Assembly (NCBI GenBank): GCA_903813345.2
Contig: CAIIXF020000124.1
Span: forward strand, 434,001-498,000
Direction of reading: 5' to 3'
Length of the DNA: 64,000 nt
Source of the DNA: Owenia fusiformis
Taxonomy: Eukaryota > Annelida > Polychaeta > Sabellida > Oweniidae
Part shown: one piece after another, positions 1 through 64,000 of the stretch
How the letters are laid out: every line of letters begins with the position of its first letter
How positions within the stretch are numbered: the first letter of the stretch is position 1
Made by a program: the position numbers and the translations under genes
The notes under the pieces: generated by a model
What the model was told of the DNA's origin: nothing
Seen by the model: the letters and a program-made list of their open reading frames with translations, nothing else
Databases searched by the model: none

Positions 1-2640
1 TGCAAGTTGGCCATCGTTTGACTCTTTCAAATATATCAGAGTCTGCCTCTCATTATCATGATATTTTTGGCAAGTTTCATGACATGACTCCGAATACTTA
101 AATCTATTCTTATTTGCTGAAAACTTGGACAAAACTGAAAGATGGTAAAGCATTTGAGTCTAAGTACAACTGATAATATCTCCATCATTCTTGACCTTAT
201 AAAGTACTTGTTCCCTCTGTCTTTATTACATAATTTAAGTGATACTCGTTGTAAAAATAAGATAAAAAGAAGCCCTGGGATCAGCTATGACTTTTAATGG
301 CCATTAAAGGTATATTCTTAGACGGGCAGATTCTTTCACTTAAAGGAGCATTAGAGCCAAGCAATAAGCGCCCTAATTGAAATAACACGTTTAGAAAGGT
401 ATAAAGCCACGTGGGAAGTCCCAACAGTTATGTGAGTTTTTTTTTTCTTTTTGTGGAAGAAGAACTTGACGGAGAATACTATAAGTTATTGGACATTGAA
501 ACCTATTGGCTATAAACTAGAGATGCAACGTGCAAAATATAATTTTGTGAAAAAAACTAACAAAATATAATAATAATTTTGTGGAAACAAAATGTGTGGA
601 CAATTTTGTAAAGAATCATCCTGCAGGTTGGCGTGATGCACCCCTAGAATGATATATTTTTCGAATGTAACTAACCTAAGGAAGGTCAGACAGTCAGAAT
701 GAGGCCAAGCAGGTTCATGAAATATATTCAAGCCTTGGCAAAAGTCTATGTATTTCTAAGTATGTCTTACAAACTCATTACCTGTCTGTTCACGTATTTA
801 GGACGTTAAACCGATTCATAACAAAATGTTTTCTGAAAAGGTTTGCTGTCCCTCAACTCCGCCTTAACACATGTGTCTAAACTTATTTTTTGCGTTTCGC
901 GATTTGTAAAAAATAATTTCATCTTAGACATTTATTCTCGATCTATTGTTATTTAGGAGAAAATTATTATATGACATTTTATAACAAGCTTAATCAGGCT
1001 TGATGGAGGGTCGGGTTTGTAAACCTACGAATGCAATGTGTTCTTTCACTTGTTAAGAGAATCGGACAAAAGTACTCTCAATCCAAGCCCAAAAAGAAAA
1101 ATCTCTGCATTCACAAATAAACTCCAAAAGGCTAGACAATAGCAATGTTGATTGCCACGTGTACACAGTTGTTAGATTGATTGAACGCATCAATCTCTTT
1201 TTGGAGCAGCCATACATGTACCATCGAACAATTATATAAAGGTAAACAAGGTGAATGGTGGATTTTAAAAGTTTACAATGTTACAGCGTTTGCAAATAAT
1301 TTAGGCATTACATTAGTTCTGTCTTTCAAACTTACGAAACGTCTGATTGCGATGGTCAACTTAATAACGTATAAAGGTGAAAGATATTCTTCTGTTTTTT
1401 CTTCAATTGGTGGATTATTTTTGGATCAGAGGTAGAGGTTCATGAGCCATTGGCTAATATGACGCAAGCAGCCTGTATACTAGTATCAATAGAATAGACC
1501 TACTGTATTGTAGTATTTCAGGCATTTTATCTGATTTCCTTCATGTTTTGAGTATTAACCACCCTCCCTCAAATTTAAAGTAACATTTCCCAACTGTTGA
1601 TATATTTGGACAGATTTGCTTCTACTTATTAGTCAGCGGATGTTCCACACACATGTACATCATATTGGAATTTACCTGCTTGCTTTAGATCAGCTTTGAA
1701 GATAAGAGTCCCCTGATAAGGCCTATCGTTTCTTCAAAAATAAAACAAGAAACGTGTTTCGGAAGCAACGACCAATATTATCAAATCGTAGCCAAAATAG
1801 AAAAACAATATGACAATTACATAGAGTACTATCCAATAATTCTTAAGGGTATCGAGTAGAAGCCCCGAGTAGAAGAGCTAATATTTCTCTTAGTGGAAAA
1901 GCATGTCCATGGCATAACGATAACTTCAGTTGCAGGTCATTCCCGGCACACTAGCAGTTACACTTCTAATAGTAGACCTTAATATTTATGACTTAGGACA
2001 CCTGCCAAAATAACAGCAATTATGGATAAGTAAGTGAAGTAATGATGTGACTATTTGTTTAGTATAGAGTAGATTGTTCTTAGTTGCATAATTTGCAAGC
2101 ATAAGTGAAGAACATACAGAGAACATATGATAACTCATATTACTTATGAGCTTGAGTCACAAATAGATTTTCAACCATCCATCATGATAAACAATGACAT
2201 CACATTTCTTCTCATCATTGAAACACGTTTCTGGTGAAACATAAAGATGTTAAAAGTATCAGAATGATATTTACTCAAGTTACTCCAAATTAGTTCTCAA
2301 TCCGTCATATCCGGGCTGATAAACACTACTATCACCAAATTAGTTCTCATTACGTTCTCGAAACGGGCTCAAACTGTGTGCGAACGGATTGGACGCACCG
2401 TTTTGGGTATATCTACAAACTTCATGAACGAACTTGAACAGGTAGGTCCTCCGGGACTTATAGTTTGCTCCAAAAGTTCCGGTGGTCGCCAGGTTTTACA
2501 ATAAGAATATGTGACAACGTGAAATATAGCTATCAGACCGAGCTAGTTGTCATTGCGTTCTTCTACTGATGAACACAGTGAATGCCGAACGTGCGACGGT
2601 GTCACAAATTAGGCTTTTAATGTAATTAATTACACTAATT
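1..2640. other. intergenic, no gene seen
   Basis: AT-rich sequence with only short open frames interrupted by stops. I see no protein similarity, no convincing splice-bounded exon and no long repeat. The longest open frame (1181-1435, +) has low-complexity hydrophobic composition and no recognisable motif. Confidence 0.5.
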
Positions 2641-2699
2641 CTTAATCTACCAAATATTTTATTCAATGACAAAAAGACATGACATGAAGTTCATATTAT

Positions 2700-2730
2700 C
2701 GACGTATTGTATTGTATTGTATTGTATTTT
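2700..2730. repeat. (GTATT)n microsatellite
   Basis: Several consecutive GTATT pentamers, the complementary pentamer to the longer AATAC array near 6100. The short open frames on both strands here are products of the repeat. Confidence 0.8.
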
Positions 2731-4380
2731 ACTCGTAGCAATATATAGCTTTGAGTTTTGGAGAAATGTTAAATGTTCATTGCATATAAACTCATTGAAT
2801 TCTTTGTCATCTATTGACAGACCTCGTGTAAATTCAAAGAACCAAACAAATAACATTGTCCGAAAGTTTGCGCCATCCTTCAATTCAATTTGAAAAAAGA
2901 TACCATGACGATTAAAACAAAACATACAAATAACATTTCTGGAGAGCTTTGTATAGAGAGTTTACTTAACGTTGTAGGTATATATATTCTCATGTATTTT
3001 CGATCAAAAACAACTTAGCTATTGAGAAAATATTGTGCTAGGGATAACTTACTTGCTAATCAAGAACAACTTTCTCGAATTCTAAATGCTAAAGAGTACA
3101 TAAGATATAACTTTCAGTCTATAGACACTGTGATAGAAGAAGCTAGTTAAAACTTTGCAAAGTCGATCGATTGCAAATCATAGACGCAAAAGCACAATGC
3201 GTATCATAGTTATACACCTGTCATGAATACTGATTGATCAGCTTTTGTGACTTTTTACCAGTTGTCTCCATAATATAAAACATATTCAACCAACACACGT
3301 ACGTGCTCTTTTTCTGTATATAGCAAATGGTATTCTAATGAATTCAAAAACTACTAATTGATTTCCCATCTAAATTCTTTCAGGGGAAAAGTGACAGCCT
3401 TTATTTTAAAACCTCTATTTTTCGCTTAATATGTGGCTATGCAAAATATTCGATTTGTAAATGGGTAGCCCTCAAGGAAGCCCCTTGATATATACATTAG
3501 TACCCTTTGAGTTCTTTTAATGGATTCTCATATTAATGGTATATATTATATAAATTGCAGCTTGATTCGGGTAAACAGAATATCTATAATAGCAATCTCA
3601 AAAGGGAGGACAACAAATGGGTTTGTATTGTCAAAGGTGAAGTGAGAAACTTTCATCACTTATCGTATTTGCCTTAATCAAGGATTGTAATTAGTATCTC
3701 TGTATCAATACAAGGTCAATCTTAACTACAAGGCTAAAAGACAGATCCACCCAATCTCGACGCATATTGTTGAACCTGCTTTCTCTTTTTCAAAATGGCG
3801 ACGGTAAGCGTCGATTGCAATTTTTTGTTTTATCAAATTTATCTCCTTGCCATGGAAAAAAACGTCATAACTTCTATCTGTTTGATCAGATATCTATATT
3901 CCTTTAATAGAACATAGAATTTGGATTTCAAGAAAATATTGGCATGATTTTCGAAAATATTACTTTCAACATTTTCCACTGTATTTCTTTGTATTTCTCT
4001 TTACCTTAGAAGTTAATGATTACGATTACGGAAGTGACAGATCCGGGTCACACCCGTGTAAAAACTAAATAACACAAGTTGACTGACAAACGTGGCATGT
4101 AAGATAATGGTAAAGTACTCCCATTAGGCATTGTTCAGACACATTGATTAGGTAATCAATATTGTCTATGAACCATTTGTAATATTCAGGTAAAATGGCA
4201 CCTGTTTTAACAATATTTCTTTTCCTCTCTCGTATCTAGCTACATTAAGTATACATACATGCTTGTAAGAACCAGGATGACTTTGTCACATATAGATGAC
4301 CTCATGTCAGTGTACGTCACCACCAATGGCACCCAAATATAGCCATTTATCAATACTAAGAGGAGGTAATAGTAGGTGCC
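2731..4380. other. intergenic, no gene seen
   Basis: AT-rich, no recognisable coding or long repeat structure on either strand. Confidence 0.45.
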
Positions 4381-5150
4381 CTTTCGGGTAGGTTTTTTTT
4401 CATGTTTTCCCATTTTAATGTCCCCGCCACATACTGTGTCGGCTTAGACGCATAACGTCTGTCCATCCCTCCGTCCGTCCCACATTTTTCTCAAAAGCTA
4501 TTACAGATATTACCTTGAAATTTTCAGGGATGACTTTTGATATACATATCGAATTGATTTGTTTTTGTGAATTTCGGATAAATGTTAAGGTGACCATTTT
4601 GTATTTCCCCTACTAAAATCTTGTCCGTAAAGTCTTGTCTACTCGTTTTCAGGCAAACAATGTGGTGGATTGATTCAAAATGTTTATGGATGATTCATTT
4701 CATAAAAATATCTAACTGATATGGTTTTGGGAACTCTGGGTAACCATTTGACGTATCTATTCCAATTTTTCAGAGATGGTCTTTTGTATGAAAATCTCGA
4801 ATTTTGGGAAATTCTGGGTAAATGTTAATGTGACCATTTTTCGGTCCTTAAATCTTTTCTGCGTTTTCAGGCGAGGCGTTTAATGGATTCATTTTAAATT
4901 TTCAGTGATGATTCTCTGTATGAAAGTCTCGAAGAACTGGTTAGTCTTTAGGCATTCTGGGTAAATGTAAAGGCGGCTTTTTGGACTCTTTGTCCTAAAG
5001 TGGCGTATGAAACTCTCAAACGTTTTAAGGCATTAAGGCTCAAAACAAAAGGGGCTATTTTAGATTTTAGATCTTAAAATTTTGTCCGTAAAGTCTATAT
5101 CTACACGTTTCCAGGCGAACAAACACGTTCCAACACGTTCCAAAATATAA
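4381..5150. repeat. diverged internal repeats of an old interspersed element
   Basis: Opens with a GTCCGTCC-type run (about 4460-4485). It then repeats a phrase related to 'ctgggtaaatgttaaggtg' at least three times (about 4570, 4805 and 4960), mixed with variants of 'ttcaggcgaacaa'. The copies are diverged. A GGACGGACGG run near 44200-44230 is similar in style. I read this as a decayed interspersed repeat; the family is not identified. Confidence 0.5.
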
Positions 5151-6019
5151 TATCAATTGGTTTTCTGCCTTTTTCGTCATCCTGACACAATTCTCAAAGT
5201 AGTTTATGTTTTATACAGTTATTGTTAAGTCATTCATATTATTTGACACCATATAGCATTGATCAGTCGATGCCGTCAATGTCACTAGACTTTGGCAATT
5301 GTTTAAGTTTTGTACATCTGTATTTTATGGAATATAATAAAGATGATTAATAAAAAAAATCAGTCGATCTGACATATAAACCGCATTTCACAATAAAGTT
5401 TAGTTTAACTACAAAATTGATTATCCGCTTCCGGCCGCCATTATTATTGACAATAACTGCTGTTTTGGTCCTCCAGTCGTGCAGTGAGGGTATATAGCAA
5501 GTGATTCATTGCAAGGAATGAGTTTACGGAAGAAGAGTATCGGAAGTTACCCGATGATATACAGAATGACGATAAGCCTGATTGCAAGCTTTACATTATA
5601 ATTGCATTATTACTAACCTGTCTTGTCCGCGTGACTAAACATGCCTATTACTGAGGTATTTGTATTGTACTTATTGAGTTTAAAGATAATTTGAGTCGGC
5701 CTAAATTACAAGACAGCTTGGAAACGGCTTAACATGATGAATCGGGGAAATAAATAGAACCACACTGAAATTTAGTTTAAAGGTGCGCGCAACCTATTGG
5801 TTTTATTTTATCTTCGGAAACGAGAACATTCGATTTCTGCTTTGGCAGTGATAAGAAAACGACCGGGAGTTTCTAAATGTCTGATATATAATAATAATAT
5901 ATAATTCGCAGCAGGGAAATTTCGAAATTCAGACTTCCGAAAGCTCGGAACAGTAATTGAAAAAGTAATCAGATAAGATCAAATTAATGTATTTTTTAAG
6001 TTATAAGTTAAGTGAAATC
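5151..6019. other. intergenic, no gene seen
   Basis: No gene or strong repeat recognised on either strand. Confidence 0.4.
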
Positions 6020-6205
6020 GTTAATTGTGATGTTACACTACACCGCATTACACTACAACAAAATACAAAACAATGTAACAATACAATATTATTCGATGCA
6101 ATAGAATTACAATACCTTATGATAAAATACAATACAACACACTACAATACAATACAATACAATACAATAAAATATGCAACACAATACAATACAATGCAAG
6201 TTTCT
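6020..6205. repeat. (AATAC)n imperfect microsatellite
   Basis: Dense imperfect AATAC/ACTAC pentamers, most regular at about 6135-6200. Open frames here are repeat-derived and have N/T/Y/Q-biased composition. Confidence 0.85.
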
Positions 6206-6389
6206 TATTTTCATTTCCAGATCATTAGCACGAAATATTGTTTTGGGTGGTTTGGAGAAGAATGTCGTCTGTCACCATGCTGATGTTGACGATCTTCGGG
6301 ATTTTGGTCAACATGGCATTAGCCTTCATCGACCCTACTCAAGACGCAAATTTTTTGCCGTGAGTACTAATTTCAGATTTTATATATGG

Positions 6390-6625
6390 GGCGAGAGTAC
6401 TCATCCAGACCCCGAAAAACTTTGGCGTAGACTTCGTGTGTCTGACTGATCTAGACCTAAATACATGGCGTGAGTACGATTCCAGACCCCGAAAACTTGG
6501 CGTAGATTTGGTGAGTCTGACTGATCTAGACCTGATAAACATGGCGTGAGTACGATTCCAGACCTAACATATGTAACGTATTATTACTCCAGACCTAACA
6601 TGCATGGCTTGAGTACGACAGTACA
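6390..6625. repeat. short tandem repeat, about 76-bp period
   Basis: Units begin with 'gagtac' at about 6395, 6472 and 6548 and contain 'ccagaccccgaaaa', 'ggcgtaga' and 'ctgactgatctagacct'. Two full units are followed by a truncated third and a remnant near 6603. Open frames on both strands are repeat artefacts. Confidence 0.8.
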
Positions 6626-8449
6626 GTGGTCACTACGCATCCCTCCATCTTATCCAAATATGTTATTAGATAATGAAATATGATACTTGTAGTGTAATCT
6701 TTGGATTTACAAAGTTGTATGACATTTGACGAGTGTAAAAGGTGTTTTTGGAGCATTTTTCTAAAGCCATTTTGTAAGGGAAAAATAAGAATAGGATAAT
6801 AAGAATACAGGCAAAAGCAATAGACTACAGATTTTCAACCTGGGTTCTTCATGAAATAACAATAATACCAGACGAGAGAAGGTAGACAAGATATGTTTTC
6901 CATTTCTCTGAGTTTCTAAAATGAAACAATTTCTACAAATTACACGTTTTATTGTTTAGCCCTACCAATCGATATTTGGAATCTATGTAATTATATAGGC
7001 TTTTGTAATTTTACGTTTCTAGTTCAAGCTATTTTCAAAATATTTCCGATAATAATCACGTAATAACACGTTAGGTAAAAACTATAACAATAAAGCCATG
7101 CTATGCTGTTTTTACTCTTGAACATTATATTTCTATTTCTATAATCTAATATCAGCACATCGATGCTCATGTATCTGAAATATTGGGCACTTTCCAAAAA
7201 TCAATACGCTTTTTTGACTAAATAATTACAAAAGCTTTAACTTCATTAAAGCATGCAAAAATTATAACTTGCCCCCACCTGGTTATGAAGACGTTACGTC
7301 TTTCCAACAAAATGGATGAACTTCCGTTGGAACTTGTTATTTTCATTAATTTCACAAACAAGGAGGTTGATTTGCATCCAAACATTTTACAAGTATGTTA
7401 TAATAGTAACATTCGTTACTGAAAACCTAGTCAATGATGAGTAAATATATCCAGCAGCTCCAATAATCGGGTAAGAATTCTTCACTTCAGCGACCAAGAC
7501 GTTATTTGGCAAATTTCATAACGTCTTGGTTGCCTTGTTTTAACGTCAACTAACGTACTGGTTGCTGAAGACGGTTGATCTAAAAACTCTTATTTGTCTC
7601 ATGAATACGCTCTTTTGCCGGAATATTTTTGAATATTTCATTGGATTCTGACGGTTAAATTCCTACTTAATGAAATATAATTGTTACTTAATACAAAGCG
7701 TTTGGTTTATTTTTCCTGACAAGACTAGGAATAGTTTGAACTATTGAAATCCCGGGAATAATGAAATCGAGGAAATCGATGTTAAATTAGAAAATTTTCC
7801 ATAAATTTGAGCAGCGGTATATTCATTGTAATTTATTGTAATATTTTATTGTTGGATGTCCGTTTTGCCTCACAGGGCATCAGAACAAATAAATTCAAAA
7901 TTACACTATTATTCATTTACATTCTAACTAATACATTATTTTAGGTTGTAAACAATAAACAAACATTGTTAACAATACAAATACATCATCGTTAGGTTTA
8001 GATGAAGTAGTCCAAATAAATTAATCTGCACACAATGAGACTGGCTTTCCAATGATATTTCGAATAATGAAATAAGTATAATACTGTATAACACAATGCA
8101 AAGTGCCAATAATCATTATTTGCTTAATTTCATTTCATATAACTAGAAAATAGTGACTTTTTTATAATAACAATGTTAAACACAAGCAAGGAGAAGGCAT
8201 ACTATTTCTGCGACCCCTTGGCTTTGACCTCATTTTGATTTTTTTCACAGTCCCACTCTATCTAAAACAAGTACTATTCCAGAAGTAAATTGAGGCTATG
8301 TAATGTAAACCAAAATACCCATTATAATATTGCGTAAAGATACGCGATAATGGCGCGTTCAAGTATCCCCCGAGCCACGCGCTTGCGCATCAGCTGAGAC
8401 TCATCTAAGGCAATTTCAGCTAGATCTAGACACTTTGAACTCGTATTCT
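6626..8449. other. intergenic, no gene seen
   Basis: No gene or long repeat recognised. A GC-rich patch near 8340-8400 contains a palindromic-looking 'cgcgcttgcgcatcag', not assignable to a promoter without transcript data. Confidence 0.4.
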
Positions 8450-8450
8450 A

Positions 8451-9012
8451 CAGGGTGGTCAAAAAAATGGAAACCCTGCATTTTCCAAATATCTTTGTCA
8501 CTCCCTGATATTTCACATGTTTGTACATCATTCAATTTCCTACCATCTTACCAAATTCCATGACCATCAGACTGATAGTCACAAAGTTACAGCACTTTGA
8601 ATAACATGTTTCAAGTTTGGCCATCATCGCGCTGTAGGCAAACCTGCACAGTTGTCAATGGGCCGAATGCATTCCTCAGCAGGTATGGCCTGAATGATTC
8701 AGATGATCTCACTTTTGAGGTTTGTGATTGTCCTGAGGTCATTCTCATACACTTTTTTCTTGCCATATCCTTACAGGTAGGGACATTTTGGACGGCGAGT
8801 GCAGGTGGCCCGACAGCGCCATGGTGGCCACTAGGGCATGTTCTGTAAAGTGCTGTAACATTGTGACTGTCAATCTGATGGTCATGACATAAAGTAGGCT
8901 GGTAGGAAATTGAATAATGTACAAATGTGCAAAATATCAAGGAGTTATTTCTAAAAATGATATATATATATGAGGAAAATGGTTTAAGGGTTTCCATTTT
9001 TTTACCACCCTG
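8451..9012. mobile_element. 562-bp foldback Tc1/mariner-type MITE
   Basis: The ends are inverted repeats: the left begins 'cagggtggtcaaaaaaatgg' and the right ends with its near complement 'accaccctg', each flanked by TA. Inverted similarity continues well inside: 'acaaagttacagcactttg' on the left pairs with 'aaagtgctgtaacattgtg' on the right, as do 'caatttcctacca' and 'tggtaggaaattg'. TA flanks and a CAGGGTG terminus are typical of Tc1/mariner elements. No transposase is encoded, so it is non-autonomous. The 128-codon reverse-strand frame inside is a by-product of the inverted repeat. Confidence 0.85.
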
Positions 9013-9756
9013 TATTTACCTCTCCCTTACACCTCATGAACCAGTTTTTTTATATGCGATTTGTGAAAGAGGTAGATTACTTATTTCCTATAGAATCACC
9101 ATAGCACTAAAAGCATGGATATCATGATAGAAATATTGGTTTAAATGTGACACGATGATGATAGTTAATTATCTCTATTCCGGGATCTTCATACACTGTT
9201 GACCTTCCAGTATTTGGAATATTTTCCAATTAACCATTGATTTCCCAGATTTCAATGTGCTTTTCGAATTTCAAAATGTTAATGAGCGGAGATTTATCTG
9301 ATTAAAAACATTAACATTTCCGTCGTAATTAATCCGTCATAATCAATTGAATCGTTGGAGAATATTCTGGTAAAAGAGCGTATCCTTGAGATTCGTCATA
9401 GATTTCTGGAATAACTTTACTACTGCAAAACATTTAATATTCATTGTTGGATGCGCGACTAGCTCGATCCATCAAATTCTTCTGATAGTCTTGCAGTGAT
9501 GTCAGAACACAATAGTTAAAAACGTATCTGTGAATGATGATGTATGTGTTACGTGAATTGTATCAACTAATTTGCCTTAAAGATAACTAAAAGAGTTGCT
9601 GAATGTCAATAGATGATTGTTGTCCTATGGTTAGAAAAATCTAAAAACGTTTCAAATGTCCATAAAAACTCACGATGGATGCATTTGGAATAATAATCAC
9701 ATCTTTTTGTTTCGATCTGTCAATATGCCCCGAAGACACTGAATGATCTCTTACGA

Positions 9757-9870
9757 CGGTAGTCTTGCTTCAATACCCTGGACGCCCCCCCCCCCCGTCC
9801 TCCTTTCAACTTCACACTGTTGTGAAAGGAGATAAAGGGGCCAAGGGTCTTGAAGCAAGCCTACTACGAT
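9757..9870. repeat. short palindromic element around poly-C
   Basis: The left arm 'agtcttgcttcaataccctgg' (starting about 9761) pairs with 'agggtcttgaagcaagc' (about 9844-9860) around a poly-C run. The phrase 'agtcttgctt' also recurs near 9882 and 10573, suggesting a dispersed short family. Confidence 0.65.
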
Positions 9871-10904
9871 TCGAACAGAGAGTCTTGCTTCGTCAGGATT
9901 TGGACTTATCCTCATAAAACGGAGTAATTAAGCGTGAGAAGCGACAATGTGGTTTAATTTTCAGAACCAAATATGGAACGGCGTTTCGATCGGTCACAAA
10001 GACCATATGAGGTCATATAAACCTCATCCCGATCCAATGGCACTAATTCCACTCTCAACGTTGCCTATAACGACATTAAGCTAACGACGAAACACTTTGT
10101 TAACATGTACAGGTATAAAGCCTATGTTCAGTAATTAATCACAGAACGCTAAGATATGGCTTTAAAATAATTATTTTCTAAATCCTCTGAGACCGACATC
10201 TTTCTGGCGCTACCGCTGAGGAAATTCGTCATGTCGCATACATCTCAATTTTGTGACACAGTAGTAATTAATAAAAACGTAACCTCGAATGCAGCCCAAA
10301 CATAAAGGGGACCGATGTGTATCACAGATAGATTAGCACACTGATTAAAGAAACTTTAGATTGACGCTCCCTATGCGACAATAACCTAAAAGCCATTTTA
10401 GCGTAAAATAGCTTTTCGATTGACAGTGAAATATCATATCAGCAAAATTAATGTCCTCGTGCTGAAGGACATACTTGTTCAATTATTTGGGTAATATGTT
10501 TTCACGTCATGAAGTTTGTAGGCAAAACGGTAATTTTAACCTCACCAAGTTACCACTTTTAATACCAACCATAGTCTTGCTTCAGTTGTAATCCTAGTCT
10601 TGGACACAACATGATTGGCAAAACATCGAAAACAAAAAAATTATCTGATCATCAAGATATATCCAGTAAGTCTCCAAAGATGGCCTTAATAACATTGGAG
10701 AAGCTCATCGGAAGTCCCAACAGGACTCCATTGACACCGCCGATAATTAACTACCCTATTATCTTAATACTCGATCTCCAAAATTGGAAATTTAGAATTG
10801 TCTATCCTCGAATGCCTTAGCATAGGAGACGAGGGCATAAGGCCGCGCAAAGTACACATCTTAGTCTTGCAATGTCCATAGTTGGATAATACGACAATAC
10901 AGAA

Positions 10905-11037
10905 ATGATTGAATTTGGATTGATAGCTATGTTTTTGTTCTACTTCAGCAGTTCTGGCCATACGTCTGCTGTTGAGTTTATGAATATGATAGAGAATCGC
11001 AGCCTTGTCGACCAGAGAATCCGGCCCAACCATAATG
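10905..11037 (+). CDS. channel exon 1: signal peptide and N-terminus
   Basis: The ATG at 10905 has an in-frame TAA about 20 bases upstream and opens a hydrophobic signal sequence ([18 protein letters not shown]). The mature start follows, ending RIRPNHN plus the first base of a Gly codon. The donor is G|gtaagt at 11038, phase 1. RIRPN next to GPP at the start of exon 2 matches the conserved GlyR/GABA-A N-terminus (R.RPNF.GPP). Any untranslated upstream exon is not identified. Confidence 0.85.
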
Positions 11038-14000
11038 GTAAGTAAAAATGCAGACCCGAAAAAGTTTCCAGAGTTATTTGAAAAATGAATATTTGTAATC
11101 AGAACTAAACGTACAAAATTACAAGAAACTAGACTTAATGAGTAAAATGTGTCATTTTCTTGGGATTAATCCTTTGTGGTATTGATAGATTCTTCTTGTT
11201 TCTCAAAATTCATTTTAATTTTGCACAATTGCACTGTTGGACAAAATATTGTATCAGGGGCTGGCCTTTAATTAGAAGTAAATAATACTTATTTATGATG
11301 AGTGATCAAAGTTTTATATTCATGGGCAAGTTGCATGGTCAAACCTTAAAAGGCTACAATAAAAACTTGGGATCCCCCAAGTTAGTAATTAATATTTTAA
11401 TATTTTATATCAGGTGTTCTCAACACCAGCGGCTTGTAATGCCTGTAATGTATTGAAGCATACGATATAGTTCTACGAGATAATAATGCTCATCCATCCA
11501 TCTACTATTTGCTGATTAAAACATGATACAATAAAGTTTACGTTTCCATCAAATTAATTGCCTTGACGAAATATGCCATAAGCTTCGTTTTTTACATCTG
11601 CAAACAATATCCCATTAGCCCTATTAATATAGTTCATATTTCATTATCATACTGCACTGTACATTGGAATTGTCTATGGCAAACATTCTAGAGATGCTAC
11701 GCCAATGTACAATTAACACGATAGACACAGTACGTATATCAGATAATATGCATTTACCCCCTCCCCAACAAACAACAACAAAGGGCAATAGTACAATAAC
11801 GTCATTTCTAAGGGCAATATAGTGAATTATTATGCACCTCATTAAAATACTCAAATCTGATTGGTTCTTAGTTGCTTGTAATTTGGCAATACTCTGCTCT
11901 TTTCTGAAAACTGCCGGATATTTTCTTAATATCTGACCCTTTCAAGAAAAAGGGTCGGATATTTTTTTCAATGTTTTTGCAACATTCCCACTTCAGAGTT
12001 TTAAAAATGCACTTAATCAATCACAATTACCCTTATCATTCAAAAGTTACATATAATTCTGCAAGAACGTCTCGAATAAATAAAAATTAAATTCCCGGGG
12101 CAAATATAGTCGTCCAGTGTAGCGAATAAACTGGCCGGAAGTCGTCTGAGTTTTGAAAGAAAAAATAAATAAATGTCAAAATAATGTCAACTAAACGACA
12201 GTTTAAGCCTGTACTCCAGTAAGTACTCCACTTAACTTTGATTGGGAGGTGCATAATAAAACAAATACTGGATGATCAGGAGCTGGATATGGCCAGAATA
12301 CCTATCCTCGAAAAAATATTGGGCTCGGCTGCCGCCTCGCCCAATATTTTTTCTCGAATAGGTATTCTGCCATATCCAGCTCCTGGTCATCCAGTATTTG
12401 TTTAATATTGGACCGAGGGCCGAAGGCCCAAGGTCCAATATTTCACTTTATTATGCACCTCATTAAAATACTCAAATCTGATTGGTTCTTAGTTGCTTGT
12501 AATTTGGCAATACTCTGCTCTTTTCTGAAAACTGCCAGATATTTTTTTAATATCTGACCCTTTCGAGAAAAAGGGTCGGATATTTTTTTCAATGCTTTTG
12601 CAACATTCCCACTTCAGAGTTTTATTTCTTAATAACTGGAGTACTACTTAAAGCTTACATCTTAAACTGGCGGAAAATAGAAGAAAAAAATGCACTTAAT
12701 CAATCACAATTACCCTTATCATTCAAAAGTTACATATAATTCTGCAAGAACGTCTCGAATAAATAAAATTTAAATTCCCGGGGCAAATATTTTTGTCCAG
12801 TGTAGCGAATAAACTGGCCGGAAGTCGTCTGAGTTTTGAAAGAAAAAATAAATAAATGTCAAAATAATGTCAACTACACGACAGTTTAAGCCTGTACTCC
12901 AGTAAGTACTCCACTTAACTTTGATTGGGAGGTGCATAATAAAACAAATACTGGATGATCAGGAGCTGGATATGGCCAGAATACCTATCCTCGAAAAAAT
13001 ATTGGGCTCGGCTACCGCCTCGCCCAATATTTTTTCTCGAATAGGTATTCTGCCATATCCAGCTCCTGATCATCCAGTATTTGTTTAATATTGCTCGCAG
13101 AAATGACGTTATTAGTTTGTTCAAAACTGAATACAATTTTGAACAAAATACTCAATTGGCCGGGCGCCGGCCGATGAATCGGAGCACATGTGATCCAGGC
13201 ATTATAGATCATCTAACCGAGATGGAATGATACAATCTGATATTATGGGGTTGATATAGTACAATATATATACTTGTTCTAATAACCGGAATATAATTGT
13301 AATGGGACTTAACCCGTCGTCCCCGGTCACCCAACTCATCGAAATTGGAAATCTGTATGTCTCTAAAATAAGTCCAAAATGATCCATGTTCGAATCAATC
13401 CTTCATTTATATGAGATTTACAGAGAGATTCAATGCTCCATAGGATTATATATCACTTTGGGTGCGCAACTCTAATTTTGCTCTTCTCTTGAACAGACGT
13501 GTGTAATCCTGGGTGTCCATTGGATAGCCTATTTAAATCACTTCGTGTTAGGGAATAATGGTGTTGACAAACTTTTCATAAGAGTTTTCTTCACTTCCCT
13601 GAAAGAATGCATTAAACAAGTGCACATGTGCTTGTGGCTGGGCATCAGCATTATCAGCCACGTTAGACTCATATTTGGACGAAGACTTGGGCCTATTAAG
13701 CTCTACGAATAAGAATAAATCGACTTCTGGACTTTTTATTTGAACTGTCAATCATTGCAACTTATTTTTCAGGTCCACCAGTTATAGTTAAATGTCAGGT
13801 GTTTATAAGCAGCTTTGGTTCAATAAGTGAGGTTAACATGGTAAGTTTTAAAACTAAATATTTCTTTCATAAATTCCATAATGTCTCAAAATCATGTTTA
13901 TGGTTTATAGGACAAAATTGATGGATTGTTTAAGTTGATATACCAGCTAGGTATATTAACAGGCATACGTGTTGTTTAAAAGAACTTTATCACTGTCGAA

Positions 14001-17000
14001 CTTGTAGAGGTGATGAACAATATTTGGTGACAATGCCTCAAAAATTCAAAATTTCGATATCAAAACGGTACAGGGGATATTTTGGTGCCGTTGAGAATCT
14101 GAAACACAAAGGAATTCATATATTTTGCTTAAATTAAAGTAGAGTTCTGTAGCAACATCAAACAACTGTTTTTATTGTTGCACGTAATCTAGAACTCTGG
14201 TTTCTCAATGGGACAAAATTCTCGAGCAATGATTTTCATTCACTCATCATCACCAAAGCAAAAAAAAGATTGTAGCTATCCTAGATTGCTTCCTAGGCAC
14301 TATACTAGCCAATGAGCTTATTTATAAAATAATAATCCAAACCCCTCCCGAGATTCGAACCTGGAAATGGCATTAAAAGATCATTGTGTAGATTGCTGGT
14401 TAATCACTATATAACTGACACTTGATGTGAAACAAAGCTACTTCTAATTATTTTAGATAACATTTTAATTATTTATTACCCAAGAGGTTCATCTCTCGAC
14501 CTAGAAAATGCAGGATTGCGTACAAGAGAACGGGATATGTTGATTGGCCCAAAAATACAACTATATCCGTAATCGTAGATGGATAAAGTCAATCATTATA
14601 AGACCCTCTTGAATTATTATCGCTACAGATTTCAGATAGTCATATGTTGGATTTTCAGTTTTCTGAGGTGCATATGTTAGGCCAATGTAAACATACGGGA
14701 AAAATACTCATACAGATGCAGATAAGATAGAGACAGGGAAGGTGCAAACAACCCACCAATATGTTTTTTCTGAAATGTTTTCTGATTTTCAACCCCTTCC
14801 ATCCCTGTTTTCTCAATTTTTGTTACATCAATATGTTGCACTTTGAGACACAATTGACCCCATTAAAGATATAAGTTCCTAATTAGAAAACAATATTTCC
14901 ATGTTATTTTCCCATAGGCAAAACTCATGCGATCCATTGCTTTCAGCTCAATTTTGGCCACCCATAACTGTGACAAAACGCAACACATTGGTGTAACATG
15001 AATTGAAAAAGCAGTGGTGGAAGTGGTTGAAAATCAGGACAGCATTTCCGAAAAAATGTGGATGGGTTGTTTACATCTTCCCTGTCTCAAAGTCGAAACT
15101 ATCTTATATCATCTCTATGAGTACTCTTTCTAGAGGTAATGCATTGCCCAAACATATGCACCTGTTTAAATCCTCAGAAAATAGACAAAATCCAAGATAT
15201 GACTGTCTAAAAGCTGTCGCATACTTTCCGTCTTCCTTTGGAGAAATCGTTCCCAATATCATTGAAAATGTTATTCCGCTGTGCATTTTTGGGGCTACAC
15301 TATGCATTCATGATCTGTCTCTCTTATTAAACACAACACCCTATCCGTCAAATCTATCACACCCATCATAGTCGTCATGGCATTAAATATCAGAATAATT
15401 AGAAATATATATCCGATGGCAGATACTTTCAGTTAAAAAACACTGCGTCAAAAACCAAATATAATACTCGTATAATCCTTTCACTTTATTAATGTTTTAT
15501 ATTATCAGGATTACTCGCTGGATTTTTTCTTGAGGCAAGAATGGAATGACCCACGCCTACAATATGAGGGTGGAAAACAGCGCTATATAACATTAACATC
15601 TGAAAGCATCAAGAATATCTGGACCCCGCCACTTTATTTCCCAAACGAGAAGAAGGGCGAGCTTCATACAATGATCATTCCCAATAAGCTGATTAGGGTA
15701 ACCCCCAATGGGACTGTCACCTATAGCATCAGGTAGATATAGCCTACGAATAATACACCCAACTTGATTATTTTGGACGATCGGTATCACTGATAACGTA
15801 TTTCGTATGACTTACTAAACCAAGGTACATGTATAGGTGGTTTTTCTTTGCTAATAGAGAGCTTAAGCTACCACTGTTTTTCACAACCTAAACGCGAACG
15901 TAAGATATTTAAGCGATGCATTTGTATGAGCGAATGGTCATACTTATAGGTTGGCGTTTCGATTTTGTATGCAAGCTTACACTCCTTATTGCTGTAAACT
16001 CTCCAAAGCATGACCTGCAACTGCCTTATCCAATGCTTAGAAGATCAGATGCAGGACATCCTTACGCATGTACATATTATTGTGGATATTTGATCTATAT
16101 CCTATTGATTAAAAATGTATAGAATTCTGACGAAAAAATCTCACCCGGGCCCGTAGTCATCTTGTTTTCCAAACAATTCCACTGTGCTCCAAAGCGAATA
16201 TACAGATTTCACTAAAGCTAGAATCACCGGGTATAAGAGGTCACAAAATTGCATTCAAAATTAATGAATTACTCTATTTGTCAAAGTTGAACTTCAAAAG
16301 TTGGTGTCTCATTCATATTTGGAAGTTAAAATCAATTTAATTAGTGTACAGGTCTCCGGCCTTCAGTTCAATTTATGTCATAATGTTGTACAAAATGTTA
16401 CATAATAACAGGCTCCAAGACTCGTGTTGCTGTGCGTCTGGAATGAATTATATCTAGTCTGGATTTTGAGTAATCATTTCCAGTATATCATAAAAGTATT
16501 AAAACTTGTTAGTGATCATGATGAAATGAATTATATTATTTGAAAAACGCTTGACATACGTATATATCAACTGTACATACATTCACATATTTCAGGTTGA
16601 CTTTAGTCCTGTCCTGCCCTATGCTCCTCACAGACTTTCCACTGGATACCCAGGAATGTGCCTTGAACATTGAAAGCTGTAAGTTACATTATCTTTGTTT
16701 CCATCGTTTATCCATTTTAAGCCATTTTATCCAATAACATATTTCAGCATACAAAATAATCAAAAGATACAACACGTCATAGCAAAATCAGAGCATTTAG
16801 ATCTGTTTTCCATAATTCTATTTACTAACACCCCAGTCACATTTGCGGTACAGAGGCCGTGCGTCGACCGCAGATCAATTAAATCAATGAATTTCTGCGG
16901 CGAGCGTAGAAAAATTACGCTCGCCTTGTGGTCTCCGTACGGCGTATCCAGTTTTTTACAGGCCGGAGGGTCGCCGTAAAATTATGACTCGGAGTTATAA

Positions 17001-20000
17001 TATTTGTTCATTTCTGAGGTCCCCGTAGAAATCAACTGGTTCAACAAGATTGAATCATTATCTGTCAATGTTTCACGATCACTTTTCATTTGATATTACA
17101 TGCTAGCACTATGAATAACATTTATAAATTGTCCTGATGTAAATAAAATGAAAAAAAAAATTATTTATCAATAGCAATTTAAAATTCACCGTGCGGCTGC
17201 CGTGGGAAATGTGACTGCAAAAGTATTAGAGTGCAGAAATTCTACGGTGAGCGTAGAAAAGCTACTGGCCGAAGAAATGATAGACCGCACGGCGGCCGTG
17301 GGAAATGTGACTGAGGTGTTACTGGGTTGAATAAGGGCTCAGCACATAGACATGTGGCAAAGTAATGATATGTCAATTACACGCAACTGAACTATACTGC
17401 TATACCCTACACAAATCATACTATATATCAAGTATCATATAGAAATAATTTCTGTCAAAAGATGGCAGCATAAACTTCAGTATGAAACTAAGTAATTTCT
17501 AAATGAAATGTTTATTCAATTTTTTAAAATGAATATGTATTTTAGGACGAAAGACGACATTAGTATAGCATGTTAACAATTTCTCTAAAGAAATTGAAGG
17601 TTAACTGCACTGCCATATTTTCATAAACATTTTTATCCCCCTAAGCCTTCAACTATTATGGCTTCTGATCAATTAGTTCAGTGTATTCGTTACACCATTT
17701 CGTAGACCTCTGTATTAATTTTGAATGTTCTATTGTTAACAGTTGATAATACATGTAAGCCCAAGGTTGGCTGGGTAAAATTGTTATTTTTTATATCTTA
17801 TTGAAATGTAAGACTGACCACTGTAAATAAATAAATAAAATAAATTATAAACTAAATGAAATCCTAAATTTGTAACAAATAATTTACTGACTTCTAGTTG
17901 TCTATGAGTCCGACGACATTGAATTGCAATGGCAACCAGACCATAGCCTTAAGAATCAGGGAGTCGAAATCCCAAGTACTGTAGGCTTGGCACAATTCAA
18001 AATAGATGATGTAAAAGTATCGAGTAGAAATCGAAGCTACTCGAGGACAGGTACTGGAGAGAAAAGCTTTGTTTAATCTGAGAAGGTTTCTACGAGATGT
18101 ATATACAATCTATCACACTATTAGTAAAACTGGCTTCAAATTTCGTCACGTCATTTCGGGCGTTAGAGTGATCGCATTTGATTTACCTCTCGTATAAACT
18201 CTCGAACCGAATACTATTGTGTAGTGACTACCATCTATGTAATTAACGTCCATTTTATTAATAACTTCAACTTTCAGCTTTGGATGTTTCAACCTACAAG
18301 AAACAGTTATAATTTCATGCCACCCTGAAGCATGACTTTACTGATTATGAGAGGCTATCCAATATGACTATTAGTCTGATAAATGTTTGGCTCATATGAA
18401 ATCCTGAAGGGTTGGATAAATTTTTGAAAACAACAATTTAAATTTAGGAAATGTTCCACAAAATATAATATCTTGGACTAATTACAAGTTGAATCATGAA
18501 ATTGATACCGTAAACGTAGAAGTCTGTATCTTATAAATTGCGAGTAGATGAATGAACCTGTTTAACATCTTTATGCAAACATACCAAGCGAAAGGGGAAC
18601 CAAATTTTGCTCCTATGGGAATTCGAAAGGGGTTTGATATGGTCAAAACACAATGCTATAAGCATCATAAAAAATATTGGATACCTCTTGTCATCCTATA
18701 CTGTTCTGTAACATTATTCTTACCTGTTCACTATGCGTTGTTGTGATCCTCTAATATATGATAACATGTCTTTTTCTATTAAAATGTTTGTTTATGCTAG
18801 TGACTAGTTCATATTAGGACGACTGTAACTTATACATCCGATTGGTACTATATTTAGAGGTTATGTCACTATGACGTGAAATATGCCTGAGTTCTCCCAA
18901 TATAGGCCGACCTTGGGAGGCTCTATATTTGGGCAAGAACGAAGGCATATTTCACGTCATAGTGACATAACTGATGTATTACATGCCTTTGTTCCCATGG
19001 TTACTTTGTATCAATGACGTGACGTCATGATATTATCATGGTTATTAAAGAAATCTAATATCAAAACGAGGTAAGCGGGCTATATCGGGGTAATCGGGCA
19101 ATATCGGTGGATATAGCTCGCTAACTTTCCCATTGACTTCCATACAAATGCTTCGCTAGGTATGTAATACTGAATGGTATGACTTTCGATGGCAGTTATT
19201 CATCTGATTACATACGATATAAACTCATTGATGACCACCGTATCCAATGGTATAACAATCATGTGATATTATTCTATCATATGACATTGGGTATGACTAT
19301 CATATAAAACTCGTATATGATTCAATGGTAAGGCCATCACACGATACTACATTCAATGGTATGATTATTACAAGTTCGCCATCTTTTCCAACAGGACAGG
19401 GTGTATTTACCAGGCTCGTGATGTCAGAGGATGTAGATAGCAATGCTTATAACGAAAATGGATTTTTTGAAAGTTTGGAAACGTTTCTACCTACAGCCCA
19501 TGCCATTTTCACAATGTATAAATCAAAAATGTTGACTGATTTAGTACATTTTTATTTGGCACCCATCGCCACACAATAAATCGTGATCACAAGAAGTGAT
19601 GATCCTTAATCCCTTTTTGTAGATGTCTATGATGAGGATGATATCAGATTAGTGTGGTCGGACGTTGATCCTATAGAATTTAGCCCCACCCTACAAATGC
19701 CAAGCTTTATATTCTATCATCTACCAGACACATATACCGATAAGGCTGTTTTCGTAACAGGTAGCTTGTCGCCATGGAAACCTGAATGAGTATGTTGTCA
19801 TTGCCACCGTAGTTTTGTGTAGTTAATGCTGCACCAATACAAACAAATTTTAATATTGGTACTATATATGATGGATGCATCTCCGTTTGTAGCAATCGTA
19901 TGATTTAAAAATTGCAAATGTAATATTGCAAATTGGTTAATAAGTGTTTGCTGATGATCCAAGTGATTCCTGTTGTGTGTCATTTTTCTTCACCAAAATA

Positions 20001-23000
20001 TCGTTCTCTCAAATATATCGTTCATGATAAGTGATTTATGAAACTTGAAGCACCATGCGTGGCATCATTGTGTCATTGTATGACATTACCGAATAACATT
20101 ACTTAGGATGAATGTAAAATAATACATACAGTATTATATTCATGATTTTGTGCAGTGGTCCAAGATATACTGTTATATAAAAATGAAATCTTAGTGAGCT
20201 GTATGCAAAACTATTGCGATCAATTAAAATTTGTAATATACTACTCGTGATTCACTGTGGATGAATTCGACAAGTGAGTTACGACGACGCATCCTCACAA
20301 AACTTGTGCCACTTTGTCGATTTCCTCAATAGTGGTATTCAAAACAAGTAAACAAATATGCACTTGTCTGCTATTAATGTTTTTGCATGGCTTTAATATT
20401 CTTCTTTTCTGATACTTATGCGATGCATGTGAAGGTCCCATAGTGCTCATGTAGACTCCCCTCCATTAGTTTGAGAATTGGGAAGTTTTCACAGGATATC
20501 ATATCAGCTTCTGTTAATGTCTCAATTTGTTCCTCGATTACAATAGTTCGGCAAATGACTTTTATTATTTTCTTTAATCGCTAAAAATTATATATTTTTT
20601 AAGAAACTTTACAGATTGAGTTGCAATACCTGAAAGTACATTATGCAAAGTTTTGAAGGCATTTGGTGCAGATTGATTTTAACAAAATGCCAGCACATGT
20701 CCTGTTACTTTTGGAACACCCTGCACACTGGTTTTGAACAGTGATCCAGCCTTGCGCTTACCAAACCTATGGTGAGAAGTGTATTTCCTACGAATGTACT
20801 CATTTTACTATGAGTTCTGTTCAATTTTCCAGGCTGCTGCACTGCATGTGGACGTAGCAATGTCAGATTAACCATTTATCTATTTGATCCTTCTTTGTTA
20901 ATGAGTTTAATTTATCAAAGCATGCTTCAATAAAGTTATTCTTAATTTTTTATCAGCATGCGTAATATGCTGATGATATACAATATGATATTGGTCATTG
21001 CGTTATGCATTGGCATATCGTGTAGTATAACAAAAAATGCGTCAATTCCTGAAAACTGTACCTAATATACGAGGCCAGACCAGAAAGTTTCTTAGCAAAT
21101 GCTCTCATTTTCTATTTCTAGAGATAATGCCATGCCCCTACCAAACACTGAGATATAAAATAATAAATAGCATTATGATAAACGATTACCAAATTAAAAT
21201 GGGTAACCCACGAACATCTAATGCACATTAGCCTATATGTAAAAGTAGTTATTAGATGTAGAATCTGTTTGTTGGTACTTAAATAAATAGTTAATAAGTA
21301 TAGCCTATAGCTATTTTCATATTCAATGGTCATCGTTTTCCTACAATCGCCATATAAGAATAAAATGTATTTACAGGTACTAGCCTACTTGTAATTCGCA
21401 ATGACAAGGCAAGTATGTACTTAAAACCCTTTATCACATCAAATATGTTGATTTGTAGGAAGTTTTTCCTCGTTGAGAGCAGTGTTTCATTTAAAGAGAC
21501 AGATAGGATACTACCTGTTGCAGACTTATATACCGTCGATGCTGATCGTAATACTCTCTTGGGTGGCGTTCTGGATTAATAAAGAGGCTGTACCTGCAAG
21601 AATAGCACTCGGTATCACTACAGTCCTCACTATGACCACACAGCTAACAGGCTCTAGACAAGGGGTATGTCAACACTCATCTTGATATGTAATACTTGGT
21701 TTCACTACAGAGCACTCGATATGTAATTAGGGGGTTGTGGGTTCGATTCCCCTCAAGGTGAAGTGACTTTTTCAGATCATTCCGCTTCATATAGAATTTG
21801 ATCATGTTTTAAAAATAACTCACTATGGCCACGCATTGTCGTTGTAGACGAGGGATATGCCTTCACTTATCTTTTAAAGGAAATGGAATATCTCTTTGCT
21901 GCAAGCAATCTTCACTAAGCATACCAATTTCAATTACAAAATTTTTGAATACATTGTAGTGGTATGTAGAAAATGTTTCAATTCATATTTTCATTTCATT
22001 GTCTGATAAATAGATCGAATGTATCCTGAAATAAAGTTACAGTCCTATGTATTTTAGAAAATATGCGTTTTTTTCTCTTTGTGCAATTATACCAAAATTC
22101 TGTTTACGTACCCTATATGGTTGTGGTCATAATTTTCATTGAAAAAATGCAAATCCTGGTAATAACACACGAACGGTAAGCTCATTTGGAAGCGTTTGAA
22201 AAACAATTTCGGCAGGGAAGTTACAAAACAGTACAAAATCGATAACAATCAAGTTCAATGTGATTTAAACACAAACTATATGATATATATACGAGGGGTG
22301 ATCAATAAGTAATGGACGCTTTTTTACACGGATGCTTTTTATAGACCAATACCTTCGATTTTCTTACCAGTGATACGTCATTTAATTATCTATCAACTCT
22401 GAAGATTTGAAAACAAAACATGTAATATATTTTGATATATCTTTATTTCCGTGAAGGAGGTATAGGTACCCACCCCGGGTACCCAATATGCTTTTTGCCC
22501 CATGTACTTGGCAAAACCTACCCTATGTCTGTTGCAGGTACCAAGGGTGTCTTACCCTAAAGCTATGGACGTGTGGATGGCAGCATGCATGTTATTTGTG
22601 TTCCTTGCCCTGTTAGAATACGCCGTTGTCAATGTTATGTCCACGGTTGAAAAAGATAAGCAGGCAAGGCATAGAGATATAGAAACTGGAAAGGTAATTC
22701 TGAATGTCCATATTGAGCATGCTATTCCAAACGTATTAGAAAAATGTTACCACGACTCCGTTGGTGAGAAAGAAGAATTTCACAATTATAAGTGACGCAA
22801 TTATAGGATATCCTATGATTTTGAGGAATATCGTTTTTAACTACGAAGTGATATTGATATCTGCAGGAGAGAGCAGAGCAAACGAGTGCATATATTAATA
22901 TCACCGAGTAGATTAAAATGATATTCTGAAAAAATCATAGGATGTTCTTATTGTCCTTCATTTACAAGGAGTGTATAATATCATTGTAAAATGAATTTCA

Positions 23001-23550
23001 TGCCAAATAGAGTCAATTTGGCGGGAAATCAACAGGCGAAGTATTTCCTCAAAATATCCTCCGCATATTGGGTTTTCCGGAGTATATCGTCACAATATCA
23101 TCTGCATATTGGTTTTCTGGAGTTTATCGTGGCGATATATATCCTCCGGTTATTCATTTTGCCAATAGATATCACAATTTATTTTTTAATGTTATTATAC
23201 ATTTATCACACTAAGTGTATGACAATACATTTCTATGTACACGTACCTATATTTACCTAAGATAACACCCCGTATACATATGTACCTGAGATTCCATTCA
23301 GTTAGTTTCGTGTTTCAGAGGTAAATGCTTTTCCTTTGATTTTCAGAAGGGTAATAAGAAAAGAGACCGTAGCTCAGTATTGGCTTATAACAAGGGAAGG
23401 GGTTGTACAGCGCAATATGTCGACAACTGCTCACGTATCATATTCCCTGTCTTCTTTGTCATCTTCAACTGCGCCTACTGGGCCGTGTATACTGCAGAAT
23501 TCCAGACTATGATCGTAGATGCATTCAACAAGATCAAGGGAGAGGAGTAA
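10905..23550 (+). CDS. glycine-receptor-like Cys-loop chloride channel (8 coding exons plus one alternative)
   Basis: This encodes a pentameric ligand-gated ion channel subunit for the plasma membrane. Exons at 10905-11037, 13773-13840, 15509-15732, 16596-16678, 17898-18050, 21459-21664, 22538-22693 and 23347-23550 join in phase to 1227 nt, giving 408 residues plus stop. In order the protein has a signal peptide, a ligand-binding domain with [11 protein letters not shown] and a 13-residue Cys loop ([15 protein letters not shown]), M1, M2 with the anion-selective PAR motif and [12 protein letters not shown]3, a loop of only about 45 residues, and M4. Internal exons of 68, 224 and 83 nt equal the vertebrate GLRA exon sizes I know. 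The GlyR-specific second disulfide in loop C is missing. Ligand unknown: glycine is possible, but GABA, glutamate, histamine or another ligand cannot be excluded. A 138-nt exon at 19623-19760 is an in-phase alternative to exon 5. Confidence 0.92.
11828..13100. repeat. tandemly duplicated foldback element with 141-bp hairpins (intron 1)
   Basis: A block starting 'ttatgcacctcattaaaat' at 11830 is repeated from about 12451. The second copy carries about 62 extra bases. Each copy ends in an almost perfect 141-bp inverted repeat, at 12261-12401 and 12944-13084, with arms reading 'acaaatactggatgatcagg' and its complement around a GC-rich loop. The outer ends 'ttatgcacctc' and 'gaggtgcataat' style sequences are also inverted. 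This looks like a non-autonomous foldback transposon duplicated in tandem or inserted twice. Confidence 0.85.
13106..13210. repeat. palindromic repeat fragment, related to 27950-28083
   Basis: Contains 'actcaattggccgggcgccg' and 'cgatgaatcggagcacatg', closely matching a longer inverted repeat near 27950-28083. It is followed by a similar 'gatccaggcattata' / 'ggccaaggcattaca' flank in both places. Confidence 0.7.
13773..13840 (+). CDS. channel exon 2 (68 nt)
   Basis: Acceptor 'atttttcag' and donor ATG|gtaagt. Phase 1 in, phase 0 out. It encodes [20 protein letters not shown] and then VNM, aligning with the GlyR segment around SFGSIAETTM. Its length equals vertebrate GLRA exon 3. Confidence 0.93.
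14341..14420 (-). repeat. tRNA-derived SINE-like fragment
   Basis: The reverse strand contains a B-box-like 'GGTTCGAATCTCGGG'. Spacing upstream suggests a degraded tRNA body, but I cannot fold a full cloverleaf, so a SINE or tRNA pseudogene is more likely than a functional tRNA. Confidence 0.45.
14705..15125. mobile_element. foldback MITE in intron 2, about 420 bp
   Basis: Left segments 'tactcatacagatgcag', 'agacagggaaggtgcaaaca' and 'ctgattttcaac' are matched in inverted order on the right by 'gttgaaaatcagga', 'ttacatcttccctgtctc' and 'catctctatgagta'. The 122-codon plus-strand open frame starting at 15003 overlaps this arm and is not considered a gene. Confidence 0.75.
15509..15732 (+). 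CDS. channel exon 3 (224 nt): loops D and A region
   Basis: Acceptor 'attatcag', donor ATCAG|gtagat; phase 0 in, phase 2 out. It encodes [19 protein letters not shown], then [18 protein letters not shown] and [16 protein letters not shown]. The FLR arginine (GlyR R65 position) and the YSIR arginine (R131 position) are kept. In GlyR these contact the agonist carboxylate. 224 nt is the size of GLRA exon 4. Confidence 0.95.
16596..16678 (+). CDS. channel exon 4 (83 nt): Cys loop
   Basis: Acceptor 'atatttcag', donor AGCT|gtaagt. Phase 2 in, phase 1 out. It encodes [20 protein letters not shown], then CALNIES. The two cysteines are separated by exactly 13 residues, the hallmark of the family. The length equals GLRA exon 5. 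Confidence 0.95.
16828..17319. mobile_element. 492-bp TA-flanked MITE in intron 4
   Basis: Termini are inverted repeats: left 'acaccccagtcacattt', right 'aaatgtgactgaggtgt', with TA on each side. The left arm continues into a GC-rich 'ggccgtgcgtcgaccgcag' that has a near-identical second copy at 32496-32665. No coding capacity. Confidence 0.85.
17745..17850 (+). mobile_element. LINE-like 3' end
   Basis: 'gcccaaggttggctgggt' followed by 'ttgaaatgtaagactgacca' and an AATAAATAAATAAAA tail resembles the 3' end of the LINE at 43452-44096 ('gcccagatagggctggttg' and an AAAT tail). It is a 5'-truncated fragment with no coding sequence left. Confidence 0.55.
17898..18050 (+). CDS. channel exon 5a (153 nt): loop B/F/C, alternative
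   Basis: Acceptor 'gacttctag', donor GGACAG|gtactg; phase 1 in and out. It encodes [20 protein letters not shown], continues through [15 protein letters not shown] and ends [11 protein letters not shown]. It aligns with the GlyR exon covering loop B, loop F and the start of loop C, but is five codons longer than the 138-nt GLRA exon. The position of GlyR C198 is Asn. Exon 19623-19760 is a homologous, in-phase alternative. Confidence 0.9.
18861..18970. repeat. 110-bp palindrome
   Basis: Arms 'ttatgtcactatgacgtgaa' and 'ttcacgtcatagtgacataa' are perfect complements for at least 28 bases. It lies in the intron between channel exons 5a and 5b. Confidence 0.85.
19623..19760 (+). CDS. channel exon 5b (138 nt): predicted mutually exclusive alternative to 5a
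   Basis: Acceptor 'ccctttttgtag', donor GTAACAG|gtagct, phase 1 in and out as in exon 5a. It encodes [20 protein letters not shown], then [14 protein letters not shown] and [13 protein letters not shown]. The start (YVYDEDDI.L.W) matches 5a ([12 protein letters not shown]). The length equals vertebrate GLRA exon 6 and aligns with GlyR without gaps; the C198 position is Asp. Including both exons would keep frame but duplicate the loop B-to-C segment, so exclusive use is inferred. The 5b isoform would have 403 residues. Confidence 0.85.
20695..20730. repeat. solitary mariner-like terminus
   Basis: 'gttacttttggaacaccctg' resembles a Tc1/mariner end and is nearly identical to 'gttacttttggagcaccctg' at 34989-35008. 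I do not find the partner end nearby. Confidence 0.4.
21459..21664 (+). CDS. channel exon 6 (206 nt): loop C end, M1 and M2
   Basis: Acceptor 'gatttgtag', donor CAAGGG|gtatgt; phase 1 in, phase 0 out. It encodes [20 protein letters not shown] (first Gly split with exon 5), M1 ([17 protein letters not shown]) and M2 ([17 protein letters not shown]). PAR at the inner mouth predicts anion selectivity. 6' is Thr, 2' is Ala and 9' is Leu. The position of GlyR C209 is Ser. Confidence 0.96.
21698..21766 (+). repeat. tRNA-Thr-derived SINE or tRNA pseudogene fragment
   Basis: 'agagcactcgatatgtaat' followed by 'ggttgtgggttcgattcccc' matches the 3' two thirds of a tRNA-Thr(TGT) body, with a good B box and TGT in the anticodon position. 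The acceptor stem and the D-arm start are degenerate, so it is not a functional tRNA. It sits just after channel exon 6. Confidence 0.6.
22283..22345. repeat. mariner-like terminus fragment
   Basis: 'acgaggggtgatcaataagt' followed by 'aatggacgctttttt' resembles a mos-type mariner end (GAGGTGTG/CAATAAG style). No transposase or second end was found nearby. Confidence 0.4.
22538..22693 (+). CDS. channel exon 7 (156 nt): M3
   Basis: Acceptor 'ctgttgcag', donor GGAAAG|gtaatt; phase 0 at both ends. It encodes [20 protein letters not shown] and [15 protein letters not shown] (M3), then a basic/acidic start of the intracellular loop ([17 protein letters not shown]). SY.KA.D.WMA..LLFVF.ALLEYA is the GlyR M3 signature. 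Confidence 0.96.
22780..22955. repeat. palindromic repeat in intron 7
   Basis: 'tataggatatcctatgattt' on the left pairs with 'aaatcataggatgttctt' on the right, with 'gatattgatatc' and 'ttaatatcaccgagtag' between. It resembles the palindrome at 32680-32822, which also carries AAAACCATA.AGGAT ends. Confidence 0.55.
23347..23550 (+). CDS. channel exon 8 (204 nt): loop end, M4, stop
   Basis: Acceptor 'gattttcag', phase 0 in, TAA at 23548. It encodes [19 protein letters not shown], then [20 protein letters not shown] (start of M4; SRI.FP..F..FN..YW is conserved), and a tail after M4 of about 19 residues that is longer than in GlyR. The whole M3-M4 loop is only about 45 residues. Confidence 0.95.
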   Translation, partial: KGNKKRDRSSVLAYNKGRGCTAQYVDNCSRIIFPVFFVIFNCAYWAVYTAEFQTMIVDAFNKIKGEE

Positions 23551-23825
23551 CTTATACTAGCCCAGGGGGCGCTCTGGGTTATGATATCAAACACCCGGAT
23601 GTGATAGAGCTCAAGAGTCTCCCCGGGATTGTGCAATTGATAAACCTTAATGTTATACCATCTTTACGCCCCGGGGAGCCAAGCCTCTAAAAATGATTGA
23701 GTACAGTTAAGACAATTTAGCAACTTTTCCCAGCATAATATACTGTATCGATGAAATATGCCCATCTAAAACTGAACGAAGTAACTAAACATCTCAATTC
23801 ATCCAGACGGATGGAACAATTCATT

Positions 23826-24445
23826 TGAATTTTTATGTCACCAACACAAGCGTTGGCATATTGTTATGGTCTCCAACTTTTTGTGGATGGCATTGGGCGT
23901 CTGTAACAGCGATTGGCGTAGAAAAAGATATTTTGCATATTAGTTGTTATTATCTTGTTTTTCGGTGTTACGCTATATTGAACAATGCTAGGATGGAGGA
24001 ATTCAATGATGCATAACTGAAGGCTGTGGAACTTAAGATATTTTTCTACCTTATTTCATTAGGACTATGTTTTAAATACAGCTACCGAGTCATGTATAGC
24101 CATGGGTGCAGTAGCGACGTTGTTGTAAATATTTATGATATGGTTTTAACATGTTTTTTGTGATAAAGATGTCGTTTCTGTACTCTGTACATTTTCTGAA
24201 ATGTGATTATACAATTTGTACATAATGATAAGGTAACCATTGTATATCGCTTTTATTCCATTTTTATGTCATAACGAAGAGATACTAGTGACATGTTGTT
24301 AAAGCGTTTATATTATATTGTATGCCGGAGTTCGACGTCAGCGATTAGCGTCTTCAACAAATTGTTACACTTTACAACACGATTAGCATGTTGTGACAGT
24401 TTGTAACGAAATTGGAACATTTTGTCACGTAAATTGCTGAGTTTG
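23826..24445. repeat. decayed 'gtcaccac' element downstream of the channel gene
   Basis: 'tttttatgtcaccaacacaa', then 'gcatattgttatggtctcca', are close to the left end of the satellite-bearing element at 55018 ('ttatgtcaccaccaaaag', 'acatattgttatggtctcc'). A second related phrase, 'agcgattagcgtcttcaaca', lies at about 24340. It may be part of the channel 3' UTR. Confidence 0.6.
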
Positions 24446-24468
24446 TATAGTTCACTGCGATAAGTCTT

Positions 24469-24474
24469 AATAAA
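24469..24474 (+). promoter_or_regulatory. possible polyadenylation signal for the channel gene
   Basis: AATAAA about 920 bases after the stop codon, the first canonical hexamer I noticed. Unsupported by transcript data. Confidence 0.3.
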
Positions 24475-24479
24475 AATAC

Positions 24480-26260
24480 ATACTAAAGTCACTTTGAAAT
24501 TTTTATTTTTGAAAACTATTTTTTCTAGGTGTTAAAATGAATATCTTCTGTTAAATCAAACCATAAACCACAAACTTAAGCTTTTCAACCTAGCGAATAC
24601 CTTCAAATGTTATTATATCCAGTCAACCAAACCTACTTTAATAGGGCCTGTGTTTAACTTTAGTCGCTTCCAAGCGTTATCACAATGCATCCAGAAACTT
24701 TGGCGCACTAGCCGAAAATTCAGTTTTGGGAAAGGACGGTTAGCTTTTATAACAACTTGGCCCAATAACATTAGAATTCATTTGCTTTTGTTACACAACA
24801 TGCTTACTGTAAGTCGATGGTAACATTTTGGCAAGAATTTATCAGCGAAATCGGTGAGGTCATTTCCACTTAACAAATGCGAGTTCTAGGGCTAGGGTTC
24901 TTTCAAGTTAGATTTCATGGGACAATCGCGTAGTAATGAATCCCTTTTCTGAAATAATAAATACATACATATGGGGCAAATAAATTTATACTAATCTCAG
25001 CAGACGCTGGAATTTAGGGAACGATAATGAAATAATCTGGATGCGTAGCGTAGCAGAGTGGTTTTACTTTAAAGTTATGAACCTAAAGAATCGAAATTAT
25101 ATTTGTCGGCTTTTTGATAGAGGGGGCCCTATTTCTCTCAATCTACCGTCTGGTGGCCAATTATTGAACTAACTCAGTGCCTAACCTGGATCAAATTAAT
25201 GGTTATTTGTCAGGAAAAATCATTGTAATAACAACCATATGACATGTATATAGAGTCAGTAGAGTCATTACATGATATCATTTAAAAACATAATCCATTA
25301 AAATCTGCAGCAGGAGTAAGTGTGGTTGTATTAAAGCCCATGATTCTAAGCATAACAAACTGTAATTTGTTAATGTCTTTTTTTCGACAAATTTAACAAA
25401 AACATATTATATTCGCCTCGGGATAATCCCAATATCCCGAACCTCATATAAGATAATCTTTTTTTATAGGTATACCCAGAAGAGGATATATAATCATATA
25501 TAATCATGCGAAATTGTAATTTGTACACTAAGCCATTATACGTACATCTGCTATTTATGAACACAAGGCACAAGGACCATCTTGCATAAATGTTAATACT
25601 ATATGGTGGGAATAAACGTGTGACTTGAAACTAGATAATTGTTATGAGTTGTATGTTCACATTTTATTTCAAAAATTGAGTGGCCATATTCATATCCAAA
25701 TTAATTCAATAGACAGTCAATGTTTAAATAATATGAACGACAAGCTACGCCTCATTTTGGCTTTACATAGTGTGAGCGTCTGTGGGGGTCTTGGGTAATA
25801 CGAACACGTTTTAAGAGATATTGCGATGACGTGTAACATTATGACCCCTATGGATTACTGCCCCACCCTCTCATTTGATTTTACAAGGGACCTTGTTAAA
25901 AACTATTTTCCTAATACCTTTATACCCAATGGCAAGTGAATACTACCGGAGGGGAGAATTTATCACAGTTAAACCATAATTTTACACGTCCGTGTACAAG
26001 TTCGTTTAGCTAAGTTCATTCATAAACCAGATTCTCATATTATATGCTGTGTTTGCCGTCATACATATTATTATATCGAACAGAACCCCCCCCCCCCTCC
26101 AAAAAACATATTGTCTGACTTTGCTTCTTAAGAGAGCGCGTCAACGTCTTTATAACTTTAAACTAGCCCATCTGTGCTCAAACTGATTAATATACTTGTA
26201 TTACAACCCCAAAAGTATAATAAATGTACAATGCTATTTGCATTTTGATTCAAACTAAAT
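24480..26260. other. intergenic, no gene seen
   Basis: AT-rich. Apart from a poly-C run at about 26085-26098 I see no coding exon or clear repeat. Confidence 0.4.
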
Positions 26261-26272
26261 ATTACATTACCA

Positions 26273-26750
26273 CACCGGAATAGCCTGACAACGGTAAAGT
26301 CAGATATCGTTGTTACAAATGGCGGACATAACCGTCGCTTCCGCTCTTTAATCACTTGGTCCTCATTTCATGGGATTTTATCGTTGCTAATTCTGTGCAT
26401 GTATTAAGCTCTTGTGATGATGTATCATATGAAATCCCAATTTCGATCGAATTTCGATATCGTCAATGACAACGGAATCTAAATTTGAAATAATTTACAA
26501 AGACAACGGCATTTGGTAATACAGTGTTCGTTGTCCCGTATCTTATTTTGATCGGTTTCTTTATTTCGATGGTAGAGCATTATTAACTGTACAATGAGTA
26601 TAACGACACTTTATTGATTGTTGTTCCAAAAGGAATTTAGTCTAGGTGCTCTATTAAACATGCAGTTCATGAAAATCTAAATGAAGCGGAGGTTATGTCC
26701 GCCATTTGTGACAACGGTATCTGACTTTACCGTTGTCAGGCTATACCGGT
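26273..26750. mobile_element. foldback element, about 480 bp
   Basis: Left arm 'accggaatagcctgacaacg' followed by 'gtaaagtcagatatcgttgt' and 'ggcggacataac'. The right arm is its complement: 'gttatgtccgccatttgtga', 'caacggtatctgacttt', 'gtcaggctataccggt'. Arms of about 70 bases enclose a unique centre. No coding capacity. Confidence 0.85.
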
Positions 26751-27945
26751 ATGATTACATCATGCCTCGCATTTTTTGGAGATGCGACAAGTGATATCAA
26801 AGCATGCTGTGTTTTTTATTGCAAAATTGTTTTTGTGGCTTCTACTCCATGTGTGGACTTCCGGATTCTAAATTATTTTTATACAATACCAGTGTAGAAA
26901 TTGCAATGTTATTTTGGGACTAGTGAATCGTAATGTGTCATTTCCGATTACATAAATTCAATTTTTGAAATGTTTAAAATAAATTATTGTCAAGGTAACA
27001 CATGATGTGAAACAAAATCTGGATTATTTTCAAATATAGATAGTGTATCTATCTAGCTTGCATAAAGGTTGAATACTTCATTTAATTTATTTTAATTCAA
27101 ATGCACTTTGACAGATCAATGGGATCATAAATTTTAATATTGACTCGGCCATACCTTCTGCATACAGACATAGGACCATAAAACAAATACTCAAAACATC
27201 TTAGCATTTTTGTGAATACTTTATGATGACATATTATTTTACAAACAAAGGGATATGGATGTTTAGATAGCTGCAAGATGAGGTTTTGGCTACTCCCTGA
27301 ATGTAGTTTTACCGTCAAAAAGGGGTGTCACAACAACAACAATTATCGTCATTGATTAGGTCTACCCCATTTAGATGTGCTCATAGACAGATATCACACA
27401 AGACAGTGTATTTGTTTAAAATCTGATTTTATTAAACTCAAAACAACACTTAAACATTAAATAAATATTCTTACAAAGAAAAATTGGACATGGTATGAAC
27501 GTTTGTCACACTGCACCTAGGTGTGGCGATTATAAAATCAAATATTGACGTCATGTCAATTCATACACATTCTTTTAAAAAATTCAGGTGTACTATAAAA
27601 TGATTTCACACTTTTCTAATTTCCCCTATTATGAAAGCTTAACATGCAAAATGAAAATAATTCTTTCTAGCATATCAGCTGGAGTCAAAGCCCTCGCTGA
27701 TTTTTTTAGTTCGTTGCATGTCAACGCTCTTTTATTATAAAGTAAGCCTGGACATCTGACGTATATCGTTTTGTGTATTTTCAATCGGCCTGACGTCAGT
27801 TTTTTTACAAATTTTTCAATTAAACACATTTCCGCTTGTACTTTAAATTTCTTTATTAAATAGTTGAATGACCTGTAAACTGTTAAAACCCCACTGGCAC
27901 GGGGATTTGAATACACTAAGGTAACCTACCTATCCAATGTCTGGG
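26751..27945. other. intergenic, no gene seen
   Basis: No recognisable coding. Reverse-strand AATAAA hexamers (for example plus-strand tttatt at 27852-27857) could end the fucosyltransferase transcript, about 700 bases past its stop, but this is weak. Confidence 0.35.
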
Positions 27946-27949
27946 TCAC

Positions 27950-28083
27950 ATTTGCTCGGATTCATCGGCCGTCGCCCGGCCGATTGAGTATCCTGTTCAC
28001 AATTGTATTCAGTTCTGAACAGAATATTCAATCGGCTGAGCGCCGACCGATGAATCGGAGCAATTGTGGCCAAGGCATTACAT
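27950..28083. repeat. GC-rich inverted repeat, about 130 bp
   Basis: 'ttgctcggattcatcggccg' and 'cggccgattgagtatcctgt' are complemented by 'aatattcaatcggctgagcg' and 'cgatgaatcggagcaattg'. A related half copy lies at 13106-13210. Confidence 0.8.
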
Positions 28084-28555
28084 AAGATGCCAGTGACCAA
28101 AATGATACAATTATACGGTTTGATAGAGCAGAATTCCCCACCCGTTTACGTAATCATCTAAACCATGTGAATTGTGGATTACCCTTATTATCGCAATCCC
28201 AATCATCAGCACTGGCATCATATTCATTATTTCCCCGAAACTTAAGATTTACAATATTTGAAATTGACCACTGTGAAAAATAATTGCACTGAAACACCCG
28301 ATCACTAAAATTGTTGATTTGCTGAATACATGCAGAATGCATGTTACCAATCACTTTAGCTAAATGTATGTTTTGTTACAATAACACGTTCTTCAGTTAT
28401 AAATGCCTGTATGTCCATTTACTTCACTTGTTGAATGGCAGTTTTTTTATACAATCGAACGTTCAAGCATAAAACGTTCGTAATGCTACGTAATACGACT
28501 AGAGGAATTGGAACAGTTCAGATCCCTGGTTTGAGCGAAAGATTTCTAGTCATTC

Positions 28556-29869
28556 TCAACTGTAATACGGAAGACCGTGTGCTGGAACTTTCTCGTGTTT
28601 GTGTTTGTGCCACAGTTTCCACATGACAGAATTCTCACTGTAGGGGTATGGGTAAAATGTCACCATTCCGCCACTTAGGTACGACCCCCATGCACCAAAG
28701 CTCCCAACGGACATAATTGAGTGATCACAACGAGCCAATATGGCCAAGTCCATGCTGTCCGATTCACCGGGGCAGAAATGTGTACTAGGAAAGTTTAGAT
28801 GCTCTCGGGCCCATTTTGGATCGTCTGAACATATGATATAGCGAATGTTTGTTGGACTAAGAATTCGATCATAATGTTGCATAGTTTTGAGGAAATAGTC
28901 AACACTTGGGACACGATAACCTTTCCTGTTATTTTCTAGCGATAATAGGTCTCCGCGTCTGACGTGTACCCCGACGTTAATAGTTTTTTCGTTCTTTATT
29001 GCACTTGGTAGTGTTTTAAAAAAGTTATCAACCTTTGATTTTATGTCACTGTTGAATGTATACTGGTTTTTAATTTCATCTTTAATGTTTGTAATGTAAC
29101 TGAAGCTCCCCAAACCGTTGTAAAGCACGAAGCTAGCCGCCTTTACGTTGAATAAGTCTTTTTTGAAAGGTCCTCTACCTGATCGCACGGGGAGGTTAAT
29201 GTCTTTAGGCAGAGATCTAAGATCGAATATTTCTGCTTTAATGTTGCTGAAGATCTCGAGAAGACGGGAGTTTGAAGGTATGTACAGCGTCCTGTTCGTT
29301 TTCTTAGCAATCGCCCACGCAGAAGAGTACTGGAACATTTCGTCACCAAGGCGACCGTTCCCAGGAAAAAGTAATATTTTTCTTGGATTGTTCGAAATGT
29401 CTTCCCAGCTCTTGATCCTCGGTATATATTGAGTCGGAGTGTTTGCGATTGTTTTTACACTCTCTGTCATCATTTCTTTAAAGTCCACGGTGTCGGCTTC
29501 GTCATTCGCCTCAACAATCGGTTCTGAATTTTTACGTTCACCTTGCATATGATAAGTCTCCAGGGAAGAGATGGCACTTGGTCGAGCGTCTGGTTCGTCG
29601 AAACGACTTTTATAAACCATTGTATCGTACCCAAACGATCTGGCGTTTGATTTCCGACTGATCGCCATCCACAATTTAGAGTCGCCTAGCGGATCTTTGG
29701 TGTTGTTGGTCAACGATTGTAGTCCCCTGCTTCTCCATCTTGTCTCATATGAAGCTATCTTTAGTTTCGTATCTCTCTCCAAGTATTGGTCAAATGCAAA
29801 GATGAAAATGACCAGCACTCCCATCACCATTAATAACGACCGCTGAGTGTCCTGTAACGTTACTCTCAT
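28556..29869 (-). CDS. galactoside alpha-1,2-fucosyltransferase (GT11), intronless
   Basis: This 437-residue type II membrane enzyme is predicted to transfer fucose from GDP-fucose to the 2-position of galactose on glycans in the Golgi. A short cytoplasmic N-terminus precedes a membrane anchor at residues 12-30 (LLMVMGVLVIFIFAFDQYL). A stem of about 130 residues follows, then the catalytic domain. It contains GNGRLGDEMFQYSSAWAIAKK (from residue 170), the GDP-fucose-binding motif VGVHVRRGDLL (299-309), YIICSDDPKWAREHL (344-358), and the C-terminal motif DLAILARCDHSIMSVGSFG (373-391) with AWGSYLSGG. The usual GRLGNQMFQYA has DE for NQ here. The open frame is uninterrupted, so the enzyme should be active. 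The start was chosen because it gives the anchor directly and a TATA-like box lies about 95 bases upstream. Acceptor specificity cannot be read from sequence. Confidence 0.94.
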   Translation of the reverse strand: MRVTLQDTQRSLLMVMGVLVIFIFAFDQYLERDTKLKIASYETRWRSRGLQSLTNNTKDPLGDSKLWMAISRKSNARSFGYDTMVYKSRFDEPDARPSAISSLETYHMQGERKNSEPIVEANDEADTVDFKEMMTESVKTIANTPTQYIPRIKSWEDISNNPRKILLFPGNGRLGDEMFQYSSAWAIAKKTNRTLYIPSNSRLLEIFSNIKAEIFDLRSLPKDINLPVRSGRGPFKKDLFNVKAASFVLYNGLGSFSYITNIKDEIKNQYTFNSDIKSKVDNFFKTLPSAIKNEKTINVGVHVRRGDLLSLENNRKGYRVPSVDYFLKTMQHYDRILSPTNIRYIICSDDPKWAREHLNFPSTHFCPGESDSMDLAILARCDHSIMSVGSFGAWGSYLSGGMVTFYPYPYSENSVMWKLWHKHKHEKVPAHGLPYYS

Positions 29870-29960
29870 ATTGCTTGTTTCTCTGCTTAAAATTGATAAA
29901 ATCGAAGTTCTGTTATTTCAATGTCTCAACAGAGAACTAACGATTGCTATATGTTTCAAG

Positions 29961-29970
29961 TTTATATACT
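29961..29970 (-). promoter_or_regulatory. TATA-like box of the fucosyltransferase gene
   Basis: The reverse strand reads AGTATATAAA about 95 bases upstream of the predicted ATG, at a fitting distance for a short 5' UTR. Inferred from position only. Confidence 0.45.
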
Positions 29971-29989
29971 GCAGTGCAATCCGATCATT

Positions 29990-31140
29990 AGCCATTGACA
30001 AACTCTAACTCCCTTTGCTTATTTGCATTTTAATCGATCTCATTCATATCAAGATGTTCGATCGTCATAACTTAGTTTTGAATACCGAAGGAGTTCACTT
30101 AAAAAACTATTGATTTCAAAAGAAAATACAAATGCACTCGATCGCTTTTTCAACGATGACGTTATTTCCCAGTCTCCCTATCACGCACAGTTATGAAACT
30201 TTTACACCTGGATTCTGTTGGTCAGATGTTTGAAGTTATCATCCTTGTCTACTGTATCGCTTGTTTCGCCTCTTTTTCGCCAATGTCACTTATATTGTGG
30301 TACTACTATTTCAATGCCAAAACAGACCAAGTACCGAGCTCGAGAGAATGACAAACTACTGCGATGCTATTGAAACGTTAATTGTGTAAGTCGTTGTATA
30401 TCCAAACGGCAAGTATGTTAAGGTCACAGTGTTATTTTAATGTAAGCTCTTAGTGTGAATTTATCACCACAGCATATGGTTCAACTGTTAAAGTCAAACA
30501 GCATAAATCCTACACTTGACACACAGCCCTTTGTCACCGGTTATCTGCAGAAACAAATAAATTCATAAATAATCACCGAAATATTTACAAATTGGAACTC
30601 ATTAATGAGTTGAATAAATAAACAATCATCCTAAGAACACAAGACTCTCGACATCATCCACGTGATTCCTTCCCTTCTTTGATAATCCGGATGATTTCAG
30701 ATCGGCCCTGCGTTTCAGATGACGGTGGCAATCTATATTAAGCTATATCACTGGTCAGTATCAAGCGAAGGTAACGGCCGTCACCTTCGCATCAAATACA
30801 CATAACCTTACTTACCACGTAGAGTGCCACAACATAACTAACAGAGATAGTGATAAAAGTCTTAGTAAACTTATATGTAAACACTGTACAATGACAGCTT
30901 CGTTTTTATGTTTCCCGAGTGATTAATAGACCATTCACAAGTAAAGGTTTCGTCTCCTGTAAGTTCTATGTAAAATACATGCAGCCGTGATATAAGTCAA
31001 TTTAGAACATTGTGATAACTCGAGTGAATAAAAAGTTTATACGAGGGATATAGTGGATGATGTTCTGCGTGCAATATTGCCGTTCAATATGACCTTGCGG
31101 GAGTCCGTGTAGCAAGGTCCACTTAAATACACTCCCTTTC
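29990..31140. other. intergenic, no gene seen
   Basis: Upstream region of the fucosyltransferase gene. No coding exon or strong repeat recognised. Confidence 0.35.
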
Positions 31141-31179
31141 ATAAATATATATAAGCGCAAATGCCAAAGGGAAGGGTGA

Positions 31180-31310
31180 CTAAAAACTCGACCAAAGAAA
31201 CCCAACAAGAAAAGCAAACTGTAAGTGTAAACTTGCCATAAGAAAAGTAGATCTTTGAAACCATGATCTAACGTGAAAAGAAACAATGTCTAACACCCCC
31301 CCCCCTCCCA
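31180..31310. repeat. dispersed repeat, partner at 44255-44410
   Basis: 'agaaaagcaaactgtaagtg' and 'ccatgatctaacgtgaaaag' recur in the same order and orientation at 44310-44395. Matching short reverse-strand frames (MFLFTLDHGF...) exist in both copies only because of the repeat. Confidence 0.75.
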
Positions 31311-31319
31311 TCGAGAACC

Positions 31320-32480
31320 AACATCACAATCCGGATGTCTTCATTGAATAGCATTATGCACAAACATTATGATGTTTGAATCTAATTTTACTCCTAAATT
31401 ATCACAATGTTTTGGAAAATGACAAATATGATAAGGGAGGGCAAACTTATGGAGGGGTTGGGATTATGGAACTTCAACTTTAGGCGTTTACATGAGGCCA
31501 CGTGTGATAAATCGGGTAAGGTCCTTTGGAGCCTTTGGAGCACGTTGACAGTATTGAGACCCTCTATTGGTTTTCTTTGGGCAGAAAGCAATGCCGTTGT
31601 TTGATATGACCCTGAGGGACTGTAAAATGAAACCCCATATGGTGACATGGGTACTGGCGTTCTTTTGACTCAATGCGGCATGTTGGCGCTATCTGAAATC
31701 TTTCCAATCACGACAAATTGGAACACACATTTTAGATTTCATCATTTCTGAGGATGACATTTCATTTATTTTGGTAAACTCACTATTTTGTGTTATTTGA
31801 TTCTAGGTTCAAAATCAGGTAGCAAAAATCAATAGCAAAAAATGAATATTGCATTTTCCATATAAGGAAATACATTTGCTTCCCGTGCAGAGATGGGCCT
31901 GCTCAATGGAACCCGCATTGGTAAGGAAAAATACATGTCTATACAGATGACATTAAGGCTAACCGCGATCTTCAGGGATTCATTCCAAATATCCTGCGTT
32001 AAACGTTGGCATGCATCCTATCAAATGTAGCCAGATAAAAAGAAGTTGTCATGGTAAAAATGTTAAAATACTTTAATGTCTTAAAATAGTAACAGTCTGA
32101 CATTAACATTTATGTTTGACATTTGGTCAGACCAATTTCATAAATAATGTCAAATAACTGATAAGGGACATTTTTATGACATACGTTTAATTTTTTTCTG
32201 AACGAACTTTTTATGACACTTGATAAGTACGAGTATGTTTATATCAATTATATTATAGATTAAAGCCCTTCACATATGAACGAATCCACCAAACGGAGTC
32301 TTGCGAAGCCAATTCTGGCGATTGGGAACGTAAACATGGGAACTGAAGCGCATTTTTGCAAAGCCTCCGAAGAGGTACTTACACATACGAACACCCCAAC
32401 GATGTACAACGTATTTTACGAATTCCTATATATTACTCAATTCCTATTCGCAAGATTGCGTTTAGTGGATTCGTTCATAT
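31320..32480. other. intergenic, no gene seen
   Basis: Open frames near 31400-31650 exist on both strands and lack similarity or codon signal. Nothing else recognised. Confidence 0.35.
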
Positions 32481-32495
32481 GTAATGGGGGCCTTT

Positions 32496-32665
32496 ACACC
32501 CCAGTCACATTTGTCGCACGGAGGCCGTGCGTCGACCGCAGATCAATTAAATCAGTGTATTTCTGCGGCGAGCGTAGAAAAACTACGCTCGCCTTGCGGC
32601 CTCCGTACGGCGTATCCAGTTTTTTACAGGCCGCAGGGTCGCCGTAGAAATTATAACTCGGAGTT
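32496..32665. mobile_element. truncated copy of the 16828 MITE
   Basis: Starts 'acaccccagtcacatttg' after T and shares 'ggccgtgcgtcgaccgcaga', 'tttctgcggcgagcgtagaa' and 'ccgtacggcgtatccag' with 16828-17000 at high identity. The right half with the second terminal repeat is absent. Confidence 0.85.
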
Positions 32666-32679
32666 TTTTTAAATATTTT

Positions 32680-32822
32680 TTTCAAATCCTATGGTTTTAC
32701 AAAAATACCAATTATATCTACTCATGGATATCAATATTTTCACTCATTCGCTGCGCTCACACATGAAAATATCAATATCCATTCATGGATATAAATGATG
32801 TTTTTATCAAAACCATATAGGA
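32680..32822. repeat. palindrome of about 140 bp
   Basis: 'atcctatggttttac' and 'catggatatcaatattttca' are complemented by 'tgaaaatatcaatatccatt' and 'aaaaccatataggat' around 'ctcattcgctgcgctcaca'. A foldback or MITE remnant. Confidence 0.8.
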
Positions 32823-33499
32823 TATTCCTATAGTCTTACAGTATGTCGACATTTGTTTATTTGACAATTTTACTTAACATCCTATAAAATGGTGCACAGT
32901 TTTGGAAATTATAATTGTATTTTAGAGTATTCTGAGCCCAGTATGAAATATTAGGCGCTTTTTCACATTTTGACCATTGTACGAGCATGGGAAAGTCTTA
33001 ACCCTCCTCCCTCTATTGAAACTTTGGCGCACGAGTGCCATATCTGACTCAATAATTTCAATTATTATTAAAAATTGACGTACGTCAGAAAAATTCTAAA
33101 CCTATATTCTTTGATATAATTCATGGTTAATACATAACTTTTAAAACATTTCTTATTTCTCATTGAGAATTTTGACACTTAGCACGCAATTTAATTAAAT
33201 CTTGAAGTTGATTTACAAGAGTCATTGACTTGCCTGACCTTTTTCAGGTCAATGTTCTTCGAAAATGAATGAATGTCATTATACCCGATTGAGTGTTTGA
33301 AATATTTCATGTTGCGTGTTATAAACTTATCTGACGTCAATGTTCCATTTAATTGATTCATAAATTGTTTTTTATCTTAACATTTAATTTTTGGGGGGTT
33401 TCAAATAGGGGCAATGAACGGATACGCCATCATCAAACTAAGGGATTAATAAGGACTGTTATTACCTGCTTGAGCACTGGTATTTCTGTCACGCGCACA

Positions 33500-33560
33500 C
33501 AAGAAAATCGAAAATGTACAACGGTATATTTTGTCACTGTACGTTGTCCATAGTTAGGCG
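33500..33560. repeat. dispersed repeat fragment, partner at 40755-40815
   Basis: 'cggtatattttgtcactgta' followed by 'cgttgtccatagttaggcgtg' matches 'cggtatattttgtcactgaa' and 'cgttgtaaatggttaggcgtg' at 40770-40811. Weaker similarity extends downstream in both (34420-34780 and 40860-41090). Confidence 0.65.
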
Positions 33561-33839
33561 TGTATACAATACTTGACCGATTTTACGATTGTTACTTAGT
33601 TTAAATAATTACATTATGAAATGGCAAGTAACCTAGATATGAAATAAAGAAGGAGTTATTATGACAAATTCACCAGTTTGTAGATTATTACGAAAGTGCA
33701 ACCATTTGGTACAGATCCCGATTGTCTCTCACTGATTACTGGCTCGTCTTACAGCATGTCCCTATTCCTTTTGTATTGTTAACTAGTAATTGCTTTTTGT
33801 TTCAATTTGTAACATAATGACATACAACAAATAAGATGG

Positions 33840-33955
33840 AAGACCCCCTAATGGTTGTTACAAATTGTCCACCCCACTGCCTCCTATCTCCACTCCTACC
33901 CCCTCCCCCCTCCTATCACCTCCTATCTACTCCTCCCTTCTCCCCCTAATTAGAA
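33840..33955. repeat. CT-rich low-complexity tract
   Basis: Runs of ccacccc, ctcctatc and ctcccc with almost no purines beyond single A residues. Confidence 0.85.
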
Positions 33956-33969
33956 ACAAGGAATTGGAC

Positions 33970-34165
33970 CCAAACATTTCCGCGCTTGCGTTTTGAGCGA
34001 TTCTAGGATAAAAAATATATGATTTACGTTTTTTAAAAAGTAGAATTTTTAGGCTTACTTGGCGCGTTCTGGGCAGTTCCGGTGCGTTCTGGGCGATTTT
34101 AGGATCAAAATATATGATTTACGTATTTCAAAAAATCGAATTTTTAAGCTTATTTGACACGCTTA
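33970..34165. repeat. two-copy tandem duplication, about 115-bp period
   Basis: 'gcgattctaggataaaaaat' with 'atatgatttacgttttttaa' is repeated as 'gcgattttaggatcaaaat' with 'atatgatttacgtatttcaa', each followed by 'gaattttta(g/a)gctta'. Confidence 0.75.
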
Positions 34166-35403
34166 TTAAACACACACCATACATAAAATGAGCTCTCCAA
34201 TTTAATACAACAAACGGATCATTTGCTTGCCTGTTAATAGCTTCTAGAGACTAGTCTTGTCGATTTCGAATGTTTATAATAAGAAATTATATCACCAAAT
34301 GTTACCTTTTACCATGAAATGAAAAAATTCTTCAAGAAAACAAAAAAGGTTGGTCCACATTTTGTAGGAGATATCTAGGGGCTCGCACGAGACCCCCCCC
34401 CACACACACAGAATTGGTTAGTGGAAGTTGTGCCCTTGATCCGGGTAATTTGCTTCAGAAAATGCACATCTAAGATATACAAAATTCTAGGGGGTTCCGA
34501 AAATGGCCAAAATCACTTGAAAAGGGCTCAGACTAGTGAAAACACGGACCCCCTCCCATGCTACAGGTGCCTGGTAGAAAAGAAGCATGGGCTTGATGGA
34601 CATAACATTGTAATACTCACAGGGAAGGGCATCAAGGAGTATCAAAGGTGACATCTTTTGATTAATACAATCACAGAAAACTACACCTGTTCATTTTTTT
34701 TATTCAGTTTGATCAAGGGTTGAGAATAGGAAATACATCGGATTGAATATTTCGCAACATTGAAGACTAATAAACACTTTTTGCCCCCCCCCAATTAGCT
34801 TTGAATTGAGTATTTCATTGTAGGTCTACTGTTTAAATGTTTAAAAGTAATCCTTTAGACGGATGGATTGTTTAAATAAAATCAGAAAAATACAAAACAA
34901 ATTTTATATAAAATGTGTATACTGTACATTTAAATATAAAACGCATTTCATGACAATAGTATTGCTAATTTGATCAGATTAGTAGGACTGTTACTTTTGG
35001 AGCACCCTGTATGTTAACATCTACACAATGTGTGTATACTAGTATGTCTTAGTATATTCTATGGCTTTGTTATTGTCTTCTGCCAAACAATTGTCTCAAA
35101 ACATGCTTTATTTTCCTCAAGATGCCACGATTACCACTGATTTAGATAATGGTTTGAAAATGAATGGCAAGTACTGGCCCGGTCTATTGGTTCAGCTTGT
35201 ATGAGGTGTGATTCAAAAGTAATTGACAGAATTTTATAGGCATGCTCACTCCCACCTAATTTGTATGAAAGGAGTGGTATCGATATGGAGAACTTTTTGA
35301 ACACGCGTTTCTCTTAAACCAGACATCAAAACATTCTGAAAATTTTACACATCGTCAAATTAATGGTCATCTTTTGGATGGTAACAATACAATTTGAAAT
35401 ATA

Positions 35404-36417
35404 TCGGGTGTCCCCAAAAAACGTCCCGCTTTTTGAGCTCTTATAACTCTGATAGATATAAACCAATTTCTTTGAAATTTATCAGGGGGTAAGTTAAGAA
35501 TATTATCTATAAGCTATTAAAATATTAAATTAATCGGATGTACATTTTGTGAGTATCGCCAAATACAAGATAGCATAGCAAGAAATGTAATATCGGAGGA
35601 CAACTCAATTATTTCACCTTAAAATGTAGATTGATGAGCATCGCCAAATACAAAAGTTAAACAGCATAAGATAAAAAGTTGGTACAGCAAAAGATCAACA
35701 ACTTACTTATCTAATAACTTGTGCTCAATGTGACCTCCATCTTCCTTCACAACTAAATGGAGTCGTTTCTTCCATACAGAGATACTGCTCTTGATTTCAT
35801 CCTGTGACGTATCCTGCCATGCTTTCGCTGTTGACTTTGGCTTTGTCAGTATTAATGAAATAAATGTCCGTTTTTCCCTTCCAGGATACTCCTGCAGAAA
35901 CCATTATCTTTTGAAAAAAAGTGAAGTTTCATGGTAAAGACGTGATGGCTGAATTTGACATTTAGGCTTTCCATACACCCAATCATTTTGACGATTTTTG
36001 GGCAATTCAAGAGAAAGGTCCTTCTTATCAGTGAAAATGATCTTCTTGACATCTGCGGCTCAATAACGATCATATAAATTGCGACATCTTGTTTTTCTTT
36101 TTCCTTTAACATATAAGTGAGTTGTCGATCTTTTGCTGTACCAACTTTTAATCTTGTGCTGTTTAACTTTTGTATTTGGCGATGCTCATCAATCTACATT
36201 ATAAGGTGAAATAAGTGAGTTGTCCTCCGATATTACATTTCTTGCTATGCTATCTTGTATTTGGCGATACTCACATAATGTAGATCTGATTAATTTAATA
36301 TTTTAATAACTTATAGATAATATCCTTGTCTTACTTCCTGAATAATTTCAAATGAATTGGTTTTATCTTGCAGAGTTATAAGAGCTCAAAAAGCGGGACG
36401 TTTTTTGGGACACCCGA
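35404..36417 (-). mobile_element. mariner/IS630-type deletion derivative with decayed transposase
   Basis: Ends are inverted: 'tcgggtgtccccaaaaaacg' and its complement 'gttttttgggacacccga', each beside TA. Inverted similarity runs about 250 bases inward (for example 'gtgagtatcgccaaatacaa'). Between the arms, the reverse strand codes broken transposase pieces in shifting frames: an IIFTDKKDLSLELPKNRQND-like catalytic segment (about 36060-35990), MVSAGVSWKGKTDIYFIN (about 35900-35850), and a C-terminal KKRLHLVVKEDGGHIEH (about 35775-35720). GGHIEH is a known end motif of Tc1/mariner transposases. Stops and frameshifts, plus an internal deletion before the C-terminal piece, make it inactive. Confidence 0.8.
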
Positions 36418-36524
36418 TATATATATACTTTCATCTTTATTGTTTTAGAAAACACATCAAACACTTGTTTTTTTCTTGGCATCATGTTTCAAGAGTGAAA
36501 TGAAACATCTTTCCGAAACCTCAC

Positions 36525-38955
36525 TGTCAATTTTCCGACCAGTCGTACGTCACACTGGTACATGCCAGTCCTTTGCAATTTTGTGAGACGTTTAAGTATA
36601 TATTTTGGAGTATGCTCTTGAATGGATTTAATGAATGATGTTCCCGTTCGTGATATATTTTATATCTAATTCGTCTTAAATCTATAATGCAGTTTGTGCT
36701 CTGGAGAAAATGTCAATTTTCGGACCAGTCGTACGTAACGCTGGTGGCAGCATGATATTTGTTATTTAGTGAGATGTTTTAGGTTACATTTTTACATTTG
36801 CCCTACCGAGGACTTGTTGATTGGTCATTCTATTGGTGAGATATTGAGTATCTAATTTGTCATACAAGTCTGATTTACTTTGGGCTATGTGCGGAATGTC
36901 AATTTTCGGACCAGCTGTACATCGCACTGGTAGCAGCGACTAGTTTAATATATTGTGAGACGTTTATGTATATATTTTTACGTTTGCCAAAGGAGGGATG
37001 TATCGATTGACTTCTCTGTTAGGGGTATATATAATATCCAATTCGTCTTAAATCGCTTATGCAATTTGCGCTCTTGACGAAATGTCAATTTTCCGACCAG
37101 TCGTACATCACACTGGTACATGCCAGTCCTTTGCAATTTTGTGAGACGTTTAAGTATATATTTTGGAGTATGCTCTTGAATGGATTTAATGAATGATGTT
37201 CCCGTTCGTGATATATTTTATATCCAATTCGTCTTAAATCTATGATGCAGTTTGTGCTCTGGAGGAAATGTCAATTTTCGGACCAGTCGTACGTAACGCT
37301 GGTGGCAGCATGATATTTGTTATTTAGTGAGATGTTTCAGGATTTATTTTTACATTTGCGCTACCGAGGACTTGTTGATTGGTCATTCTATTCGTGAGAT
37401 ATTGAGTATCTAATTTTTCATACAAGTCTGATTTACTTTGGGCTATGTACGGAATGTCAATTTTCGGACCAGCTGTATATCGCACTGGTAGCAGCAACTA
37501 GTTTGATATATTGTGAGACGTTTATTTATATATTTTTACGTTTGCCAAAGGAGGGATGTATCGATTGACTTCTCTGCTAGGGGGAAATATAATATCCAAT
37601 TCGTCTTAAATCGCTTATGCAATTTGCGCTCTTGACGAAATGTCAATTTTCCGACCAGTCGTACGTTACACTGGTACATGCCAGTCCTTTGCAATTTTGT
37701 GAGACGTTTAAGTATATATTTTGGAGTATGTTCTTGAATGGATTTAATGAATGATGTTCCTGTTCGTGATATATTTTATATCTAATCCGTCTTAAATCTA
37801 TGATGCAGTTTGTGCTCTGGAGGAAATGTCAATTTTCGGACCAGTCGTACGTAACGCTGGTGGCAGCATGATATTTGTTATTTAGTGAGATGTTTCAGGA
37901 TACATTTTTACATTTGCCCTACCGAGGACTTGTTGATTAGTCATTCTATTCGTGAGATATTGAGTATCTAATTTGTCATACAAGTCTGATTTACTTTGGG
38001 CTATGTACGGAATGTCAATTTTCGGACCAGCTGTACATCGCACTGGTAGCAGCGACTAGTTTGATATATTGTGAGACGTTTATGTATATATTTTTACGTT
38101 TGCCAAAGGAGGGATGTATCGATTGACTTCTCTGTTAGGGGGATATATAATATCCCATTCGTCTTAAATTGCTTATGCAATTTGCGCTCTTGACGATCTG
38201 TCAATTTTCCGACCAGTCGTACGTCACACTGGTACATGCCAGTCCTTTGCAATTTTGTGAGACGTTTAAGTATATATTTTGCAGTATGCTCTTGAATGGA
38301 TTAAAAAATGATGTTCCCGTTCGTGATATATTTTATATCAAATTCGTCTTAAATCTATGATGCAGTTTGTGCTCTGGAGGAAATGTCAATTTTCGGACCA
38401 GTCGTACGTAACGCTGGTGGCAGCATGATATTTGTTATTTAGTGAGATGTTTCAGGATACATTTTTACATTGGCCCTACCGAGGACTTGTTGATTGGTCA
38501 TTCTTTTCGTGAGATATTGAGTATCTAATTTGTCATACAAGTCTGATTTACTTTGGGCTATGTACGGAATGTCAATTTTCGGACCAGCTGTACATCGCAC
38601 TGGTAGCAGCGACTAGTTTGATATATTGTGAGACGTTTATGTATATATTTTACGTTTGCAAAAGGAGGGATGTATCGATTTACTTCTCTGTTAGGGGGGA
38701 TATATAATATCCAATTCGTCTTAAATCGCTTATGCAATTTGCGCTCTTGACGAAATGTCAATTTTCCGACCAGTCGTACGTCACACTGGTACATGCCAGT
38801 CCTTTGCAATTTTGTGAGACGTTTAAGTATATATTTTGGAGTATGTTCTTGAATGGATTTAATAAATGATGTTCCCGTTCGTGATATATTTTATATCTAA
38901 TTCGTCTTAAATCTATGATGCAGTTTGTGCTCTGGAGGAAATGTCAATTTTCGGA
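36525..38955. repeat. 186-bp satellite in a three-monomer higher-order repeat
   Basis: Monomers begin 'tgtcaattttc(g/c)gaccag' at 36525, 36711, 36897, 37083, 37269, 37455, 37641, 37827, 38013, 38199, 38384, 38570, 38756 and 38942. Spacing is 186 bases with a single 185. Adjacent monomers are diverged, but every third is nearly identical. Type A carries 'cgtacgtcacactggtacat', B 'cgtaacgctggtggcagcat', and C 'gtacatcgcactggtagcag'. The higher-order unit is about 558 bases, with slightly more than four units. The array stops abruptly in monomer 14 at the LINE sequence. Confidence 0.97.
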
Positions 38956-38956
38956 T

Positions 38957-40660
38957 TTCGGGATTTTGTTTTAATTTTTTCAAAATTTTTTAAAATCAAC
39001 CATTTGTATAACCATAATATTGAGAGGTCTAAAAACATGTTGTGTATGCTATTTTGTTCCAACAAGGTTCCGAAAGACATTTTATTTCATTCTCAAGAAT
39101 GTTTCTGTTTTTTACAGAATATTTTATCAATACCTTTCCTTTGGAAACTAGGGAGTGTTTGCCCGATACATAAGAAAAATGGTAAAAATAACCTTAACAA
39201 TTATAGACCCATCTCTCTCCTTAGCATTGTTTCCCAAATCATTGAAAGAATAGACTATGATAAAATGTACAAGCACCTTATTGAAAACAATCTACTTTAC
39301 AAATACATGAAATATCAATCCGGATTTTTGAAGGGTCATTGCAACGAATTCCTACTTCGATTCATGATTTCAATTGGTCAAACTTTAGTAACGGTTTTGA
39401 TACTAGGTCCGTCTTTTTGGACATTTCAACTGCCTTTGATAGGATACCACACCATCTGTTAATACATAAGCTGAAAGCATACGGTTTTTCGGGAAATATT
39501 TTGAATTTCATTACCTCATATCTCTCTAATAGTAAAATAAAGGTCACAATAAATGGTAAGTCATCTCAAACATCCCCTGACAACTATATGAATTGCAGTG
39601 TCCCTCAAGGAAGTATCCTTGGGCCGTTATTCTTCCTAATCTATATAAATGACCTCCTGATACTTTATCTTCAAAATGCTTTATTCATATACGCTGATGA
39701 TACATCAATGATTTTGCCAACAAAGCCAAATGACCACCTATCTCACACTCAACTCCAAAACGATATCTAAAAGGTAGAAAATTGGTCTGATATCTGGAAA
39801 CTTGAATTCAAGCCAGAGAAAAGCAAAGAGTTGATTTTTTCAAAGAACAGTAATGTAAACAATTATCCCCCAATTGTGTTAAATGGTCATGCGATTACTA
39901 GAACCGACATTCATAAACACCTTGGCTACTACTTTGACAATAGCGTATGTGGTTTAGCTCTCATTAACTATTTAGTCTCTAAGATTCGGACAGCTCTTAT
40001 CCAATGAAAGATCTGAAGGGAAGACTGAAGTCCAAACATCCCAATACCATGTATAATGCCTATATCCAGTCACTTTTTGACTACTGCGATATCCTTTACG
40101 ACGGCGCAAACCAAATTGACTTAAAAAAGATCAGTAGTTTACAGTACCAAGCTGGCCTAATTGTGTCTGGACCTCTCTTAAAGGGAGACTAAAAAATCCA
40201 AATGTCCCTTAACATTCTAAATCGCAGGCAAGAGATGTATCTCAACAGAGCCAGAGTCCACCTTATCCTGAAGACCCAGTTGATATCTCATAATTGGAAT
40301 AATGTTGACTCGCCAAATTGCGAGTGTGGGTCACCCAAGACCTTTAGACACTTATTTGCTGCCCCTTAAAAATAAATAAACTCCATCAATTCAATGAAGC
40401 CATTCAGTTAATTGTGAATGAAATAACACTTTATAAGACCCAACAAGACAAAAATGAACTATATCTCTTTGGTGATCCTGAACACACCCATGATAAATTA
40501 GACAATCTATTCCCGTTGACATCAATATTTCTTCTTGAAAACTGTTAAGGCTGCATTCATACATAATCGTAATCCGACTAACTTAGACCCCACCTACTCA
40601 AGCCCTCAGTGTAATTGGTCGCCCAATCTTTGTTGCAGCAGGTCCCCAAAAGTACCCATC
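38957..40660 (+). mobile_element. decayed non-LTR retrotransposon (LINE) reverse transcriptase
   Basis: Plus-strand reverse transcriptase of the Jockey/CR1/L2 kind in at least three frames. The first frame has GSVCPIHKKNGKNNLNNYRP and ISLLSIVSQIIER. After a frameshift near 39340 come VFLDISTAFDRIPHHLL, SVPQGSILGPLFFLIYINDL and the catalytic YADDTSM (about 39690). Stops occur near 39770 and 40190. A C-terminal thumb and a zinc-knuckle-like CECGSPKTFRHLF (about 40320-40360) follow. The 5' side lacks the endonuclease and gag-like ORF. Dead copy. Confidence 0.9.
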
Positions 40661-40754
40661 ATTTATAACATGCCAGATCCCTCCTGGTGAATACTACTTT
40701 GCATCAAAACTACATCATTATTTTTGTTACAAATCAGGTAATAGTGACACCGTA

Positions 40755-41090
40755 CATCTAAAGTATATGACGGTATATTTTGTCACTGAACGTTGTAAAT
40801 GGTTAGGCGTGATTCAACGTCAGGCGTAGCCTTTCATTATGATGATAAAAACATCGCTGAAAGTTGTGCCCTGAGTCCAGTTATCGTTCTTTTACAAAAA
40901 TGTACGTGTACCTTTACGATATAATAGTCGACAGACTTCAAGAATCGTGAGTGCACATTTCTTGCCATTTTGTTCTCTGTCAAAGCGACATCTTTTAATG
41001 CGGACAATGAATTGCAGATGAAGAATAGAAACTACATTGGATATTTGGCAATATTTTAGGTAACTAAAACACTTTTTGAATATCCAATAC
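40755..41090. repeat. dispersed repeat, partner of 33500-34780
   Basis: Shares 'cggtatattttgtcactg' and 'ggttaggcgtg' with 33520-33560. Further on, 'gacatcttttaatgcg' and 'actaaaacactttttg' resemble 34650-34780. Old and diverged. Confidence 0.5.
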
Positions 41091-42229
41091 TATGAATGTA
41101 ACTTGTCTAAAACCTTCGTTTATGCTTTATCTTATAATAATGAATAGCAGGGCTTGTGCTTGTGCAGGTAAAATGCATACTACAATGGCAACAGGACAAA
41201 CCTTGCAAAAACATTTCTGCAAAAAAAATTTGCAATGTGTGAAAATAACCTTAAGCAAATGACTCAATGAATTGTGGGTAATTTAATGTACTCTTAGACT
41301 TTGAATTCTGGCTTCTGCTATCATGCAAAGTCGGATACAAATTCAAATGCTTAAAGCCCCCGATAAATCGGGCTACGTATACCGCCGTGTTTACATTAGG
41401 GGATTAGAAGAGTTTATTTTTACTTTAGGTATGCAAGCAATATCAATATTTGGCCTTCATGCATGTACTCGTGTGTACAATCAGCATGCCCTTCAATATT
41501 ATATAAGCCAGGCTATTCAAGTACAACATAATGTACACTATTTATGTGTGTACAACATGGGAATACAATTCCCTGGGAAACAAAACACAAATACTTTTTA
41601 TATGTTCAAAATGAGCCATTTGATTGATGCATACACTTAATACCTTCATATATAAACATCTACATAGTATATCTAATAGTCATTTTCAATTCCAATGGTG
41701 AAACTTGCCTGGTTACGATTATACGGGAAATCAGCACGGGACGATAGTTGTTCACCTTCCTGGCTTACCTCTGAAGCCTGTACCCTGTAATCTCTTTATA
41801 TAGGTTAGCGAGAGCGCTGCGCCTGCGCAGTTTTAAACTTTGGCGCACACTTTAAAATTGTCATTTCATGTCAAAGTTTATTAGCCAAAAATAAAATAAT
41901 TGGCTATAAGTAATAACTTTTGATTTCATTTTTATGATGCAAATGTCATCTTTGGTACGGAAGTCACAAAATGGTTTGTATCCGAAATTTACATATTTTT
42001 ACAATATGATCGCCAGAATACAAAGAATGTAATATTTCTATATAATCATAAAATTGATGTCAATATTTCACCGTTTCGTAATACTATTACTAATAGTATG
42101 TTGAATAGCAAACAGTCAATGTACAAGTGTAGTGAGTTTACGACCTCGGTGTGCTCCTGGTATAGTGATCGCCTTTGGTCAGACAATCGCTTTCAGAATA
42201 TGAAGTAATTCATTCATATATTTAGTAAG
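41091..42229. other. intergenic, no gene seen
   Basis: Downstream of the coiled-coil gene on its strand. A plus-strand frame at 41323-41640 shows no recognisable motif and no flanking splice logic. 'actttggcgcac' near 41838 also occurs near 24690 and 33023. Confidence 0.35.
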
Positions 42230-42235
42230 TTTATT
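42230..42235 (-). promoter_or_regulatory. polyadenylation signal of the coiled-coil gene
   Basis: AATAAA on the reverse strand, about 43 bases after the predicted TAG at 42278-42280. The position supports the terminal exon call. Confidence 0.6.
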
Positions 42236-42277
42236 TTACACTGTTCGTCCTGCAAATACCACAGATCCATGTCTACA

Positions 42278-42392
42278 CTAAATACTAAATGCATCGGACA
42301 CAACCCCAGAGTCGATAGTTAGTGTATCAGCGTCATCACTTGTGGCCAAGTCCTTCTCTGTCTGGTATTTCTTCCCATAACAACCCGCAGAG
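42278..42392 (-). CDS. coiled-coil gene terminal exon
   Basis: Acceptor 'ctgtacttcag' (reverse strand), phase 2 in. It encodes SAGCYGKKYQTEKDLATSD, then DADTLTIDSGVVSDAFSI and TAG. AATAAA lies 43 bases downstream. Frame matches the AG end of the preceding exon. Confidence 0.7.
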
Positions 42393-44065
42393 CTGAAGTA
42401 CAGAAAAATTCATTTCATACAACCACCAAGGAGTAATCTCAGGGAAAAACTTTTTTAAATGAGATCATGATTAATGTACTTTCTGCGAGGCTCATGGTGG
42501 TATTAAAAGTAGCAATTAAACATCATATCTTACAACCGTGATTACCTAAGTGCCTAATACATACCTGTAGGGATTTGGTTGTTTCTCCTGGTTATTTTCT
42601 TTCATTTGTTTCTTATCGCTTACAGCAGACTGAGACCTCCACAAAGACCCACCAATGCTGTAGTACAAAGAAACAAAAAGTCAATATACATGTAAGATCT
42701 CAATGTATGAACAATGTATACTGAGTGAAAATTTCAGCCAGATTGACTGAGATGCAAATATTTTAGAGGAATTTTGCAAGAACTTTATGAACACCCTGTA
42801 AGAAGGCCATGTTGTCTCTAGCATAACTTTTTTTTGTCAAGCGATTTGGCAATTAATCCTACTTACGCCGCAGCATTAGAGGCTGGGTCTTGCAGAATCT
42901 TTTCAAGTCGTTCAAGGTTTGACATTGCAACCTTATATGTTTCCTCAGTATGCTGTATCATATTTTGTCTTAACTGTGTGTTTGTATCCACTGTTTTGAT
43001 ATATCCCTGGAGGTCACTGTGGATAATTTTATTTAGGATATAAAAAATGTATATTGGACAACCAATGTTCATATAAGAGCTTTCATATCTCCCCTGCCCC
43101 ATTCATGATGAAAATGATAAAGTAATTTCAAATCATAAACTTAAACAAAGTTGTAGCTATTCTCTATCAATACTATGTATGATTTAATGTATTAAACTCC
43201 ATTTGAGTACATGTGTCTAAAGTTTACGGACAAAATTTGGCATTTTTAGCATTCTGCTTTTAGCAGTATCATTTAATTTTCCACAATTATAATTCTTTGA
43301 TGATAGATTGATATATGGTTTTTTATTGAATCTGTCTTCTTTGATTTAAGTTTAATAGAAAATGTATGTAAGACAACGAATGTTTTATTGGAGGTCTAAG
43401 ATCTCCCCTCCACCATTTAATAAGAAAACCAACAAAAAATAGAATTAAGAAATATTATTAAGCTCTTTAAAAAACTGTGCATTGATTTAAATTTTGAAGA
43501 GCACTACCGTGATCAAACATATATTGACTTACGTGTGGCACGAACCAGACTTATGAAGAAACAAAAAGAAAAATGGCATCAGGAAATTCTTGAACAACGT
43601 AAATTACGTACATATGTTACTTTTAAAACAGACTTTAAACCAGATCAATTCATTTTATGTGACTTGCCAAGAGGCACTAGATCACTGATTTCACAATTTC
43701 GGTATGGAATTCTACCTTTGCATATTGAAACTGGTAGATTTGTAAATACCAATGTAAATGAGCGTTTTTGTAACATTTGTAAGTCGGGTGAAATTGAAGA
43801 TGAAAAGCATTTTATTTTTGATTGTAGTGCATATAGGAAAAAAAGAAATGAGTTCTTTGAAAAATTGGAAATAGAGAGTCTGACTTTAAGTGACATTTTT
43901 AAAAGTAAAAGATATACTAAGATGTTTGGTCAGTATTTAATTGACATAATGCAGATCAGGAAAGACTTTATTTTTAAACAATAACTAGTTATTTTAAAAT
44001 GTTCAAATGTGTCTCATAAGCCCAGATAGGGCTGGTTGTATGATATGATACAAGTGACACTTTAA

Positions 44066-44096
<31 letters not shown>

Positions 44097-47000
44097 AGTT
44101 AATATTCTTAAATATATCAAATAGGCATTATGGACATGCATAAAATGAATGTGGATATGACTCAATCCGAAAAGCAGTTTTAATTTGTGCGGCCAATGTT
44201 GACGGACGGACCAACGGACGGACGCCTGGTCGATCCCATAGGCTCACTGTGTGAGCCAATAAGCACTAGTGCCAAAGGGAAAGGACTAAAAGTTGTAATG
44301 AAACTAAGCAAGAAAAAGCAAACTCTAAGTGCATACCAGTCAAAAAAACAAACCCCATATAGCCCAAAACCATGATCTAACGTGAAAAGAAACAATTTCT
44401 AATACCCCTTTCGACAATCCAAGACCAGAAGACCAATGGACATTTCATTCATACTGAAGTCATTACAATACATGTTGAAGAAAAAACTAGAAATTGATAG
44501 CCAATACTGATAACCTCAAAAATAGTTGTAGATACAAGTACTCATACAAGATAGAGCATTCAGTCTCAAATGATGTTGGATAGATAAAATCCAGTCTCCA
44601 AGTCCATAAGCGTTTCAAAGGGTCAACATCCATTCTATTTCTCAACCATTAATGCCATAGCCGGGATCCACCTCAAAAGGTGCCAAGTGAAAATATTGTG
44701 AGCGCCAATGTCTCAAACAAGATAAGCTTTTCAAAAGTTGCACACAACCATTTATCTTAAATGGACGCACCAATTTTTGTGTGCCGCTGTTGTAAAAGCG
44801 TAGTTTCCATATAAAAAATAATAATGATAAGCAAACTAAAATAAAAAATGGCACATAAATGGGCAAAATGACCAATTTTTCACTTTCAGCAATAGTTGTT
44901 TATATTTTTAGTTGAATGGTGATTAGTTGATATATTTAAGATCATATATATTCAATTATGTGTCTTGTTATCTTCAAAGCACAGACAATGTGATTTAAAC
45001 ACAAATATACATATTAGAGATAAAATTACTACACTACCATATTAAAAGATTACTCAAAATAGAATCGTACAAAATACTTTTGTTACGATGTGCACTTGTG
45101 TTGTTTATTGCCACATGGACAGGTGGACAGGTAGTAGAATTCAACCCTTGACTAGAAACTGTATTTGCAATTTTCTCTGCATACAAACTCACTTAACATT
45201 GAATTCCTTTGTCTTGGCTGCGGCACTGTAGTAGACATGGGCCATAGGGAGAGTGTCAACTTCTTCATGAACAGTATTTGATAGATTGTCTATAAGTTGC
45301 AACTGTCAGTTTTGCAAACTTCAATAGCAGCTCTGCCATAAGTGAAATTCACCCCATTTTAGAGATACAGTAACATTGCTTCACAAACCAAAGACAAACA
45401 GCTTACCATTTGTAATCCTTTCCAAAATCATCTTGTTGGCTGTTCTTCATTTCACAATGTTTGCATTTACCAAAATATCCCCAAGCCCAATATCCTTCAT
45501 GAACTTCCTACGGTAATTAGACCACCCTTAGGTGTAATATGTAAATCACCAAGCCTTTGACAACATTGCAATTGATACGAGGGAATTCAACCAATATGGC
45601 TTGATCACTGGTTATAATTATCACACTACTATACCCCATTACTTTAAAATATATTCCAAGTGTTGTACTACATTGTATAGATTTATGAGCAGTTTGCAAC
45701 GTATTATTACCAGAAAAGCCCAATGGACAAAGATAGAGAATACTCGCCCCATTTGCAACTCAACTATAATGTCTAATTTTTAGACTTTTATACTTATGAA
45801 GTTCCTGAAACATCTGAAAATATCAAGTATTGATCTAGAATAGCTACAACTTTGTTAAAGTCTATACTTTGAAATTGTTTGGTTTTCATATTTATGGTTA
45901 TTTTTTCCAAAATAAATGGGGTAGGGGAGATATGTAAGCCCTAATATAACGACAGGCTGTCAAATATATATATATATATATATATATTTAAATACCTTAA
46001 ATCAAAGTAGGCAGGTAAAAGAACAGATTTGATCAAGAATCCATCAACCAATCAGCATAAAACTCAAGATACTTAAGTATAAGGAATTATATGTTATTGC
46101 TGAAAGCGAAAATGATGAAAAATTCCAAACTTTGTCCTCAAATGTCTAATTTCTAGACACTAGTATACCAATGAAGCTCATGAAACATTAATTATAACAT
46201 TCAATAACATTCAATATACATTAGTATATTGCTATTGAACAGCTACAACTTCATTAAAGTTTATAATTTCAAGTTATTTTTTCACATTTTACGGTTATTT
46301 TCCATAATAAATGGGGTAGAGGAGATCTGAAAGCTCTAATGTGAACATTGTTTGTCCACTATACATTTTCTATACCTTAAATGGAAGAAGACATGTACAA
46401 GAACAGATTTGATTGAAAATGCAACAACCAGACAGCATAAAACTCAAGATATGAGGAACTATATATTACTGCTGAAAGGGAAAATGATAAAAAAAGCCAA
46501 GTTTTGTCCTTAAATGTCTCATTTTTAGCGACTTATATACCGATTAAGGTATACTGCTGAAATATCGTAAAAACATTAAATAAAACATAATATTGATATA
46601 GAACAGCTACAACTTTATTAAAGTTTATAATTTCAAGTCATTTTATTTTTTCATATTTTTCGGTAATTTTCCATAACAAATGGGGTAGGGGAGATCTGAA
46701 AGCTCTCATACGAACATTGGTTGTCCACTATACATTTTCAATACCCTAAATGGAAGAATACATGTACAAGCACAGATGTAATCAAAAATGCAACAACCAG
46801 TCAGCATTAAACTCAAGATATGAGGAACTATATGTTATTGCTGAAAGCGAAAATGAGCTTAAAATGCCAAATTTTGTCCTTAAATGTCTCATTTTTAGCT
46901 TCTTATATTCCGATAAAGGTTCTGAAATATCTTTGATATAGAATAGCTACAACTTTGTTAAAGTTTATAATTTCAAGTCATTTTATTACATCATATTTTT

Positions 47001-50000
47001 CGGTAATTTTCAATAACAAATAGGGTAGGGGAGATCTGAAAGCTCTCAAACGAACATTGGTTGCCCACTATACATTTTCAATACCTTAAATGGAAGAATA
47101 CATGTACAAGCACAGATGTAATCAAAAATGCAACAACCAGTCAGCATTAAACTCAAGATATAAGGAACTATATGTTATTGCTGAAAGCGAAAATGAGCTT
47201 AAAATGCCAAATTTTGTCCTTAAATGTCACATTTCTAGACCCAAGTATACTAATGAAGGTCCTGAAACATCTGAGAAACCTTACATAACACAAAATATTG
47301 ATATAGAATAGCTACAACTTTGTTTGAGTTGAAAATTTTGACTTTTTGAAGTTTCCATTGTAGCTAATTTTTTTCTCTAAAAAATCAAGGTATGTCTTCT
47401 TCGGACCAGTATTTTGATATGTTCACAAGAGTTATATGCTTCGCAGGCGAAATCCCTTATGCAGGACACCCTATTAGAATAAAAAATACACAGCAATTCC
47501 ATCCAGCTCTCCAAGTCATTTTTTCTTAGAAAATTATCCACCCCGAGTATTGACCCTAAAGCTGACAGAAGGTCAAATCTGTTTTTTTCCATAATAACTT
47601 TTTGCAAGAAACAATACCATACCATTTAATAGCCATAGATAAAAGACATATTCATTATTTAGTACAAAAATAAGTAAATGGAGGAAGTCGGGAGTTATTT
47701 ACAGGGGGGCGATTTGATATGAGGAATGTCGCAAGGATATTTCATCAGAGGTCAAGAGTAACATATACCACAAAAATCACCTGATGGATGTAAAAACAAT
47801 AAACAATTTTGGAAATATTGAGAATACATGCATAACATGTATATAACTGTTGAAACATGAAAAATGATGACTAAAAATAACACTGGAAGTCCTTTCATAA
47901 ATCAATTGGTAACTGTTATCACTGTTCCTTTCCCTTTGAGAGTACTTTACTCAACAATGGATTGGATTTAATTTCCTTGGGAATATATACCCGGGATGAT
48001 AGTATTATGGAATTAAATGCCATATTAATACAACTTTTCTCAGGGATCTATTTTGTTTTTTCGTTCTCTTCTCTGTTTATTTCCCAGGGAAAACATGTTA
48101 ATATGGAATAAATAGAGGTTATTTAATGGGAGGGACGGAATAAGGATTCTAATGAACGCGTTTAAAATAGAATGAAAAAACCCAAAATAGATCTCTAAGA
48201 AAAGTTCTATTAATACGGGATTTTATTCCATAATACTACTGTTTTCCCAGGGAAATAGGAAGGAATAAAAATCGTATTGAATCGTGTTACATGAAAAAAT
48301 TGTATTGTCCACGGAAAAAAATCGTATTGGAGCGTATTGTACGAAAAATAGTATTGTCCTCGGGAAAATCATATTGCAAGAAAAAGTCGTGTTGTCTCCG
48401 AGAAAAATCGTATTGGAGCATGTTTATTATGGAATAAATCAGTTATTTCTGGTCGGGATTGAATATGTGATTATTCCTCGGAAAATATGATATTGCACTC
48501 CATTGGTCAATATCATATTGTCCCTCGGAAAAAAAACATATTCAATCCCTCCCAGTAAATAACATATATTTGGCTGATATGGAATTCAATACGGAATCCA
48601 ATACGGGATCTGATACGGGATTTTGGCTGATACGAGATATGATACATTTTTTGTATATCAATTCTATTCCCTGTTTATTTTCCAGGGAAAACAAGTTATT
48701 ATTGAATATATAGAGGTTATTTAATTGGAGGAATGGAATATGAATTCTATTCAAAGGGAAAATATGATATTGACCTAGGAAAATATAATATTGACCAAGG
48801 GCGATAGAGTGTCAATATGATATTTCCGAGGCCTTTATCATATTTTCTCAAGGAAAAAAATCATATTCCATCACAACCATTAATAACCTATTTATTCTAA
48901 AGTAAAACTGAAGAGAAATTACCGGGAATAGTTAAGTTCTGATACGGATTCCGAGACGCGATTTTTGCTGATACGGGATCCAATACGGGATTTTGGCTGA
49001 TACGGGATCTTATACAGGATTTTTGAATATCAATTCTATTCCCCGTTATTTTCCCGGGGAAAACATGTTATTATGGAACAATACATATAATACCATAATT
49101 TTTTAATGGATCTCTTGGTATTTTGTAATGATATATCATATTTTTATCCACTCATAGATATATTATATTTGATAAGCATGTGAATATTGATATCAGATTA
49201 GTGGATTAAGAATCATCTCTTATAAATTATAGGATATCCTCTCTGTATCCGATGGTTTATTTCCCGTTCGAGTGACTCACCCAGGGTCACAGCAGCCCCC
49301 ACATGTCAGCAGCCCCCATAAAATGCTAAATACCTGTATATATTGATGGTTTAACCTTGACTGATTCTTGAATTGAAGTGAACTTGTCCAAAGGCCTTGT
49401 AACTCCAAATACCTAGATATTCACCTTTGACAGTGAGATGACCTTGACCCACAAACATTGACTTTGACCTTAGGTCCCCTAAATCTGAGTCGCCAGGGGT
49501 AACAGTATCCTTAAGTGTCTCAAAACATCAAATACTTAGATATCGACCTTTGACCTTGAGATGACATTGACCCATTAACATTTACCTTGACCTCAGGTCA
49601 CCTAACCATGGGTCGCCTAGGGTCACAACAGCCACTGGGCTCTTTAAACTCCAAATATCTAGATATTGACCTGTGACCTTGGAATGACCTTGACCGCAGG
49701 ACACCTAATATTGGGTCGCCAAGGGTCATAGCAGCCCCAAAGGTTATTAAAACAAACGCCAAATATTTAGATATACACTTTGACCTTGAGATGACCTTGA
49801 TTCATAAACACTGGCGTTGACCTCAACTCACCTAATCAATGAATACCTAGATATTGACCATTGGCCTATGAATGACATTAACCTCAGGTGACCTTACCCT
49901 TGGTCATCAAGGGTCACAGCACATCCCAAGGAATGACATTGACCTCAGGTTACCTAAAAATTGATCAACAAGGGTCATTACAGCCCCCGGATGCATGAAA

Positions 50001-53000
50001 TCGCCAAATACCAAGATATTGACCTTTGACCTTGGGATGACCTTGACCAAAAAAGTTGACCTTGACCTCAGGTCACTTAATTACGTCAAGGGTCACAGCA
50101 CAGACCAGGGGTCTTAAGAAGGCAAATTCCTAGACTTTAACCTTGAGATGAACCTGACCTTGCATGACCACCGACCCAATTAGTATGATGACAAAGTATG
50201 AGGGCCCAAGATCAAACTGTCTTGGAGCAGATGTCTGGACAGCTAGACAGACCACTGTCTCAGTTGTTAGAAGACCAATTTCATTCTGATTAGTCAGTTT
50301 GGATTACGATGAGAAAACGCACGTAACATTGCATTAAGTTCATTAATATGAAACGCAATAACAACAAGGCACAGGACGTGAACGAGATCACACCATCAAA
50401 TAGGCAGACACTATGAACCAGGAAAACTGTTCTCCTAATATGTTTACAAATTTCAAGAACATGGCCACCCAAAAGTTAATCAGCTCTAGTTCTTGATATC
50501 CTCTATCATGTGTGGGAATTTGGAGCAAATCTGATGAGGGGTTTTCTTGAAATGGTGATGACAAGATTTATCGAAAAACCTTCAAAATGGCCGCAAGAAA
50601 ACAAAATGGCCACCCAAAATTTAATAAGTTCTAGAACTTGATATCCCCTATCATGTACAGGAAATCCGATGAGCAGTTTTCCTGAAATGGCAATGACAAA
50701 ATTTTTCGAAAAACCTTAAAAATGGCCATCAGAAAACAAGATGGCCGCCCAAAAGTTAAGCAGCTCACTTGATATCCTCTATCATCTGTGCGAATTTGAA
50801 GGAAATCCGATGAGCGGTTTTCCTAAATTGGCGATGACAAGATTTTTTCGAAAAAACTTCAAATGGCCACCAGAAAACAAGATGGCTGCCACAAAGTTAA
50901 TTAGCTCAAGTACTTGATATCCTCTATCATGTGTGTAAATTTAAAGGAAATCCGATGAGCGGTTCTCCTAAAACGGCGATGACAAGATTTTTCAAAAAAA
51001 CTTCAAAATGGCCACCAGAAAACAAGATGGCCGGCCAAAAGGTAATCAGCTCTAGTACTTGATATCCTCTATAATGTGTGTAAATTTGAAGGAAATCCGA
51101 TGAGCGGTTTTCCTAAAATGGCGATGACAAGATTTTTCGAAAAACCTTCAAAATGGCCACCAGAAAACAAGATGGCCGCCCGAAAATTAATCAGCTCTAG
51201 TACTTGATATCCTCTATCATGTGTGTAAATTTGAAGGAAATCCGATGAGCGGATTTTCTGAAATGGCGATGACAAGATTTTTCGAAAAATCTTCAAAATG
51301 GCTGCCAGAAAACAAGATGGCCGCCAAAAAGTTAATCAGCTCTAGTACTTGATATCCTCTATCATTTGTGTAAATTTGAAGGAAATCCAATGAGCGGTTT
51401 TGCTGAAATGGCGATGACAAGATTTTTCGAAAAACCTTCAAAATGGCCGCCAGAAAACAAGATGGCCACCCAAAAGTTAATCAGCTCTAGTACTTCATAT
51501 GCTCTATCATCTCTGCGAATTTGGAGAAAATCTGATGAGCAGTTTCCTTAAACGGCCATGACAAAAATCGGGACGATCACGATCACGACCACGATCACGA
51601 TCACGACCACGACCACGACCAGTATGACGACTATATCCCACCGATGGTGTGATAAAAACACACTTACATTGTCGATGTTCACGACGCAACGCAGTGTTTG
51701 ATTTCTCAGTTGTAAAACGTCAACTGGCAAAAACTACATTCACAATGACAAAAAGGATTTCTAATGGTGTACTGAAATGGTTAGTCACTTTTAGTCCCGA
51801 TAAGACTACGCACATAAATTACATCGTATTCAGAATTCAGTAGGCTATGACAATGACAAATCATTTTTATTTCGACATTGGAGATTCCCGTAGAAACGAT
51901 GGGTTTGTTAACGGTATCGGAATTTTTCTGCATTCCCCAATTGAGTCATATGTTATTTTTCAAACAGGAATCATTCCTTCCACACATTGTCTACATCTTC
52001 CAGTTTTTCACAAAGAATGCACTTATGTGCCTAGTAAAATGTATAAAAACGAAAAAATTCAGTCGGAAAAAATGTTCTGAAATTTTTTTTGAATTTTTCA
52101 CTGAATTTTCTTGTTTTTTATACATTTTATCAAAATATTCTTCTTTGCATTCTTTTCTAGGTACATTAGTGCACTCGTTGTGCAAAGGTGAGAGATGTAA
52201 ACACTGTGGGGAAGGAGTGATTTAGATTTGAAAAATAACATGTAACCCTATTGAGGGTTGCAGCAAAATTCCAAACATGCACATGACCTTAGAATATACT
52301 AAAATATAGCATAAAGGTCCACAATGCGTATAAAAGGCTGTGGCATGTGTGGTGTGTACGTGTATGTCATTGTCTTTGTATGATTGCACATGTGAATTAT
52401 AACAGAGCTCCTTCGAGGAGGGGTTTCTGGAGAAAGAGTCGAAGGCATGCGAGGCGAATCCTGGAAACCCGGGTTTGGGAAAGCAGGGTTCATTGTTTGT
52501 TTCCGTTGACATGTGTGCGAAACTACATTCATAATTCATACGACAGTGAACAGGAGGTTTACAGTCAGACCCGGGTGCGCCAATTATAAATCCAAGTAAT
52601 AAACTCTCTGTATCAGCATATACATACATATGTATTAGTGCAATATTTAAAAAAGATGTAATAATCGGGTCATTCATGAAAGCATTTTCTGACTTACTTC
52701 TTTACTTCTTGACTTTGATAATCAATTTTAGGAAATTAAGAGCCCCCCATATATATGATTTTTGCAAGAAATTATTTCTATATTCAGAAGAGCAGCTACA
52801 TGAAAAACAGACAAAACTAATGCTTACTTCAAAAATCAGACTAGGAACTTTAGAGTTAAAGGCCATATTTTATGGAATGTCACTCTTTAAATAAACCATT
52901 GGATGAATATGAATGATTATCACAAATCAATTTCAGTGAGTTGATAAAAATTTGATATATCATTCCAAAATACCAAGGGATTAATTACAAAGTACCATTT

Positions 53001-56000
53001 CTATGGTATTCCTTTGTATCATACCATATGGTCAAAGCAATATCAGGTATGTAACGGCAAATGATGAATCACATATTCCGGATCAAGACTGATATTGGGA
53101 TGATATTAGAATAAGCGGGGTGATATCGGGTTGATATCTATATTATCCCATTAATGCAAATTTGTTGTTGAGGAGAGTATTCTCAAAGTTAAAGGAACAG
53201 TGACGGTGACTCCCAAAATGACTTCCAGTGTTTTTATTTCTGTTCTAATGTAACTCATTGTTTGTTTTTTGGTAGATATTGCTTTTGACCATAGTAAAGT
53301 GTCGTTATTCATCTATCAGGATGTCGGGGTGATATGAGTAATATCTCTTGGATGATATGAATATCATCCTTGTGATATTCCCCGTCTCAAATCCCTACTC
53401 ATAGCCGTAGCCAGCGGGGGTTCGGTGGGTTCGAACGAACCCCCGGTCAAGATTTCCCAAAATATCATTTTGCGGGACAATGCATATAACCAGAAACATT
53501 AAATTACTGTGCTATTTGAAAACTACATATATGACCAGTAAATTGATTGATATTAGTTATGGTGAACATGAGAGCCTTATTTTGTTAAAAGCATGTCAAA
53601 ACGTTTGGCAACCTTAGGCACGGGATGAGATTTAATTAAGACCCCAGAGCATGAGATTTTACATTTAGTACAATAATTTCGCACAATTAACTAAAAAGCT
53701 GCTTCCTCTCAGACAAAATAATCCATCTTGGGCAATGGCTAAATCAGTCCTTTGTAGGTTTTGTTCAGTTCTGGTCCAATATGAAGTTATTGAAAGTTAT
53801 TGAAATTGAAAACAATGCAGACGTCCCATACTCTGAATGATTTTTACAAAATTGGCGAATAAATATCTGGAATAGTCGTAATATTGATGAAACACATGTT
53901 CTTTCAAATGTGTTTTGTTTTATTTCAATTAAAATTTAAAATATTTCTTGGGACGTCCCTTGGGCTGGCAAGTCCCCGAATGAATTGCGTTAAATAATTA
54001 AAAACGTTGTGAAATGAATCATTTATAAACACAAGCATTTGTTCAAATTTATTCATTCTTTCATTTGTTCAGTATTTATTACCCATAATTTTTTCAAAGA
54101 AAATCAATCATTGCAAAAAATGATTTTGTTTTTTTCAAATACACTCCACTCATCTAAACGATTGTATAGAATTCAAATTGTTATCGTTCCAGTTTACTTG
54201 CTCTCCATTTTCATATTAATGTCATGATATGTTTAGCGAATAGCGTTTTTTTCAATTGCAGTTGATCTGCTCCGGGAGACTTACCACTGAGCTCCGGGGA
54301 CGTCCAAAGAAATATTTTTAACTTTTTAAAACAAAGCATAATAAATTGCACTTATTTGAATAACAGATGTTTTCATCAGTAATACGACTATCCCGGATAG
54401 TTTAAAAAGTCTTCGTGTAAACGTTGTGAAAAGTTATCATAGAAGAACGATCTTTCGGAGTATAGGGTGTTTGCACCATTTTCATTAACCTTGCATTTGA
54501 TCCGAATTGGCTTCCAACAAAATTCCTGCAAAAGAATGATAAGCCATTGCACGAGGTGATCTATTTTGTCCTAGATGAAGTAGCTTAAGTTAAAGAATAA
54601 ATCGTGCGAAATAGTTGATATTCCTTGGTAACAAATCATGCTCCAGGGTCTTCCAGAAATCAGACGAAATAATGGTGGATTCGGGGCAAATCAGATTTCA
54701 GGATATACATTCAGTAAAAGATTGACCGAAAAATATTTTGATGCAGAAAATTAATTATAAGTTGTCTGACTTTTTTGCACGTTGCCTGTTTATTTTACTT
54801 TGTGAACATTAAAGTTACAAAGCAACAAGGTAATTTTTGAAAATCATTTTTACGTCCTGTGCTATTTCAATGGGAGAGGTTATTACTTTTTGCCCTTTGC
54901 ATTCGTTCGACTTCACTTCTTAAAAGAGAGCTTCGTCTTCGTAGTTTATAACTAGACTCTGCGCGCAGGGTATACGTAATTAATTTTAGACTTTGCTTAA
55001 CGTAAATAAAGACATCATTTTTATGTCACCACCAAAAGTGGTGACATATTGTTATGGTCTCCGTTTTTTGCGACGGCGGTTGGCGTCCGGCGGTTGGTGG
55101 TTGGCGTCCGGCGTCTGTAACAATTTCTTACAACTTCCTATAACTTAACAAATACTGTTTAGACTGACTTCAATTTTTTTCTAAATCATCTACATGTTCT
55201 CAGAAGTTCAAATCTGACTTTAGATTTGACATTTGACCTTCAATGACCTTCTCAAGGTCAAAAAGGTCTTTTTTCAACTTGCTTCACATTGACTAAATTT
55301 TTTTTCAAAATCATCTACATGTTCTCAGAAATTCAAATCTGACTTTAGATTTAACTTTAGATTTGACATTTGACCTTCAAATCTGACTTTAGATTTGACA
55401 TTTGACCTTCAATGACCTTCTCAAGGTCAAAAAAGGTCAAAAAGGTCTGTTTTCAACTTGCTTCAAATTGACTAAAAAAAATTTCAAAATCATCTACGTG
55501 TTCTCAGAAATTCAAATCTGACTTTAGATTTGACTTAAGATTTGACATTTGACCTTCAATGACCTTCTCAAAGTCAAAAAAGGTCAAAAAGGTCTTTTTT
55601 CAACTTGCTTCAAATTGACTAAATTTTTTTTTCAAAATCATCTACATGTTCTCAGAAATTCAAATCTGACTTTAGATTTGACATTTGACCTTCAATGACC
55701 TTCTCAATGTCAAAAAAGGTCAAAAAGGTCTTTTTTCATCTTGCTTCAAATTGACTAAATTTTTTTTTCAAAATCATCTACATGTTCTCAGAAATTCAAA
55801 TATGACTTTAGATTTGACATTTGACCTTTAATGACCTTCTCAAGGTCAAAAAAGGTCAAAAAGGTCTGTTTTCAACTTGCTTCAAATTGACCAAATTTCA
55901 GAAGTTTTCAGAAGTTCAAATTTGACTTTTACAAGTTCTCAGAAGTTCAAATCTCACTTTAGATTTGACCTTCAATGACCTTCTCAAGGTCAAAAAGGTC

Positions 56001-58352
56001 TTTTTTCAATTTGCTTCAAATTGACTAATTTTTTTTTCAAAATCATCTACATGTTCTCAGAAGTTCAAATCTGACTTTAGATTTGACATTTGACCTTCAA
56101 TGACCTTTTCAAGGTCAAGAAGGTCTTTTTTCAACTTGCTTCAAATTTACTTAATTTTTTTTCAAAATCATCTACATGTTCTCAGAAGTTCAAATCTGAC
56201 TTTACATTTGACATTTGACCTTCAATGACCTTCTCAATGTCAAAAAAAGTCAAAGAGGTATTTTTTCAACTTGCTTCAAATTGACGAATTTTTTTTCAAA
56301 ATCATCTACATGTTCTAAGAAGTTCAAATCAAACCTTCTTAAGGTCAAAAGGTATTTTCCAACTTGCTTTAAATTGACCAAATTGTTTTAGGTGGTGACA
56401 TTTTGTCATGTTAATGCCTTGTTGTTAAATAAAATTCAAATTCAATTGTCTACTTAACTTAATGAAGGTATTAAAATGAATTTTATTTCCCCTCCCAAAA
56501 AATAGTTTTTTCTTTACAAATATATTGTGCATATAGGAATTCAAACTTAAAGATGCTTTAACACATAATCCAATGGGTTACTTAGGATTGCCAAACTATT
56601 GGAGGGAGTGTAATTGTACAAATTGCACAAAAATGTTTTTATTTGAGGAACCCTAATGAAGGGGGGGGGGGATTTGTGAATAACATAAAAATAGAACCCC
56701 CGGTCACCAAATCCTGGCTACGCCACTGCTACTACATGCGCAAATAACTACTGACCCCCACCCCTTTCATCAATTTGATTTTTGTACTAAAATGTGTCTT
56801 GTGGCTATTGAAAGAATGGTGTGATAAAGCACGTACAGACTTTAAGGCAAGTCATGTTGTCTCTAGCATAACATATTTGCTTACTAAAGTGCGTTTATAC
56901 ATACCTGTAGAGATTTGTTTGTTGCTCCTGTTTCTTTTCTTTCATTGGTTTCTTATCGCTTACAGCAGACTGAGACCTCCACAAAGACCCACCACTGCTG
57001 TAGTACAAAGAAACAAAAAGTCAATATACATGTAAGAAGGTCATGTTGTCTCTAGTATTACATTGTAGTATAAAGGACACGTTGTCTCTCCGGCGTTATA
57101 ATTGCTAGGAATGTTTGAAATACTGCAAAAGTTTCAAACGTTACCTGTCTATGCGCCTGTCGAACTCGTGCATAGGTTGTTGCTCACGTTTTTCTTCTTT
57201 TGATGGCCTCGCAGCTTGAATATGCTCGATTTTCTGAACCGTGCCTCCATTGCTCTTCATCGAACTATTTACTTTAGTTCCCGAGCTATTTAATTTCTTG
57301 TCCTTTTTCACTCCATGCCACCATTTCGACGAATTTTGAATTTCAGATGTGCCAATATCTTTTGTTGCAACATTGATCTTATTCTTTTCAGTCAGACGGT
57401 CCTTTTCTATTCTTTCTAAATTGCTTTTTAACTCAGCTAAATTTATTTCCGTAGCATTCTTTTCGTCCTCTAACTTTATGATAGTGTCTTTGTTTGATTT
57501 TAATGTTCTCTCGTATTCACTTGCCATGTCTTTTGCTCCCTTCAACTCCTTATTCGTTTCTTTCAAGATGTTCTGTAATCGGCAATATTGCTCGGTAAGC
57601 TGCGAATAGTCACCTCTTAATGTGTCGATTTGAATTTTCATTTCTGTCATTTTTGTTCTCAGTGTTTTCTTTTCTTCTTCTAATTTTTCAATCGCTTCAT
57701 GTTTGATTCCCAATATACGATCGTGTTCAAGTGACATCTCATTCACCCCTTGAACCCCTTCTTGCATTTCTTTCCATTCCTTCTTCAAGTGAAAATTTCT
57801 TTCCGAGAGGTTCTTCAATTCACTGGTGCTATGATTAAGTTCTTTTGTCAACCTGTCGATTTCGCTATTCTTTCTTCCATGTTCTTTACGAAAATGTGCA
57901 TTGGTCTGTATCAAATCAATGTTGTGAGCTTTAAGGGTTTCGTTCTTCGCTGCAACATCATCACTCTCACACTTAACTTGGTGCATGTATCGATGTTCCT
58001 CGTGATCTTTCTCCCAAGTGTCGTGAACAAACTTATCAAGTTCCTCCCACTTTTTGACAAATTCATCTCTGTTCTCGAATTTCGCCTCCCAATATTCCCT
58101 CTGAATGTGACCGAGATGTCCATATTTCTCTTCAAGTTGGTTGTACAAAAGTCCAAGGCAGTCTAGATCCCTCTGCAGAGAGGCTTTTGATTGGTTCTCA
58201 TGTTTCATCTTCTCAATCAATTCCCTGATTTGTTTCCCGAGCTTGTTGATTTCAGCATCTTTCGTCTTACAATCATCGCAGTTTTTCTCTTTGGTCGCTT
58301 TCTTGTCTACTCGGCAGCAACTAGTTTGCACCGTATTCTTTGATTGTTCCAT
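42278..58352 (-). CDS. coiled-coil protein with small phase-2 3' exons, function unknown
   Basis: I do not recognise the family. Modelled exons are 58352-57145, 56997-56905, 45225-45193, 43016-42867, 42657-42565 and 42392-42278. All junctions are phase 2 with GT/AG ends, and they sum to 1692 nt (563 residues plus stop). The N-terminus has a cysteine cluster (TSCCRV, NCDDCKTKDAEI). Residues about 20-335 are highly charged with heptad-like leucines, a long coiled coil of cytoskeletal or scaffold type. The 3' exons encode a Ser/Gly/Trp motif twice (GGSLWRSQSAVSDKK), a helical LQGYIKTVDTNTQLRQNMIQ segment and an acidic tail (TSDDADTLTIDSGVVSDAFSI). The middle 33-nt exon is the least certain and the model works with or without it. 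Long introns are filled with repeats. Confidence 0.7.
42565..42657 (-). CDS. coiled-coil gene 93-nt exon, copy 2
   Basis: Acceptor 'tgtactacag', donor TACAG|gtatgt, phase 2 both sides. It encodes GGSLWRSQSAVSDKKQMKE then NNQEKQPNPYR. It shares 23 of 30 whole codons' residues with the 56905-56997 exon, and the flanking intron sequence is also alike ('aaagaaacaaaaagtcaata' on the plus strand in both). Confidence 0.75.
42867..43016 (-). CDS. coiled-coil gene 150-nt exon
   Basis: Acceptor 'ttatccacag', donor GCGGC|gtaagt, phase 2 at both ends. It encodes DLQGYIKTVDTNTQLRQNM, then IQHTEETYKVAMSNLERLEK and ILQDPASNAA, a probable amphipathic helix. Joining to copy 2 of the 93-nt exon gives ...NAAAIGGSLW. 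Confidence 0.75.
43025..43440. repeat. two plus-oriented copies of the 45770-47345 repeat unit
   Basis: 'ggacaaccaatgttcatata' with 'ctcccctgccccatt' (43053-43100) and 'agacaacgaatgttttattg' with 'ctcccctccaccattta' (43370-43420) match the reverse complement of the tandem array at 45770-47345. One copy directly abuts the acceptor side of exon 42867-43016. Confidence 0.65.
43452..44096 (+). mobile_element. 5'-truncated LINE 3' end
   Basis: An open frame to the TAA at 43982 encodes the C-terminal part of a LINE polyprotein: DLPRGTRSLISQFRYGILPL, HIETGRFVNTNVNERF and the zinc-binding CNICKSGEIEDEKHFIFDC. The 3' end has 'gcccagatagggctggttg', then 'gatacaagtgacacttta' and an (AAAT)n tail at 44070-44096. 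The frame is intact over about 175 codons, so the insertion is younger than the 38957 copy. It lies in an intron of the coiled-coil gene, antisense to it. Confidence 0.88.
44175..44410. repeat. dispersed repeat, partner of 31180-31310, with GGAC-rich start
   Basis: A 'gacggacggaccaacggacg' run leads into sequence sharing 'aagcaaactctaagtgcata' and 'ccatgatctaacgtgaaaag' with 31210-31290. Confidence 0.65.
44411..45192. other. intron, no exon seen
   Basis: Intron sequence of the coiled-coil gene with no recognisable exon or repeat. Confidence 0.35.
45193..45225 (-). CDS. candidate 33-nt micro-exon of the coiled-coil gene
   Basis: The reverse strand reads 'tgtctactacag' then TGCCGCAGCCAAGACAAAG... 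and a strong donor GTTAA|gtgagt. Phase 2 in and out, encoding AAAKTKEFNV plus split codons. The acceptor resembles those of the 93-nt exons (tactacag). Too short for homology, so it rests on splice signals and phase alone. Confidence 0.45.
   Translation of the reverse strand, partial: CRSQDKGIQC
45407..45507 (-). CDS. candidate CxxC-bearing exon
   Basis: A 101-nt reverse-strand frame encodes EVHEGYWAWGYFGKCKHCEM and KNSQQDDFGKDYK, with a good donor AAATG|gtaagc (phase 2). Joined to the 45225 exon, the split codon becomes Cys. The W.WGYF.KC..C pattern resembles 3CxxC-type zinc fingers. The acceptor (taccgtag) is weak and its phase 0 does not match the upstream 93-nt exon, so it may belong to an alternative transcript or be a relic. 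Confidence 0.35.
45770..47345. repeat. tandem array, 340-400-bp units
   Basis: The phrase 'gctacaacttt(g/a)ttaaag' occurs at 45843, 46242 (variant), 46606, 46946 and 47311. Each unit carries 'ggggtaggggagatctgaaa' (45920 variant), 'gaacattggttgtccactat', 'atggaagaatacatgtacaa' and 'caaccagtcagcat'. Units 3 and 4 are nearly identical; the outer ones are diverged. Short MEEYMYKHR frames in units 3 and 4 are repeat products. A (TA)n run sits at 45965-45988. Confidence 0.88.
47346..47930. other. intron, unrecognised open frame only
   Basis: The reverse-strand frame 47625-47377 has balanced composition (…LGSILGVDNFLRKNDLESW…), but I recognise no family and see no splice-consistent ends. Left uncalled. 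Confidence 0.3.
47931..49085. repeat. diverged repeats around 'tattccctgtttatt..cagggaaaaca'
   Basis: Versions of 'ctgtttatttcccagggaaa' then 'acatgttaatatggaata' occur near 48075, 48670 and 49035. Between them are runs of 'atcgtattg', 'atacgggattttggctgata' and 'atattgacc' phrases. Internally reiterated, old and AT-rich. Confidence 0.7.
49270..50175. repeat. minisatellite rich in TGACCTTGACC / AGGTCA words
   Basis: Variable units combine 'aatacctagatattgacctt', 'tgaccttgagatgaccttga', 'cctcaggtcacctaa' and 'gggtcacagcagcccc'. Roughly eight or nine diverged units of about 90-120 bases. Not coding. Confidence 0.85.
50440..51550. repeat. satellite of about 140-148-bp units
   Basis: Units carry 'aaaacaagatggccgcc', 'ttaatcagctctagtacttg', 'atatcctctatcatgtgtg', 'ggaaatccgatgagcggttt' and 'ggcgatgacaagatttttcg'. 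The 'tcgaaaaaccttc' word occurs near 50571, 50710, 50850, 50994, 51137, 51285 and 51430. Seven to eight units in total. Open frames on both strands here are repeat products. Confidence 0.93.
51568..51625. repeat. (CACGAT/CACGAC)n microsatellite
   Basis: Consecutive hexamers 'cacgat' and 'cacgac'. The reverse-strand RGRGRDRDRGRD frame is its product. Confidence 0.9.
51626..52880. other. interior of composite element, no gene recognised
   Basis: Several overlapping open frames on both strands (longest 151 codons, reverse, 52677-52222) but no recognisable motif and mutual overlap, so none is called. This could be remnant coding of the element. Confidence 0.35.
53398..56728. mobile_element. hAT-like element, about 3.3 kb, no intact transposase
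   Basis: The left end reads 'atagccgtagccagcggggg' followed by 'ttcggtgggttcgaacgaac'. The right end is its inverted counterpart, 'gaacccccggtcaccaaatc' followed by 'ctggctacgccactg'. A CAGTGGCGTAGCC terminus with GGGGGTTCG is characteristic of hAT transposons in invertebrates. 'ctact' occurs just outside both ends, a possible part of an 8-bp target duplication. The interior has no intact transposase; it holds the satellite-bearing element at 55018-56420. Confidence 0.65.
55018..56420. repeat. 'gtcaccac' element with internal satellite, 120-180-bp units
   Basis: Begins 'tatgtcaccaccaaaagtgg', itself a small palindrome, and ends 'ggtggtgacattttgtcatg'. Inside, about nine units contain 'atcatctacatgttctcaga', 'tctgactttagatttgacat', 'ttgaccttcaatgaccttct' and 'aaggtcttttttcaacttgc'. 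A decayed relative of the left end is at 23826. Confidence 0.9.
56905..56997 (-). CDS. coiled-coil gene 93-nt exon, copy 1
   Basis: Acceptor 'tgtactacag', donor TACAG|gtatgt, phase 2 both sides. It encodes SGGSLWRSQSAVSDKKPMKE then KKQEQQTNLYR. It follows the large 5' exon (AG|C = Ser at the junction). Same length, phase and splice flanks as copy 2 at 42565-42657. Confidence 0.75.
57145..58352 (-). CDS. coiled-coil gene 5' exon (402 codons)
   Basis: The first ATG of a long reverse-strand frame is at 58352. The donor ATAGACAG|gtaacg is at 57145, after which the frame would stop almost at once, supporting splicing there. It encodes MEQSKNTVQTSCCRVDKK, then an extended coiled coil (for example ELIEKMKHENQSKASLQRDL, KLEEEKKTLRTKMTEMKIQI), then a Ser/Asn/Lys-rich tail (LNSSGTKVNSSMKSNGGTV). 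No signal peptide or membrane segment. The five forward frames overlapping it are antisense shadows. Confidence 0.88.
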
Positions 58353-58379
58353 CCTGTTAAGAATTCAGTTATGACGTAG

Positions 58380-60330
58380 GCCGCCTAACGCTAATCACCA
58401 ATGAAGAGTTAATCTTTAGTGATTTCAAGTATCTTCCTAAGACTTTGTAATCTGAAAAAATAACCTGATATTAGAATCTTTCCTTTACCAGTGACAATGT
58501 GACACAAAAGTGCAACCTTTTTTAGCTTTTATTTCAATTATAGATCGCATCATTTCAAACGTGTCATTCCTACGTCATGGCTTGAAAGCGTTCTTGTGAT
58601 TGTTTACAATCATAACTTTATCAGTTCATGGCGAAACATTTGGAATCCAGATTCAAAAATTAATTTAGCTGAAATCGTTGGTTTATCAAAAATGAAACTT
58701 GCATTTTGGTCACCATCTTGAATGATACTAACTGCAGTTACAGTCATCCAGGTGTGCCAACAGTAATATTGAATGATACAATGTTGGCCCCCTCTCTACC
58801 ATCGCCCATAACGTTACATGGTCTTAATAACAAGGACATATTGGGGAGCTACAATCATGAATGACCTTCAAAATTCCAGGCGATTGTACGTTAGTAGAAA
58901 TGGCCATAGACTATTCAAGCTTAATCGCAGAGTTAGACTTATTGTTACAATGTTTCTTTATACCAATGGTTTATCCCTTATAATTTAAGTTTAAATATGC
59001 TATACATAGCTGATTACCACTCCATGGAAGAGCTTCTTACCTAATCTTTACGTCGGAAATTCTATTCAGGCCAAGTTTCTTAAAGATGGAGTTGGGCAGA
59101 GAATAGGGGATTCCCCTTTATGAAAAATACCAATGAGTCATAGATTCCATGAAAGTTTTCTATTCTAATTAATAGATGGCATGCTAATACTGTTCTACTG
59201 CTGGGAGTACAGTACGTGTTTGTAAGTACGGCGTACGTGTAGGATCACGAAAGAACACCATGTTCATGTTACAATAATTATACATAATCAAAATCTTTAC
59301 AAAATTGAGAGCAATTAATTTTGAATTTTCATGTTAATGTAGACAACACATTTGATTTAATATTCGGGTCAAAATACAGATTTGCAAAGGAGCTTAGAAC
59401 CTCGAGACCCTCAAAAGATAATTAACTTAACATAAATGCAATATTTATTCATGAAAATATGAAAATGTATATATTTCTGGATAACATTATGAATACAAAC
59501 TACATACAGTTCAATACAATAGATAGCTATACAAGATCAAGCATTGAAATAACATACATTCTACTGTTATTTTAAAAGTTAATTTCAAAAGTTCCTAAAT
59601 ACTTAAATTGGATGAAATAATTAATTACATTATAGTAATCATTAATAATAATTTTATAAATATTAATTCCAATGTACTTGAGATCAATTTGGTTCATTTT
59701 GAATGATGTCATTAAATTGTAAACTTTTTCTTATTACATATTCAATACAGATATAAAATGCAACAAAAAGCGTAAAAATATGTTTTACATAATAACATCA
59801 CAACTAAACTCATTTCTGATTCTAACTTCTCATTCACTATGTATACAACAAAAGTTTCTCTACATGACAAGTTTTCCAAATCTCACACTCTTTTAAGTAC
59901 AGTATGTGTTGCAGTGTGCACAGCAATAATACTTTCCAGTGAACCATACCAACTCATGCAACTATTAGATATGATGCTATTGGTTCAGTTTTACTTCAAA
60001 ATGGAATTAGATCCCTTGGGAATGGCACCATTCAATGTTCTCAAAATGTGAAAAGTCAAATTCTCCATAATGAGGCAAAGGTAGATGCCTGCATCAATAG
60101 TGTAACTACCAGCATAGACCTCCTAAAATGGACATGAACATTGATTGGGACAAATAGTTTTCAGTTGACCAAAAATTACTGACAGGGAATTATAAATCTC
60201 TGGTTGAAGAAAAGATGGCAGAATTTACTGGAAAAGTCTGTTGTACAGGTATGCGATAGCTTCCGAAAAATGAAATAGCTACTATACAGAAATGTTACCT
60301 CTTTATGAAAGTGCTTTGGCAATATATACC
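58380..60330. other. upstream of the coiled-coil gene, no gene seen
   Basis: AT-rich. No convincing TATA box or exon recognised on either strand. Confidence 0.35.
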
Positions 60331-60339
60331 ATCAGAGTA

Positions 60340-60412
60340 CAGGGTGACCCAAAATAAACAGAACTCAGAACCTTTACTCAGAGACCTGAGGGTTCTGTTT
60401 TGGACCACCCTG
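60340..60412. mobile_element. 73-bp miniature mariner-type element
   Basis: 'cagggtgacccaaaataaac' then 'agaactcag' on the left is complemented by 'ctgagggttctgttttggac' then 'caccctg' on the right, with TA on both sides (60338-60339 and 60413-60414). Only a few bases separate the arms. Confidence 0.85.
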
Positions 60413-60414
60413 TA

Positions 60415-61000
60415 TTTCAAGAATTTCTGAAACTGAGCTAGGATTTTGGCTGTTTGGACTTTCACTGCTTTTGGCCAGTTAAAGGAATACTCCATCCAAA
60501 TTATTTCTATCTTTACAATTGTACTTTTTCTTGAGGCTACCTTTAAAGACATACCGTGTCCAAGACATACACTTTTACAAAGAAATGAAAAAGTGGTACA
60601 TTCATTCTGACATCTGTGTACAAGAGAAATATAATTAGCCTATTTCCTCATCAATTTCTGAACATATAAAAAAAATGGGCCTTATTACCTATTTCTAGAC
60701 ACTAATATTTTGGGTGAAGTATATCTTTAAACCATATTTACATACTTTTTAAATTTTAACATTCGGCCACATCAATCATACCGTGATATCAATAATGTGC
60801 AACAGTAGACATGAGTTTCCTGTGTTTCAATAAGAAGATCAATAGTGAAAACTACATACATAAATAATATGTGTGGGCATATCTAAATTTACATGTGTCC
60901 ATGTTGTAATAATATATGTGAGATCTAACATGAACATACAATTTATGATTTAAATTTACACAAATTCTAAATAAACAACTATATCATTCACTGTTACTAC
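60415..61000. other. no gene seen
   Basis: No coding or repeat structure recognised. Confidence 0.35.
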
Positions 61001-61005
61001 CATCT

Positions 61006-61172
61006 AAATGTAAAACCTGTATATAGTAAACACCTGTTCACCTGTGCCGCAAAAAAGTGTTCACTGCAGGTAGGTGTTTACTGCAGAAATTTTATACAAC
61101 AGTCAATGTAAAATGTCTTGATGTGGTGTTCACTAAACACAGGTGTTCACTAAGACAGGTTTTACTGTATGT
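61006..61172. mobile_element. short MITE, about 165 bp
   Basis: 'tgtaaaacctgtatatagta' with 'aacacctgttcac' on the left is inverted on the right as 'acaggtgttcacta' with 'agacaggttttactgta'. The middle repeats 'gtgttcactgcaggtaggtg'. Confidence 0.75.
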
Positions 61173-61993
61173 ATCCACCACAAGTGGAGACATATTTTTA
61201 CTACCATCTACGATTTACATTCATCCTTGTGTATTCTTTCGCTATATGTAATCTAATGTATTGTGTGTGTTACATGGCTAGTAGAAAAAACAGTCTATTA
61301 CAAATCAGATCCTCAGTGTAGAGGCACATATAGACAACAGGATCAATAGGATATACAGGGCCTACATGGCATAATGGTCCCATATATGAAAGCTACAGGA
61401 CCCATACAGCATACAGGATTCAAATATGACCCATCATCTAATACAAGATGGTAGCATCACATGTTCCAGTTTAAGTGTAATTTATTATACACTATATTTC
61501 TACACATATGCAATTATGCATTCATTCTTATAACACTATGATTTATTGTCAAACGTCATTTCTAAAGTGATTATATACAGTAAATATAATAGGTGGGGAT
61601 CAATGTTCAATTTGCTGTATATTCATATAATTATTGTACATAAATTATAATTGTGAACATTTCGATTTATATTACATTACATGTATTTTTATTTAATAGT
61701 ATATCTGATAACTACTCAGATTTGAGTGTCTACTCAAGTTGTTATAAGTGTCTACAAAAGTGGGTTGATGTTTTTAACAAATTTAGTACGGATGTAAACT
61801 GATTAACTGCATTCATTTTGAGATCTCAAATATTAACATGACTGAAATATACATTTGTCACCATGTAGTACCAATTAAGCACTTACTATTTTTACCAGAA
61901 TTTAATTCTGTTTACCCCTAGACCATTTCATGTATCAGCATCATTTTCAGAAATAAATTCACAACAGATATCTTCATTAACCAGACTGTTCAG
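61173..61993. other. possible 3' UTR of the right-edge gene, no other gene seen
   Basis: AT-rich, no exon seen. Reverse-strand AATAAA occurs near 61686-61691, about 300 bases past the stop of exon A, and could end that transcript. Confidence 0.3.
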
Positions 61994-62181
61994 CTAAGGG
62001 GTACCCCTTGCCCCATGATACATGAATTCACTATAGATATCATCATAACCTGATTGCAACATTACTGTGCTTTGATGTTCTACGAGACTGGTGGTTATAG
62101 ATGGCGCTTTACTCAGGCTGTGACCATTTGTTCCGTTCACACACACAGGGAGACCAGTGTAAGTATTCCGGATAATTGGAT
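61994..62181 (-). CDS. candidate alternative last exon A of a gene beyond the right edge
   Basis: Acceptor 'tgtgcacttcag' (reverse), phase 1 in (codon completed as Asp if the donor exon ends in G), TAG at 61994. It encodes PIIRNTYTGLPVCVNGTNG, then HSLSKAPSITTSLVEHQSTV and MLQSGYDDIYSEFMYHGARG. GLPV.VNGTN and VEHQ echo exon B. Protein family not recognised; the tail is Ser/Thr/Asn-rich without membrane segments. Confidence 0.5.
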
Positions 62182-62929
62182 CTGAAGTGCACAAAAATGA
62201 AGAGATTTAAATTGATTTCAGAAAAATCTACTTTGAAATACAAAAAATAAGGGGCTGTGTGGTTTTTCTCTGGTTGCTTCGAGACTGTGATTCAATGAAA
62301 TGTAATTGTTTCACAGACTGGTTGCAAACAGATTTGTCCATCACTGGACTATGAAGGTTGAACAAATAGTCACAAGATGCCCTAAAACTAGTAAATTACA
62401 TTCAATTATGACATCATTTATTACAATTCTAATATATATATAGGATCTTCAAAGGAAATGAATTGTTGAACTGTACGTTCTCGTTTAATATCACTGCTCA
62501 CTATATTTTCCCTAAAACAATCAATTAAAATTTCTGGAAAATGCCAGAAAAGGTGAACATTTATATAAGTTTGTTTGTATGTAAACAACACTAAAACCAA
62601 TGCAAAATGCATATAATGATAACATGACAAATATAATTCTAACATATCATTTGTACATATATATGCTGGCTTACATTACATTTGTAAGCCTACCTAAAAT
62701 TAGAATCAAACAGGATTTCTAATTGTAAAAAATGCAAGTTCATATTCAAATAGTCAAATTCTGATCTTACTGATTCTGATTATCAAGTTTAGATGTTTGG
62801 CAAATATAAATAACACCTAAACTACACAAATGTCACTTTCCAATGATGTCCAATGACTTAGCCTCACAATTTAACTCTTAACTGATTGTTCGTTGGAGGT
62901 AAGTTTTAGTTGAGGTTGGATCACCATAA

Positions 62930-63226
62930 TGTTTGTTCCTCAAATGTTATGTTAGACCTTACGTTCACTTTGGATAAATTCAGTTGAAGTTGGATTTCCA
63001 ATAACATTGATAACACCAAGAAACATTTTGAGACATATACATTATGTCTCTCTATCAGACATACAGTTTGCCTGTATAAGTAAATGATCAAAAATAATGT
63101 TAGACCTTGTGTTCAATTCAGATAAGTTCAGTTGAAGTTGGATTTCTCATAGCATTGGTAATGCTTAGAGATAGTTTGAGACATATACAATATATCTGTA
63201 AATATGCATATTATCCCAATGTTACA
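62930..63226. repeat. two-copy tandem repeat, 148-bp period
   Basis: 'atgttagacctt' at 62951 and 63099 starts units that share 'cagttgaagttggatttc' and 'gagacatatacaatat'. A third partial start ('gttacattagaccatgtg') coincides with the stop codon of exon B. Confidence 0.75.
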
Positions 63227-63423
63227 TTAGACCATGTGTGAGACCATGGATGAGTAGAACACACTGTCCCTTCCTGTAGCAGAATCTCCATTCTGTCCCT
63301 GGTGTTCAACATCTGTTGGTACAATATGCCCATTCATTCCAGTCATCTGCATGGTGTTCACATGTGCAAAGTTTGCACCATTTGCAACTGGCACACCAGC
63401 TGAACGATGAACAAACGTAAAAT
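63227..63423 (-). CDS. candidate alternative last exon B
   Basis: Acceptor 'ttatttgcag', phase 1 in, TAA at 63227. It encodes (D)FTFVHRSAGVPVANGANF, then AHVNTMQMTGMNGHIVPTDV and EHQGQNGDSATGRDSVFYSS, ending MVSHMV. It resembles exon A in the order G(V/L)PV..NG(A/T)N ... VEHQ ... , hence a possible duplicated terminal exon. Confidence 0.5.
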
Positions 63424-63529
63424 CTGCAAATAAGCAGAATTGGATAGGTGAATGATTATTTAGTGCCTTATCTAATAAAACAGTCATCTTAGTGGTTCTC
63501 TGAGCTTTCCTGTAGTGTTGAACATCACA

Positions 63530-63648
63530 TCAGATTCCATGCCCCGTGAGTCCAATTTCTTTGCCAGGGTATTCACCAGCATTGTTGATACTGCCACTTC
63601 CAATGAGGGCCACATGTAAGTTTGGGAAGTGAGGTACCTCCTTTGTGT
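63530..63648 (-). CDS. candidate alternative last exon C
   Basis: Acceptor 'gtatcattacag', phase 1 in, TGA at 63530. It encodes (D)TKEVPHFPNLHVALIGSGS, then INNAGEYPGKEIGLTGHGI. Same entry phase as A and B. A second reading frame also stays open through this stretch, so the frame choice rests on phase agreement alone. Confidence 0.35.
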
Positions 63649-64000
63649 CTGTAATGATACAGAGATACATCCAAGGTTAGTAGTAAGCAAGGCAATATCC
63701 AAAGGAGGATCTATCCCATAAGTCCAACAGGTTAAACCAATTGTTTTATTACCATCCCATTAGTCCTACACACATCCACATTAGGGTTAAGCTGGTAATA
63801 GCACTATGATGCCCAACGACTGTATGATGTCACAAGTATAGTAAATATGATATTCCAAATCCATTCAAAGTACAGTGTATGACGGGTTAGTACCACAAGC
63901 ATTAAACATGTTAGATGTATTATGAAATATTATATATAATGGCCGAACATTCCCACACATTTAGCTCGATATTCCTTGGCATTTTTAGTGTCCCAATCAT
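63649..64000. other. right edge, probable intron
   Basis: No further exon recognised before the window ends. Confidence 0.3.

Follow-up and report, generated by a model that had tools for sequence, protein, structure and literature searches.

Two homologous exons, here termed A and B, lie in series in a Cys-loop receptor gene of the annelid Owenia fusiformis, and they raise the question of whether one gene could supply two ligand-binding pockets on a common pore. The original prediction held that the two exons are mutually exclusive and exchange the loop B, F and C part of the ligand-binding domain. The window, which is the whole stretch of 64,000 nucleotides analyzed (G000:C124:434001-498000), was studied together with the rest of the genome, which was searched as 498,259,871 bases in 525 contigs.

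The receptor gene and its two pocket exons

The window contains a complete gene for a glycine-receptor-like, putative anion channel on the forward strand (10905-23550). It has nine coding exons, counting the alternatives A and B:

10905..11037, + strand: first coding exon, with the ATG, a signal-peptide-like start and the residues before the ligand-binding domain; the start was picked by eye and by reading frame, and the donor is GT
13773..13840, + strand: start of the ligand-binding domain, 68 bases, placed by reading frame and splice sites
15509..15732, + strand: common exon with loop D (FLRQEW) and loops A and E, 224 bases, placed by alignment with glycine receptor alpha-3
16596..16678, + strand: common Cys-loop exon, 83 bases, ending in GAA AGC T, in which the T is base 1 of the loop B aromatic codon
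17898..18050, + strand: alternative pocket exon A, with loops B (Phe), F and C, 153 bases, phase 1 in and out, placed by profile, alignment and reading frame
19623..19760, + strand: alternative pocket exon B, with loops B (Tyr), F and C, 138 bases, phase 1 in and out, placed by profile, alignment and reading frame
21459..21664, + strand: common exon with the end of loop C, M1 and M2, 206 bases, starting with GA
22538..22693, + strand: common exon with M3 and the start of the intracellular loop, 156 bases
23347..23550, + strand: last coding exon, with the end of the intracellular loop, M4 and the stop codon, placed by an M4-like motif and the reading frame

All internal junctions of the gene carry AG and GT. 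The exon sizes of 68, 224, 83 and 138 bases are presumably those of the vertebrate GLRA genes. Exons A and B were found at the coordinates originally predicted, with the same lengths, AG/GT flanks, phase 1 at both ends and the same peptides. The shared donor after 16678 and the shared acceptor at 21459 had also been placed correctly.

The homology of the two exons and their assignment to the loop B-F-C segment were confirmed by a leave-one-out profile, by Pfam and by matches to solved structures. The profile was trained on the corresponding exon (exon 6) of other genes and on three reference rows, with the window gene left out, and was run against 596 reading-frame fragments from both strands of 18 kb. 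It recovered exon B at an E value of 1.1e-4 and exon A at 4.1e-4 (set size 20,000), and no third copy of the exon was found among these fragments at E up to 10. Of 46 aligned residues, 13 (28%) are identical between A and B. The A isoform would have 408 amino acids and the B isoform 403, with a common stop codon. Both isoforms, queried without the first two exons and the last exon, matched PF02931 and PF02932 in Pfam, and with the exons joined the ligand-binding domain was matched at 6.2e-34 by the A isoform and at 2.4e-31 by the B isoform. In the same form, the best solved relatives of both were glycine receptor alpha subunits (287.4 bits for A, 294.9 bits for B).

The translation contains the Cys-loop, with two cysteines 13 residues apart, and a PAR motif before M2. 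We take this motif to be a mark of anion conductance, which is a prediction for this gene. A tree of the M1-M3 region (15 rows, L014 excluded) placed the gene between the vertebrate glycine receptor (GlyR) row and ten other GluCl/GlyR-like rows of the genome, with supports of 92/88 and 87/86, both under the starred level. From its translation, the product is predicted to be a Cys-loop receptor of the anionic branch. It is filed as GlyR-like only, because the second disulfide, that of loop C, is absent from A, from B and from the common exon.

A copy of the region on contig C2 (18.04-18.08 Mb, reverse strand) is collinear with window positions 1-1500 (88% identical), the receptor gene and positions 28556-29917 (98%), in that order. 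This copy is read as the other haplotype, and an old segmental duplication is the conceivable alternative. There, exon A has 1 difference in 153 bases, which changes Val to Ala, and exon B is unchanged over its 138 bases. Both exons have intact splice sites, and the common loop D/A/E exon is identical (0 differences in 15509-15731). Four flanking intron stretches showed 103 substitutions in 4147 aligned bases (2.5%), from which 7.2 differences would be expected in the 291 bases of A and B, where one was found; the Poisson P of 0.006 is only rough, because divergence is patchy among introns (0.35 to 4%). In the intron between A and B, about 312 bases of the window (18855-19166) are missing from the C2 haplotype. 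This insert holds a 36-base inverted repeat (18860-18895 and 18936-18971, 94% complementary) and resembles a small mobile element.

Pocket residues and the loop C cysteine

The codon of the loop B aromatic residue is split over the splice junction. The T of the common exon would be completed by TT from exon A to give Phe, and by AT from exon B to give Tyr. One paper on these contacts equates the loop B aromatic with Phe159 of human GlyR alpha1 and reports Tyr or Phe at this position in inhibitory receptors; a cation-pi contact of the side chain with glycine or GABA was demonstrated in three receptors, and the agonist carboxylate is contacted by an arginine of loop D and a threonine of loop C (PMC4006026). 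By alignment with GlyR, the loop D arginine of FLRQEW is encoded by a common exon of the window gene and the TG at the end of loop C is kept in both A and B. This arginine and the threonine of the TG probably correspond to the known carboxylate contacts. The two exons differ in loop F and in most of loop C, and it is plausible that A and B subunits would respond differently to agonists.

In GlyR, the two half-cystines of the loop C disulfide are divided between exon 6 and exon 7. In the window gene, the cysteine of exon 6 is missing from both A and B, and its partner is missing from the downstream exon. The presence or absence of the half-cystine in exon 6 was compared with that in exon 7 for 22 exon 6 rows (20 from 13 genes of the genome, one of GLRA3 and one RDL-like; the L014 gene was excluded). 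The two agreed in all 22 rows, including all 11 copies of five genes with several copies. This agreement fits the use of each copy with its own exon 7, and common ancestry within a gene would be expected to give part of the pattern too.

Exon 6 duplications elsewhere in the genome

With the M1-M3 region as query, 23 matches reached an E value of 1e-8 or better. They were grouped as 14 genes, with the two haplotypes of the window gene counted once. Each of these genes was examined between exon 5 and exon 7, and five contain two or three copies of exon 6 in this stretch:

Window gene: two copies of exon 6
L003: two copies of exon 6 and two copies of exon 5, the Cys-loop exon
L004/L017/L018 (one gene): two copies of exon 6
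L005: three copies of exon 6
L015: two copies of exon 6; best solved matches GABA-A and glycine receptors

These copies are not haplotype artefacts, because copies within a gene are only 28 to 71% identical. Their splice sites are intact where read. The other sets of copies were also recovered by profiles built without their own gene, with the third copy of L005 scoring weakest (E 1.4e-4). In L003 (G000:C1:10961501-10971500, reverse strand), the Cys-loop exon is present as two intact copies of 83 bases each (3121-3203 and 3742-3824 of the reverse complement) ahead of both copies of exon 6, which would permit four isoforms. A sixth gene, L007 with L010 (G000:C1:4690001-4706500, reverse strand), has exons 3, 5, 6, 7, M4 and a stop codon, followed past this first stop by a second exon 6, a split exon 7, M4 and a stop codon, with no second exon 3 or 5 found there. 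This second set may serve as an alternative 3' cassette or may belong to a tandem gene that has been truncated.

Exons 3, 5 and 7 served as controls. Coverage extended to exon 3 of 10 genes and to exons 5 and 7 of 14 genes each. Of these 38 gene-exons, 2 were duplicated (fragments uncounted), and exon 6 differed from them with a Fisher P of 0.011. With the window gene removed, since it was ascertained by its duplication, the comparison was 4 of 13 against 2 of 35 (P 0.038). Exon 6 did not differ significantly from exon 5 alone (P 0.16, or 0.32 with the window gene removed). Two kinds of fragment were set aside: copies of the end of exon 3 in L008, and in L006 a short piece resembling M2 (8038-8115 of the reverse complement, E 1e-4). 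In L008 (5925-6368), about 54 bases from the 3' end of exon 3, coding PNRLLRIRQDGSIEYSIR, recur six times together with the start of the intron, at a spacing of 78-79 bases behind the real exon. Elsewhere in the genome, a small contig (G000:C155:638-18059) carries a tandem row of five Cys-loop receptor loci, of which at least four have the ligand-binding and membrane domains in one open frame and are apparently intronless there.

The exon 6 copies of L003 differ at 0.21 of nonsynonymous and 0.96 of synonymous sites, and those of L007/L010 at 0.20 and 0.76, as expected if both copies in each gene are under constraint. In a tree of exon 6 (21 rows), A and B grouped together (84/90). The pairs of other genes also grouped together, in some cases at very low support (35/69 and 42/0 at the lowest), and the three L005 copies did not; no branch of this tree was starred and some branches were very long. 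We lean toward several independent duplications of exon 6 as the simplest reading, with gene conversion within genes as the alternative. On a broader view, which we offer tentatively and hold as less than an even prospect, the loop B-F-C exon may have been a recurrent target of duplication in this lineage, so that two or three alternative pocket exons were gained several times independently and, in one gene, a second Cys-loop exon as well. A modest set of genes would then provide a larger, partly combinatorial set of pockets on shared pores, and some of the choices, such as Phe or Tyr in loop B, might switch the transmitter class.

Probable use of one exon at a time and comparison with known receptors

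From these data the locus is probably a single GlyR-like anion channel subunit gene with tandemly duplicated and diverged loop B-F-C exons, which are most likely spliced one at a time. A and B are tandem homologous exons of equal phase with intact splice sites, as in a mutually exclusive pair, and the use of one copy per transcript is predicted from this. The loop B-F-C exon would have been duplicated in tandem and its copies would have diverged into A and B. Duplication of this exon has also occurred in at least four other chloride-channel genes of the genome. The mature transcript would take either A or B, with the common upstream exon supplying base 1 of the loop B aromatic codon and the common downstream exon supplying the end of loop C, M1 and M2. 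The resulting subunits would share the pore, together with the loop D arginine and loop C threonine for the carboxylate. They would have different loop B aromatics and loops F, and their loops C would be unlike in both length and composition, so that agonist affinity or preference may differ.

Splice sites were scored with a small, family-based matrix (21 donors and 22 acceptors). Exon A scored 4.1 bits at its acceptor and 6.0 at its donor, and exon B 7.5 and 6.5; the means for constitutive exons of the family were 7.6 and 8.0. Weak sites would suit regulated exons and would equally suit decaying ones. It is conceivable, but unlikely, that one exon alone is used appreciably and that the other is in decay or is spliced in very rarely. 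Exon A has the weaker sites, a body five codons longer, a lower score against solved structures and a haplotype difference that alters an amino acid. However, it contains no stop codon, keeps the conserved Trp and the TG of loop C, keeps its splice sites on both haplotypes, and has one difference between haplotypes where about 3.8 would be expected from the flanking introns. Genome searches with A and B for retrocopies that would record the splice choice returned the two haplotypes, plus a weak match of B (E 3.4) in the paralog L006.

The reading frame bears on how many of the two exons a transcript could hold. If both were skipped, the T of the 83-base exon and the GA of the exon at 21459 would form TGA, leaving 169 amino acids. 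If both were included, the frame would stay open (454 amino acids) and the loop B aromatic codon of the second copy would become Asp. As predicted from the exon phases, the frame needs at least one of A and B yet permits both, and thus it cannot by itself force exclusivity. A stop on double skipping was rejected as a rule for the family: the acceptor is followed by GA in the window gene and L003, by GT in L004 and L005, and by GA again in L015 if its acceptor is TTTTAG, while L014 is not comparable, its exons 5 and 6 being fused. At 1.6 kb, the spacing of A and B exceeds what a steric block would allow. Among 15 inverted-repeat pairs, assessed without a shuffled control, none stood in an evident docking arrangement for an RNA pairing that would enforce exclusion. 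The open frame and the spacing would allow A and B to be included together in some transcripts, or one of them to be an optional extra cassette. We consider this improbable, as a doubled beta8-beta10 region should misfit the Cys-loop fold, the second loop B aromatic would be lost to Asp, and no such insertion was needed in any match among the solved chains listed. An assembly artefact, or a remnant of a neighboring tandem gene in place of one exon, is largely refuted and very improbable: tandem receptor frames do exist in the genome (C155) and L007/L010 has a second exon 6 past its first stop, but the profile scan found no further ligand-binding or pore exon between A and B, the exon order is the same on two haplotypes, and 28% identity is far beyond allelic difference.

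Mutually exclusive pocket exons are thus favored for several reasons. First, phases and splice sites are intact, each exon completes an isoform, double skipping gives TGA, the profile recovers both exons, and both are present on two haplotypes. Secondly, A and B group together in the tree, the half-cystines agree in 22 of 22 rows, exon 6 is duplicated in 5 of 14 genes, and synonymous differences are in excess in L003 and L007/L010. Third, there is a precedent in exon 6 of insect RDL, discussed below. The exclusive reading is weakened because A and B are in frame with each other and 1.6 kb apart, no pairing element was recognized, and the acceptor and donor of A and the donor of B are below average. 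It is also weakened because the sole haplotype difference in A alters an amino acid and because the double-skip stop is not general in genes with several copies.

The original interpretation stands in so far as there are two intact, homologous, frame-compatible loop B-F-C exons, each of which completes a receptor and both of which occur on two haplotypes. Its claim of novelty for exon choice in the ligand pocket does not stand, as the alternatives of exon 6 in insect RDL already vary loops C and F (PMC4019635, PMC2064938). According to these two reports, RDL has exon 6 alternatives c and d (6a/6b), of which splice isoforms are transcribed (PMC4019635, PMC2064938), and the same alternatives are present in Tribolium RDL (PMC2064938). 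Splicing of RDL at exons 3 and 6 alters agonist potency, and the choice of exon 6 is called likely to influence potency, since loops C and F vary (PMC4019635). In both systems an alternative loop F/C exon lies between the Cys-loop exon and M1 (PMC4019635, PMC2064938; alignment to 9she), and RDL exon 6 is regarded as the counterpart of A and B because of the published loop assignments and this alignment. The two systems differ in that the genes are not orthologous. The RDL-like gene of this genome is L009, in which one exon 6 was found, and the window gene scores best to GlyR alpha. Chain 9she is taken to be RDL, with its usual exon limits, and the RDL exon 6 alternatives are presumably far more alike than A and B (28%).

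Alternative exons also occur in other insect Cys-loop receptors, for example exon 4 of nAChR alpha4, exons 3 and 8 of nAChR alpha6 and exon 3 of GluCl, and those of nAChRs are believed to derive from tandem exon duplication (PMC2064938). These alternatives differ from A and B in that they concern loop D, loop E and the vicinity of the Cys-loop, or M2, and not a loop B-F-C exon. The vertebrate GlyR alpha genes resemble the window gene as the best solved relatives of both isoforms, but the window gene lacks the loop C disulfide of vertebrate-type GlyR. Their splice variants, as described in one report, also differ, since they concern exon 3 (GLRA2 exon 3A/3B) and the M3-M4 loop (inserts in GLRA1 and GLRA3) and not exon 6 (PMC3484359). 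A literature search of titles and abstract openings, with few subscription journals covered, found no exon 6 duplication outside arthropods, and no prior report of one in a GlyR-like gene or of its repetition within one genome. Within the literature so covered, what is new here is the exon 6 duplication in a GlyR-like gene and its recurrence in one genome, the choice of exon 6 itself being already known in RDL.

If the exons are spliced as proposed, A and B would constitute natural domain swaps with a common pore and carboxylate-binding face and with differing loops B, F and C. Such pairs could be used to test how Cys-loop receptors choose among glycine, GABA, glutamate and other agonists. The RDL type of exon 6 choice would also extend to other receptor genes, with exon 6 as a favored site of duplication.

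Other features were observed in the window outside the receptor gene. A single-frame gene on the reverse strand (28556-29917) encodes 453 amino acids with a Glycosyl transferase family 11 domain (PF01531, E 3.8e-27). A tandem array at 36525-38955 has a 186-base unit in about 13 copies with 68% matches, and a 79-amino-acid frame from it matched no Pfam family. A reverse-transcriptase-like frame on the forward strand (39285-39767; PF00078, E 4.2e-17) is part of a fragmented retroelement.
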